Below, one piece after another: positions 1 to 64,000 of a stretch of DNA of 64,000 bases. The stretch is from positions 1,178,001-1,242,000 of the forward strand of contig JAIXMG010000002.1 in the NCBI GenBank assembly GCA_025201345.1, written 5' to 3'. The stretch's first letter is position 1; each line of letters starts with the position of its first letter. The notes under the pieces are model-generated. The model was not told the DNA's origin and did not search any database. It saw nothing but the letters and a program-made list of their open reading frames with translations. This DNA is from Thamnidium elegans. Lineage: Eukaryota; Mucoromycota; Mucoromycetes; Mucorales; Mucoraceae. The position numbers and the translations under genes are program-made.

Positions 1-147
1 AATAAAAATCGTGTGCAAAAAAAAAAAAAAAAAATTCCCCTGTGAACTTTTTGTTTCCAACTATAAATACAACTTTTTTTTTTTTTCCTTTTTTCCTTCC
101 TCTTCCTTTCTTTCTTCTTTACAAATAATAAATAATTCATTGGATAA
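1..147 (+). promoter_or_regulatory. 5' region of the cyclin gene
   Basis: A pyrimidine-rich, T-tract-dominated leader runs up to the ATG at 148. Such CT-rich stretches are common just upstream of fungal start codons. A TATA-like TATAAATA is visible around 62. No further element can be assigned. Confidence 0.4.
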
Positions 148-930
148 ATGTCAATTTCATATTATTCAGAGAACAAAAGATGTACAGACCCAAACCTTTA
201 TAGTTTAAAGAATTTACCAAATTATCACCAATTGGAAAACAATATGATTTATTTACCACCTTTATTAAATGAAAAACAAGCAACAGTTGATACAAAAGAT
301 TCTAGTATTCGTGATCAAGACAAGTCAGTTATGATTAATAAATTGATTGAAGCAGCAGCAGATATTATTGATTCTATTCATTCCAAGCGTAACACCAGAG
401 CCATGTCAACCTCAAGTTTTATTAGTGAAATATTAAAACGATCCAGAGCAACTTATTCCATGTTACAATTGGCGTTATTTTATATGTTTCGCATCAAGAA
501 ATCAAATCCATTTGTAAATTGTTCAAGACGTATATTTCTAGCAGCATTAATGGTTGCTTCTAAATATTTGAATGATAAAAATTATAAAAACAAGGCTTGG
601 GCTAAAATCACTTGCTTATCTGTGACTGAGATTAATACAACAGAAATGGAGTTTTTAAAATTAATCGAGTATCAATTGTATGTCAGTAAGCCATTATACG
701 ATAAATGGGTTTCATTATTGCAAGAACATATTAAAAAGAAAAATACTGTTAGACCTGTTGTCAATCATTCTCCTCCAATTATACAATTACCTTCACCTAC
801 TAATACTTTTGATATTCCTTCACCTGTATCCGATGTCGTTAATACACCACCGCTTGTTTATGGATCCAAAAGATCTCGATCACCTTCTCTTGTTTATGAA
901 AATGCCGCAAAGCATTTACGTAAACTCTAA
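148..930 (+). CDS. Pho85-type (PCL-like) cyclin, 260 aa
   Basis: This is a single-exon gene. The cyclin box covers about residues 90-185 and has typical helices: a Y-S-M-L-Q-L-A-L segment, then R-R-I-F-L-A-A-L-M-V-A-S-K-Y-L-N-D, then N-K-A-W-A-K-I and E-M-E-F-L-K-L-I-E-Y. The R..F.....L..A.KYL.D..Y.N..WA signature is that of fungal cyclins partnering the CDK Pho85 (Pcl1/Pcl2 group), which act in the nucleus in cell-cycle and morphogenesis control. The N-terminus and the proline/serine-rich C-tail (residues about 200-260) are low complexity and include S-P/T-P sites that a CDK could phosphorylate. The start at 148 is the first ATG after the pyrimidine-rich leader. An AATAAA lies near 1005. The family is clear; the exact PCL subtype is inferred. 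Confidence 0.85.
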   Translation: MSISYYSENKRCTDPNLYSLKNLPNYHQLENNMIYLPPLLNEKQATVDTKDSSIRDQDKSVMINKLIEAAADIIDSIHSKRNTRAMSTSSFISEILKRSRATYSMLQLALFYMFRIKKSNPFVNCSRRIFLAALMVASKYLNDKNYKNKAWAKITCLSVTEINTTEMEFLKLIEYQLYVSKPLYDKWVSLLQEHIKKKNTVRPVVNHSPPIIQLPSPTNTFDIPSPVSDVVNTPPLVYGSKRSRSPSLVYENAAKHLRKL

Positions 931-2953
931 TATACCTTTCTCTCTTCTTTCTCTACTTTGTACATATATAATAGTATACCAATTATTCATTTATTCATTT
1001 TATCCAATAAAATTATCGGCTGACCTTCACATTAAAAAAAAATAAAATAACAAACATATATGCTACAAAAAAAAAAAAAAAAAAAAAAAATGGCATGTTC
1101 TTTTTTTTTTACAGAATTTAAAAAATGTCAACTACATCTTTTTTCTTTTTCTTTTTTAACATTAGTTTTGTACTACTTTTAAGCTTGATTCGGAAATCTA
1201 TCCGTTTGTAACCCGGTACAATCATTTGAAAGACTATCTAGTGTATATTTTTTTTTACGCGATGCCCTGTTTTGGTACTAGAATAAGAAAACGAATCACT
1301 TTTTAATATAAAGTTTAAAATGCCTTATTAAAATTGGAACCCAAACATACATCATTTCATTCCCGCTCGAAAAATATAAAAAATGCAGCGTACACAACCA
1401 GGCAAGAATCATCTAAAAGAAGAAAAAAACCAAGTCTAGAATGTTTCAGGGGAGAAAAATGCTAGTTTGAAAACTTCACTTTTCTATTGGCTGTCTAATC
1501 TTTTGGAAAATATATAGTTGATGAAGCATTAGTTGCAAATAATTGCTGTAAACTTCAGATTTAACAGTGCTATCAGTCAATTCTCGCTCAGGTTGCGGGG
1601 GGGGGGGAACCACATTTTTTATCCACATCTTCCAATTTTTGGGATTCATTTTCGTAATATCCATATAAAGTGAGTTTTTACTAATACCGTTGCTTCAATA
1701 TAACACGTAAAATTTTCCAAGTTTACTTATTTCGATTCAGTTCTAGAAAGGGTTGCTTCAGCTTCTTTAACGACCAAAGGTTGAATAAACTTTCTTAAGA
1801 TACGGAAGCGCCTGGATCATTTAGAACGATTGTTATTTGTATATATAAGTCTCTGTTTGCTCTCAACAGTACTGGTTTCTTTTGTACAAAACATTATATC
1901 ACACCTACCAGGATCTATAAGTACACATTTATTTTCGGCGCTCTTTAATACCACTTGACTCAATTCTTCAATATGCTTCGTTTGGTTTCCATCTACCTCT
2001 TTTTGGATATTACTTTTAGAACGAAGAGATATAACGAAGGAAGTAAAGAAATAAAAAGGTTAGTATGTGAAAGAACGAAACAAATCATTCGAGTTTACCT
2101 GCTCTCCATGATAGGAAGAGATGCATTTCAGGTAAACATGGACTACAACAAGATCTGAATAGTTGGTGATGCTAGTGGCAAAAGTGGCAAAAGTGGTGTA
2201 AGGAGTGTAATTGGTGTAAGGGGCGCAGGCAATGAAAGTATACATGCGTAAAAGTACATCAACTGGAACAACCAATAATACTTCAATGGTCTGCCTTAAA
2301 GTTTGATTTGTGTATCTAATCATAAAAAAAAAAAAAAAGTATTTTAATTTATACGAATTGTTATTATGTACCTTTGCAGACTATATGTACACGTATACTT
2401 TTAATTTGGCCGCCAAGAGCCTAAGTTCTTGCGATACTCGAAGGACTTGGAGATAACTGAGCGAAGAATGAGGAAATAGACCAGTAGTATATAAAGAAGC
2501 GTGAATGATTTGATATCTAATTACAACAAAAAATATATATAAAAGTTTTTTCTGGTTATCCAAGAAGAATGGGCAAGACATTTGTTTAAAATTTACAAGC
2601 AGTATACCCGAAAGATGTACGGTTGTAATGATGGACATACACCAAATATTAAAACATAAATAAAACTTGACTCTCATTCGTTGTATATTTCAGTAACTTA
2701 TATTTAAAATTAAAAGTTATTTTATTATCAAATTTTTTAATTCAAAGATGCTCTATTAATGGATTATTGTTTTTATTTATAAAAAAAATGTCAATTATTA
2801 CTTGGTGTAACTAGATAAATTCTTGTTGCCCACTACCTCGAAATAACTCGCTTTTATTGTAGTTTCGGCGGTTACTAACTGAAAAACCATCAATGGAACT
2901 GCCTGAAGCATTTCTGTACCTGATTTTATTTTACTTCTTCCCGCCCCGGGGTT

Positions 2954-2986
2954 GCTAACCATACTGAGAATTTTCATTTTGACCAA
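2954..2986. repeat. Dispersed short repeat, copy 1
   Basis: The stretch starts GCTAACCATACTGAGAATTT and recurs at about 4455 with a few changes (TATTGAG, GGTTTTGGCC). Both copies lie in gene-free DNA, so they may be remnants of one mobile element. Extent and family are unknown. Confidence 0.4.
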
Positions 2987-3882
2987 TAGTTCTTACTGAA
3001 ACGAAAAGGTTATTTGTATCACCCAATAAAAAATTCTGTATATTAATACTGAAAGGGCAATTCCGTTCCCTTACAATATTTAAGTAAGTAACTCAAAAAA
3101 CAACATGATATTCTACTGTTATGCAAATAAATAAATATTAAAAAGCCTCTTTTTTTTTATTTTATATATGTATACTCAAACTGTACACAATTCATCTTTC
3201 TTTCGGAACCATACAAATAAGCTTTTCTTTTGTAGTACATTATAGTTCTAATAAAAAAAAATCTAAGCCCTTATAAAAAAAAAAGTACAAAAATTCTTAT
3301 CTGACCCATCAAAGCGCAATACAGGTAATCGAGTGACTATAAATATTTGTTGCTCGATATACATATAATACATTCATGTTACAAAAAAGGCAAGTCAGGT
3401 TTTTTTCTCTTCAAAATCAGATAGACTTACGTGTAAACGTCAACTCGTTTTTAATACTAGGACTTACGATGCGTGTAAAAAAAAAAAAAAAAGACTCGTA
3501 ACAGTTGTTTAAAATTGATATTAGCATGAACGTATTTTCCAGATAATTGTTATATCATATCATACCAATCAAACAGCACCTACACTCACTCCGGAAACAG
3601 CTTCAATAGATAAACTCTATCTGAGAGTGATAAAAATAAATGTAAATAAAAATAAAAATGATCAAAATATTATCAATATTTATATATCATTATTTTACTT
3701 TTTTGATATATAACATTATTGTGGTATCAATAAAAATCTCTTAAAAAAAACCTTTCGCGAGGGGGAAAAAAAAATAGCACAAGAGGAAGAGATAACCGAA
3801 GAGTAGCACTAGCTTGAAAATATAAACACACCAGTTATCACCAAAAACCATAAACACATTACTAACACCATTTAGAATCCAA

Positions 3883-3955
3883 GTGGAGCAAAGAGTCCAA
3901 ACGGAGCAAGAGTTCAAGCAGAGCAAGAGTCCAAGCAGAGTAAAGAGTCTCAATG
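3883..3955. repeat. Degenerate minisatellite, about 4 units of 17-19 bp
   Basis: The unit is close to GGAGCAAGAGTCCAAGC and is repeated about four times with substitutions (AGTCCAAAC, AGTTCAAGC, AGTCCAAGC, AGTCTCAA). On the minus strand it can be read as a short Leu/Cys-rich open frame, which I regard as a by-product of the repeat. Confidence 0.6.
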
Positions 3956-4361
3956 TAATTTTAAAAAATGTAATAAAAAGCTTATATCCTGAGATTGGTT
4001 TATCATAAATAATGACGGATACTTTACCAAGAGGACAGGTGTTATAGCTTATCTACGTGATACGCGACACCTTTCTTTTTTTCATTTCAGCAACCGTCTT
4101 GATTATCAGAGTAGTTTATTTCTAAAAATAAATAATTACAATTGAGTATCATATATGAAAAATATCCTTTTTATGTATGAAACTGGTACTCCCTTCTTCT
4201 TCTTGCTTAATACAGAGATATACTTTTCAGTTAGTTATGAGAAAGAGAGCATTAAGAAAAAGAGGTATTTTGTTTTTTTTTTTAAAAAAAAACTTAGTGT
4301 ATTTTTTTATTTAATAAATTTATACATAGTAGACAACATTTTGAAGGAATATCAGTCTGTA

Positions 4362-4395
<34 letters not shown>

Positions 4396-4454
4396 ATTGT
4401 TGAAACCTTTTTTTATGAAATTTTCTTCTCCGAGATATTTAACGTCCCTCGCAA

Positions 4455-4490
4455 GCTAACCATATTGAGAATTTTGGTTTTGGCCGAGTG
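4455..4490. repeat. Dispersed short repeat, copy 2
   Basis: Matches the stretch at about 2954 (GCTAACCATATTGAGAATTT) in the same orientation, 1.5 kb away in the same gene-free region. Confidence 0.4.
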
Positions 4491-5148
4491 AGTAGATTCT
4501 TTTAAATGTTGTCAATAGTTTTTTTTTTTTGCTGTTTTTTTTTAAAAAAAAAAATGGTACTGATACGCGCGCTAAGACTTTTTGTATGAAACAGTTTACT
4601 TTTTGACATTTTGGTTTTGAGAGAGAGAAAGGGAATATTGATCATCACATGATTTAAAGCGCCGACGACAGATTTTCACACACGATAACGCATACAGAAA
4701 AGAAGAAGTTTTGGAGCAGACAAGAAGAAGAAAAGAGGAAAAAGTTTAAAAAGTTTAGGAGTTTATATAGTTTTTTTTTTTTTAATTGTTGTGCAAAATC
4801 CAATTGACATTTTGCATGTGAAAAATATAAAATTTTCACTATTAAACTTGTAACAAAAAAGTTCTTGCACGATAATAGAAAATGCCTGGACTTAAAAAAA
4901 AAAAAAAAAAAAGCAGGTACCGGCTTATTTTATCATTAAATCAAAAACATTGTTTTGAAACAAAAGGGTAATGTGTTACATGCGAACAGACTTTTTAGTG
5001 CTCTTATTATTTTTGCAACAATAAAAAAAAAAAAAAAGAAAAAAAAAAAAGGTCACATTTTATTTGTATAAAAAAAGAGAGAAAGCCATTTTTTATTTAT
5101 TTGTCTCTTTCTTTGTACACTTTTTCTTTTTTTTTTTTTTAAAAAAAA

Positions 5149-7725
5149 ATGCCACCTTTTTCACCAAAAACTATAAGTGAATCAGAATTACAAGATTTAT
5201 TACTTGCTGATGATTCAATAGATGTTCATGACAACTATTTACCTTTATTTCAAGACTTGCCTGCAGGGTTTGAGCTACTTTACAACTCACCTTATTCACC
5301 AACACTAGACTCACCTTCTACTGATACTACATTTTGTTCACCTACTTCTCAATTTGATGATATGAAACAAGTAAGATACACATAAATTAATTTTTCCTTT
5401 TTCTAATTGTTTTTTATTTTTCTCTTCTCTCTGAGTAGGAAATAGATAATGAAATGTAAAGGAGCAAATGACAACATTTGTATTTTTTAGTGACTAAAAT
5501 TATTTCGTATGTAGTAGTAAACCAGAATTGGCTAACCATGTTCAAATTCGTATACTGGGCGTTCCAAACACTGGGGCAAAATCTCGCGTGGAGACTCAAA
5601 TTAAACTTTGTATTCAGCTAATGACAGGCACAGATAAAAAAGTAATGGATTGGTCTTATATTCGTATCGGAGAAAATATGTTGGCTAGATCTAGATTAAG
5701 AAAGAATCAACAGTTAAAGTCACTCGATGGGTCCATTACAACCATCGTATCTGATGAATCAAAGATACTGCAATTAGAAGCTAAAGTGGTGTGCGCAAGT
5801 AACACAGATCATCCGATTCGTATGTGTGTTGGCTGTGTACGACGTGAAGTAAGTTTTTCTTTTATTACCCAACATTCTTTTTATCTTAACTATTTTTTTT
5901 TAAAAAAAAAAAGAAAAAAAGAGCTGAAAGAACAAAAGATGGTAAACAAAAGAACGAATCTATTTCATCCGATAAAGAATTAGAATATGAAAGAGATCGT
6001 ATCTTGTTATTTAATTGTAGCCCAATGATTAATTTCTCTTCTGGTGACGCTATTTTACCTACAAGAATTACTTGTTATTGTCGTCACCATAATGAGAAGG
6101 TTGGATTTAGGTATTTCTTTCTTTCTTTCTTTTTTTTCACGTTTTTTCCCCTCATATGAATTACTCTTTAAAATAGAATAAGCTTTGTCATGAAAAATAA
6201 CAAAGGTGATACTATAGCCACAGGTATATCACCATCTATCATGATCACAGATGACCATAAAAGTTCAAAACAAAAAAGTAATCGTAAAAGATCGAGAGAA
6301 CTAGACGAGTCATTTATTTCGAGACCAAATACACCTGCAGCTTCTAGACGAAACTCGGTCTCAACTGACGAAGATTCATTACCGTTGGATTTAGTTGAAA
6401 CATTACCTCTAAAAGAAGAACCAAAAGAGATTATCGCGACAACAAACGAAATACCAATCAATGATAATCTATTATTATTATATGATACCGATGTATTTAA
6501 TAATACCGATGAAGTTTGGCCTTTTAATCGTCGTAGAAGAACTACATTAGGTTATACTTCTTCTGATATGTTAGATTTAATACCACAATTAGATAGATTA
6601 GTACCTGCTCAGGGTCCTACTTATGGTGGTATCGAAGTTACTTTGTTAGGTTCCGGATTCTACCGAGGTTTAACTTGTTTGTTTGGCGAACATCAAGCTA
6701 CAACTGCTTATTGGAATTCAAGTACCATGGTATGTTTATTACCTCCTGCTACTCAAACAGGTGCTGTCGTTGTATCCTTTAAAGAACATCCTATCGTGCT
6801 TGATGGTCAAGATGTTGCTTTGTTTACTTATTATGATGCAAGTGATCAAGCCTTATTAGAACTTGCATTACAAGTCGTAGGTTTAAAATCGACTGGTATC
6901 TTACAAGACGCTAAATCGGTTGCTATGGGTATTGTACAAGGTGATGAACAATATGCAACTCAGCAACAAAACATACAGCAACAGCAGCAGCAGCAACAGC
7001 AGCAGTATCGCCATATACAACAATCTCTTGTTGATGCGTTAGAAGAATTTAATGCTACTTTAGACCTTACATTAACTAACGCAAATAATCATTCTTTACT
7101 TCATTTGGCAGTGATAGCTAATAACGAAGAACTAGTAAAATTAATCTTATCAAGTTGTTTACCTGAATTCAAAACAAAATTACTCAACTTACAAGATAAG
7201 AATGAAATGACTGCACTTCATTTTGCTTGTCTTTATAAATCTACAGATATGGTGCGTACTTTACTTCATGTAGGATGTAACCCTACCATAGAAACAAAAA
7301 TTAAATTAGATATCGATTCAGCTGTACAAGATTTGCTGGATCTGTATACCAATAATCATATTAAACGAAAACCGCTTTCAAGAAGACCAAGTGTCAAGAG
7401 TCATATGATGCATCGTTTTCATAGCTTAAGTAGTAACGATAATGAAAAAGAAGAAGAGTCAAGTGATCTCAAGACCCCTTCAATGGAATCTGATGGTCTC
7501 GGGTTCGTTCGACAAAAAATTGATCGTCGTCTTTACCTTTTCTGGTTACCTTTATTAATACGTATGTTAAAAAAAATGCTGTTTTAAAAAACCATTTAAT
7601 AATCATTTCTTTATACAGTGGCAATTGGTTTATTAGGTGTTCAAATGTTTGGAAGGCAACAAAAGCTATTAAAACCAATGCTGGAATCATTACCTGACCG
7701 TCATACCATTTCATTATCTGCATAA
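5149..7725 (+). CDS. Spt23/Mga2-like membrane-tethered transcription factor (IPT/TIG, ankyrin, C-terminal TM), about 753 aa
   Basis: Proposed exons are 5149-5370, 5439-5455 (17 nt), 5515-5848, 5914-6110, 6177-7561 and 7619-7725; the frame stays open across all five introns. The N-terminal third carries the conserved fungal region starting K-P-E-L-A-N-H-V-Q-I-R-I-L-G. An IPT/TIG fold (about residues 395-480; P-A-Q-G-P-T-Y-G-G-I-E-V-T-L-L-G-S-G-F) is followed by a CAA/CAG-encoded poly-Gln tract and ankyrin-type repeats (about 555-635; H-S-L-L-H-L-A-V and T-A-L-H-F-A-C). A hydrophobic helix at about 709-727 is created by splicing exons 5 and 6. This order is that of yeast Mga2/Spt23, ER-anchored factors released by proteasomal processing to activate OLE1 desaturase. 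The ATG sits directly after a T-tract/A-tract. Target genes here are inferred. Confidence 0.88.
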
Positions 7726-8625
7726 CTCTCTCTTTTTCTATACCTTTTTTCAGTAAAATATACCCAAAATATGTAATCTTACGCAAAAAAAAAAAAAAAA
7801 AAAAAAAAAACCGGCTTCGTTGATTAGCAATGCGGGGGACGTTTTTCTAATCAGTAGGCTGTGCTTCAAAAAATATCCCTTTTGATTTATGAAATTGGAA
7901 TTAACATTGTTGTTCACATATAAAATAACCGGTTCAAAAAAGTGTTACGCTTACACATAAAATAGCTGGCAAGCGATATATCAATAAATGTTCAATTGTT
8001 ACTTAGTTAAGCGTAAAGAAAGACAAAAAACAAGTTTAAGAGAGTATATATATATATATGTATATATATTTTTTTTTGTCAATCTCAAATCTCATCAAAT
8101 TCAAAATAGTAAGTTGGCCAATAAAAATAACAGAATATTGACGCTCCCATAATGATTTAATTAGTTAGGTTTACTCTAATGTATTATCTTGCATGCTATA
8201 GCCGAAATATATAAGTATAAATACTAAATCAAAGAGATTTCTTTATATTTTACGAGAAATAATGATAACAACGTGGGAAGACCTCTAAATCAAATTGTCA
8301 GACAAACTTTTGTTTTCGACCAATCACACCGTTTATTTTTTTTTATCTAATGCGAAAAGCGTTTCATAAAACGAATAAACTTCGTTAGATCGACATTGGC
8401 GTGTATAGTCTATACTTATTTGTTTGTCCGAGCTATTACAAGTAGGGGCGATACTCTAATAAAAATGCCCTAAAAAAGAACGAACATCGTACAAAGTAAA
8501 CAAATGTAACCTTTTAGTTTGCTTTACTGCAGAAAAAGGCGTTACGGTTTCCTATAAATAATCCCCCACTTTCTATTTCTTTTCTTTACTCTTTTTTTAT
8601 TCTTTTCTTTACAAAAAAAATATAT
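7726..8625. other. Intergenic region, 900 bp
   Basis: It holds the 3' end of the IPT/ankyrin gene (a long A run at about 7785-7810) and the promoter side of the next gene. A short TA dinucleotide run is near 8048. A CT-rich leader precedes the ATG at 8626. No open frame or RNA gene is seen. Confidence 0.5.
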
Positions 8626-11600
8626 ATGCCGTTTATTTCTTCATTGAAGGAAAGTTTTGCTACTGCACCTATTGAAAATCGCGAAGATGTTATCTTAAAA
8701 CTGGCTACTGCTAATACTGAAGACGCCAACTACTATCAAGGGCTTATTAAACTTCAAAAGATTTACAATGAAGTGGTAAAACAAGAAGATCCTACCCAGG
8801 TGAGAGAGGCGACGGGTGCAGAACGCACTCTTTTTGTTGAGATGCAAAATCATTTGAAAAAGTTCCAAAATAAGAATGATCGTTATACTGAGCTTAACAC
8901 TCGTTTCCATCTCTTGATTTATCCCTTCGAGACGTTAAAATCAACCGAATTCATCAAGAATGAATTATACTTGGACTTGATTACTCAAAAACAAGAGCAA
9001 CAATCAGTTCAAACAGATCAAAACCCTACCGACATTACTCCTTCTGTACTTGATCAGGACTTGATTAGCCGCAATAACATTATTAATGAAAGTTTTAATG
9101 TATACAGAGCGAATGGAAGCTTTTATATCACCCCTTTATCTTTTCCTCATTTGAAAGAATCTGCTCTTCTAATCGATAAAATACCTGATTCTGAACAAGC
9201 GGCCCTTCTTCAAGAAGTTTTTGTATATCCCACTGAAAAGATTTTTGGTAATGCTATTTTGGATCGTCTTTGTAAACTTTGGAAGTTACAAAGTGACGAT
9301 AACTATTGGAAATTAGAAAATTTACCTTTTCATAATTTTACCTTGGCTCAAATGGATTATTTGATCAAAAACATACCCGATATTGTTCTTTTGCATGAAA
9401 GCTTTGTTGAGGCTTACCTCAATAAATTAGTACCGTCACAATACTATAATGTCAATTCTACTGGTCAGGCTATTTCTTTCTGGGATGATGAAGAAGGTAA
9501 CTTGCTAGGTTACTTGAAAAATCTTGACCATTTTGCGCAAAAATTACCTGCCATTTATTTCCATCTCAAGTCTGCTATCTGGTTCCACAAGTTACGCGTC
9601 GACATTGTACGACAAGATTTCGAGGAACTTAGATTAATTTGGTTAGTACCAAGTTTATTTTATAAAAAAAACCTTGGCCACTAACTTTTTTTTTTTTTTT
9701 TTTTTTTTAAAAAAATGCAGGTATTTGACGGGCGCTTCCAATAACTCTACAGATTTATCTCCACTTCCTTCTCGATCATCCAATATATTCTCTTCCAACA
9801 AGCCTAACCAAGACTCTAACACAGTTAAAGGTATTGATAATGTTGACATTAGAATACCACTTTTGGGTAATTGTCGAATCCGAGAGCAAGACCGTTTAGT
9901 AGTCGTAGAAGAATATTTGACTGGTTTGATTACACAGAATAAACTCACCGCTTCTATCGAATCTTTTGGAGCTTATATGGATTATCACAATGTTTTGAAG
10001 CCCCTTCATGCAAAGCTCATGTTAACTGTATCTTCTGTAATGCAAGAATCATGGGCCAGAGTTTTAGGATCTACAGAATTTGAACAATTAGTCAAGAAAT
10101 CGTCTGTTGTATTTACTCCCGCAACCTTGAACGCCTATGTAAAGAGAGGACCTAATGATACTATAAAACTTTCTGTTCGCACCAAAAATATTCAATTGCT
10201 TTCTATTCGTGTTTTCCAAATCAATATGGAGAACTATTCTCGTCTTCATTTGGGTAGTGACAATGAGAGAGTCATATCTGAAAAAAACAATAAGATTGAT
10301 CTTGATGGTCTTTGTCCTACTTGGGAAAAAGATATCGATTTTAGTTCTGAGCCAGCTATTCGTGTCAAGACCAATGATTTTGTTTTTGGTGGTGATGGGT
10401 TAGCTTCTGAAGTTTTCAATGGACGAGGTCTTTGGGTAGTTGAATTTGTAGGCGGTAAAAATCAATGTAGAGCTATTGTTCAAAAGGTAATTTGATATAC
10501 ATTAAGTTTTTTTTTGAAAACATAAATACTAGAACAAGTTAAAATCAATTAGGGGTACTTGAGACACGTCATTCAAGACTCTACTGCGGGACACGTCATA
10601 AGAATTTTAGATGAAAGCGGTAAAGTACTTGAAAATTCTAAAATCTGGTGCGAAAATCAGTATTATGAGGTAATTTTAATAAACCAATGTTTATAGCTAT
10701 AATTTAATCTAAACGTTTTTGTTTATTATAGGCCGATCGATCTGACAATGTTTTGATTCCTTATTTGCCATTTGATAGCGACTCTAAAACGACGAAAATT
10801 TTGTTAATGTCTGCTTCAGACGATTTCTGCGAAACCATCAGTTTCGACAGGTTGGCTGAAAAATATAAACTTTCTGCAGATTTTTATGTTAATTCAGAAA
10901 TGGTATCACCCAACAAGAAGGCAACTGTAAGTGTGTGCGCGTGTGTTTTTTTAATACTGTGCATATTTATTAATCTTTGTTTATAAATAGGTCGTTGTTA
11001 ACCCAAGATTAACTATGAACAATATTTCCGTTCCTGTCTCTTTGTTGGAAAACATAAGTTTAGTAGTTGAAAGCACTAATGCTGATCAAGTAAAGAACAC
11101 ATCTACGTGTCAAAGTATCAACAGATATTCTAGTATTATGTTCAAGTTTATGGTACCTGATAGATGTAAGTAATTATTTATATATATATATATATATATA
11201 TTAAAGTGGTAATGTATATGAAGTATTACTCATCTTTAAATCTTTTATATAGTAATCAGCCTTGATTTTACTCTTACTGCCAAAATCAGAACTTTGAATG
11301 ATACCTTGGAACCTATTGATTTTAAGCACAGTATAAGTTACAGAATTCCTGTTGAAAACACAGGTGTACCCGAAAGTGTTCATTTGAAAAAGTCAGTTGA
11401 CAGAAATTATTTTATTCATGTTTTCGGATTGAATGGTGAACCAAAGGCTAATTATGAAGTATCGCTCAAAATCAAGCACGCATTTGTATCTTACGATCAG
11501 GTACATGTTACTTTAAAAACCAATAGCGAAGGCGTAATTGAATTGGGACCTCTACCCGATATTCAATGGGTAGAATACTCAAGCTCTCAAGTTACATATA

Positions 11601-14600
11601 AACAATGGTCTATGAATAACGATAAGAAATGTGTCTTGCCTCCTGCTGTTTGTGTAGTTGCTGATACTCCTTTTAGGATTGCTTGCTCTATCAATGTATC
11701 CAATTCGCTTTTTTCATTGTATAAAACTGGTGTCAGCGAGTAATTTTTTTTTTTTTTTTTTTTTTTTCAATTAAATTATTATCTGTTCACTTATTTAACT
11801 TTTCTTTTAGAGCGCTCATAGAAGACCTTTCAGATCTTATCCAAATAAATGATAGTCATGTTTCTATCTCTGGTTTGCCCGCAGGTGAATATATGTTCTA
11901 CTTTGCATCCACTAATGGCGGAGAAAGCCAAATCAAATGTTCCGTTATTAAGGGGCAGGTTAACACGAATGAAGCCGGAGAAGAATGTGACAAAAAAGAA
12001 CTCTTTTGGTCTGACTGGGTTATTGGAAGTAACAGTTATGCAAAGCAAAATGGTACTGTAATTCAACGGCCTTTATATATATCTGATATCGATGTTTCCA
12101 ACAGTGAAAATGTTACCGTTCAATTGAAAAACTGGTCTGCTAAAACGTTCTTAATCGTAACTACTAGCACATTTGTTCCAACTAACTCTGAATCATTGGC
12201 TCGTCTCATTAACGGTCGCAACTTGACAAGACCACTTGTTCAGAATAGCGGTATTTACCAAGCCGGATCATTGTTTTTGAACGATAAGCAATTAGGAGAA
12301 GAGTATCAGTATGTCCTGAACCGTGCTAGATCTGAAAAATGGGTTGGTAGTAACTTGACGAAGCCTACATTATTAATGTTCCCTGAGGTAAGTTTGATAT
12401 AAAAAAAAAAAGGCCCTAGAAAATTATACCAAAAGTTCCAACTAATCTTCTCTTTGAACATAGAAACATGCATCTACTACTACCGAGTCTAGACAATTAG
12501 AAAGAGAAACGGCTACAGAAAAAGGAGAATATTCGTATTGCCGCGCAAAAAAAGCTTGCTTGTCTTCAAGTAAGGCATTTTGCGCTAGACAAATGTTTAC
12601 GCAAAATTTTGCTGAAACTAGCTTGGCCTTTTTGGATCATAACTCACCTATTCTTGTTCTTCCCGTATCCACTGATGGTTCTGTAACCATTAATCGTGAA
12701 CAACTTGGATATGGCGGTGACTTTATTCAAGTTCTTGCTATCTCTGGAGAACAAGCAGCTTACCAGGACACCGTAATGCCTTCTGATTTCAAATTTCGAC
12801 TCAATGATCTTCGACAAAAACAAAGTAGTAACAAAGCGCTTATTCGTTCCAAGGTTATCAAGAATCTTTTACCTAATGAGAAATTAGTCCTAAATACTCA
12901 TGAATACGAAACTATTGATAGCTTTGAAAAGCTATTTGAAACCATCAAGACTATCTCTCGAGTAGGTAGTTCCGTATCTCAAAGCTTCGAATATTTAAAG
13001 ACGTGGCCTAGTCTTGATGTTAGCAAGAAACTCGGGTTACATGAGAAGAATGTATGCTACGAGCTTAACTTTTGGTTAAAAAGAAAGGATGTCACGTTTT
13101 TCGATCAATTTGTCAAGCCAGCCATCATGGTAAGTAAAAAAAAAAAAAAAAAAGTAGAAAGAAAAACAACCAAACTCAATTTTTATATTTAGAGCAAAAT
13201 CCAAAAGAGTTTTATGGACCTTTATCTTATTGACGAAGACCTTTCTGAATTCAGTAACGATATATACAAGTTTGAACAACTATCCATTGCAGAAAAGGCT
13301 ATTTTAGCTACAACCCAATCTCCCCAATTTTTGAAGACTGTTCTTAGATCTTTCGAAGAGGCATTTGACGACAGAGTAATAGATGACCGATCTGACGCAA
13401 TTTTTGATTCAATTATTGCTGGTAGTGCTCTGGCATCTACAGAAGTAATCACTGTAACCACATCAAATGATATAGGATTGGAAGTAGAAAGCATTATTGC
13501 TTCAGACGATGATGCTGCAGGTGCTTCTTTTTTTTGTAGTTTTCCTCAAACTCCATTACCTAAGACTTCGGGATCGTTTTTGCGATCATTAAAACCCGAT
13601 ACGCTTTTTTCAACTCCAATGTCCAGTAGTATGCTTAATTCGGAGGAGAATGACGACGACGATGGTACGTCGCCTTTGGATGATATCGTAGATGATGATA
13701 TCGTAGATGATGATGACGAAGAGCTTGAGGAATTAGCTGAAGAGATGAGAGAAAGAGCTAAGAAACTTCAAAAGAAGATTACTTATGAGTTCACAAAGCC
13801 TACAAGTGAATGGGTAGAAACTAGTTATTATAACAGGCACGACCATATTGCCGTCAAAAAGTTTTGGATCGATTTCTTGAAATATCATTTAGCAAAAGGT
13901 GATTCTCAACAAAATGTATTCTTATCTGAAAACTTTATGTACTGTCTTGATAATTCTACCGAAGTATTTTTTGTATTGGGTATGCTTGATCTTCCTTTTG
14001 CTTCTGAATCCTATTGGTTAACGGAAACTACTATCGGTAACAATACTGAAGAAGAAGATGGTAACGCGGTTCAATTAGCTGTCTGTGCATCCTCCTCGTA
14101 CCCTTTGATGGTCTTCTATCGCACTTTAACCGAGAGCTCTACACCATTCCATGACAACGGTGAAAACAATATAATGCTTGGTCAAGAATTATTTTTGTAT
14201 GATGAAAATACACCAATTGATTCTGATGAATGTATCAAGATTAATCCTTTATCTAAGCACTTGGAAACATTTGTACAATACGGCAGTCATGTCATTGTTA
14301 GTAATGTCTCAGGAAAGGCTTTATCTTGTCAAGTTACTGTTCAAATCCCTACCGGTGCCATACCTTGCAAAGAGACTCCTTATTGTAGATCAAAGACTAT
14401 CTCAATTGATCCTTATTCTACTTGGCACGAAGTTACTGGTACATTTTATTTCCCATCTGAAGGTAATTTTACTATTGTTCCAGTTACTGTTTCATCTCTT
14501 TCTGGTGATAAAATTTTGGGTAAAATTGATTCTATCGACTTTGATGTTAAGGACAAGCCTTGTAATAACTCTAATGAAAATGAAAACGATGCTGTTGCTC

Positions 14601-16141
14601 AAGTACTTTCTTTATCTTCTTGGCCAACACTCGCAAGCTCTGGATCAAGCGCAAGCGTTATTTCTTTCCTTGAAGGCTATAAGAAATTGGATCGACTTGA
14701 CTTTGGTTTGGTTGGTTGGAGAATGAAGGATAGTGCTTTCGCTCGTCAAGTATTTGATGTATTATCTCATCAACGTCGTTTCTATTCTCAAACGCTTTGG
14801 AAATACGGTGTCTATCATAAATTTGGTGATATTATCAGAGATTTATTGAAATTTGATGGTAAGAACGTATTAAATAGAATAGGACAAGTATTTGAGTCCC
14901 CCTTGATTGAAAAGAAAAGAGAAGATCATTCTCAAATCTTTGATTACTACCCTCTTTTAAATGCTCGTGCTCATCCTTTAAAATCAACATCTCATGAAAT
15001 CTTAAACGATCAATTTTACCAGCAATACGATGAATTCCTTAGTTATTTAAGTCAACGCACTAGTCAACCGACAAACAACGATTTGGTTATTTTGACATTA
15101 TATTTAATCCTTCAAGATCGTACCGGTGATGCACAATTAACCTTTGCTCGTATTCAGTCCAGTGAAAATCCCACCTTCTGTCAAGTGCAAATAGATTATC
15201 TTGAAGCCTACTTGAAAACAAGAATCCCTGTAACCGATCAAATGAGTCAACACGTTTTAGATCTCGATTCTGTAAAGCAAATTGCTCTTAAGTACAAGGA
15301 ATTTGGAGTATTAAAATGGCGCAAATTATTTACTGAATTATATGAATTTGTCTGCGAAGTAGAACAAGGAGATTCTGAAATGACTGGTACCTTAATAGGA
15401 AATAGTACAAGAATACAATCTGAACCTTTGCTCGAGTTTGAAATTAACCAACAAACACAAGAATTAGTTGTAGAATTTGCTAATATAAAATCGGTCGATG
15501 TGAAGTACTACGAGATGAATACTGAGGTCATGTTCTCTACCGATCCTTTTATGAACGATCGCGTAACATCTGCAATGGACAAAAAGAACTTTACTTGGGT
15601 TAAACCCAGTTATTCGTCAAGAATTGAATTACCAGAGAAACCAGCCGTAGTAGAGAACGATGCTGATGGTGATTATGATATGATTGGTGTAGGAAAAGTA
15701 AAATCTGTCCAGACTATAAATATTCCATTCACTGGAGGAAACAAGAACGTATTTGTTGAGATCTCAAGTGTGGGTACCGTAAATGATATCAAGAGACGAC
15801 AAGCTTATTTCTCTCACAGTCTTCAAACTCATATCGTGGAATCTTTCGGTATTGTTCGTGTCATGAGTGGAAGTACCAAACGTCCTTTAGCTGGTGCATA
15901 TGTCAAGGTATATGCTCGTATGAAGCAAGGTAGAATGGTTCACTTCTGGAAAGATGGTTATACTGGACTTAACGGTGTATTTGACTATATCGGCGTAACT
16001 GAAGGAAATGCTTTAATAGGCGGAAACGAAACTGATCTCGAAACCCTGATGGATGATAAGATCGATAAATTAAGTATATTGATCATTAGTCCTGAAGAAG
16101 GTGCTGTTGTAAAAGAAGCCTATCCTCCTTTAACTGCTTAA
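8626..16141 (+). CDS. Unrecognised giant protein, 2315 aa, nine exons
   Basis: Exons: 8626-9641, 9721-10486, 10553-10669, 10732-10926, 10991-11165, 11253-11739, 11811-12387, 12464-13129, 13193-16141. Every junction is GT-AG and the frame is continuous, giving 6948 coding bases. There is no signal peptide or membrane segment, so it is probably cytosolic. The first part is helical. The middle looks beta-rich, with repeated strand patterns reminiscent of Ig-like or macroglobulin-like modules. An acidic D/E run lies at about residues 1485-1515. Near the C-terminus a segment (about 2214-2290) with I-V-R-V-M-S-G-S-T-K-R-P-L-A-G-A-Y-V-K-V resembles a carboxypeptidase-regulatory-like/MG domain, followed by I-L-I-I-S-P-E-E-G-A-V-V. 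No catalytic motif is evident and no thioester CGEQ was seen. I cannot name it; the gene itself is well supported. Confidence 0.85.
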
Positions 16142-16178
16142 GAAAGCCTTTTTTTTAACAACAACAAAAAAATATTTT

Positions 16179-16184
16179 AATAAA
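16179..16184 (+). terminator. Polyadenylation signal AATAAA
   Basis: AATAAA lies about 40 bases after the stop codon of the giant gene, in a T-rich context, as expected for a 3' end. Confidence 0.5.
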
Positions 16185-16519
16185 GTTCTCGATTTAAAGA
16201 CGTAGCCTGATTTTCATAAAAACACTTTTCTTTAAAAAAAATAACTAACAAAAAATGCCGCACACCAAGTTTTTTTTTCTCTCAGTGAAAGCGAAGGTAT
16301 TGATACGGCCTAAGATAAAACAAACAATAATAATAAAGGGAGTAAAAGCAGTGAGCACCAGCGTATTAGCTGCCAACTGAATTAAAAGTATAGATCAAGC
16401 AAAGTATATATTACTTCAGTTCCAATAAGAGCCAAAAAGTATAAAAACGAAATAAGAGTTTATGGAATCATGGTAATGCAATAATTATCAGCAATTAATA
16501 GTCTCGAGTTTTTTTTGTT

Positions 16520-16915
16520 CTTTAGAGAGGGAGGCAAAAGCATGACTCTGTAGCCTCAGCTTCCGATTTTTCTTATCATAGGATAAGGTTTGTGAATGGT
16601 GCAGTTATCCATCACAAGATAATAACCCTTTTTTCATATTTTAGTGATTGCGGACTGGTAAAAAGGTAGTTTTCGCTAAGAAAAAAAGTGGTAGCCCGTA
16701 AGCAATCTGGTTTTCAAACTGTGTCGCCATTGCAGTAAAAAAAACGATAGCCCCTTCGCTTCGCTCCGTGTATTTCCCCCCGCAACAAAGGTCCAAAAGA
16801 AAAGTGTGCGAAGTGATTGCAATTGTATCTATGCAATACACACGTTCTGGCTTAAATTCAATACAATTATTAATGAAGTCTGATTGTATCATCTTGATTT
16901 TACCTCGTCAAAAAT
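16520..16915 (-). pseudogene. Decayed DDE transposase fragment (Tc1/IS630-like)
   Basis: Reading the minus strand in shifting frames gives the second catalytic-Asp region Y-Y-L-V-M-D-N-C-T-I-H-K, then R-K-I-G-S, an in-frame stop and G-Y-R-V-M-L-L-P-P. In intact Tc1/IS630-like transposases this is the D-N-x-x-I-H block followed by the L-P-P-Y-S-P block before the last acidic residue. Upstream sequence keeps pieces in other frames, so there are at least two frameshifts. The N-terminal part was not recovered. A complete transposase would be over 300 residues. The family call rests on these two motifs. Confidence 0.6.
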
Positions 16916-17179
16916 GAGATAAAAGAAGAATATTGCGTGATATAAATATATCATACCCAGATGGATCTGAACTAGTATGATCTGGAAGTAAACCCTTAAG
17001 AGGGCCTTGAAGATTAAAATTTCGTTGAGAGCTTAAGTATGATATATGTAATACATGTATGTCTTGAAAAGGTGGCACAGAAATAGCATACAATGTGGAT
17101 CTTAATAGCGCACAAATTATTTCATGGTAAAAAAAAATGTACGCAATTTTATTTACATAAAACATGACTAAAATAATCG

Positions 17180-18789
17180 TCAGCGAGCATGCTGAACAGC
17201 AGGGTCATTTTTGTCTACCTTGCGTTTACTGATTCTGACAATAGTGGGCGTGTGCATCGATACAATACTATCCAAAGGACGAGCGGTGAGCGGAGAGCGA
17301 TTTCGCAGTTTTAGTGCGGATGATTGAACAATAGTTTGCAAGCTTCGAAACAAAGGAAATATGGGTAATAGCTGGTAAATTTGGTAACAATCACTAGGGA
17401 AAAGGACACTTTTGAGCAACACAACACGATACATCCCGTCAAATACGTGGTCCATGCAATATACATGGCAGCGATTCCCTTTCATCAGAATTCCACAAAC
17501 GTAAACAGCAGAGTGACCATCATTATTTATTGCCTTCATGGAGTCTTTAAGCTCTCTACACAACTTGAGAGTATCATTGATATGCTTTGTTTGGTTGGAT
17601 TTTGCTTCTAATGACAACAGAAGATGACCGGTTTTGGTTGACACAACTGAAAAATCAGCTCTTTTCCCATAATTTTTGAGTGATGGATCCAATCTAGTAA
17701 ACCTCTTAGAAGAGTCGAGGATCATGGTATCAGCACCAACTGACTTCGTTAATGAGCTATTTGGAAAGAATGACTTAAAGAAAGTGTCGATTGTATCTCT
17801 GACTAAAGTTGCTTAATTTAAATGGTCAGTACAGTAATCGACAGAATAGGTGTCCATTAAGCTATTTAAGATTCTACAAATAGTAGTGTCATTGGGATAT
17901 TTATCTTCGTACTCCTTGATGTATTTCTTGATGGCAGTGACATTAATATTCCTGGAAGCAAGATCGTTCGCGAATTTAATGATAAGAAGGTCTTGAATGG
18001 AATTCATGGGAGCAATATTGAAATCAGCAACTTGATCAATATCATTAAGAACATTTTGTGCTTCTTCGTAATCTACGATATCGGTGTTTAAGAAGCTGTT
18101 GTCAATCAACATTATTCCATCTAAAGCCAGTTGTTCGTGATCGTTCAGTGTTTTCAAATCTTCAGCCTTACTGATAGCTGCATCACGATAGTCGAAAAAT
18201 GCTTGAGATACATCATAGTTATTCACCAGCCACCGAACAGAGTTTTCCTTCAGCTTGTAATGATACGTATCTCCATCGTGCGTCAGATACTGTTTCGTCT
18301 CATCATAATCAATCATTGTGCTACTAGAGGAAGATGGCACAGAATCGCTGCGCTGATATTCTGATCCTTCAGTTTCATCACTACTAGACGATTCTTCTAT
18401 AACAATATCAGCATAGGTCTGTACCTGTCTCAATGCTTGTTGGGTCTCTGTGGCCTTTAGTTTTGATCTAGTCAGCTTTGCAGTTTGAACGTTCCAATAA
18501 TTGATAAAAGGCGACGATGTCAATATCTAATAACGCTTTTTAGAATAAGCTCAAAAGTATAATGAAATAATCCTACGTCGTAGTTATCTTTGATAATAAT
18601 TTTTGCAAAAGCCCTCGCCTTTTTCATTGATTCCGAATTACTCTCGCTGTCTTTGATGCTCTTGACAAAAAGCTTAAAATTGTTAATTGCAGAACTTTTT
18701 GTAGGACAACTTTGTATATTCAAGAATTTAGTTATGTCGAATGATTTATACGATGCGTTTTCAGAGAAGTAAGCGAAAAGTTCTCCCAT
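17180..18789 (-). pseudogene. Broken lineage-specific gene (one frameshift, one in-frame stop)
   Basis: Three consecutive minus-strand pieces read as one protein: an N-terminal helical part starting M-G-E-L-F-A-Y-F (18789-18520), an acidic middle part (18523-17813) and a basic C-terminal part with N-Y-G-K-R-A-D-F-S-V-V and L-E-A-K-S-N-Q-T-K-H (to 17180). Pieces 1 and 2 overlap by a few bases in different frames, which a spliceable intron cannot explain. Pieces 2 and 3 are in the same frame, separated by a single TAA, with coding-like sequence directly after it. The A-D-F...L.LEAKSN pattern recalls the D-x-K core of restriction-like nuclease folds, but this is only a resemblance. I believe this is a multicopy family of Mucorales, often near transposons; function is unknown. 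Confidence 0.7.
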
Positions 18790-19062
18790 TGTTGTATATT
18801 GATAGTATAATTATTTTCTTTTATAGAGTTGGCTTTGATAAAACAGGTGAGTAGTGATTCAGGTGACATTTTCATATGCCTTAAAACAAGTCACGCCAGC
18901 TTACGTATATATTTCAAACGTTTTTTATATGTGAATACATGTTTCTTAGAGTTTCAAACGTAGAGGCGAAACTAGATAATATGTACGAAAGGCTCATATA
19001 AAATATAGAAACACTCTTGCTTCATCTTCGAGGCTTTCTACAACAATAATACTGCTTAATCG
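18790..19062. other. 5' flank of the broken gene
   Basis: Nothing beyond A/T-rich sequence and the start of the direct-repeat region is seen. Confidence 0.4.
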
Positions 19063-19380
19063 CCCGTTCGAGTCCGCCATAATTCGTACATTTGATTCTT
19101 TTTTGAAGAAGAAAATGTAGTTGTAAGTGCCCAGCCAGGCCAGTAAATTTGGGTGATTCCTTTTTACACCTTACAACGACGGTATTTGTTGCTCTCCCTA
19201 TCATTAGCATTTGTATTAGACAGTCTGCTAACAGGGAATCACTCCAAATGCATTAGCAGCTATGTAATTTTTTTTTGTTTTTTTTTTTTTTTTTTTTTTT
19301 GTTCTCAAGGTAAGTTGGATCAAGCAGATCTTCTAATATCATTGACTAATGCCTCTATTTTGTGTCGTTTATATCCGTGA
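19063..19380. repeat. Direct repeat, copy 1 (about 318 bp)
   Basis: It begins CCCGTTCGAGTCCGCC and ends near GTTTATATCCGTGA. It is almost identical to 19432-19742 except in the poly-T tract and a small indel near the end. It contains no convincing gene; a minus-strand frame of about 60 codons crosses its start but is not maintained. Confidence 0.85.
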
Positions 19381-19431
19381 GCTTCAATCACTTTTGGTAC
19401 TCTACTCCCTTCAAACAACATTGCTATATCA

Positions 19432-19742
19432 CCCGTTCGAGTCCGCCATAATTCGTACATTTGATTCTTTTTTGAAGAAGAAAATGTAGTTGTAAGTGCC
19501 CAGCCAGGCCAGTAAATTTGGGTGATTCCCTTTTACACCTTACAACGACGGTATTTGTTGCTCTCCCTATCATTAGCATTTGTATTAGACAGTCTGCTAA
19601 CAGGGAATCACTCCAAATGCATTAGCAGCTATGTAGTTTTTTTTTGTTTTTTTGTTTTTTTGTTTTTTTTTTTGTTCTCAAGGTAAGTTGGATCAAGCAG
19701 ATCTTCTAATATCATTGACTAATACCTCGTTTATATCCGTAA
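19432..19742. repeat. Direct repeat, copy 2 (about 311 bp)
   Basis: Same sequence and orientation as 19063-19380, offset 369 bp with a spacer of about 50 bp. In this copy the poly-T tract is interrupted by G every seven or eight bases. The near-identity implies a recent duplication, or two LTR-like ends of a mobile element. No TG...CA ends were recognised. Confidence 0.85.
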
Positions 19743-19866
19743 CCTCCTTTAGTAAGTAATTCTTTTAGAATCACATTGTTAATTGCCGAACAATAAAATG
19801 CTGGAGGGTTGAATTTCTTCGCCCTTCCTCAGGATGTTTTTACTAATCGAATTCTGATTTAGACTA

Positions 19867-20849
19867 CAGTGAAGCTGGGAAGTATTGGCTGATTTAGGAA
19901 TTCAAATGGTGATTATAGAAAAATAATCTGGACCTTGCTAAAAAAAAATACTGGTCCATTTCAAATGACATTTTGACTTGAATAACAGATTATTTTGATT
20001 GCTTCTTAAGTTAACCTGTTTTTATTCCTATAATGCCAATTTAGCCTTTCTTCTTCTTTATAAATAAAAAAGGTACTTTTATTGTAACAAAAAGCAAAGA
20101 GACTGAATCAAAGAACTTTTTATTATGAAGATGGACGAGATAATGTCTTTAACGAGAATGGAGAGAAAGTTGTAGACCCAATGTAGAGTGTATTGACAGA
20201 TATTATCGATCCGAATATAGTTCTCGGCACTATAACAAGTCATACAGCCTACTTGACTGCTAAGCCAGAAGATGATAAGGATACTGAGATGGGAGATGTA
20301 TCTATAAATAAGATCAAAGTGGCGAAGGCGCCTGTAAACAGTACCTACAGAAATTACGATGACCGTACGAGAGAAGAGTTCATTGACAGAATGATGGAAG
20401 GTCCTGCCAAAAGAGGAAGAGTGACAGCAGTCGCAAGAGAATAGTTCTGCTACTCGTTGGTGGAAATAGTATAATGAAACGAACGAGGTTCCTTAAAATC
20501 TGAGAAAAATGTTGGTAGACCTAGTACATTTACTGATCAACACGAGCAACATATTTAAGAAATAGTCGAAAAAGATTCACAAATTTGTGCTGTTGACATT
20601 ATTGATTTGTCAACGAGACTTTATCTCAAAGAATTGCTGACGCTCGCAACAGTGCCCGTGTTAATGATCTTTGTGCTTTTTGCAGCAATTCTAAGCGTCC
20701 TGTCAGTTACTGCCAAGATAAAATCCACTTTTAATAAATTGCTCCAATTTCAAACGAGTCAATTAAAAAGTTAATAATGTTCAATTACCTTTTTAGTAAG
20801 CTCCAAATTGTTTTTTTATAATCACCACCAATATTTCCCAGCTTCACTG
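19867..20849 (+). mobile_element. Decayed Tc1/mariner-type DNA transposon with TIRs and TA duplications
   Basis: The left end CAGTGAAGCTGGGAAGTATT and the complement of the right end CAGTGAAGCTGGGAAATATT agree at all but one base. The left TIR is preceded by TA (19865-19866) and the right TIR is followed by TA (20850-20851), the classical target-site duplication of the Tc1/mariner superfamily, whose ends often begin CAGT. A second shared motif, GGTGATTATA, lies just inside both ends. The interior carries a plus-strand transposase pseudogene. At 983 bp it is too short for a full transposase gene, so it is internally deleted and non-autonomous. Confidence 0.88.
20193..20770 (+). pseudogene. Transposase N-terminal fragment inside the TIR element
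   Basis: An open frame (20193-20444) includes the helix-turn-helix-like part: Y-D-D-R-T-R-E-E-F-I-D-R-M and G-P-A-K-R-G-R-V-T-A-V-A-R-E. It then shifts frame to A-T-R-W-W-K, a stop, Y-N-E-T-N-E-V-P, a stop, and K-N-V-G-R-P-S-T-F-T, another stop and E-I-V-E-K-D-S-Q. This order (first DNA-binding helix, RWW, GRPS hook) is the start of Tc1/IS630-like transposases that I associate with Mucorales. The DDE catalytic half is absent. There are several stops and at least one frameshift, so it is inactive. Confidence 0.75.
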
Positions 20850-21060
20850 TATTCTTTTATGCAAGTAAACAAAAAGAAGCCATATTTTATATACACACAA
20901 AAGAAAACCCATAATTAAACTATATACAAACATCAATTCTATTTGCTACAAAATTTTATTATTATATCCAACATAAAGAGGACTTAAATTAGAATAGAAA
21001 TTGAATGGGAAATAAAAAAAAAAGGGGGAGACCAAAGGCAAGAGAGAAAAGCCCTGGCGT

Positions 21061-21960
21061 TTAGAGACGACGACCACGACGACCACCCTTTCTACGGGTA
21101 GAATCAGTGGGGATAGGAGTAACATCCTCAATACGACCAATTCTCATACCAGCACGGGCAAGAGCACGAAGGGCAGCTTGTCCACCGGGACCGGGGGTCT
21201 TGGTACCAGTACCACCAGTAGCTCTGAGCTTAATGTGGAGAGCATTGATACCGAGTTCCTTACACTTGGCAGAAACTTGTTGAGCGGCCAACATAGCAGC
21301 ATAAGGAGAAGATTCATCACGATCAGCCTTAACTTGCATACCACCTGAAATAAAAAAAAGAAACACAAAAAAGGTACACAGGAGGGGGATGTGCAAGATT
21401 TAGTCAGAAAATGCTTTTTCACAACAGTAAAATCTTTCAATTACCCTTTTTTTTTTTTTTTGCTTTTTTCATCAATTCTGTTTTCTTTTACATATATTTT
21501 AAAGAATCAATGATACAACTATAATTTCACTTATAGCCATACACCGACACTCTTCAAAAAAACGAATAATAATAAAGAAAAAACGGAACCGACAAAAAAA
21601 TCAAGGAAAAAAAAAAAAGGTAAAGAAACACATGCCGCTCGACTCTTCTTCTTTTCAGTAAAGAAAAGAAAAAGAGTGGCGTCCTTTATATATATATATA
21701 AGAAAAGAAAACAATGACTTACCAGTGACACGAGAGATAGTTTCACGACCGGAAAGATCGGTAATGTGAACAAAGGTATCGTTGAAAGAAGCAAAGATAT
21801 GAGCAACACCGAAAACGAGCTCACCTTCACGAACTTGAGGACCGAGAGTGACCTTCTCGACGACCTTGGGGGCAACCTTCTTGTTGGACTATAACAAACG
21901 GAAATGATGGATGAGTTATATGTACGGATGGATGGATTGTGCACATCAAAAACTTACCAT
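21061..21960 (-). CDS. RPS14: 40S ribosomal protein uS11 (S14), 150 aa
   Basis: Three coding exons on the minus strand: ATG alone (21958-21960), 21723-21888 and 21061-21344. The protein carries the uS11 hallmarks: [48 protein letters not shown] and the basic tail [11 protein letters not shown]. It is a small-subunit platform protein contacting 18S rRNA near the decoding site. Length matches the eukaryotic family. The first intron begins directly after the initiator ATG, and the second is 378 bp, much longer than most introns in this window. Base composition is less A/T-rich than its surroundings, as expected for a highly expressed gene. Confidence 0.95.
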
Positions 21961-22330
21961 ATTGATTATGGATTAAGATAAAGAGGAAGAAGTCTTGAAA
22001 CTTGTGAATCTATAATCTGTTTATACACTTTTTTTCTTCGGAATTGAAAAAAAGATGGATATCTTTCTGTCCGGACCGGCAAACGTGAGCTACTCCCAAA
22101 AAAAAATCTCGTTGCGTAAGCAGGAAAAATAGAAATATGCCGTATTTTACATCATTTGCCCTCTATTTAACGGAAAAGGAGATAGATTCAATTTTTTAAG
22201 TGAAAATAAAGACGTTTGTATTTACAATCTTAAAAGCTAAAGTTTATTGGATAGTAGTAGAACAAATAAGAAGAGAGATTTAAGTGTGTGTGTGTGTGAA
22301 AAAAAAAGTATGTATAAAGAAGTGACCGAG
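21961..22330. promoter_or_regulatory. uS11 promoter side and 3' end of the NDUFA4-like gene
   Basis: A 370-bp spacer. It holds the leader of uS11 and, at the far end, the 3' untranslated end of the gene at 22331. A short GT dinucleotide run is near 22285. No gene is seen. Confidence 0.4.
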
Positions 22331-22788
22331 TTATTTAAAGGATGTGGACTTCATGTCCTTGCGAGCAGCGTAGAATTCAGGAGTAGCATTAAGCAACTAA
22401 AGATATTCCATATATCAATAAAACTAGCTTTAACTTATAAACCTTTTTTTTTTTACCTTAATGTTTTGATGTTGTTGAACGCGTTGCCAAGGAAAAGGGT
22501 TGTTTTTGCGATCAATTTGAATTTCAGGATGAGTTTTGAGCAAGTAAACTAAACAAAAAAGATGTTAGGAGATATATACATATATACATATATATTACAC
22601 GCAAAGGGAATATTTACGAGGATATCTACATATATTAAAAAGAAAAAAAAAAGATGTTTAGTTTAACTGAAACATGTATATCAGCAAATAAAAAGTACTT
22701 ACGTAACAGCAGCGGCACAACCGGCACCACAGAATAAGAAGAGAGGAGCTAAAGCGGGATTAGCACGAACAAAGGTAATGAAAGCCAT
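22331..22788 (-). CDS. NDUFA4-like (COXFA4/MLRQ) respiratory subunit, 83 aa
   Basis: Exons on the minus strand: 22703-22788, a proposed 8-nt microexon 22618-22625, 22457-22548 and 22331-22396. With the microexon the frame is continuous and gives 83 residues, the usual length of this family. Recognisable parts are N-P-A-L-A-P-L-F-L-F (the NDUFA4 pattern P-S-L-I-P-L-F), a single transmembrane helix over residues 10-35, and D-R-K-N-N-P-F-P-W-Q matching the D-x-x-N-P-E-P-W signature. In animals NDUFA4 is an inner-membrane subunit of cytochrome c oxidase. Without the 8-nt exon, exons 1 and 3 are out of frame, so it is either real or another splice choice exists. It is divergently arranged with the small gene at 23047. 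Confidence 0.82.
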
Positions 22789-23046
22789 ATTTTAATAGAT
22801 GATAGTTATAAAATAGAGAGTAGGGTGGATTATTTAACAAGGAAGAAGAAAAGAAAATTATAAACAAAGGAGGATTTTTATACAAGAAAAAAGCTATGCA
22901 TAGGTCACAGGAACAAAAAAAAAAATCACACACACACACACTATATTTTCAACAACAACACACTAAAATAGCTTCTCACGACTCTCCCTCACAATTTTAA
23001 TCCCTTTTTCTTTTATATATATATATACACACGCTTATATCACCAA

Positions 23047-23373
23047 ATGTCGTACGTACCATATTAATTTATTACAAAAAGAGTTGCATAATGACTTACA
23101 CGTCATTTAAAGGAATGTACCACCATTTAATGATTTGAATGAAACTACTATTAAATCTGTTCAAAACTTAACTTTTATGACTTTTCGTTTAATTGAACAA
23201 AGCGATGTTATGCGGGGTAAAAAAAAAGTTGTTATTTTTGTCGCACAAAAAAAAAACCTATCTTACATATACATTTAGTTAACATATGTCATTATTTGAT
23301 TGAACATCAAACACAAGAATTAGAAGAACTGAATAATACTTTATTAGCATTGTTAAATAATACAAAAAAATGA
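23047..23373 (+). CDS. Candidate small gene, 67 aa, three exons, unassigned
   Basis: Exons 23047-23051, 23113-23216 and 23279-23373 join in frame to a 67-residue protein rich in amphipathic helix (F-M-T-F-R-L-I-E-Q-S-D, C-H-Y-L-I-E-H-Q-T-Q-E-L-E-E-L). Both introns are GT-AG and about 60 bp. A TATA-like run lies at about 23013-23027, and AATAAA follows the stop. The weak point is the 5-nt first coding exon. The size and coiled-coil look would suit a small subunit of a complex such as those at kinetochores or in Mediator, but no family was recognised. Confidence 0.45.
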
Positions 23374-23435
23374 TGGATATATATATAAAGTAAACTACAG
23401 TACAATAAATAAAAAATATTTCGCTTTTTGATTAG

Positions 23436-23690
23436 TTATTTGTTGCCAATATTTGGAACTATGTCACACATTGGCGTAACACGAGACTCTTTCATACCAG
23501 GAGAATTTTTGATAGAACTAGTTGAAGTGGGTACACTACTATTATTATTATAAGCAGCTAAATAACCTGAACCTGGTTTTGTTGGTTGTAAATTAGATAT
23601 CATAGAATCTGATAAACTTGTTCTTTGGTTAGGTGAAAGATGATGACCGAAGCGAGACATGACGTTATCCATATAATTTGGTGCAGACAT
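23436..23690 (-). CDS. Small hypothetical protein, 84 aa
   Basis: A single-exon frame starting M-S-A-P-N-Y-M-D-N-V-M-S-R-F-G-H-H-L-S-P-N-Q-R. The first 35 residues look like a compact conserved segment; the rest is Ser/Thr/Asn/Pro-rich and probably disordered. It converges on the candidate gene ending at 23373 and is divergent from the Bst1 gene at 24145. The coding look (regular codon use, intact frame, start after an A/T-rich leader) is moderate. No family was recognised. Confidence 0.5.
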   Translation of the reverse strand: MSAPNYMDNVMSRFGHHLSPNQRTSLSDSMISNLQPTKPGSGYLAAYNNNSSVPTSTSSIKNSPGMKESRVTPMCDIVPNIGNK

Positions 23691-24144
23691 ACTAGTTTAT
23701 ATTAGAGTAATAAAAAAAGTAAAGAAAATAGAAAAAAAAAAAAAAAACTAGGTTAAATAAATTTTATAAAAATTTTAGCGTTAAAAAACTATACACTTTC
23801 CCTCCAATGGGAGAATTCTTCACCGTATTTAGAGATGAATTGTTCCGGTAAGATAACTGTTATACTTCTTTGACGGTTATTGAAATTATACTTTATCCCT
23901 TCGTAACTATAGCGATAACAATAAATGAATTAAAACCAACTTCTAATTGATAAATGATTGGTTAATCTTCCCATATTCGAGCAAGAACTTTTATGTAAAA
24001 GAGAAAAAAAAATGACACCTTTTTTTTTTTGTAAGGATTGTCCCTTAGAAAGGTAATTTTTTTTTAAAACTGCACAGATTAGGGTGACCTTTTTTTTTTT
24101 TTTTTTTTTTTTTTTTTCCTTCACCTTTTTTTTTATTTCTTTAA
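23691..24144. promoter_or_regulatory. Divergent promoter between the 84-aa gene and Bst1
   Basis: A 454-bp gene-free spacer with long poly-A and poly-T tracts, including a T run of about 25 at 24092-24118. Divergent transcription on both sides makes it a shared upstream region. Confidence 0.45.
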
Positions 24145-27100
24145 ATGAATGATGCCAGTTCATTAGTATCATCTAGTTGTAAAGAAAATAACAATAAAAG
24201 CACCGAAATAAAGCAACCACAGAAACAACAACCATCAATACCACTTTTAAGAATCGATCGAACTGATGAACAACGATCACCTTCTTTAAATAACAAAGCG
24301 AATAACAGTAGAATGTCTTCACCTACTTCTTCACCTTCTTCACCTTCTTCACCCGCTTCTCCTACTTATACTCGTGCTATTTTACCGCGACTTTACCGTC
24401 TAGTAAAACTTACTAGATTCTTAATACTACTCTTGATATTTTTTTCCATTGGCTCAATATACATCATCTTGGACTCCTTTCAACATCATCAACGAGATGT
24501 ATCTGGCTGTCAAGAAAGTTATATGAGACCACAGTATATTAAACAAACTGGATTTGATAGTGAAATGACTCGTTTCGCTGGAAAATATGGTTTGTATCTT
24601 TATAGAGAAAAAGGTATTGACTTTTCTGACCAGGTAAAATTAAAAAAAAGTTTATTTATACCCTTATTTATTTATAATTATTTTTTAAGCCAACTGGAGT
24701 TCCGGTAGTATTTATACATGGTCACGCTGGTAGTTACAAGCAAGTAAGATCTTTAGCTGCAGAAGCCTCATTTCACTATTATAAAAATTACGCAAGAGAT
24801 ACAGAAAAGTGGCAAAACGGCTTAAGAAGTTTAGACTTTTTTACAGGTAGATCTTTTTTTTTTTTTTACTGCTTAAAAAAAAAAACGTACACTAACAAAA
24901 CAAAAACAAAGTCGACTTTCATGAAGAGTTTTCTGCACTTCATGGACAATCAATATTAGAACAAGCAGAGTATTTAAATGACGCTATCGACTATATTCTT
25001 AAACTCTATCCGCAAACTCAAAAGACAGACTATGCAGACGATACAAAATTACCAGACCCGACCTCAGTCATCATTATCGGTCATTCGATGGGAGGTATCG
25101 TGGCTAGAACCATGTTTACAATGAACAATTATCAGCACGGTACAATTAATACTATCATCACCATGTCAACACCTCACATGTTACCACCTGCTCCTTTTGA
25201 TTGGAAAATATCTCAGCTCTATGACGATATCAATAAATTTTGGCAAGAAGGATTTTCAAAGCATGCTATGGAATCAGACGATAGATACCACCATGAATCT
25301 TTACGTGATATCTCTATTATTTCAATGGCTGGTGGTACATTAGATAACACTGTTTGTTCAGACTCTACAAATATTGGTTCGATTGTACCTGAGACACATG
25401 GTTTCACAGTATTCTCTACTGCTATTCCCAATGTTTGGACAGGTGCTGATCATGTTTCCATTTTGACATGTAATCAATTAGTGAAAGTGGTTTCGAGAAC
25501 CTTATTAGATTTAGTAGATGTTAGAAGAGGTCCTCAAACAAAACCGTTAGAAGAACGAATGCAAATTATGCGTCATGCCTTTTTAAGTGGCCTTGAAGAT
25601 CGTAAAGGCGATGGTTCTGACCTTCAATTAGGTAAATATTCTCCCCCTTTTTTTACATGTTACACATAACTTGAAACTCATTTTTTTTTTTCTTCAAAAA
25701 AAGGCAACTTGAGTTTTTTTGATTTATTAGAAACTGATACTTTATTTTTAAGGCCAGGAGAAAAGTTAGTTATTGGCAAAGACCCAATTGCCAAAATGGT
25801 ATTATTACCTACTGTAGCAAACGCGGATGCATTTGCTATTCTCTCAGACAGTAAAATTGATATCGATGGTAGATTTGAATTGTTACTGTGTTCAAAATCA
25901 AATGGTCAAGCTCCAAACTCTACTCGCTTTGCTTGCAGAGCTGCAAACTCTATCAGTGTCCCCATTCCTGCTTCTACGGATAACGATATCTATCCTTTCT
26001 CTGGTAACACCTTTTCATTCGCAAGTATTGAATTTAGAGAAATGGGTTCCTATACTTTTTTTGTTGTGGTTGATAAAGGACATGGTGGATTTTTAATGAT
26101 TGAGCCTTTCAAAACAAGAACTAATACTGAAATTATCCGACAATCCATGTTATGTAAGTTTTTATTACTATTATTATTATTGTTATACTAATGTCAAATG
26201 TTTTTTTTTAGCCATTGCGCTTGAAGGTGTTCATGTTAAAACTGGACCGGGTCTATTTACTTCTATCCGTATACCCTCTATAGAAAGTCCCATCTTGGCA
26301 TACCACCTTAAAGTATCAAGACCCAATTGTCGTTCTTACCCTAACCACTTTTCACCCTTCTTGCGTCAATCCATCTCCACCATGCACGAATCCAAATTTT
26401 ACGTCAATTTAGCTGGGAAAATGGAAGACGAAACCGATGTATCTATTCACGGTCGTACCGCATTTGCCTCCATTGTAAGTAACTCGCGTGACATAGATCA
26501 AAATGGGTTATCTTTTCAAATTTGGATGGACCCTTCGTGTCCAGAACCGCTACAATTAGACCTTTCCATTGATTGGTATGGTAGTGCTGGTCGATTGGGT
26601 TTTAGAAACGGGATTATGTTGGCGACATTTTCTTTTATTATTGTGATGCTTGTGTTTGCTAGTCAAATTAAGTGTTATAATGATACGGGTATTTTCCCTC
26701 ATTTTGGACAAGGTTTATCTTATTGCTTTCAAAGATCGCTTCCGGTAGTGATGGTATGCGTTGCAATCTGCAGTATTGTTCAATGCGCTTCTCCTTCCAC
26801 TTACTACACATTTGATGATCTTTGGTATTTACCTTCGGCCAGTATATCTTGGCAAGATGTCATGACAGGAAACACAGATCCCTTCTTTTGGTGGATCCCA
26901 CTTGCCGGACTAGCATTAAGCCTTGGTATCGTCAGTTTACTCTGGTTACTTGTTGATGGTGGTGTCCGTTTATCTGCTTACCTTTCTGTGTTTTTCTCAA
27001 AGCAATGCGGGTTAGGTGTTTGGCCCATATCTCATTCACAAGAAACTAGACAACAGCAAATCCAACGTAGAACAATCACCACAGTATTTTTATTTTTATT

Positions 27101-27699
27101 AGTGGCTACATTTATTCCGTACCAATTCGTATTTGTAGTTGCTTTCTTGGTTCATATTGTCACTTGTATTCGATCTTTGGTAAGGTCTTGGGTGACCAGC
27201 GGTAGATTGGATTTGAAACGAACAAATCGTTACAATTATATGCTTTCAACTTTATTGCTATTTTTCACGTTGTTGCCTTTTAATTTACCCATTCTTTTGG
27301 TTTGGATTCGTAATATCTCTGTACATTGGTTTGTTCCATTTTCGTCTGATCATAATGTTTTATCGATTGCTCCAATTATGATTTATGTGGAAATTCTTAC
27401 AAGTAACCGAAAAATGTTACCACGTCAAAGAAATAGGTAAGAAAAAAACTTTTTTAATATATATGTTACTGACTCAAACATTAAATAGATTTTTGAGTAT
27501 CTTGACGTACTTAGTAATGTATTATATTATTATTTACGCTTTCCTTTACGGTATCAAGTACACACATTGGCTTTACTTTTTATCAAACAATTTTGTAGCT
27601 TGGTTACTATTACTTCATTTTGTTGATTCTCATTATGGACGATTATTATATCATTACTTGATGGATCATATCAGAATTGGAAGTAAAAAGCATTCATAA
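24145..27699 (+). CDS. BST1: GPI inositol-deacylase, Bst1/PGAP1 family, about 1083 aa
   Basis: Six exons: 24145-24633, 24690-24846, 24912-25631, 25704-26153, 26212-27436, 27489-27699, in frame throughout. The protein has a Ser/Pro-rich cytosolic N-terminus, one transmembrane helix (about residues 86-108), then an alpha/beta-hydrolase domain with V-F-I-H-G-H-A-G-S-Y-K-Q and the nucleophile elbow I-G-H-S-M-G-G-I-V-A-R (about 270). A luminal beta-rich part follows, then a cluster of membrane helices from about residue 735 to the end. This is the PGAP1/Bst1 arrangement. The enzyme removes the inositol-linked acyl chain from GPI anchors in the ER, needed for export of GPI proteins. The final basic tail (G-S-K-K-H-S) resembles a KKxx-like retrieval signal, which is an inference. 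Confidence 0.93.
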
Positions 27700-27946
27700 T
27701 TTTTTTTGTAACGCACCCCCTCCTCCTTCTCTTTTTGTTGAAAGAGAGTTAGTACATATTTATATCCCTACCTTCACTTTAATTTATATTCCTTTAGCCT
27801 CTTTTGTATATATACGCACTATTTCCTGATATTGAAGCAAATGTTTTTTTTATTTAAAAAAATAAAAAAAGTAAAAAAAATAATATAAAAAGATAAATAA
27901 AAAAAAAAGTGGTAGAAAGAAAAAATAGTTTATGAGAAAAAGTCTA

Positions 27947-28861
27947 TCAATTGATTACGTAGCCAGAATCGAGATTACGAAGTGGTTTTCTCAAGACTTG
28001 AACAATTGTATTAGCCTTGTTCTTGAGATCTAGGAAACAAACTTGAACAGTATTTGTGTCTTCCAACATTATTTGAGTCATCACATTCACATTGATTGCT
28101 CCTTCCCCACTTAAGTTATATATCGCGTTATCAATTGACGTTAAGTATTTCTCGAGTTCCTTGAAGGTAGTTTCATGCGGTGCACTAATTTTTTCTGCTT
28201 CTTCAAATAGTCTTCTTAACCGTATCAAAATATCTTCAAGATCTCCAGTAAGATCCTTTCTATTTTTCTTTTTACTAAAGTATTTGATTAATTGTGAAGT
28301 AGTGGCATAGAAACTAGCAAAACAAAGGATATATACGGGGTTTGCAGCTAAACTGATATATTTCGCCATACTTGCTCCCGTTATCAGTTCCCCAGCTGCG
28401 CCGATACCTAACATTCCAAGGGGAAATGCTCTTCCTACAGATTCACAGACTGCCAGTACAGCATCACGACGGCGGACCCTTTTAACGGCTTGTAATTCAG
28501 AGTTCGTATTGCTGTGACATTCAGAAATTTCTTTTTTGGTATTTTCTATTTTGGCCATGTAGGTTTCAAGAATTTCCATTGTGTTATTGGCGGTGTCTTT
28601 TATTCTGCCAAGAACGCGAATATTAAGTTCATCAATACCTTGTATAATGGATAGGCTATCTTTTATAGTGCGCAGTTTGCCATCAATAACTTCATATTTG
28701 TCAGCAGTCTCTGTCATAGTGGCAAGTAATAAACTGTGTGCGTTGCGGTAATCGTCAAGAAATTTAACTATTTTAGGATCATTTCCGTATTCTTTGATAT
28801 TTACAAGCTTAACATTCATAACTTCGATTAAATGTTCCAAAAATTTTTCAGTGTTCATCAT
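27947..28861 (-). CDS. Array gene A1: class I helical protein with central hydrophobic hairpin, 304 aa
   Basis: Intronless. Residues 1-140 are predicted mostly helical and polar; about 146-193 is a hydrophobic stretch (G-M-L-G-I-G-A-A-G-E-L-I and N-P-V-Y-I-L-C-F-A-S-F) ended by the basic cluster K-K-K-N-R-K; the remaining 110 residues are again helical and polar. There is no N-terminal signal peptide. Class I relatives are A2 (broken), A3, D1, D2 and D3 (broken). The helix-hairpin-helix layout is like the helical pore-forming protein fold (ClyA/Hbl/YaxAB group), but no detectable sequence signature was used. It is divergent from the class II remnant at 29460. The C-terminal motif is degraded here (G-Y-V-I-N). 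Function unknown. Confidence 0.8.
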   Translation of the reverse strand: MMNTEKFLEHLIEVMNVKLVNIKEYGNDPKIVKFLDDYRNAHSLLLATMTETADKYEVIDGKLRTIKDSLSIIQGIDELNIRVLGRIKDTANNTMEILETYMAKIENTKKEISECHSNTNSELQAVKRVRRRDAVLAVCESVGRAFPLGMLGIGAAGELITGASMAKYISLAANPVYILCFASFYATTSQLIKYFSKKKNRKDLTGDLEDILIRLRRLFEEAEKISAPHETTFKELEKYLTSIDNAIYNLSGEGAINVNVMTQIMLEDTNTVQVCFLDLKNKANTIVQVLRKPLRNLDSGYVIN

Positions 28862-29459
28862 TTTTTAGTAAGTAAAAGAAAAGGGGTTGTAATATTTAAA
28901 TAAAATTGAAATATAAACGTATATAAAAGTGGATATTGTTTTATTAATGAGAGAAAAAAAATAGCCGCATTTATATATACTTATTTTTGAAAATAATTTA
29001 GGACGGTGGGAAATAACATGAAATAAACAAAACCTTTATGGATACATGCGGATTAATCGGAACAACAGCGGAATATCTAGTTAAAACTAGGTTACATGAT
29101 ACTAACAATTGTGTTACTTGAAATAAATTAACTAAGATGCGCTTTGTCCACAATAACTATAAACAGTTGTGAATAATAGAAAAATAGCAATACGTATATG
29201 ACATTATATTCGTATATAAGCCTGTGCAAGTCGATATGAATACATCACACTTCTTAAGATTATGTCTATATTACTTGGATACAACAAGGATGTGGTTAAA
29301 AAGAAGAAGAAAAAAGATGCCCATAACTATTTATTTATATTGGATTGGACAGGACACTAAATATATGTAACACTGATCCGTGGCGTATTATCATCAAATA
29401 ATTTATTTTTAGTTGCGTTTCTTTCTTTCCCAAAAATACTCAGCATTCTAAATTTATAA
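28862..29459. promoter_or_regulatory. Divergent spacer between A1 and the B0 remnant
   Basis: About 600 bp. Upstream of A1, reading the minus strand, is TTTTCTTTTACT followed by A/T sequence to the ATG; very similar text lies upstream of A2 and A3. No gene is seen. Confidence 0.45.
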
Positions 29460-29643
29460 ATGAAAGAAGAAGAAAAACTAAGGCATGTCTTTAACGAGTT
29501 AGAAAACGAAGTAGGTGCTATACTAGCTTTGATGGATAGAGTTGATAGGTTACGGAACTTCATTTACTGTTGACACAAAATAAAAATTTAGAAGCATTAG
29601 ACAATTCAAGAGATAAATCGTGCATAATATGGCAAATTAAAAA
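29460..29643 (+). pseudogene. Array remnant B0: truncated class II gene
   Basis: From 29460 an open frame of 37 codons starts M-K-E-E-E-K-L-R-H-V-F-N-E-L-E-N-E-V, clearly homologous to the start of B2 (E-E-E-K-L-G-R-V-L-N-E-L-E-N-K-V). It ends at a TGA. After a gap the text D-N-S-R-D-K-S-C-I-I-W-Q-I is readable and matches B2 N-D-W-K-D-K-S-D-I-I-R-Q-I, so about 20-25 codons in between are deleted. The rest of the gene is missing. It stands head to head with A1, as B1 does with A2 and B2 with A3. Confidence 0.75.
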
Positions 29644-32600
29644 AAAAAAATACTTAGCTATTTATCGCGGTAAAGGAAAACAAAACGCCAAGCGGGGGTA
29701 CACGAAAGAGTGCCCGAAAAGAAACTTCTTTTTGAATTCTTTATAATAACGCGCCACTAACCTTAAATTTTTCAAATCTTAATGATGTTTGTTTTTTTCG
29801 AAATTCCGATGATGTTAAAAAAAAGGATATCTCAAGTTGTACATTAGACATGGTCATATAAGACTGATGCGGTCCTAACAAACAATTCATGGGAAAGCAA
29901 ACTTTTATTGTAAGTATGAAAATACTGATAGCTATAAACTTTTTTTTTTTCAATAAACCAAATCCAATGTCAATAAACATGGTACATTCAACAAATACTT
30001 TATACGAACAGTGCCTGAAAAAAGCTTATCGCTCCAGTACGTTCTTTTTCTTAATTTTTTTTTCAATTGCATTTAAGTATATATATATATATATATAGCA
30101 GGCTACTCCAAACAGGATCTCAAAGTGGCTCTCAAATGAAATCATCCTTATATTTCTGGGTATATTTAAGATATCCTTCAAGTAAGAGGTCTTATTTTCT
30201 AGATCCTTAAAGACAAAAGAATAAAGTCACTGTTAAAGTTCGACCACCTCTCCCGATTCTTTTGTTGAGGCGAAGAGTCTTGTATCATTAAAGTCTTAAA
30301 TTCCGTTAAAACAGGCGCTGGATAAGAAGACGAAGAAGACGAAGGCAAAAAATCCCCAGCATGCCCAAGGCCACCACGGGAAGCCATGTTCTCCACCCGA
30401 AAAAAAAGGGGGGGCCAGAAAAAAAGACAGGATTAATGGTCCCAAAATAAGATGAATAACCGCTACTCTTTATTCAATAGAGTTTTTTTTTAAAAAAAAC
30501 TGCATGTCTACAACAGAAAAAAAAACACAATCTTTAAACAAATCTAGAGCATTACCTAATGTTCCCTGTACCTAAACTACTATTGCAACTAAACATTAGA
30601 GCTTGATCTCGTTAGATGCAGAACAATACCTTTTTTTTTTTTTTTTCAATTGCACGTTTGGAACTTTTTTATTATTATTAGGTCTGGACCTGTGCATGGA
30701 CCTTACTGTCGATATAGAAATCGTAAAACCGTATTATCTTTTTTTTTAAAAAAATGTTTGACTACAGTACATCTATTTTGAAATAGAACTGGAAAGTATT
30801 TATTATAGTTTATTTATTGACGTGGACTTTAAACCACAAAAAAAAAAAAAAGTAACTACTATGTAACCAAAAAAAAGAGTTATTTGAATTAATTGAAGCA
30901 TTGTTTCCCTTTTTTTTTTTAATTTTTCATTTCTATTAAGCATTAAAAAAGATACACATTAGCCACTCTCACCCTTTTTGGAGTGAGAATGTTGCCCGGG
31001 AATGGCCGCGAGGAGGCTTGTATCATGCATTCCCTCTACTTTTAAGGAGAGGTAAAAGAGAGCAAGAGAGAAACCATAGGTCTTTGGTTAGGAAAGAAAA
31101 TAATCGATCAGACGCGATAATATCATGTCATATCACTATGGGATGGTGCTTTATTATCTTTAAGAGTCGCCTACTCAGAGAGTTTCCTCCAGTTTTATAC
31201 ACTTCCCCCATTCAATGCAAGACATTACCACGCTCATTCGCTAGAGGATCACTGTCCACACACCAATAGTTGGCGTTACTACCAATGAGGGTCTCACCCG
31301 GATAAAGAAACAAAAAAGAGGGAATTCGCATTCTTTTTTATACTTTTTTTTCGCGGAGTATAAACAAAGTTTTGAGTTTGAATTTGAAAAAAGTAAGCTC
31401 CTGATTTGATGTAAGAGATAAAGAGGGAACAAGCCACATTGACTATTTTTCGTACTTGGTGCGCATCATCTTTTGTTCGTTTATACGAATGATTAGAAAT
31501 AAATAAAGCTTCATGTAAAAGAGAACATATTCTTCATTCGTATTCATGTAAAACTATTTTTTTTTCAAAGGGAGATTTAACTGGTTTAGTCTCACAGTAA
31601 TACAAGTATTCCACTTTGAGCTTCAGACAATCGGAGAAGAATACTTCAAATCAGGCACCTGTATATTTAAATAGTATATTTACAGCCAGAGAATGAGCTT
31701 TTTATGTTGCAACCAAAAGAACATAAATCGTATATGTCTATCTACCTAAAATTCCACGTATTTTTCAAGAGAGGATATAAGCAAAGTAAACCAAGAGCAA
31801 CTAGATTATGTTGAAGCTGAAGTAGTCTTTTTTTTTCATTTTCTTGAGAATGAGGAGCAATATCTTTTGCATATAAAAAATCCATTTATGGCAAGAACTT
31901 TTTTTTTTATTTATAGTCCTTCAAAAGTCACAATGAGGGGATTAAAAGACTGGAGTAAAATTGAAGTTGTCAAACAGACTTCTACTACTTTTACTATTTG
32001 TTGTCGAGTTGTATTTCGGAAATTAAACAAGGGTTTGTCGTTGTTGATCATTACCTTTTATGTCAAGTTAAAAATATATTCCATCTCTATTTAGGACAAC
32101 CAGTTTAAAGCGTATAAAATTCACAAAACTGTTTTATTAACAATTGCTGTTTTGAAATAAAATACAAGAATACAAGATCGTTGGTAAAAAAGTAATAAAA
32201 TATAGTTACGAAAGAGAAACGTAAAAAAAGGAAAAAGTTTAAATAGCCAAAAAAAAAAAAAATACAAAGCACATGATTCATAAATAAACTTATTCCTAAC
32301 ATACTATCTGCTCATGTAATCCAAATAAATATTTACAATAGGCGATCGATAATAAACATATTTGTTTGACATTAGCGTAATTACAATGATTTGCTTTCTA
32401 GTGGTGTCCACATTAAGTAAATTGAACATTGGATATAACTGTTGGTATAGATGTATTTAAAAGCAACAACCATTAAAAAAAATAACTAAATGAAGACAGT
32501 TTAAACGGTTCATTTCGATATGGTGGTAACAGATAGTAATACGATATGCAATAGTTGGTCATCAACTGGTTCTTTTTTTGTGCGAAAAAATAAACAACAC

Positions 32601-32795
32601 AAAATAAATCTTTATATATAAGAAAATTTTTGATATATAATATTAAGTTAAAAGATTTTAAAAAAAAAGAAGACAACATTAAAGAAAAATGTGAAATCTT
32701 TAACTATAAGACAGATAAAATACTAGTTAAGAGACTCGCATATCTTCTTTTATTAAAAGAAAAAAAAGCTAAAATTTCATCGAAATAAACCTTTT
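29644..32795. other. 3.2-kb gene-poor spacer within the array
   Basis: A/T-rich, with several T-tract/A-tract junctions (for example about 30482-30499 and 30741-30755). Short open frames in the ORF-like size range have no protein character. A TA dinucleotide run is near 30078-30098. I see no RNA gene. It may be residue of deleted array genes between A1/B0 and A2/B1, but I could not align it. Confidence 0.45.
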
Positions 32796-33724
32796 TTAAC
32801 TATTGATTATACTTCTTTGGTTTATACGAAGAGGTCCTTTTCTAAAAATTTCTGCATTTTTTTCAGCAGTAGTAGTCATACCTTCAAAAGTAGTTATGAT
32901 CTTTTCAGTTTTTTCTAACATACCATCAATCAGCACTGAATGACTGAGAGGTCCTTCTCGGGACGAGCGTCTTACCATATTATCAATTGATCGTAAGTAA
33001 GTATTGACCTCATTCAGGGCATCTGTATGCGACTTATTAAATGCATCTGCCATTTCCAATAGATTGCCTAGCAGCTCCGAAACCTTCACGAGAGCTTTAG
33101 AAAGCGAACTTTTCTTGGATTTTCTTCCATAATACATAGAAAATCGCGAAACAACGGTATAAAGACTCGCAACATAAAGGAAATGTATAGGGCCTGAAAC
33201 TAAAGAGATATTCCCTGCTATTATTCTAGCTAGTATCATTTTTTCAGCTGCAGACACAGTCAAGAGGCTAAACATGGTTCCATTCGAAATTGTTTGACAT
33301 AATTCCTTTAAAGTGTCGAGACCAGGGCTATTTTTATCCAAATCTTGTATTTGGGATTCGGTTTTTTTCTTACTTTTTCCTGGTTTTTTTTTTTTTGGGT
33401 ATCTCTTATTTTATCTCTGTTGCTATCAAGTATTTTTAACAAGTAAAAATGTTTTGTCTTTCATTTCATCGGCGATGGTAGTCGTAATTACTTCGATGCG
33501 GTTTGCAATTAATAGTTCCTGTCGTATACGATCCAATCGTTCATTCGCCTTGCTATATTCGTAAGAAATATCACGCATTTGATCATAAAAGGTCGTATAT
33601 ACTTCGTGACATTGCATAATAATTGCACGTGATTCAATATCGTGCTATTTGAGCGTACCGATATCTAAAAAAAAACGGTACTTATTTTATCTATTAGGTT
33701 CTTGATTGAAGGGATAGAATTCAT
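32796..33724 (-). pseudogene. Array pseudogene A2: class I
   Basis: The start M-N-S-I-P-S-I-K-N-L-I at 33724 matches A3 (M-N-S-Q). Then follow a frameshift in a T run near 33670, an in-frame TAG before H-D-I-E-S-R, the readable part C-H-E-V-Y-T-T-F-Y-D-Q-M, and another frameshift near 33435. From there the frame is open to the end, with the hydrophobic hairpin (S-L-V-S-G-P-I-H-F-L-Y-V-A-S-L-Y-T-V-V) and the C-terminal I-N-Q-R-S-I-I-N-S. So at least three lesions, all in the first half. Divergent from B1. Confidence 0.8.
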
Positions 33725-33995
33725 TTTTTTGAGTAAAAGAATGAACTAAAGCAGTCAAAAAAAAAAATAGTTTGATACCATCTTATTTAAATAAATAAAT
33801 AAAATGGCTTATGGGCAACAAGGCCCCGAAAGCGTCTTCGTCTTGATAAAAACTAGTTTTGTATGTTGTATTTATGTTGTTACAACTCGTATACAAGAAA
33901 TTTATTTTTAGCTATTGTCCCCTTGATGTATATAAAAGCTCTCTCTTTTATTTTATTTATTTTTAAAAAAAAAGGACAAAAAGCTTTTATAAATA

Positions 33996-34927
33996 ATGGA
34001 TTATAGTATTTTAGTGGAAGAAGAAAAATTAAATCTAGTTTTAACAAGCTAGATCATGAAGCAGGCGTTATACTGGTTTTAATGGATAACTTCAATAATT
34101 TATGGAATGATATTTATAAAAGTTACAAAAAAACAATCTTGAGATACCAAAAGCATTTGATAGCTTGACTATATCTATCTATAACGACTGGAAATATAAA
34201 TCAAATTTAATTGAACAAATTGAAGGAAGTTTTGATAAAATATTGCAAGTTAAATATAGCAAAGAAAAAGAAGATACTAAACTATAATATAATAGCCGAA
34301 ATAAGCCAAGAAGTCCAAAAGATTTCAAAGACTGTAAAAGCATTCGAAATTGATAATAATGCTATTGATTATTTAGTTAAAGAGTGCAATAAGAAGGATC
34401 GACCAGAGAATCTATCTACAAAACCAATGATCTTATGGCCTCTTTATAACAAAAGATGTGGAATAAACACAATCACCAGTGTTGCTAGCGTATTATTAAT
34501 TTGGAACGTCTTTCATACAACAGACAACAATAACACCGGTAAATATTTAACTGGGAATGGTTGTATAGCCATGGTAGTGGTAGCACTGCAATATAACTAC
34601 GTCAGTAGAAAAATAAAGTCTCGGGTGCTAGACCATAACCTATCGAAACTTTCACGAAGCTCAATTGAAATGAACACCAGACTAAAAAACTTTGGCATTT
34701 TGGTTAGTATGGAGGCCAGACGAGTTCAAGCTGATACCGGTATAAGCCATGAAGGAGAAACGGAGAATTACAGCGCTGCGTTTGATATCGAAATAGATAG
34801 TTTAATAAGAATAGCTCAAAATTTACGGCACTGCCTTGAAAGTATTCAGCAGCAAACGTCACAAAATGAAAGCAATGCTAGAAAATTGGTTCTAAAGTGT
34901 AATCCTGATTTTCTTGTCAAGAACTAA
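33996..34927 (+). pseudogene. Array pseudogene B1: class II
   Basis: Begins M-D-Y-S-I-L-V-E-E-E-K-L like B2, then has three single-base-type frameshifts within the first 90 codons (near 34047, 34130 and 34240) when compared with B2. From 34260 it is open to 34921 and keeps class II features: E-I-S-Q-E-V-Q, F-E-I-D-N-N-A-I-D-Y-L, a hydrophobic centre (I-T-S-V-A-S-V-L-L-I-W and G-C-I-A-M-V-V-V-A-L), L-S-R-S-S-I-E-M-N-T and the end L-V-L-K-C-N-P-D-F-L-V-K-N. The conserved block AAAAGCTTTTATA lies just before the ATG, as in B2. Confidence 0.8.
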
Positions 34928-35557
34928 ATTTTAAAATACGTAAAAGCAGGTTTACACAAATTAAAATCGAATAAAAAAATATATGTCCATACACAATTCC
35001 TGGAGGGTTTTTTTTTGTGTGCATACTCCCCTCGCCTCTCTTTGTTTTGTTGGAAAAAATATTTAAGAGTTAAGACATACAATACTTTTATGGGAAACTA
35101 TAATTAAAATATATTGAAATAACCTTACAATGTTCGTTCATATGAACCTCATTATTCTTTTAGCAATATCATCTCGTTTTGAAGGCTTTAATAGTAGGTA
35201 CGTAGCGAATTTCAATAAAAGTGATATCATGTAACTATGCTCACGAGAATAGTTAGTATAATATGCGAAGTGATCAGAAGCATGCGTTACGCGGAAATAA
35301 AAAAAGCCTTCATCTTATGATTAGTAGCCAAAATGACTAAATGTTTATTATTGCGGAGAAGACTTTTTTTTTTCTCTGTGTAATCTTAATAAATATTAAA
35401 CTTTTAGGTTTTAGGTGGCACGTTCTAAAAAGAAATAAGGAGTCAGTACTCTGTTTTTGATGCTATTATTTATAAAAGACCGTAATTTTGCTCCCCTTTT
35501 TGTAAAAATAAACATCTAAACATTTTTACATTTTTACATATACAAAGTAATATTTCA
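34928..35557. promoter_or_regulatory. Spacer between B1 and C1, partly duplicated at 45.64-45.82 kb
   Basis: About 630 bp. The part 35150-35345 is similar to 45640-45820: both contain AGTGATATCATGT, then ACGAGAATA and ATGACTAAATGT in the same order. It holds the promoter of C1 (a TATAAAA at about 35471). No gene is seen. Confidence 0.55.
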
Positions 35558-36451
35558 ATGGAAGAAGAAAAACTTGACAGCTACTTGGAAAAACTCGAGG
35601 AAAAGGCAGGCACTGTATTGCTTTCTATGGAAGATTTTCATAAACTATGGTGTTCTTTAATTTATGAAGATTACGCTTCAAACAACTTTAAAATATTCGG
35701 AAAACAGGATACATTGCATATATCTGTTTACAGTGATTGGAAATATAAGTCCGATACCATGTTACAAATCCTACGAAATCTCAAGAGTATATTTAGGGAG
35801 TTAAGAATAGTAATGGCCATGAAAAAATTCGATAAGGACGTAGTAGAAGAAATAAATCTAGAGATTCAAATGTTTTTGAAAGCCGTAAAAAGTTTTGAAG
35901 TAGACAAGTACGCCATTGAATTCTTGCTTGACCAATATAAGAAAGAAATTCAAGTAGTAAGACCAAGGAAAATGCAAAAGGAAAAACCTTTGCCTATTCC
36001 AAAAGAGAATTCTGCAGCAACAGTACCTGGTTTATCTATTGGGTTACCCAATATTATGAAGAGAGGGATGAATAATATTTGTAAAGTAATGCCCGTATCA
36101 GCGCCTGTCAATACTAGAATGAAGAATGACTCTGGAGATCGCCAAAAAAGATTTGACGGGCATATTAGTGACCTAACTAGACTATCCCAATCCTCTGTCA
36201 AAATGAACACAGATTTAAAGTCTTTCGGTCTTACTATTAGTACTGTAATACAGAACATTCAAATTAACAAGGTAAAATCTACAGATTCAAATGAAACACT
36301 AGGTATAATGGTTCAAGCAGACACTTTGATAAAGATCACTCAGAAGTTACAATATTTTTTCGAAAGCATTCAATTTGAAGCCTTTAAAAAAGAAGAAATT
36401 ACCCAAGTTCTAGTTTTGAAAAGTAATCCTCATTTTCTTATAAATCAATAA
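35558..36451 (+). CDS. Array gene C1: class II helical protein with polar centre, 297 aa
   Basis: Intronless, starting M-E-E-E-K-L-D-S-Y-L. Class II landmarks: S-M-E-D-F-H-K-L-W, a conserved Y-S-D-W-K-Y-K-S-D (residues about 68-76), F-E-V-D-K-Y-A-I-E-F-L-L, L-S-Q-S-S-V-K-M-N-T-D-L-K-S-F-G, and the C-terminal L-V-L-K-S-N-P-H-F-L-I-N-Q. The central segment (about 150-200) is Lys/Pro-rich and polar, unlike the hydrophobic centres of B1 and B2. No signal peptide. It precedes the class I gene D1 head to tail at 438 bp. Function unknown; the constant pairing suggests that the D1 product is its partner. Confidence 0.8.
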   Translation: MEEEKLDSYLEKLEEKAGTVLLSMEDFHKLWCSLIYEDYASNNFKIFGKQDTLHISVYSDWKYKSDTMLQILRNLKSIFRELRIVMAMKKFDKDVVEEINLEIQMFLKAVKSFEVDKYAIEFLLDQYKKEIQVVRPRKMQKEKPLPIPKENSAATVPGLSIGLPNIMKRGMNNICKVMPVSAPVNTRMKNDSGDRQKRFDGHISDLTRLSQSSVKMNTDLKSFGLTISTVIQNIQINKVKSTDSNETLGIMVQADTLIKITQKLQYFFESIQFEAFKKEEITQVLVLKSNPHFLINQ

Positions 36452-36889
36452 AGTTTCTCCTTAAAAAATCGCTTGTAACAATAACATTGCACAATTTAAA
36501 TTGTAATAAACCTTTTTTTTAAAAATAAAATAAAGAATGCCAAGGACTCACACGGATAAAATAAAAAAGAAGTCTAGTTCAAGTTCTATACAATTGAAAA
36601 CAAAGTTAACTACCTTGATAGAGATTTTTGATTCAGAAAAGAGAATATTACACCAGCTTCTATTTAAAATTATCAAACCTTGATACGGTGTAATGCGGCA
36701 CCAAATGTTCTTCTCCTTTTTGTACTCACTTAATTTCGGAACAGATTCATAACAATCAGTGTGATGAGTCACAGATAAAGTTTTAATGCTAATACACTGT
36801 AATTTTGTGTATATATACATACTTAAATTGAATCAGAAATTTTTTATTTTCTCGGATTTTTTATTTACACATATACACAAAAATAAACC
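36452..36889. promoter_or_regulatory. Spacer between C1 and D1
   Basis: Contains the 3' end of C1 (AATAAA near 36506) and the D1 promoter side. A minus-strand frame of 90 codons crosses it but shows no protein character. Confidence 0.4.
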
Positions 36890-37789
36890 ATGTCGTCTGT
36901 AGTTGCATTCAAGTCTTTATCTACCTCTATGATCGGTCTACTCGATACTTTTGATGGCCTATGTGATAAGGTTCTTGCAGAGCATAATGACAAAGCTCGT
37001 GACCTTACCAAATTATGCTATAACTTACATCAAGATTTCTATGACCATATGGTTAATGTTTCCTCTGTTTGCCTGGAGTCATCAAACACAATCAGGGGTA
37101 TCCAAACAGATCTTACAATTGCAAAAAGAAATCAAAAATTTGACAGGGAGACTTCTGCTGACATAAAGGAAAGCGTAAAATCATTATCCGCTATAGTTAA
37201 AAAACATAAAAGACAAACAGGGGATATCAATTCGAAAATTGTTGAGACGCAAGAAAGTGTTGGTAGAGCGCAAGTGAGTCTTGCTGCTGATAGACCTAAA
37301 TTTAAGTTCTTGGAGAAAATTAATACTCGTGAGACTCTCGAATTTTTAGGAGCAATTCCAGGTGTTGATTCCAATATTGTTTTCGTGTTTGGGCAAGCTA
37401 TTATTGGTGCTGTTGCAGTAGCTATTAATGGTATTTACAGTTTGATTAACCGCAAGAAAACAAAACGATATGACGTTATTTCGGAAGTGTTAAAGGAATT
37501 ATCACAAAAATTAAAAGAATTATTGGCAGTATCATTTAAATTTCACCAGTCTCTTGATAAAACTCTTACCAACCTCGAAAGCTATACAGCCTTAGTTGAT
37601 AAATTAGTAAAATATTCTGATTCTGAAAGACACAATACTAGACTTGTTATCATGGCCGAAGATATGTTACCGGATACGGAAGAACTGCAAAAAGATTTCC
37701 AAGGTATAAGGGAGCAAGCTTTAGTGAATAATTCTGATTTAGGAAGGGCTATACTTCGCCTTAGTCCACGCAGCTTAATTGGTATCTAG
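36890..37789 (+). CDS. Array gene D1: class I helical protein with central hydrophobic hairpin, 299 aa
   Basis: Intronless. The N-terminal half is helical, with L-C-Y-N-L-H-Q-D-F-Y-D-H-M matching A3 V-C-H-D-L-Y-T-M-F-Y-N-H-M. A hydrophobic stretch at about 152-187 (F-L-G-A-I-P-G-V, I-V-F-V-F-G-Q-A-I-I-G-A-V-A-V-A-I) ends in the basic R-K-K-T-K-R, and a helical C-terminal half ends in L-S-P-R-S-L-I-G-I. No signal peptide or intron. Best match in the window is the pseudogene D3, then D2. Paired with the class II gene C1 upstream. Probably membrane-active or membrane-inserted from the hairpin; the actual role is unknown. Confidence 0.82.
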   Translation: MSSVVAFKSLSTSMIGLLDTFDGLCDKVLAEHNDKARDLTKLCYNLHQDFYDHMVNVSSVCLESSNTIRGIQTDLTIAKRNQKFDRETSADIKESVKSLSAIVKKHKRQTGDINSKIVETQESVGRAQVSLAADRPKFKFLEKINTRETLEFLGAIPGVDSNIVFVFGQAIIGAVAVAINGIYSLINRKKTKRYDVISEVLKELSQKLKELLAVSFKFHQSLDKTLTNLESYTALVDKLVKYSDSERHNTRLVIMAEDMLPDTEELQKDFQGIREQALVNNSDLGRAILRLSPRSLIGI

Positions 37790-38441
37790 AGAGCAATAAA
37801 TCTCTGTTTATTCTTTTATTTTTTGCATAACATATAATTTCTAAATATTATTAATAAATTCATACCACTTAAAATTTTAAATGTCATTTTGGCTATATTC
37901 AAGACAACAAGATTGTAGTTCGTCCTCTTCAAACGACTTAAATACATCGCAGTGCCAATTTTTTTTTTTTTTTTGTAATAAGCAATATGTCCTGTCCAAA
38001 CAGCTTAAGTACATTGAAATATCTATTGTAAACCTATGTTTGTACTACTTTAACGTATTTATATTCGTAAGTACCTTTATTGTTAAAATTAACTAGAGCT
38101 TACATATTATAAAGTAATAAAAAAAAATGCACACTCGAAAAACTAATTTACAACTGTCTATTCAGCGGTTTTATGAGATCGGATTACGCTCTTAAAACGA
38201 ATAGCGGTAATAGTGGTGTTGGTGTTGAAATCAGGTACGCAGACTATTCACCCTTAAATTGAATATTACTAAATCGAGCAGTTACTGTATTATATCTCTA
38301 TCTTCACTTTAATTTATAATATTTTAACCTTTCTTGTGCACTATTTTCTGATATTGAGGTACTTTTTTTTTATTTAATTAATTAAAAATAAATAAACAAA
38401 TGCAAATAACAAATAAATAACATGGAATAAAAAAAAAGCTT
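37790..38441. other. Spacer between the two duplicated blocks
   Basis: About 650 bp between convergent D1 and A3. Contains poly-A-type 3' end sequences for both and nothing else that I can support. Confidence 0.4.
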
Positions 38442-39371
38442 TTAAGAATTGATTATGCTTCGCGGATTTATATCAAGTAGTGATTTTCTTAAGCTTTCTG
38501 AATTACTTTCAGCCTGAGTTTTCATAGATTCAAAACTACCTTGAATATCCCCAGTTTTTTTTAACATAAGACTAGTTAAGCCCGAGATATTGAGAGGCCC
38601 TTCTTCATTTAAGCGATTTATTGTCTTATCGACCGATGTTAAGTAGTGTTCAAGATCCCTGATAGTTTTTGTGTGTGAAACAGTAAAGCTATCTGCCTCA
38701 TGTAATAACCTGTCTAGCAATGTTACAATCTTGGTAAGAGCATCAGTAAGCGATTTTCTTTTCTTTGTTTTTCTAGAGCATACATATAATTGCGAAATGA
38801 CAGTACAAATACCAGCTATACAAATAATATGTATAGGACTTCCAATGACACCGATACTGCTCTCTACTATTTCAGACGCAATCAATTCTTCAGCAGCACC
38901 CACGGCCAAGACGCCAATGGCTCCTCCGGCTATATCTTTAAATATTTTTTGAAAAATTTCGATACCAAAGGATTCATTTTCCAGGCTTAGTATTTGAGAG
39001 TTGGTTTTTTCCTTACAAGTTATAATTTTTCCTTGGACATTTTCTATTTTCTCCTTGTAGTTTTCAAGCGTTTCTAATAAACCATCAACTGTTTTTTTTA
39101 TTCCAGATAGAACACTAGTATTACGCACTTTAAGGCCTTGTATAGATACTAGTTCCTGTTCGATAATCTCCACCTCTCTAACTATATTATTATACTCAAC
39201 AGATATACCGCACATATGATTATAGAACATCGTATATAAGTCGTGACATACTTTAATAGTTTCACATGTTTCAGCATCATGTTCCTGAAGTATATTTTTG
39301 AGCTGATTGATCTCTCCAAAGGTAATAGTTAGAGTTTCTACTAAATGTCTAAAAAAAAATTGAGAATTCAT
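38442..39371 (-). CDS. Array gene A3: class I helical protein with central hydrophobic hairpin, 309 aa
   Basis: Intronless. Residues 1-145 are helical with heptad-like spacing (H-L-V-E-T-L-T-I, I-E-N-V-Q-G-K-I). A hydrophobic hairpin spans about 148-198 (G-G-A-I-G-V-L-A-V-G-A-A and I-G-V-I-G-S-P-I-H-I-I-C-I-A-G), ended by S-R-K-T-K-K-R-K. The second helical half contains L-E-H-Y-L-T-S-V-D-K-T-I, matching A1 and A2, and the end is D-I-N-P-R-S-I-I-N-S. No signal peptide. It is head to head with the class II gene B2, 289 bp apart, so the two are likely co-regulated. This is the most intact A copy. Function unknown. Confidence 0.83.
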   Translation of the reverse strand: MNSQFFFRHLVETLTITFGEINQLKNILQEHDAETCETIKVCHDLYTMFYNHMCGISVEYNNIVREVEIIEQELVSIQGLKVRNTSVLSGIKKTVDGLLETLENYKEKIENVQGKIITCKEKTNSQILSLENESFGIEIFQKIFKDIAGGAIGVLAVGAAEELIASEIVESSIGVIGSPIHIICIAGICTVISQLYVCSRKTKKRKSLTDALTKIVTLLDRLLHEADSFTVSHTKTIRDLEHYLTSVDKTINRLNEEGPLNISGLTSLMLKKTGDIQGSFESMKTQAESNSESLRKSLLDINPRSIINS

Positions 39372-39660
39372 TTTTTTATTTTAGTAAAAGAAAACGGTAA
39401 ATCAAGCCGTTAAAAAACTAACTTATCAAATGATGATTCTTATTTCTTTATATTGATTGTACCCTAAATTTTAAAAAAAAAGGGGGGGGGGACTTGTAAT
39501 ACATGTAACACAAACACCCAATCATCTCTGGCGCATTCTTTAAAAGCGACGCTTCTTGATTTGTTTGTTATTATTTACTGTTTCCTTTTTCACATAAAAG
39601 CCCTTCATTGACTTTTCATAAAATTTATTTAACTAAAGTGCAAAAGCTTTTATATAAGTA
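39372..39660. promoter_or_regulatory. Divergent promoter A3/B2
   Basis: On the A3 side the minus strand reads TTTTCTTTTACT before the ATG, as upstream of A1 and A2. On the B2 side CAAAAGCTTTTATATAAGTA directly precedes the ATG, nearly the same as at B1. These are the only clearly conserved upstream blocks of the array. Confidence 0.55.
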
Positions 39661-40575
39661 ATGAATTACAACGTTTTAATGGAAGAAGAAAAACTAGGCC
39701 GTGTGCTAAATGAACTAGAAAATAAAGTAGATGATATACTGGTTTCGATGGATACATTTAATAAGTTATGGAACGAAATTTACCGAAGCTACAAAAATAA
39801 CAATTTTGAAAAACCAAAAGCATTTAATGGCTTGATTATATCTATCTATAACGATTGGAAAGATAAGTCAGATATAATCCGACAAATTGAAGAATATTTT
39901 GATTATCTATTGCACGAACTAAAGGCAGCGAAGAAAAATAAAATACTAAGCAGGAGTATAATAGTTGGAATAAACCAAGAAGTACAAAATCTTTCAAATA
40001 CTGTAAACAAATTCGAAATTGATAAAAATGCCATTGACTATCTAACTAAAGAATGTCAGAAAAACAAACGGCAAGAAATTTTGCCCGCAAAATCGATTCT
40101 TTTTGGGCCTCTTTATAAAAAAATTGGAATAAGTACGATAACTAGTGTATTTTTAGCTTTGGGCTTTTATCGTGCACTACAGAGCAACACTTTTAGCAAT
40201 ATTGATAAGTACTTCATTGGACGCGGTGGTCTAGCAATTGTGACTTCGGCAATACCATACAAAAAAGCAAAGCTTTGGATGCTCAATTATAGCTTATCTA
40301 AACTGTCTCGAAGCTCAATTGAAATGAACACTAAATTAAGAAATTTTGGCTTTTTAGTTAGCACCAAGATCGGAAGAGTTGAAATCGGTGTAAGCGGAGA
40401 TTTAGAAACAAATAATTATAGTGCTGCATTCGACATCGAAATCGATGGCTTCATAAAAATAACTCAAAAGTTGTGGGATTGCTTTAAAAGGATTCAAGAA
40501 CGGACTTCGCATAATGAAAACAATGCTAGAGATTTGGTTCTGAAGCATATTCCTCGTTTTCTTATTAAAAACTAA
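39661..40575 (+). CDS. Array gene B2: class II helical protein with hydrophobic centre, 304 aa
   Basis: Intronless. The frame opens M-N-Y-N-V-L-M-E-E-E-K-L. Because a TATA-like box abuts the first ATG, and C1 begins at the equivalent of M-E-E-E-K-L, the true start may be codon 7 (39679). Landmarks: S-M-D-T-F-N-K-L-W, Y-N-D-W-K-D-K-S-D, F-E-I-D-K-N-A-I-D-Y-L, two hydrophobic segments (about 156-171 and 185-199), L-S-R-S-S-I-E-M-N-T and the end I-P-R-F-L-I-K-N. No signal peptide. This is the only intact B copy; B0 and B1 are broken. Its partner by position is A3. Function unknown. Confidence 0.82.
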   Translation: MNYNVLMEEEKLGRVLNELENKVDDILVSMDTFNKLWNEIYRSYKNNNFEKPKAFNGLIISIYNDWKDKSDIIRQIEEYFDYLLHELKAAKKNKILSRSIIVGINQEVQNLSNTVNKFEIDKNAIDYLTKECQKNKRQEILPAKSILFGPLYKKIGISTITSVFLALGFYRALQSNTFSNIDKYFIGRGGLAIVTSAIPYKKAKLWMLNYSLSKLSRSSIEMNTKLRNFGFLVSTKIGRVEIGVSGDLETNNYSAAFDIEIDGFIKITQKLWDCFKRIQERTSHNENNARDLVLKHIPRFLIKN

Positions 40576-40705
40576 ATTTTAAAATGCGTATTGGACAGTT
40601 AGATATAACTTAATGTACTGGATTTAAAGAATAAATTGATCTGTGCCTTATATCACTTACACCTCCCACTAATGGACTTCTAACTGAAAGGTGAAAGTTT
40701 TTAAC

Positions 40706-40746
<41 letters not shown>

Positions 40747-43451
40747 GAGAAATTTGACTGTGGTTCTAATGTTTAATCTCTTCAATGCGAAGATATAGTA
40801 TATTATTTTTTAAATAGTAAGCTGGAGGAGCTTAAGAACTATTTCAAGTATTATGGACCATCATTTTTTGTCCATTATATCTTTAAAACATTTATCTTCT
40901 TTCATTTTATAATGCGTATGTTTCGATAATAGCTTAAATCTTTGTACGTTACTTATTTTATAGATGATTTTAATATGTATGTATTTAAGTCACGTCGGTT
41001 AGACTATTCTGTCTTAATGTTTTATTTTCTTCCTCTTAATAATCTATCTGTAACATTCTTAATAAAGCTTGCTGTTATTTTCACAGTACAATATAATATG
41101 TTTGGCTTATTTGGTTTAACATTTGGCATAATACTTGACAGCTACAATTATGCAATGTGTACATGTAAATGAGATGCTGGATCTTCTCATTATATTATCT
41201 TTTATTTAATAAAAAAGTATAAAGCGTACTTCTCTCGGGTACGGCCTTATAGTTTATACTCTTTTAATTATATTTTTGTTATTATACTCTGTAATTGACA
41301 GTTGCATTTTATTTGTACTACAACGACCCCTATTTTAAAACTCAAACAAATGCAAATACATCTTTCTTTTATATCTTTCTTTTTTTTATTTTTACTTTCC
41401 TTTTCTTTTCTTAATCTCATCCGCCAATTGCAACATGTATTTTTATTTTATTTATGTATTTTGTTTTTTTCTTTTGACATTGAGCATGTAGCAACAAAAT
41501 ATGCCATATTACCCAAGTCGGTTATAAAAAGGTAGTAACACTAAAACATTCCAAAGGGACAAGAGCAAAATAATTGAAAGAAGAGAGCAATTGTTATTGC
41601 TAAAAAAGAAAAGCTCATTGGGATATTGCGGCTTAAAAAATCACTCATCTAAGAAATCACTGCTAATTTTACCAGCTATAACAAATAATGGTTCTTAATT
41701 TATTAAAAAACAGAAAAAGTTTTTTGAACCCAAGTTGTATAATACAAAATAGTTGTTTTAAATATATCTTTGATAAAAAAAATTAAAAACGTACTCTTTT
41801 GTTTTTTTTTCGTTTTTCACTTTTGGGGGTCAACCCCTTTTGTTTTTTGGCCAAAAATCACGGATGTTTTGCAATTTCTCTGGATCCACTTTGTTTTTTG
41901 TTATGGGCAAATTATTGACAATAAAGTACTTTTTCATACGCTTCTAATCCATTTTAATTTATATTTTTAGTGCAAAAATTGAAAGAGTAAATACGCTTTT
42001 AATAAAACGCCAGCTTAAGGTCTGCTTAAGGTCTGCTTAGCTAAAGCACCAAGTAAAAAAAGGTCTTTAAACAGTAATTGCTCGTTCATTATATTTGGTA
42101 ATAATATGATTTTTAATGCATTAGAACCGCCTGGAAGAATATACTATTACCATTGTTTTTTCTATAAGTATAGGTAGATTTGGTCCGGAATAATCGCTAT
42201 AAAAATATAGAACGAGCAGTTTCAATATTTTATATTAACGACATCTTCCTAATGACTACCTTTTACTATGCAACATAAGCAAAAAAAAATCGCTTCGTGA
42301 CTTTTAATTCTATCTTATTTTAAGCACTGTTAAAATTATTTTTTTAGAAGTGGTGTCTGGATGTTCATGTAAAAAATAAATATTCTAAAAAAGATGACGG
42401 ACATTCAGTAAAGGATTATAATAATTTAAGTAGTTCTTGAGCTCACCTCGGCTACTGTAAAAAAAAATATGTTGTGTATCTTTTTTCTGCAAGAGCTCAA
42501 ACATTAAAATATTCAAATTCTATTAAAAAAATTTATCGTTGCCAATTAAAATAATACAGAGCTATGCGCTGAAATGACAAATAACTAATTACTTTTGTAA
42601 GATTTATTCATTTCCCTTTCTCTATCTGTTCTATTATTATCTTTTGGTTTATGAATACATTGATAGATAATGCACTCTTGAAGACTAGAAGCATACATAA
42701 AATTTCCTCATAAATCAAATAGCTAAACGCATTTCAAATAAATTAGGGATATATAGTTATCCCGTCCACTGTTCGAAATAAGGGTATGCTATTTAGGTTT
42801 AAGAATGTATTTCTTCCAGATTTCGACCACTACTGTATTCAGGTATCTATAGAAAACGAACTTATTCAAAAAAGCAAAGGAAAACAAAAGCTACATTCTC
42901 CTTTGTGTTTGAAGAAGATGGTATGAATATTATTTCTTTAGCGACTTAGCTCAGCTTCTTCTTATAAAATCAAACGAGGGTTCCATCGGAATTAGAGTTA
43001 TATTTTTTATCTAAATAATAGATATAACCTTTTAGACCTAGTAAGACCGAAAGATAAACTTAAAAATCATGCATCTGTCAAGCAAGTTACCCTATTCGAC
43101 AACTAAAGAAATGTGATCAAATCCCAGCTCAACGTTTATAATCTTCGCTTATACACAACAAGAGAACATGTGAGTATTACTAATGTGAAGGATTTAGAGA
43201 ATTTTTAAACTAAACGTACTAGTTGCTTAAATGACAGTCGAGTTTTATCTGTAATGCGGCAGTAAAGTTAGTTGCGACTAATGACAGATAAAAAAAAAAG
43301 ACAAGTATATAATACTTATAAAAAAACGGAATTAATATCCCCCGGAATCAGTTATATCAACTTTTTTTTATTTTATTTCACTATAAAAGCCCTCTTTTTT
43401 TGCTCGATTATGACCTCCTTTTTATAAAAATACATCTGATTAAAAATTATA
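40576..43451. other. 2.9-kb gene-poor spacer within the array
   Basis: A T run of about 37 bases at 40709-40745 is the longest homopolymer I noticed. A small tandem AAGGTCTGCTT pair is at about 42017-42038. Short open frames are hydrophobic T-tract translations. No remnant of an array gene could be aligned by eye. Confidence 0.45.
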
Positions 43452-44312
43452 ATGGAAAAAAAACTTTTTTATGATATCTTACAAGGGCTAGAAATACGAG
43501 CGCGCGAAGTTTTACACTCTATGAATAATTTTCATGACTTATGGAAAGACTTGGTATACGAAGACTACACAAGAAACGACTTGAAAACGTTTGGAAAATG
43601 GATTGGCTTACATATATCAATTTATCTTAATTGGAAAGAAATATCTGAAACAAATAACAAAATCGAACAAACTCTCAAGAGAATATCGGAAGAGTTAGAA
43701 ATCGTAAAATTAACAAGAAAACTTGATAAATATACAGTTACGGAGGTAAATAAAGAAGTTCAAGGGTTTTCAGAAGCATTAAAAAGTTTTAAAATTGACA
43801 AATACGCTTTTGAGTCCTCAATTGAATGTTGTAAGAAAGACATAAATGTGGAAGCAGCAAGAACGATGCAAACAGTAAAAATCCAATCACCTTTAAATAA
43901 TATTGAAGACTCTTCTTTTTTGATTTCGATAGTAAAAAAAATTTACGAACATACGGTTGGATATTTTCGAAAAATTTATCTGACGATAAATAAGGGTTCC
44001 TGCGATCAAGATAATACCGCTACCAAACTTTCTAATGATTTATCTAAAATGTCGCATCAAGTAACCACAATGAACACTGCTTTAATGTCTTTTTACCATT
44101 CAATTAGTAAAATAACTGAAATAGTCAAAGATAACTTTATAGCTACAAGTTTAGGGAAACCATATATTGCAGATATTCAAATTGAAAGATTGATACAGAT
44201 TATTCAAAAACTCCAAAGTATTTTTAAAACAATTCAACATGGAATCTCTCAAAATGAAAGCCTTACTGTCGATTTGGTTTTAAGATGTAACCCTAATTTT
44301 CTTATTGATTAA
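43452..44312 (+). CDS. Array gene C2: class II helical protein with polar centre, 286 aa
   Basis: Intronless, preceded by a CTATAAAAG box at about 43381 and TTTTTATAAAAATA nearer the start. It parallels C1: S-M-N-N-F-H-D-L-W, H-I-S-I-Y-L-N-W-K-E, F-K-I-D-K-Y-A-F-E, L-S-K-M-S-H-Q-V-T-T-M-N-T, and the end L-V-L-R-C-N-P-N-F-L-I-D. The middle (about 140-185) has no long hydrophobic stretch. It precedes D2 head to tail at about 306 bp. Function unknown; same caveats as C1. Confidence 0.8.
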   Translation: MEKKLFYDILQGLEIRAREVLHSMNNFHDLWKDLVYEDYTRNDLKTFGKWIGLHISIYLNWKEISETNNKIEQTLKRISEELEIVKLTRKLDKYTVTEVNKEVQGFSEALKSFKIDKYAFESSIECCKKDINVEAARTMQTVKIQSPLNNIEDSSFLISIVKKIYEHTVGYFRKIYLTINKGSCDQDNTATKLSNDLSKMSHQVTTMNTALMSFYHSISKITEIVKDNFIATSLGKPYIADIQIERLIQIIQKLQSIFKTIQHGISQNESLTVDLVLRCNPNFLID

Positions 44313-44618
44313 TAAAAAATAAAATCTTGTCTCATGCTAGTCTAAAAAATCTTGAATACATATTTTTTTATGAATCAATATGGGAAATAGTTATATTGCT
44401 CCTATCTCTTGTTCTAGAAATCATTTTGAAACTTAAATTAGCGATTAAATGAATAGTAGAATATAGATAAGCCTGGAATAAAACACTGACAGAGTTTCAC
44501 GATGGATGATTAATTTTACTGATATTAAAACCAGAGAAGCTCGTTTAGCTATATTTTACTTGTTCTTTCTCATAAAAAAAAAAGAATCCATTTATTTCAA
44601 GTTTCTTTCCAACGTTCA
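44313..44618. promoter_or_regulatory. Spacer between C2 and D2
   Basis: 306 bp with the C2 3' end (AATAAAA right at its stop codon) and the D2 leader. Nothing else is seen. Confidence 0.4.
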
Positions 44619-45473
44619 TTGCCGTCTATGAATAACTTCCTTGCAGCTTTTAGTAGTTTACATGATCAAGTATTCCAGGGGCATAAAAATGAGGCTCTCG
44701 ATCTTGCCAACATATTCATTGGGTTGCTTGAAGAACTATATGACTTTATGAGCTGCGTTTCTACTGCTTATAATGATTCAGCAAACTCGATGAGAAATAT
44801 ACTTTGCGAACTTAATATTGTGGAAGCACTCCAAAGATTTGATGAAAATACTTTACATGAAATAAAACCAAGTATGCAAAAGTTATCTGAAATAATCGAA
44901 AGCTACAAGAATGAAAACAAGGTTATCTTTAAAAAAATTATTCAATCTAAAGATAGAGTTGAAAGAGAACAAAGATGCCTTGAAAATGTCATGCCTAATT
45001 TTGATATGCTCAGGGAACTCGGCTATGCGGATGGACTTAGTATTTCCAATGAAGACGATTGGTTTTCCAAAACTAAAAAAGCTCTTATTCTCTCTTTTTC
45101 AAACTTTATTAACGAAGTCGAAAAAATAGCTAACTCGAATAGAATAAAACGATTCGGTAATTTATCAGAGTCATTACAAACGCTTAATCATAAAACAGAG
45201 GAATTTTCAAAAATGACATTTCAATTTTATCAGTCTATTGATGAAAGTCTTACCGACATCGAAAATTACACTTTAACAGTTAACAGACTGTTGAGAGGCC
45301 CCCTTTTGCAAGAAAACAATGAGCGAATCGTTTTATTGGCGACATTTATGGTACCCGAAACAAAAGAACTCCAAAAGAATTTTCAAAAATTAAGGGAAAA
45401 GGCTTTGCAAAACAAAGGAGAATTGGGAGATATGCTTATCCATTTCAGTCCTCGCAGTTTAATTAATAACTAG
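44619..45473 (+). CDS. Array gene D2: class I relative lacking the hydrophobic hairpin, 284 aa
   Basis: Intronless. It aligns with D1 in both helical halves (L-L-E-E-L-Y-D-F-M, F-Y-Q-S-I-D-E-S-L-T-D-I-E-N-Y-T) and in the end F-S-P-R-S-L-I-N-N. The central segment (about 140-175) reads L-S-I-S-N-E-D-D-W-F-S-K-T-K-K and is polar or charged where A1, A3 and D1 have the hydrophobic hairpin. So the fold halves are kept but membrane insertion in the same way is unlikely. It is paired with C2, whose centre is polar too. Function unknown. Confidence 0.8.
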   Translation: MPSMNNFLAAFSSLHDQVFQGHKNEALDLANIFIGLLEELYDFMSCVSTAYNDSANSMRNILCELNIVEALQRFDENTLHEIKPSMQKLSEIIESYKNENKVIFKKIIQSKDRVEREQRCLENVMPNFDMLRELGYADGLSISNEDDWFSKTKKALILSFSNFINEVEKIANSNRIKRFGNLSESLQTLNHKTEEFSKMTFQFYQSIDESLTDIENYTLTVNRLLRGPLLQENNERIVLLATFMVPETKELQKNFQKLREKALQNKGELGDMLIHFSPRSLINN

Positions 45474-45486
45474 TGGCCCTTTTCGG

Positions 45487-45518
<32 letters not shown>

Positions 45519-45822
45519 TATATGCTATAATGAACTTTTGCTTTTTCCTAAATAATTCGAGAGAGAAACTGTCTGTATCGCTTTAATTATGTTTTAAATT
45601 AATTTTTGTTGATTATAAAAGAACCTTCCATTTCTTAATAATACGAGCCTTATCGTTTTTCTAAATGTTTAGTGTTATTATCTCGTGTTTAAGGCTGCAA
45701 TATTTGATACTGCTTCAAATTCGAACGTTGTGAATTCTAATATAAGTGATATCATGTTATTATGTTTACGAGAATATCTAGTACCTACGGCGTAATGATT
45801 TCTATGACTAAATGTGTATCTA
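45474..45822. other. Spacer D2-D3 carrying a copy of the B1-C1 spacer
   Basis: After a long T run then A run (45486-45516) comes sequence similar to 35150-35345 (AGTGATATCATGT, ACGAGAATA, ATGACTAAATGT). It runs straight into the middle of a D-type coding sequence at about 45820, indicating a deletion junction. Confidence 0.55.
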
Positions 45823-46453
45823 ACGTCTCTTCAGTTTGCGACGAGTCATCAAGCTCAATAAGGAACATCCACTTGGAGCTTACGGTTGCAACAAGAAATC
45901 AAAATTTGATATAGAATCTTCTCTTGAAATATGAAATAGTGTAAATAAATTAGCTGCTATAGTTGAAACCCATAAAAGCAAATCGAAAATTGCCAATACG
46001 CAAGAGAGCGTTAATAGAGCCCAAATGCACCTTGATAGCGATAAACTTCATACAAAGCTCTTGGGACAACTTGCTAGTAGCAAAACACTGGCTTTTTTAG
46101 GGGCAATGCCGGGTGTTAATTCCAACGTCTATTTTGTGTTCGGACAAGCCATTATCGATGTTGTTGTGATAGTTATTAATGATATTAACCGCTTGATCCA
46201 TCACCGTGAAGCAAAAAGATATGATGTAATTTCTAATGTTCTAAATGAATTATCGCAGAAACTAAAAGACTTATTGGAAGTATCGTTTAAATTTTGTCAG
46301 TCTCTTGATAAAACCCTTACCAACCCTGAGAATTATACAGTTTTAATTGAAAATTTGGTAAGTTTCTTTGATTCTGAAGATATGTCACCAGATACAAAGG
46401 CGCCGCAAAAAGATTTCCAACATATAAAAGAGCAAGTTTTAATCGGCAACTAG
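45823..46453 (+). pseudogene. Array pseudogene D3: class I, 5'-truncated
   Basis: Begins in mid-gene with S-N-V-S-S-V-C-D-E-S-S-S-S-I-R (D1: V-N-V-S-S-V-C-L-E-S-S-N-T-I-R), has stops around 45912 and 45943, then is open from 46025 to 46453 with a D1-like hairpin (F-L-G-A-M-P-G-V-N-S-N-V-Y-F-V-F-G-Q-A-I-I). Relative to D1 a few codons are missing before D-M-S-P-D-T, and it stops before the S-P-R-S-L-I motif (ends E-Q-V-L-I-G-N). Not functional as a full class I protein. Confidence 0.8.
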
Positions 46454-47066
46454 AGAAAAAAACCTTTATTCTTTACATATCAAATATTATAAATAAGTTA
46501 ATGTATATCACCTAGAAAATTATATTATATTGTCACTGGGAATAAGCTTGAATTGTCAAGCGATTTTTATTTCTACCTGTATTACAGAATATGCGATTAT
46601 CCCAGAAAATAAGTGATCTATGCTTTGATCCAAAGGCTCTCTTTCGATTTGCCCCTGATTTTTTATTTGTGTATTTTTTTTTTTACTAATACTACAATAC
46701 ACTTGTTACATTCCCTCTATTATTGCTTAATCAAGTATTGTAATAGTTGCTACTACTTTATCAAATAGCAAAATGAATCAATATATCCCGAACGCCTTAA
46801 CTAAAAAAAAAAAAAAAAAAGCCCTGCTCTACATATATGCAATAACACGATATGCCAAGCCACAATTTTCGATCAAAAAAACAAAACGTGTTTTTTTACA
46901 AATAAAAAAGGTGATAGTCGCCAACTATACATAATCCAACTATTTTTATTCAAAAAATATAAAACAAAGATATACATAATTAACAAAGTCCATTTTTATT
47001 GCTTACTTAATTTTTTTTTAAAAAAATTTTCTAAAAAAAAAAAAAGTTCGAGTTCATTGGAAAAAT
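46454..47066. other. Spacer between the array and eL28
   Basis: About 610 bp, A/T-rich, with poly-A and poly-T tracts and the 3' region of eL28 (minus strand). No gene is seen. Confidence 0.45.
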
Positions 47067-47658
47067 TTAGTTCTTTTGAGCACGAGGACCCTTAGCTTCA
47101 CGAAGAGTACGAGTCTTCTTGGGAGCTTGAGTGGCGAGGATAGCAGAAGCACGAGCAACGGCAGCCTATAATAATTATAAAAATCACATCAATATAACAC
47201 GCTTTTTTTTAAAAAATAATAATAATAATCCACTGCTTTTAATCTATCAGCAACACTTACGGCACGGAGGTCAGGTCTGTACTTGTTACCACGGGCAATC
47301 AAGTTAGCAACAGACTTGGAAGTTTGACGACGGGTCTTGGCAATGACAACGGAGTTGGCAGACTTCTTGGGGGATTGCTCCTTGTTAGCCTTACGGGTGA
47401 TAACACGGATACCACGAGCAGCGGGGAGGATGGTAACGGTCTAAAACAGAGAGAGAGAAATTGTTTAATATGCTTGCAAAAAAATTTTCATCTCTTTTTT
47501 TTTTTTTTTTTTTTTACCTTGTAGTTAGCTAAACCGGAGTACTTGAAAGAGTTAACATTCTTCAAGTTAGCGGGTTCAGAAGAGAATTGAACGTTTTGAC
47601 GCTTAACAAGGAAAGAGTTGTTGTTCTTGATAATAGCCCAGACCAAATCGGCACTCAT
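47067..47658 (-). CDS. RPL28: 60S ribosomal protein eL28, 139 aa
   Basis: Minus-strand exons 47518-47658, 47261-47440 and 47067-47165, all phase 0. The protein reads [20 protein letters not shown] at the start, matching the eL28 N-terminus (D-L-x-W-x-I-x-R-N-x-S-x-F-L-x-K), then the Y-S-G-L-A-N and R-K-A-N-K...P-K-K-S segments, ending [11 protein letters not shown]. It is an rRNA-binding large-subunit protein; size fits the family. A further intron is likely in the 5' leader (about 47662-47806), with acceptor TTAG four to five bases before the ATG, a common layout in ribosomal protein genes. Note that baker's yeast uses the name RPL28 for a different protein. Confidence 0.92.
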
Positions 47659-47806
47659 GTTCTAATTTAAAATTTTATCGTCAATTCGGGTCTTTTTTTT
47701 TTTTTTTTTTTTTTTTTTATAAAATAGATTTGTGAAGGTTGAAAAATGATATTTCTATCATTGCTGTAATCTATTTCTTATTTTTGTTGGGGAAATCGAA
47801 ACTTAC

Positions 47807-48819
47807 GATGAAATTTACGTAGAGAAACGAAAGAGGGAGAAAAAAAAATTTGCACACTTCTTCTTCTTGTGATAGCACTGCTTTCAAAAAAAAATTAAAA
47901 AATTTAGTAACCACGTCGTATGATTGGCTAAATTGGAGTGGCTTATCCTTTAAATTTTATTAAACTGAAAAGTGTAACCATTGCAATCATAACTGTCAAA
48001 TATCGATCCATTTTTGTTTTTGTCTATCCCTCCACTGAATTTCCCCCCAGATATATTATTCGCAATGATGAACATCAACCAATATCAGACGATATGTTAC
48101 TATCTTTTAGCGTATCATTAGAAACCCTACAGAGGTACTACATATCTGTATTATGTTACCATACTATCCTTCAGTATCAAGATCTCTTATTGCCGAAAAA
48201 AGCAGATGTCACGGATAGAAACAATGAATACTAATATAATATCTAACAGTAATATTTCACCTCTAGCTAGCAGGTAAAGGATTTAAAATGCCAACAAGTT
48301 TGAGTTGATTCCATGAAAATATATGAGTTGGTTCAATTGAAATACCTTGTGCTTTATGCAGTTCCAATATTATTCGTACGAAAGAAGTGCTGCTCGTACA
48401 TCTGATCTTAGTTGCAAAGGAAAAAAAAAAACAATTCGGTATTTTCTATTGGCCATATTATGGATACCAAATGTATATATTAAAGGTTCTGTCAATTTGA
48501 GCAGGGGGGAAAAAAAGCTCCCGGGCGTAGCTCTATGGATAAAGTATATCTTGACGAAGACCTACCGTATAAATTGAATTACTTACAAATGTAATTTATA
48601 CTTCAACCACACGAATGAGATTAATTAATCAAACTTAACGGCATATTGCCGTATGATCTAGTAACATATTATTTATATCAACAAATAAAAAAATACTAGA
48701 TGATTTTGTCTTTAAGAGCCTGTTCAAATGAGCAAGTGCGAGGGATACTCTATTTTCCCCCTAATATAGTGTGGTTTAATGCAAAAAAAAATATATATAT
48801 ATAATAATAATCTGTCTTT
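47807..48819. promoter_or_regulatory. eL28 upstream region and intergenic DNA
   Basis: About 1 kb: eL28 promoter side, then A/T-rich sequence and the 3' end of guanine deaminase. Two short plus-strand frames (47938-48234 and 48347-48577) have no recognisable protein character or conserved start context. Confidence 0.45.
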
Positions 48820-50297
48820 TTAAGCCTTTCCAGCAACTCGTCTACCTTGAACATAAACATGCTTCAAATTCTGATCACTTCCATTAAACAAGAACTTTTC
48901 GACCTTTTGATGCATGGTTTCACCGCCCATCAAATCAATGGACCCATTTTCCAAGTCTACCCAAAGCGCATCAAATGCCTTGTTCTTTTCAAAGTTACCG
49001 ATCTGATCCTTCAACCCCAAGACATCAGCGCCACCGAGCGTAACCAAATAAAGCAACTCAGCAGGAGATAAAGGAGCATAGTCTTTATCCTTCAAAGGAC
49101 CATCGCGATGCATAATCTTGACAGTCTTGGAGGCAAAGAAAGTAGACCGAACGGCGTCCAACATGGAAGCTGAGAACCCACCAGCAACATCGGTACCTAA
49201 CCCAACCTTGACACCTTGGTTCAAAAAGCGTCTAACATCACAGACACCGCTATGTAACGAGAAGTTAGAGTTTGCGCAGTGAGCAATACCGGTCTTTCTA
49301 TCAGCCAACATTTTAATTTCGTCATCGGTCATATGAACGCAGTGTGCCATGTAAGACCGTTCGTTTAACAATTGGTGATCGTCATAAATACTGGTATAAT
49401 CCTTGGAATCCTTAAACAAGGAACACGTAAAATCAATTTCATCGTGGTTTTCACATAAATGAGTTTGAATAGGAACATTGTACTGGTTTGCTAATTGACT
49501 GAGGCCTTTCATCAAGGGTGTGGAGCAGGTAATAGCGAAACGAGGTGTGACAACAGGAGTCACTAAATGGTTGTTCTTTTGTTGCACGTATTCAATGAAC
49601 GCGCGAGTGTCGTCTAAACTAGCCTCAGTAGACTCGATATAATAATCAGGTGCGTTTTGATCCATGTTGACTTTACCAATAAATGCACGTTGACCCAAGC
49701 CTTCGATAATATCCACGAGTTTCTTACAAGCACCGAGATGGATAGTTGCAAACCAACTGCAGGTTGTAGTACCATTTAAAAGGAAACGCTCAATAACCTT
49801 TGTGTATGCTTCAGAGGCGTGTTCAACATCTTTAAATGCAGATTCGCAAGGGAATACGTGGGACTCGAGCCATTCAAGAAGTTGAAGGTCCATACCAGAT
49901 CCAGCAAACATATATTGAGGAGCATGCTATATTAAAAAAAAAAGTGTGAGTTTACAGTATCTAGGGTAGCATAAATAAATAAAAAAAACTTTACAGCGTG
50001 CGTATCAATGAAACCAGGCACAAGGAACTGTTCAGAACCTAATTTTTCAATCTAAATAAAAACCCCATGTTACAACGATATTTTTGTTTTGTTTTTAGGC
50101 CGGTTTTCGTTAAAACGTACCTTAGCATCTTGGAAAGAGGTTGTACTTAAAAAACTATCGAGATCGCTTACTTCCTTTTCGACATGAACAATAACACCCT
50201 TTTCGTTATCAACGACCAAGACACCATTTTTAATTATTTCCAACTCGGTAAGAGATACAGAGTGAACAAGTGTACCGTAATAAACAGTGTAAGCCAT
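48820..50297 (-). CDS. Guanine deaminase, 446 aa
   Basis: Three minus-strand exons: 50121-50297, about 49994-50051 and 48820-49926. Splicing creates the metal-binding P-G-F-I-D-T-H-A-H-A-P-Q-Y of the amidohydrolase family, in the form typical of guanine deaminases (H-x-H then P-Q). Further parts are G-T-T-T-C-S-W-F-A-T, N-M-D-Q-N-A-P-D-Y-Y, T-P-R-F-A-I-T-C-S, Q-T-H-L-C-E-N, Y-M-A-H-C-V-H-M, G-I-A-H-C-A-N-S-N and G-L-G-T-D-V-A-G-G, which supply the His and Asp ligands for zinc. It converts guanine to xanthine plus ammonia in the cytosol, in purine salvage or catabolism. Length matches yeast Gud1 and the animal enzyme. The start is the first Met, M-A-Y-T-V-Y. Confidence 0.94.
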
Positions 50298-50641
50298 GAT
50301 AATAACAAAACAAAAAAGGAAAACAAAGAAAAAGGGGAAATAGGAGGGAAAAGCTTGCTTTATTTAATACCTTTTTTATTAAAGCAGCGCTTTAAAACTT
50401 GTTACGATCCCAAAAAAAAAAATACTGTGTATAAACGAGATAAGGTATTTTTTCTAACTAAAAAAAAATTATATGCGGGAATTCCTATTACAAATGTAAC
50501 AAAATATGCAGGCTAAAATATTAAAATCACACACTCCCTTTTTTTTTTTTTTACTCACGCAAAAGAAAAAAAAAACGGCGCTTTAAACCAATGTATTCCT
50601 TTGTGCAAGACACACAAAAATAAACATTTATAGAACAAAAA

Positions 50642-52341
50642 TTAAAATAAAAGATCATCAAAAGCAGTAGTCTTTGGCTTTGAAGGTTGTGCTTGTTGGT
50701 TACTACTAGCCCAATTATTCCAATCAGCTTGTACGCTGGAACTCTTTAATGCGTTCATAGAAGGTCCTGCACTACGTGTATTATCATTGGTTTTCTTTCC
50801 TAAAGAATCAAGTGAAACAAAATTGGAAGCTTGAGCCCACATACCAGTAGGTGTACTAGCTGCAGTAGGGGTATGGTTCGTATTATCATCTACAAGTGAT
50901 GATTGAGCTTGTTGTTGCTGTTGTTGTTGATATCCTGAAGGAGCGATAGGTTGGGACTCAAAATCACCAAATTGGTGGTGTGAACTACTAGTGGTAGTAT
51001 CATCATCTCCCAACAAGTCAAAAAGATCTTGCTTTTTAGAAGCAGTAGTAGTAGTAGTGGTAGTGGGTTCGTCTGCTACAGCATATTGAAAATCACTAAA
51101 ATCATCATCCAACAAAGCATTGGATTTATTCGTAGTCGTAGCACGTTCTTGAACTTCGCCGCAAGCGAAATCTCCCCAATCATCATCATCACCAAAAGCT
51201 GTATTTTTCTTATTATTACTACTAGAGCCAAAATCATCTTCATCATCAGACCCAAATAAATTCTCTTTTGTGTTCTTTGATGGAGAGGTTTGATTGGAAT
51301 CACTATGATATAAACCATCATCATCATCGCCATATTTACTACTACTATTTGTTGTTGGTGCAGGATACCCAACTAATTCACCATAACTCAAAGCATCTCC
51401 ATTAAAACTGATACCACCTCCATTATTACCATAAGCTCCACTTCCAAAACCAGGAAACCTAGATCCAACAGACGAACCTGCGCTACCACCGCCACTAACA
51501 GTAGAAGAGAATCCCATGGATCTGCTACTAGGTCCACTATCCGATCCAACGCCAATATACTTGTTACGATTCTTTTTTGCTAATTTGCGTTCTGTTCTAA
51601 TTTTATCAGTGCTACTTAGCAATTCTACAATTTCCTTTGCACGATTACGAACTATGAAGTAACAAAAAATAATAAGTTATTTGATTTTGAGCACAACACA
51701 CACTCATAAAATGCCTTTTTTTTTACCATTTAATCCTTCGTCTTTGCCTTTATCGTCAATATAATAAAAGTTACGCATTACTTTAATCATGGATACGTGG
51801 GACCGAGCATCATCTACTACACGTTCAGATCCATTCTTGATAAGGTATTCTAAGAGTACAAGTGCCTTGTATATCTGTCTCCATTGTTTTGATTCCTTTT
51901 CGGTGAATCTTCTGTACACAGTTGGCATGATTTCATTAAAGTACTGGCTAAAGAAATATCGACTTTAGTAAATATAAAAACTAACTTTTTTTTTTTTTTT
52001 TTTGTAAAAAAAACTTACTAGTTGTAAGTACCTTGTGCCAGTTCTTGCATAAGTGTACTGGAAGCACCCCAAGGGTCATTACTTGTAGCTTCATGTACTT
52101 TAGCTTCCATCTCTGTATAGTTTAAAACTACACTCTTCCTAAAAAAAAAAAAAAAAAAGAGTTAAGCTCTTTCTTTTTTTATACAAAAAAACCCCCTATT
52201 TTACATTTTATTAATGACATCCTATTATTAAATAATGAGTTAAACTTGACATCTTTATATATACTCGGTTTAAATTCTTTCTAGTAATTTTACCTTCACC
52301 TCCCATACATCGGGAATTTGAAAGTTAGACAACGAATTCAT
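50642..52341 (-). CDS. ENT3: Epsin-3/EpsinR-type ENTH clathrin adaptor, 464 aa
   Basis: Minus-strand exons 52294-52341, 52019-52134, 51727-51947 and 50642-51651, in frame. The ENTH domain covers about residues 17-150 with V-V-L-N-Y-T-E-M-E-A-K-V, A-T-S-N-D-P-W-G-A-S, L-M-Q-E-L-A, W-R-Q-I-Y-K-A-L-V-L-L-E-Y-L-I-K-N-G-S-E-R-V-V and K-K-N-R-N-K-Y-I-G-V. This version (D-P-W-G, G-S-E-R-V-V) is that of yeast Ent3 and animal EpsinR, which bind phosphoinositide at trans-Golgi/endosomes and sort SNAREs. The disordered tail has acidic D-W-G-D-F and D-F-S-D-F motifs suited to gamma-ear/GGA binding and a Gln run. The acceptor of exon 2 was chosen for frame (AAG before S-V-V). Symbol by similarity. Confidence 0.92.
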
Positions 52342-54539
52342 ACTCTTTTTTCTTCAAAAAAAAAAAAGAAAGAAAAAAAGCACACAAAAACTCCAGTTTT
52401 ACAAGGAATTTTTAATTTTAGCCAATCAAACCTGAAACTATTTATTTCACCAAAAGAATGGCGCCAGCATTCTACATTTTTTTTTCGTAAGGTGATTTCT
52501 TTGCTTAAAAGTTATCAATTAAGCTTGTAGCATTATACCTTTTAATTTTAAAATAAAATAATTCATTATATTACTTTTTTTTTTTTCCTTTTGTTAGTTT
52601 GGCGTAACCCTCCTCGTCTGTTACTAAGTTCCACCCAGTGAATCAATAATAATTTTCTTATTTTTTTAAAAACAGTACAAAGACCAAATTGGTAGTAATC
52701 GATTAAATTCTTTATCTAAAAAAGTAATCTACGATCGTTGTTTTTACCGGGAAAAAAAAACCAGCAAAGTGGGGATAGATAGTAATAAAGATTCATGATT
52801 ACTCTACTACGTTTTCTTTTCAAGCTGGCAGCAATACATTCTATTTACCAGCAATCATATATAAAAGAACTAAATGTTACTTTTACAAATGTATCCACCG
52901 AGTATGTTAAGTAAAATGTGATACAATTATTGGCAGTATCTTTATCAAGTAAGCGAAGTATTTGAGAGATTCTTGGTACACGCTCTATTTAAAGGCTCAG
53001 AAAAGAAAGTGTGATGTATTACTTTTTACTTATTTTTATAAAGCGTTTTAAAAAAAATAGCACATAATATACTATTAGGACAGCGTCTTTTTCTTAAAGT
53101 ATATAAAAAAACCAATACGATTTTATACGTAAAAATAAATAGCCCAGACATGGTGAATCAAGTATATAGTAACACTACAAAAAAGATATTATCTTTCAGT
53201 ATATGCTGCCCCACATTATTATGTACATATATAGAAATGAAATAACCATTTTTAATATAACGGCGTTATGATTGGCTATTCTCCCTTTATACCGTTTTTT
53301 ACATTGAAAGCACGCACAACTTTATTGTATTTTTAATCTGTTGTGTAATTGAATAGGTGCTTTTAAACGGAATAGGAGATTATCTCTCGTAACCTCTTTA
53401 ATTTCTCTCACGTAGTTGAGCTTATCAAATCCCATCACAAGTCACTTACCCCCCAACGTGATTTTTTTTAGACCGTCAGTATTTTGATAAAACTATCCCC
53501 TTTGTGCCTCTTTTTTTTCTGTTTATAATTACTCTGATATCCTCCCTTCTTTTTATAAAAAAGAAAATAGATATAATTAAGAGAAAAGACACTAGTTTAA
53601 ACAATAAAGAAAGTTAATCTAGTATATATCGTCATTCCGATTACATAAACCGGTTCATTTGTTCCAAACAGAAAAAGAACGAAATTAGGTAACAATGCTG
53701 TCATCCTTTCGACCCTTATAAAAATTTGTAATCTAACTCCCCCCCTCGTCGCAGTTTGTTTGAAATATATGTAACCAACAAATTGATTGGATAACACAAC
53801 GTTCATGCTTGCAATATGCTAAGATAAAAAAACGATTGGACTGTGGAGCCTTAATTTATTATTATGCTCTGACGCCATATATATTCCATTTGCTCATACT
53901 GAAATCACAAATAGAAACATATTTTAAAGCTGAGATGGGGGATAAGGGACAGACAAAAAAAAAGAAAGAAAGAAAGAATATCCTTATATACCACAGTTAC
54001 AAAAGAAAATATATGGTTTTCGTACAATCAAATAAAGAAGATCCCTTTAATCCCCTATTTTTTTTATCAGTAAACAGTTTGTTTGGGACCGTGCGGGTAG
54101 ATGAGGTAAGAGATTTGGGGATGGTGTAACAGCAGATATAACTCTAGATTTATAGTCTACATCTAGTATATATTTTTTAGTCTTAAAAATAAGACTGTAT
54201 ACACGTTTAATATACATACAAATGTAATATGTTTAAAGTTCAATAAACCCTTTTTTTTTCTTCCTTTCTCTTTCTTAATTTATCATCCCCTTTGTAACTT
54301 TACTTTTGTGTGTTTCTTTGTGCAAGTATATCATGACCTTAATCTGATACTAATCAAAAAAGAAAAAATCCCGGGATTTAAATAAACCTTGATTTTGCGG
54401 AGTAAAAAAAAAAGGAAGATTTTTTTCTTTTGGGGGGAGACTCTTTTTAGGTATAAAAAGGGAGAGTAACTTTCTAAAATAGTTGTCTTATATCGTTTCT
54501 TTTTTCTTTCCGCTTTATTATACAAAAAATAAAACAAAA
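52342..54539. other. 2.2-kb intergenic region
   Basis: Upstream regions of the ENTH gene (minus) and the UGPase gene (plus). Only A/T-rich sequence and short frames are present. A TATAAAAAG lies at about 54453, some 85 bases before the UGPase start codon, a plausible TATA box. No RNA gene was recognised. Confidence 0.5.
54453..54462 (+). promoter_or_regulatory. TATA box of the UGPase gene
   Basis: TATAAAAAGG, about 85 bases upstream of the ATG at 54540, followed by a CT-rich leader. Confidence 0.45.
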
Positions 54540-56423
<1,884 letters not shown>

Positions 56424-56623
56424 ATTTCTTTTATTCTCATTTTTACTTTTTATTCCCTCTTTTAAATCACACACACACACACACACAACACCATATATCT
56501 GCATTTAATTGTTTTAAAAAAAAATAAACCATTTTATATATAAAATCACATTTTTGTGTAATAATTAGATAAACCTTTATCAAGATCAAAAGTTGTACAA
56601 AATCAAATATAGTCAACAGATGA

Positions 56624-57377
56624 TTAATCCATGCTCTTTTGGATCTTTTGAAGTAAAACGTCCATTTGAGAAGCCATCTTGGGCTGTCCCTTTTTAGTTT
56701 TAGCCAACATCTTTGACCGTTCTTCTTTTCTATCTTTAAAGTATTTAATTCTAGCCTTTTTTTCCTCTTGGGTTTTCTTTTGACGTTCCTTTTTCTCCTC
56801 TTCTGATTCCTTCTTACGTCTTTCACGTTCTTCTAACTGTGTTTTAAAAGGGTTGGGTTTTGGTAATCTGGCCATTGCTTCAAGTCTCTTTTGTCTCTTA
56901 TTTAATTTTTTATCTCCATCTTCCTCTTCTGACTCTTCTTCTGAAGAAGACTCTTCGTCTAAATCGAATTCCTCTTCTTGTTCTTGTTCTTCTTCTTCAG
57001 GATTCTTTAACTCGACAACATTACCGTTACTATCAATAGTACGTTCTGTTGCACCAAAGATCTATTTATTTATTTTTAAAAAAAAAGTGGTGAAATCAGT
57101 AAACTTGATTGTTTTCCTCGAAAAGTCCCAAACCGAGATCTTACCTCTTTAACATAATCGGGTGTTTCATCAGCATCCGTTTCTTTGTTTAGTGTTTTAT
57201 AATATTGACTTTTCACAGTTGCTTTATGAATGAGTTCATATTTTCTCTTTTGCTCTAAAAAGTAAAACTATTAACTTAAGACAGATACAAACACCAAAAA
57301 AAAAAAAAATACATACGTTTTCTCTGTAAAGGAGTTAATGGTTTTCTATGTTTTTTAACTTGAGGTTTAGGTGGCAT
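56624..57377 (-). CDS. Fyv7/TAP26-like rRNA-processing protein, 202 aa
   Basis: Minus-strand exons 57317-57377, 57145-57254 and 56624-57061, in frame. The protein is small, very basic at both ends, with an acidic Glu/Ser run at about residues 75-105. The C-terminal third is a charged helix ending K-A-R-I-K-Y-F-K-D-R-K-E-E-R and A-K-T-K-K-G-Q-P-K-M, the pattern of the Fyv7/CCDC59 (TAP26) rRNA-processing family. Those proteins act in the nucleolus in 18S rRNA maturation. The family call relies on the terminal motif because the rest is low complexity. It starts M-P-P-K-P-Q-V-K-K-H-R-K. Confidence 0.68.
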
Positions 57378-58072
57378 ATTTGAGTTGTATATAAAGTTAA
57401 AAAAAAAAAGAAAAAAAAAAAAAAAAAGTCCACTATAAAAAAATATTCATGCAAAGGATAAGCCACACAAATTTATTCATCCTTTTTTCTAAATTTATGC
57501 AAGCAGTGACCACAAAGTGTTCTTCTTTAGAACGTGTGCGCCTTTTTTTTTTCTTTTTTTTTTTTTGCTCAAGTTCGTTCTGTAGATGTAGTCCTATTGG
57601 GGATTGGTGTATCAGCTGTACCAGGTGGTGGGTGCCCTGGTTGAGTTCTAACAACAAGTTGTAGACATGTACTTATATAAAAATGATTAAATATATAGCA
57701 TGAGCAAATAGACCCGCTATTTTATCAATCTAATAAGCACTTCTTTATCTTTTTTTTTAAAAAAGAAAATATCACTCTTCTTTCTTTATTTTTTTGCATC
57801 AAAGACTTTGTGAATGTCTGTAAAAAATACAAGAGCAAAGACAAAAATATATACTTTATGTCTAGATGATAAAATAGTAGTAGGCTTCTGTTTTGAACTT
57901 CATATCACTATAAGTATATTTAATAAAACGCTCTTTATTAAAGACGAGGCAAATCACTTTGAGTGGGTGTGGTGTTGGTGTATAATCCGTGCGCATGTCC
58001 TGTGCAAATAGCCAAACCCAAACTTTTATAAACTCGGATTTTACTATAAAATACATTACACTTTTTTTTGGA
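57378..58072. other. Intergenic, no supported gene
   Basis: About 700 bp. On the minus strand around 57560-57670 there is a short Pro/Thr-rich frame (R-T-Q-P-G-H-P-P-P-G-T-A-D-T) that looks slightly protein-like but has no start codon, and no exon could be joined to it. Otherwise A/T-rich. Confidence 0.4.
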
Positions 58073-59982
58073 TCATAATTCCCCGTTTTCAACAGATGAA
58101 AGTTCGATGTCTGCAAAATCAGTAGCTAGACTTTTAGCGTCATGGGTTTGATAGATAACGTAAATAATACATCCGGATGCAACTGAAGACCCCACGAATA
58201 TAATATCTGACCAGCGTCTGAAAAAGTCGAATTCTACTGAATGTAACGACGAAGAAATCAAGTACCTTTTTTTTTATATATACATGTAAAAAAGTTAACT
58301 TTTTTAAAAAGTACATAAATAGCATAGTATAGCATACCTATATTCTGCTGGTAAGCTCATTTGCATCATCAATACTGAACTCAAGAAATACATTCCCATC
58401 ATATGCGCCACAAACAAAAGAATATTACTTGTTGAAAATGTTACTTTCAGCATGAACACACGAAGCAACCGAGTCAACAGCTTTAAAAACCCACGAACTG
58501 AACCAAACACAATCATGCCTGCAAACCAAAAACTAAGTTGCTGTGACCAAAACGACACGTCTATTTTAAAATCCATATTGTTTCTGTCAAGGTGTGCCAT
58601 CATTAACGATAGCATTTTTGTAATTGGGTCTGTTGAACCGCTACGCTGTAACAAGACATTAATTGTAGTCTACACGCCAATAAAAAGCAATTAATGAAAA
58701 TATTACAGTAATACAGCAAGCATAACTTACAACAATTAACTTGTATACACAATAAATCGCAAATATGAAATCGATTAGACTCCAAATTTTACCTTTCCAA
58801 GTTTGTGAAAACCTACTCTTGGCCTAACAATTTAAATTGATTACAAAAAGAAATATCTCTTACTTATAACTAACTTACCCTTCCTCGTTCTAGCTCATCT
58901 AAATCTGATCTCATATTAACTGCTAATCCTTCCAACTGTTCAATTTCAGTCTGTAAAAGTACAGTTTCTATAACCACGAAACAAAATTTAATTTCTAAAC
59001 CGGTTCAACTTTTTTTAAAGAAAAAAAAACTTACCACTCTGCTCTGAACTGCTAAATACAGACGCCACCTTATTCATAAACCCTTTGGCAGGTTTCTCCT
59101 TTTTATCCGAAGCATCATGTTGGTTTCGCATTCTTTGCAACAGAGCCTTTTTCTCTTTAATAATCGAATCCGTTTGATTATACGCACGTTCTGCCACCCT
59201 ATAATCTTGTTCGCTTACTTTTCTCTTATACGAAGACCACGTGTTAAACGGTGTATTGATCACACCGAAACCAGATAATACTGAGATTACCGTAATACCA
59301 ATAATACTTGCTCTAACAATGCCAAGCTCTATCCATGATGTTGTATGCTCTAAGAAAAAATATATTAAAAAAGCTGAGACTTAAAACTTAAAAATAGATT
59401 AATACCTAAAGTAGTGTATTGGTTTATTTGGCTGAATAGATAGAGATATATGATCCACAAGATAGTTGTCAAGTAAATAGATGGTTTGGGTTTCCAACCT
59501 ATATAATAATAATAAAAAAAGTATGTGTGTTAATAGAAAAGAAAAAAAAAGGGGGGGGGGAGGAGGGAATGATAGCAGTTTTATATGTACTGACCTCTGG
59601 TGATATGAAAGAACGCATAAAATTGAAACCATGGAATAACGATAATGACAAGTAATAATAATATATCGAGGTTAAACTTCCAATACTGAGACCTTGCACT
59701 AAAAATGAATAGTCAGTTATCGTATAAAAAAAAGGGAGTAAAGCAAGGTTTTTACGTGTTTGAAAATAAATGTATAATTTCACTGAAAACTAGTAAAAAC
59801 AAAGTACATGAACTACTTAATGTCAAGGAGAATAAAAGGTGAGGTATGTACAAGGGATTACTAAACTGAGATAGTTTAGGTGGTTGGTAATCGTTGAATA
59901 GTAATTGCGCTACTTTTCTCGAGCCGATTGTTAATAAAGCTACTTGAATAGAAATAAATATGATGTTATCTAACGCAGCCAT
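58073..59982 (-). CDS. Golgi pH regulator (GPHR/GPR89 family), 465 aa
   Basis: Eight minus-strand exons: 59756-59982, 59595-59698, 59406-59498, 59035-59349, 58879-58967, 58731-58823, 58338-58669 and 58073-58217, all GT-AG and in frame. The topology is several N-terminal membrane helices, a central coiled-coil cytosolic loop (about residues 160-260, E-R-A-Y-N-Q-T-D-S-I-I-K-E-K-K-A-L), then further membrane helices and the conserved end L-M-M-Q-M-S-L-P-A-E-Y-R. F-W-S-Q.L-S-F-W-F-A-G and S-V-R-G-F-L are also typical of GPHR. The family forms an anion channel that counters proton pumping in the Golgi (animals) and is called GTG in plants. Length is normal. Confidence 0.92.
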
Positions 59983-60081
59983 AGTATTAAAAGAAAAAAA
60001 AAAGAAAAAGAATTACATCAAGTTTTTTTTTTTCTTTTAAGGATTCTGCCAATAGAGCTTTTGAGTTTTATTTATATTTAT

Positions 60082-61239
60082 TTACAAGGATTGTCTCCAT
60101 TCTACATAATCATCAAATAACACTGGCCCTGTATAGAAGTTAATTATTTACCGTGTAAAAAAAAAAAAAAAAAGTCATTTTTTGTGCTTACATGATGATG
60201 TGCTATCATAGTTTTGAAGATCCTCTGGTACTGCTTTGCAAAAGTCCAACATACTTGACCATTGATCCTTATTGATAACTTTGACAGGTTTAACCACCTA
60301 AAAATAGTCATTATTCAATAACCATAATAATCCACAAAGAAAGCTCCTCCCCCCCCCCTTTTTTTTTTACCTGTACAAACTCAATAAAAGATTTAACAAT
60401 AGGGTATTTCGCTTCCAGTATAATATGCCAAAGTGCAGTAGCGGTCTATTAAAAAAAAAAAAAAAATGTTAAAAAAGGGACCGAAAACTGATTTGAGAAA
60501 AATCATACCTCGATATCCATACTTTTCTGTCCATTGGATTTTGCATAATTAAATGTAAATAAATAGAATTGCTTATACTCTTCTTCGTCATTCATAATTG
60601 ATCTTTCCCAATCTAATACAGCAAGCGAAAATCTATCATCGTCTTCAAAGCTACACAATGAAAAACACGAGTTTAGTTTTTTTTTTTTTCAAGAAAAATA
60701 CTGCAACAAATCTAATATCGTACTATAAATCAGACTTCATCGTATTCAACCACTCTTCCCAAGTAATATATCCCATTCGTATCGATTTCATCTTGTATCC
60801 AATAATCATAGGTAATACCTATTTTAAAAAAGGGAAATCAATAACATTGTTATACTTTTTTTTTTTTTTTTTTTTTAAAAAAAATACGTTACACTTTCTA
60901 ATGAAACACCAATATCGTTAAAGAAAGCTTGACAGCCGTCTGGACTTATCAATTCTCGATTATCATCGTCCGTGTACTTTTCAAACCAATGCCTGCATTT
61001 CTCATTAAACGTTTTATTCTACAAAAAAAAAACTGTCAATAAAAATACTACTACTGAAAGAGAAAAAAACCGTTTTTACCAAAGCTGTACTATAATATAA
61101 AAAAAAAGTGTCAATTAGTTCAGAAATGAATAAACACATACACAAGCATCACTTACGTCTGTTTCTTTTTAGCTATTCTTAACTTTCTCTGTATAATGGC
61201 TGTATCATTAGCTGTTGCTGCTTTCCGTTTGGGTGGCAT
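60082..61239 (-). CDS. DCN1-like cullin neddylation factor, 227 aa
   Basis: Eight minus-strand exons: 61157-61239, 61080-61089 (10 nt), 60893-61018, 60724-60818, 60509-60650, 60371-60445, 60192-60297 and 60082-60128. The PONY domain is recognisable: F-E-K-Y-T-D-D-D-N-R-E-L-I-S-P-D-G, Y-I-T-W-E-E-W, F-Y-L-F-T-F-N-Y-A-K, T-A-L-W-H-I-I-L and the end D-Q-W-S-M-L-D-F...Y-D...W-P-V-L-F-D-D-Y-V-E-W, which includes the family's D-A-D-like acidic patch that holds cullins. DCN1 proteins bring Nedd8-charged Ubc12 to cullins. The N-terminus (M-P-P-K-R-K) is basic and could be nuclear-targeting instead of the UBA domain of yeast Dcn1, which is missing or cut short. The 10-nt exon is required for frame. 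Confidence 0.9.
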
Positions 61240-61554
61240 ATTATTATTTTTAAACACAAAGAAAAGAAAGAGAGAAAAAATCATAGACCACACACACTGC
61301 AAAAGAAAAAAAAAGAAAAGAGAGTCATGGTGTCCAACAGTCACCCTTACATGGTTTTTTTTTTATATATAAAAATGGAAGTTTTTATTTGGTAAAAAGA
61401 AGAGAGAATCTGTACAGAGATGAGGGGTAGTGAGTATGGATGAGAGAGAATTAGGTTTAAATGCAAGGAATTACGAAAAAAAAAAAAAAAAAAAGTAGAA
61501 AGGGAAAGGAAGTAATTAGTAATGATTAAAGAGTAAAATAATAAAATGAAGTAT
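61240..61554. other. Spacer between DCN1-like and sphinganine hydroxylase genes
   Basis: 315 bp: promoter side of the DCN1-like gene and 3' end of the hydroxylase gene, both on the minus strand. Contains an A run at about 61475-61494. No gene is seen. Confidence 0.45.
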
Positions 61555-62681
61555 CTAGTTCAATTTCTTTGCTGCCTTTGCTTCTGCCTTGACCTTCATA
61601 ACTTGGCTGTATTCTGTTTGCAAAAGAGTATCCCAAAAAGTAAAAAAGGGCTGAGCGTAATTTGTTTTAATACCGTTAACTTGATGATGAAGATCATGAC
61701 TAAAAATAGGGTGAGGGTTATTATACGTATGTACCACCAAAAAAAAAAAACTTACTAATTGACATTATTTCCAAAGCAGACAGTTAAAGGATCCCAAGGG
61801 AAATAGTAACCACAATGATCATTCACTAATAGATTATAACAAAAAAAAAAAAAGAGTAAGTATGTGTATACATATACAAAATATGATATTATATATACCT
61901 GTTTTAAGAGTAGAGAACACAAAAAAGTACATGCCAAGACGTGGTGACATGCCTGTAACCTCGAATGCGATAGCGGCGCCACAGGTATCTAACAAAAAAC
62001 CTTCGACAGGATGATTATAGAGAGCACCAAATGCATAAGGAACGTTAATACGATGATGATGAGAGTGCATATGTTTATACAGGAATGAATAGCTATGAGC
62101 TAAACGATGAAGGACATATTGGTGTGTATCAACAATAACCCTACACAAAAATAATTTACTATTAGAACAAAAAAAAAAAAAAGCCCCCATGCATAATGTA
62201 TGTTTATGGCTTACATTGCAATAAAGAATTGAATACACGGTAAAAGGAAGTTTTGAAAATGAGTAGCTACATAATTGGCAATAGAGAAAGCGGAATTTTG
62301 AGTATAACCAAGACTAATCAAAGCATTCAAAAGGACAGTGGTATAGTCGTTGATAGCCTTTCTATGTTTAATTTCAAGGCCAACAGGATCTACACCTTTC
62401 ATTAAAGCAAAGCCTAGTACTATTTGAACTACATGCTGAAGAGCTACCATCACCAATACTTTGTTAAAGGATACCTTGTTTCTCTTTTCTCTATCCTCGG
62501 GTGAATGAATACGGTATTGTTCAAAAAATGGAATTTCAAGTCTCATTAAAATTTCATAAAAACTACATAAAACCCAATACAGTGCAATAGGTGCCCATAC
62601 TGCTAATAGTTCATCTGACCATGGATCCAAGAGAAAATCATTGTTCACTTTTGTTGAATTTTTTACATACGTTGCATTCAT
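61555..62681 (-). CDS. SUR2: Sphinganine C4-hydroxylase (Sur2 type), 307 aa
   Basis: Minus-strand exons 62215-62681, 61899-62140, 61756-61825 and 61555-61699, in frame. It is a membrane protein of the fatty-acid-hydroxylase superfamily. The di-iron histidine boxes are D-T-H-Q-Y-V-L-H-R-L-A-H, then H-S-H-H-H-R and Y-H-D-L-H-H-Q, the last completed by splicing exon 3 to 4. The flanking V-P-Y-A-F-G-A-L-Y-N-H-P-V-E-G, D-H-C-G-Y-Y-F-P-W-D-P and G-I-K-T-N-Y-A-Q-P-F-F are characteristic of Sur2, not of sterol C4 oxidases. It hydroxylates dihydrosphingosine in the ER to give phytosphingosine. At 307 residues it is somewhat shorter than the yeast protein. The C-terminal tail is Lys/Ala-rich. Confidence 0.93.
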
Positions 62682-64000
62682 CTTTTATTTATTATTATGT
62701 GTGTGTGTATATATACAAACAAGAAAGAAGAAGAAACAACAACAACAAAAAAAAAAAAAATTTGTGGTCTCATAAATCTCGGCAAAAATCCTAATCGGAA
62801 GATGAATTTTTTTTAAAGTTTTTTATAAAATAAAAAAATGACATACCTATTTTTGCCTTTTTTAATCTGTTATTTTACTTGCAATTTAGCCATTGTTTTT
62901 GTTGCCGTAGACTACGCTTTTTTAAACAGCAACAACAACAATACCTTTTACTATGTATTTTTTTGTTATCGGTTCAAATTTTATCAGATATTCCGACCCG
63001 GTGTTGTAACTTGACTATTGTTTCACTTGAAAACTATATATACATTTTTTTTTCTTGACGCTGTTATGACAACATGAGATAATAAGTCTTTACAAGCTCT
63101 CTTGAAACATCAATATGAATTGTATATTTTATCACGCCACAACTTTTTCTTTTTTTTTAGAGAGAGAGAGGAAGAATCCCTTTTTCTGTAAATAAAACAA
63201 AAAAAAAAAAAAAAAAAAATCTCAGATAAACATAACAAACTATCTTTCGTAGCATATGATTGAAAATATTCTGCTAGATTATATCAGCATTACAGCATTT
63301 TCTTAACTTCAAAAAAGTATGCGCACAAAAAAAAAAAAAAAAAAGTATTTTTTTGATATTACACAATGACATCATGGTACGGGATGCTCTCTCTCTTTAC
63401 TTTCTGTCTAGTTCATAAAAGCATTTATCGAATTACTTTTTCTCTTGCGTATGAATGTTTGTTGCCATAACAATTTTGCATTGATAGGCAATTCCCTTTT
63501 TCTCGGCCGGGAGGTAAAAAGCAAAGTCCCGCTTTTTTTTTTTTTTTTTTTTTTTCGTAACCGAAATTCATTTTAAAAAGTTTTAATTTAAGCATTTTTC
63601 CCTCTTCAGCTATTTATTGCGCCTTATCTGTCAAATGAATAGTCAATAAAAAAAAAGGTAATAACACTGCATTATTCAGTTGATATACTTTTTTTTTTAA
63701 AAAAAAAAGAGAAAAGAAAATAAATTAGTCTGTGTTACAGCTTTCTTAAATGCGCATGTCAAAGCTAAGCACCAAAAAAAAATTCTAGTTGATATAATAC
63801 AAATAGTCATCCTTTTTTTTTCTTCTTACTTTCTCATGACTATTACCCTGTTCATCTATACCCACTTACCCCCACCCCGCAAGTAAAAAAAAAAATACCA
63901 TCCCTCTACTTTTAGTAAACTTGTTACACACGGACCATAATTAACCGAAAATACAAAACTCTTTTTTTTTTCCGCTTAATTTTTCGGCACTTCTTTAAAA
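62682..64000. other. 1.3-kb terminal region without a supported gene
   Basis: Upstream DNA of the hydroxylase gene: short CT and TG runs near the start, then long A- and T-tracts (for example 63532-63555 and 63689-63710). No frame of protein character. A further gene may begin beyond the window. Confidence 0.45.

What the first reader, a model, noticed from the sequence alone, without database searches (positions are those of the whole stretch)
27947..46453. Array of intronless two-class paired genes: a candidate undescribed two-component system
Seen directly: eleven genes/pseudogenes in 18.5 kb fall in two classes of about 285-310 codons. Class I: A1, A2 (broken), A3, D1, D2, D3 (broken). 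Class II: B0 (remnant), B1 (broken), B2, C1, C2. They are placed as class I + class II pairs: A1|B0, A2|B1 and A3|B2 head to head; C1-D1 and C2-D2 head to tail. Known: obligate two-component helical pore-forming proteins such as YaxAB/XaxAB are encoded as adjacent pairs of leaderless, mostly helical proteins with an inner hydrophobic region. Inference: the repeated pairing implies that the products work together, perhaps assembling at membranes in defence, competition, self/non-self recognition or membrane remodelling.
Basis: partly seen in the sequence, partly recalled or inferred. Interest (0 to 1): 0.9.

Follow-up and report, generated by a model that had tools for sequence, protein, structure and literature searches.

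The report
Fungal paired pore-toxin-like helical genes
A mould carries a cluster of paired, apparently intron-free genes for two related classes of long helical proteins whose predicted shape most resembles bacterial pore-forming toxins of the ClyA type; if that is right, they would be a new membrane-acting two-part system in fungi, but neither pore formation nor partnership has been tested.

Summary
Eleven related genes or remnants (7 single open frames, 4 broken) lie at 27,947-46,453 in two classes that a tree separates (100/100). The genome is that of Thamnidium elegans (Mucorales). The classes are remote paralogues: profile score 86.6, against at most 26.0 in 100 permuted controls. Named relatives came only from T. 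elegans, Helicostylum pulchrum and Mucor flavus, where class I and II members carry neighbouring numbers; the search was demonstrably incomplete.

The same genome holds a second array, in which a class I gene is followed by an equal-sized partner (E1-F1, plus a broken E0-F0), and also one solitary class I gene. Pairing is recurrent, not strict.

Best reading: a fungal, ClyA-like, probably two-part membrane-acting family under rapid turnover (confidence 0.43).

The parts
27947..28861 (-). A1, class I, intact, 304 aa, inner hydrophobic stretch
29460..29567 (+). B0, class II remnant (36 codons, 56% to B2), head to head with A1
   Evidence: DNA repeat family D2
32799..33653 (-). A2, class I, broken (4 stops inside the match)
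34025..34924 (+). B1, class II, broken (2 stops inside the match); the closest row in the tree, P0013 of Helicostylum pulchrum, is annotated as a 311-aa protein
35558..36451 (+). C1, class II, intact, 297 aa, no hydrophobic head
36890..37789 (+). D1, class I, intact, 299 aa, strongly hydrophobic head
38442..39371 (-). A3, class I, intact, 309 aa; modelled (m82742541d2b6)
39661..40575 (+). B2, class II, intact, 304 aa; modelled (m0884b28007c5); head to head with A3, 289 bp between
43452..44312 (+). C2, class II, intact, 286 aa, no hydrophobic head
44628..45473 (+). D2, class I, intact, 281 aa from its ATG, no hydrophobic head; relatives in a second T. elegans assembly (P0002) and in M. flavus (P0006)
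45822..46450 (+). D3, class I, broken copy closest to D1
35200..35258 (+). 59-bp stretch upstream of C1, 81% to 45725-45783 upstream of D3; these two were the only matches in the genome search; suggests that D3 is the rest of a C>D copy that lost its C
45725..45783 (+). second copy of the 59-bp stretch, upstream of D3
30104..32337 (.). gap between B0 and A2: stretches that recur elsewhere in the genome
41013..42744 (.). gap between B2 and C2: dispersed repeat; 41013-41988 has 29 further copies of about the whole stretch at 85-91% among the matches listed

Best explanation
A Mucorales gene family of about 300-residue, all-helical proteins without a signal-peptide-like start, with the ClyA-type plan (a five-helix bundle plus an alpha4-alpha5 head). 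An ancient duplication gave two classes that are mostly kept next to each other and duplicated as pairs. Proposed mechanism: a class I and a class II product associate through their bundles, as YaxA and YaxB do, and their head regions insert into or line a membrane lesion, the hydrophobic head anchoring and the less hydrophobic head lining the opening. With no signal peptide, and with copies gained and broken quickly, the likeliest role is inside the fungus or between fusing or competing hyphae: membrane permeabilisation in defence or recognition. Shown here: two homologous classes; adjacency in two loci of this genome; broken copies. Indicated by gene numbers only: adjacency in two other species. 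Supported but not proven: the ClyA-like fold. Inferred: complex formation, membrane insertion, biological role.
Confidence: 0.43

Rival explanations
1. Ordinary lineage-specific helical-bundle or coiled-coil proteins (scaffold, tether or unknown) whose resemblance to ClyA-type toxins is only the common arrangement of long helices; neighbouring classes are left over from tandem duplication.
Against: One small family fills much of the lists (10 of the first 10 and 29 of 50 rows; 24 of 50) and, where a hydrophobic stretch exists, it sits at the head position; neighbouring numbers recur in other genera and a separate pair array exists.
Confidence: 0.32
2. A selfish or conflict locus in which one class is the harmful partner and the adjacent class its antidote; copies decay when the conflict is lost.
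For: Adjacent pairs, head-to-head placement, 4 of 11 copies broken, narrow known distribution, D1 without a detected relative outside T. elegans.
Against: Both classes are homologous and similarly long. Broken copies occur in both (A2, D3 of class I; B0, B1 of class II), so neither is visibly the protected one. A class I gene stands without a neighbour of the other class.
Confidence: 0.12
3. Relatives of the HeLo/MLKL four-helix-bundle cell-death group known in fungi rather than ClyA-like proteins.
For: Weak MLKL_N matches in C2 (E 0.0081) and A3 (E 0.044), both below the curated cut-off; HeLo/MLKL-type domains act on membranes in fungal regulated cell death (passages of PMC12881547).
Against: Only one of 8 class II and one of 9 class I members match, over about 50-80 residues; both models have five long helices and an internal head.
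Confidence: 0.06

Closest known systems
YaxAB / XaxAB / PaxAB two-component alpha-pore-forming toxins (bacteria)
   Same: Two different helical subunits; fold matches to both A and B subunits; genes with neighbouring numbers (YE1984 and YE1985 for YaxA and YaxB in a passage of PMC5935710).
   Different: No sequence match reaches a cut-off; ours are 281-309 aa against 313-365 residues in most matched chains of that family (the YaxB chain shows 249); fungal; arrays; some members without a hydrophobic head; one class I gene unpaired.
ClyA/HlyE, Cry6Aa and tripartite Nhe, Hbl, Ahl, Smh, Mak toxins (bacteria)
   Different: Identity 4-16% in the alignments; no function shown; eukaryotic genes.
Fungal gasdermins RCD-1-1/RCD-1-2 and HET-S/HeLo (fungal cell-death proteins)
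   Same: A two-partner pore in fungal self/non-self recognition is a working precedent (passages of PMC12881547).
   Different: RCD-1 variants are alleles of a gasdermin, not neighbouring genes; no gasdermin or HeLo name among the Pfam rows shown.
Fungal aegerolysin + MACPF pairs (pleurotolysin A/B; recalled, no call)
   Same: Two-component pore formers in fungi.
   Different: Beta-rich folds (recalled); these are all-helical.

Membership tests
ClyA-family alpha-pore-forming toxins | Five-helix bundle (alpha1, 2, 3, 6, 7) with an alpha4-alpha5 connecting region (PMC6162564 section 2) | tested here: inconclusive
ClyA-family alpha-pore-forming toxins | Membrane-active region between helices 3 and 6 | tested here: inconclusive
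   Hydrophobic in 4 of 7 intact genes (A1, A3, D1, B2) and in 7 of 9 A- and B-type relatives scored; not in C1, C2, D2.
ClyA-family alpha-pore-forming toxins | Match to a curated family profile (Pfam Bacillus_HBL; NCBIfam MakE) | tested here: not met
   Best E 0.066 (HBL, A1) and 0.023 (MakE, one of 9), neither at cut-off. The review gives only 15-45% similarity within the family, so this lowers 'is a member', not 'works like'.
ClyA-family alpha-pore-forming toxins | Forms membrane pores as an oligomer | not testable with these tools
   Needs protein.
YaxAB/XaxAB-type binary systems | Two different subunits encoded by neighbouring genes | tested here: inconclusive
   True of the window pairs and of E1-F1; indicated by gene numbers in H. 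pulchrum and M. flavus; not true of the solitary class I gene in L019.
YaxAB/XaxAB-type binary systems | The A and B subunits form a complex | not testable with these tools
   Only single chains could be modelled.
HeLo/MLKL four-helix-bundle proteins | MLKL_N profile match | tested here: not met
   16.1 bits (C2) and 13.7 bits (A3) against a cut-off of 27.

The most novel reading that the evidence does not exclude
A eukaryotic, fungus-specific family of two-component ClyA-like pore-forming proteins, kept as rapidly turning-over gene pairs in which class I subunits team with different partner classes (B, C, F), used by coenocytic moulds against their own or neighbouring hyphae, or against bacteria and viruses inside them.
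Probability: 0.27. Interest if true: 0.82.

Novelty: new variant of a known kind. Interest (0 to 1): 0.6.

Why it matters
If real, this would extend a bacterial weapon fold to a eukaryotic lineage, add an effector type to fungal immunity or recognition, which is little known outside ascomycetes (recalled), and give gene pairs that simple co-expression can test. Arrays in two loci are natural replicates for asking why two-component pores evolve from one-component ones, which PMC6162564 calls an open question (its section 4). I found no report of such proteins in fungi among the titles and abstract openings listed (20 of 201 papers; 15 of 23; 3 of 3; 1 of 1; 0; 12 of 107; 3 of 3); most subscription papers are not held.

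Tried and rejected
Bacterial or viral origin: a scan of the prokaryote genome collection (84,980 species) with class II patterns gave 215 pattern stretches, none a relative; viral contigs gave 402, none a relative. Such patterns reach only fairly close relatives, so a donor is not excluded.

Sequence matches to solved structures: class I and II profiles, nothing below E 0.02; the solitary class I gene, nothing up to E 1; F1 matches a designed coiled coil (E 5e-4), read as composition.

Viral fold library, class II model: best E 0.025, no coherent family by eye.

MLKL: no MLKL entry among the 50 rows shown; this excludes nothing.

Shared promoter motif: an 11-base motif seen upstream of two genes is not above chance (3 matches, 1.65 expected, 23 of 100 shuffles with at least 3).

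RNA families and tRNAs: none found in the window.

Diversifying selection: A1 against A3 is 43-65% identical in coding 60-column blocks but 70-78% in the 3' flank (75% over 142 bp). Flank constraint or gene conversion would do the same.

Mirror tree: I first read as A/D against B/C mirroring the pairs (so in notebook entry 3). On recheck only the A and the B groups are supported; the D genes are unresolved and C1 joins B at 80/79. The program also warns of long branches (A1, A2).

Amphipathic heads: the maximal moments of the C1, C2 and D2 heads (0.50-0.57) hardly exceed those of A3 and D1 (0.48, 0.46), so they are no evidence by themselves.

Limits of the homology searches: one search scored only the best 7,999 candidates and did not list D1's own protein, which one search found; one search did not list C1 or C2; (D1 alone) did not list D2 (34% identical). 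The three-genus distribution is a lower bound. Adjacency in other species rests on gene numbers and shared contig length, not DNA. The three unnamed rows (P0005, P0007, P0011) lie on contigs of 2.0-4.0 kb and do not bear on pairing. Own-genome searches score only the best candidates.

Rows dropped: P0007 and P0008 from alignment A5, and P0015, P0016 and P0017 from A6, as truncated or badly modelled; B0, P0001, P0008, P0009, P0016, P0017 and P0018 from the tree.

Full report
What is there. The window is G000:C12:1178001-1242000 of a 34.1-Mb genome in 64 contigs. Proteins that the window encodes are listed on a 2,251,901-base contig, and a gene model for B1 on that contig is named BDF21DRAFT_394836 [Thamnidium elegans], so the organism is the mould Thamnidium elegans (Mucorales). 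Between a PGAP1-type gene (Pfam E 4.5e-42 for one of its frames), ending near 27,700, and a gene at about 47,070-47,660 that looks like ribosomal protein eL28 (by eye, not tested) lie eleven copies of one gene family, seven open and four broken. Whole-genome searches with A1, A3, B2, C1 and D2 return only this cluster; D1 returns more (below).

Two classes, one ancestor. A tree of 22 rows (B0 is too short and was left out) puts A1, A2, A3, D1, D2, D3 and their relatives on one side of a branch and B1, B2, C1, C2 and theirs on the other, 100/100. hhalign of the two class profiles gives 97.7% probability, E 1.6e-12 over 247 columns. In a repeat with controls the score was 86.6, against 14.6 for the reversed profile and at most 26.0 in 100 heptad-block permutations. 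So the classes are old paralogues, and ClyA-family components likewise share one topology (PMC6162564 section 2). Inside the classes the A genes (99/98) and the B genes (100/100) hold together. D1/D3 and D2 are not resolved as one group, and C1 joins the B genes at 80/79 rather than C2; the program warns of long branches. An early duplication of a I+II pair into A|B and C>D is therefore compatible with the tree but not shown by it. A 59-bp stretch found in the genome search only upstream of C1 and of D3 suggests that D3 is what is left of a third C>D pair. The large gaps hold dispersed repeats, so the array was probably more compact once.

Is pairing more than one event? Named relatives are from Helicostylum pulchrum (two assemblies) and Mucor flavus: EDC94DRAFT_692996 (I) and 692997 (II); MFLAVUS_006991 (I) and 006992 (II); MFLAVUS_004939 (II), 004940 (II) and 004942 (I) on another contig; HPULCUR_000616 (II) and 000618, a gene model that runs from a class II-like end into a class I protein. 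The KT1a and KT1b genomes are described in PMC11385716 (whole text read). These numbers fit conserved pairs but partly reflect common descent from the same loci, and I saw no DNA. A second case came from the own-genome search with D1. On contig C7 at about 487.9-489.7 kb a 287-aa class I protein (E1; 95.2% probability to class I, 79% to class II) is followed after 88 bp by a 284-aa open frame, F1, with an inner hydrophobic stretch (Kyte-Doolittle 1.87). Upstream lie a broken E0 (42-44% to E1) and an N-terminal F0 remnant (43% over 37 residues, E 4.6e-5). F1 does not match class I or II and is single-copy in the search. The pair arrangement thus recurs, but the partner need not be recognisably class II. 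Against strict pairing, a class I gene of 322 aa ending PRSLIEL (96.9% to class I; score 76.3 against at most 33.4 in 60 shuffles) stands between a glycosyltransferase gene and an F-box/LRR gene at C7:343650-344618 with no such neighbour.

Membrane head. A1, A3, D1 and B2 have a hydrophobic stretch in the head region (19-residue maximum 1.46, 2.06, 2.07, 1.51); C1, C2 and D2 do not (0.55-0.56). Of the A- and B-type relatives scored, 7 of 9 have an inner maximum of 1.5 or more; P0012 and P0014 do not, nor do D2's relatives P0002, P0006 and P0007 or the C-type P0015. Division into an inserting and a lining subunit is my inference.

Selection and turnover. D1/D3 and B2/B1 open segments show a third-position excess and dN/dS near 0.3; A3/A2 (dN 0.53, dS 0.65) and A3/A1 (0.63, 0.85) are closer to neutral, the first including a broken copy; the other comparisons have dS above 1. 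Four of eleven copies are broken, and D1 had no relative outside T. elegans in a search that also missed D2. This is the pattern of a fast-turnover family.

Known relatives by sequence. In Pfam and NCBIfam nothing reaches its cut-off. Weak names include HBL (E 0.066, A1), MakE (0.023, one of 9), MLKL_N (0.0081 in C2, 0.044 in A3), SIL1 (0.0013 at best, 3 of 8 class II members) and a range of coiled-coil families. Profiles find nothing below E 0.02 among PDB sequences. Class II scans of prokaryote genomes and viral contigs found no relative. Of PMC6162564 I read sections 2, 4 and 7; of PMC5935710 passages; of PMC12881547 passages, with no occurrence of 'ClyA' or 'Mucor' in its main text.

Verdict. 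Observation confirmed. Interpretation partly supported: recurrent pairing and a ClyA/YaxAB-like fold are the best reading, while obligate pairing is weakened by one solitary gene and by a partner that is not recognisably class II. Function is untested.

Noticed in passing
L020:4724-6530 (G000:C7:487923-489729), broken copies at L020:3371-4307: Second array of paired genes (E1-F1 and broken E0-F0) in the same genome; F1 matches neither class and is single-copy in the search.
   Followed up: yes
L019:4151-5119 (G000:C7:343650-344618): Solitary class I gene ending PRSLIEL between a glycosyltransferase gene and an F-box/LRR gene.
   Followed up: partly
window 41013-42744: Dispersed repeat without a listed open frame of 90 codons or more; its first 976 bp have 29 further near-whole copies at 85-91% among the matches listed.
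   Followed up: partly
window 27785-27905 and 38315-38423: 3' flanks of A1 and A3 are more alike (70-78%) than their coding parts (43-65%).
   Followed up: partly
P0008 (Helicostylum pulchrum HPULCUR_000618), P0016 (Thamnidium elegans BDF21DRAFT_394836): Public gene models that seem to bridge gene breaks or fuse neighbouring copies; they may mislead homology searches.
   Followed up: no
PDB 8ii8, row 11 and row 17: A pink chromoprotein of the oyster mushroom Pleurotus salmoneostramineus is among the non-toxin fold matches of both classes; perhaps a fungal cousin of the fold.
   Followed up: no
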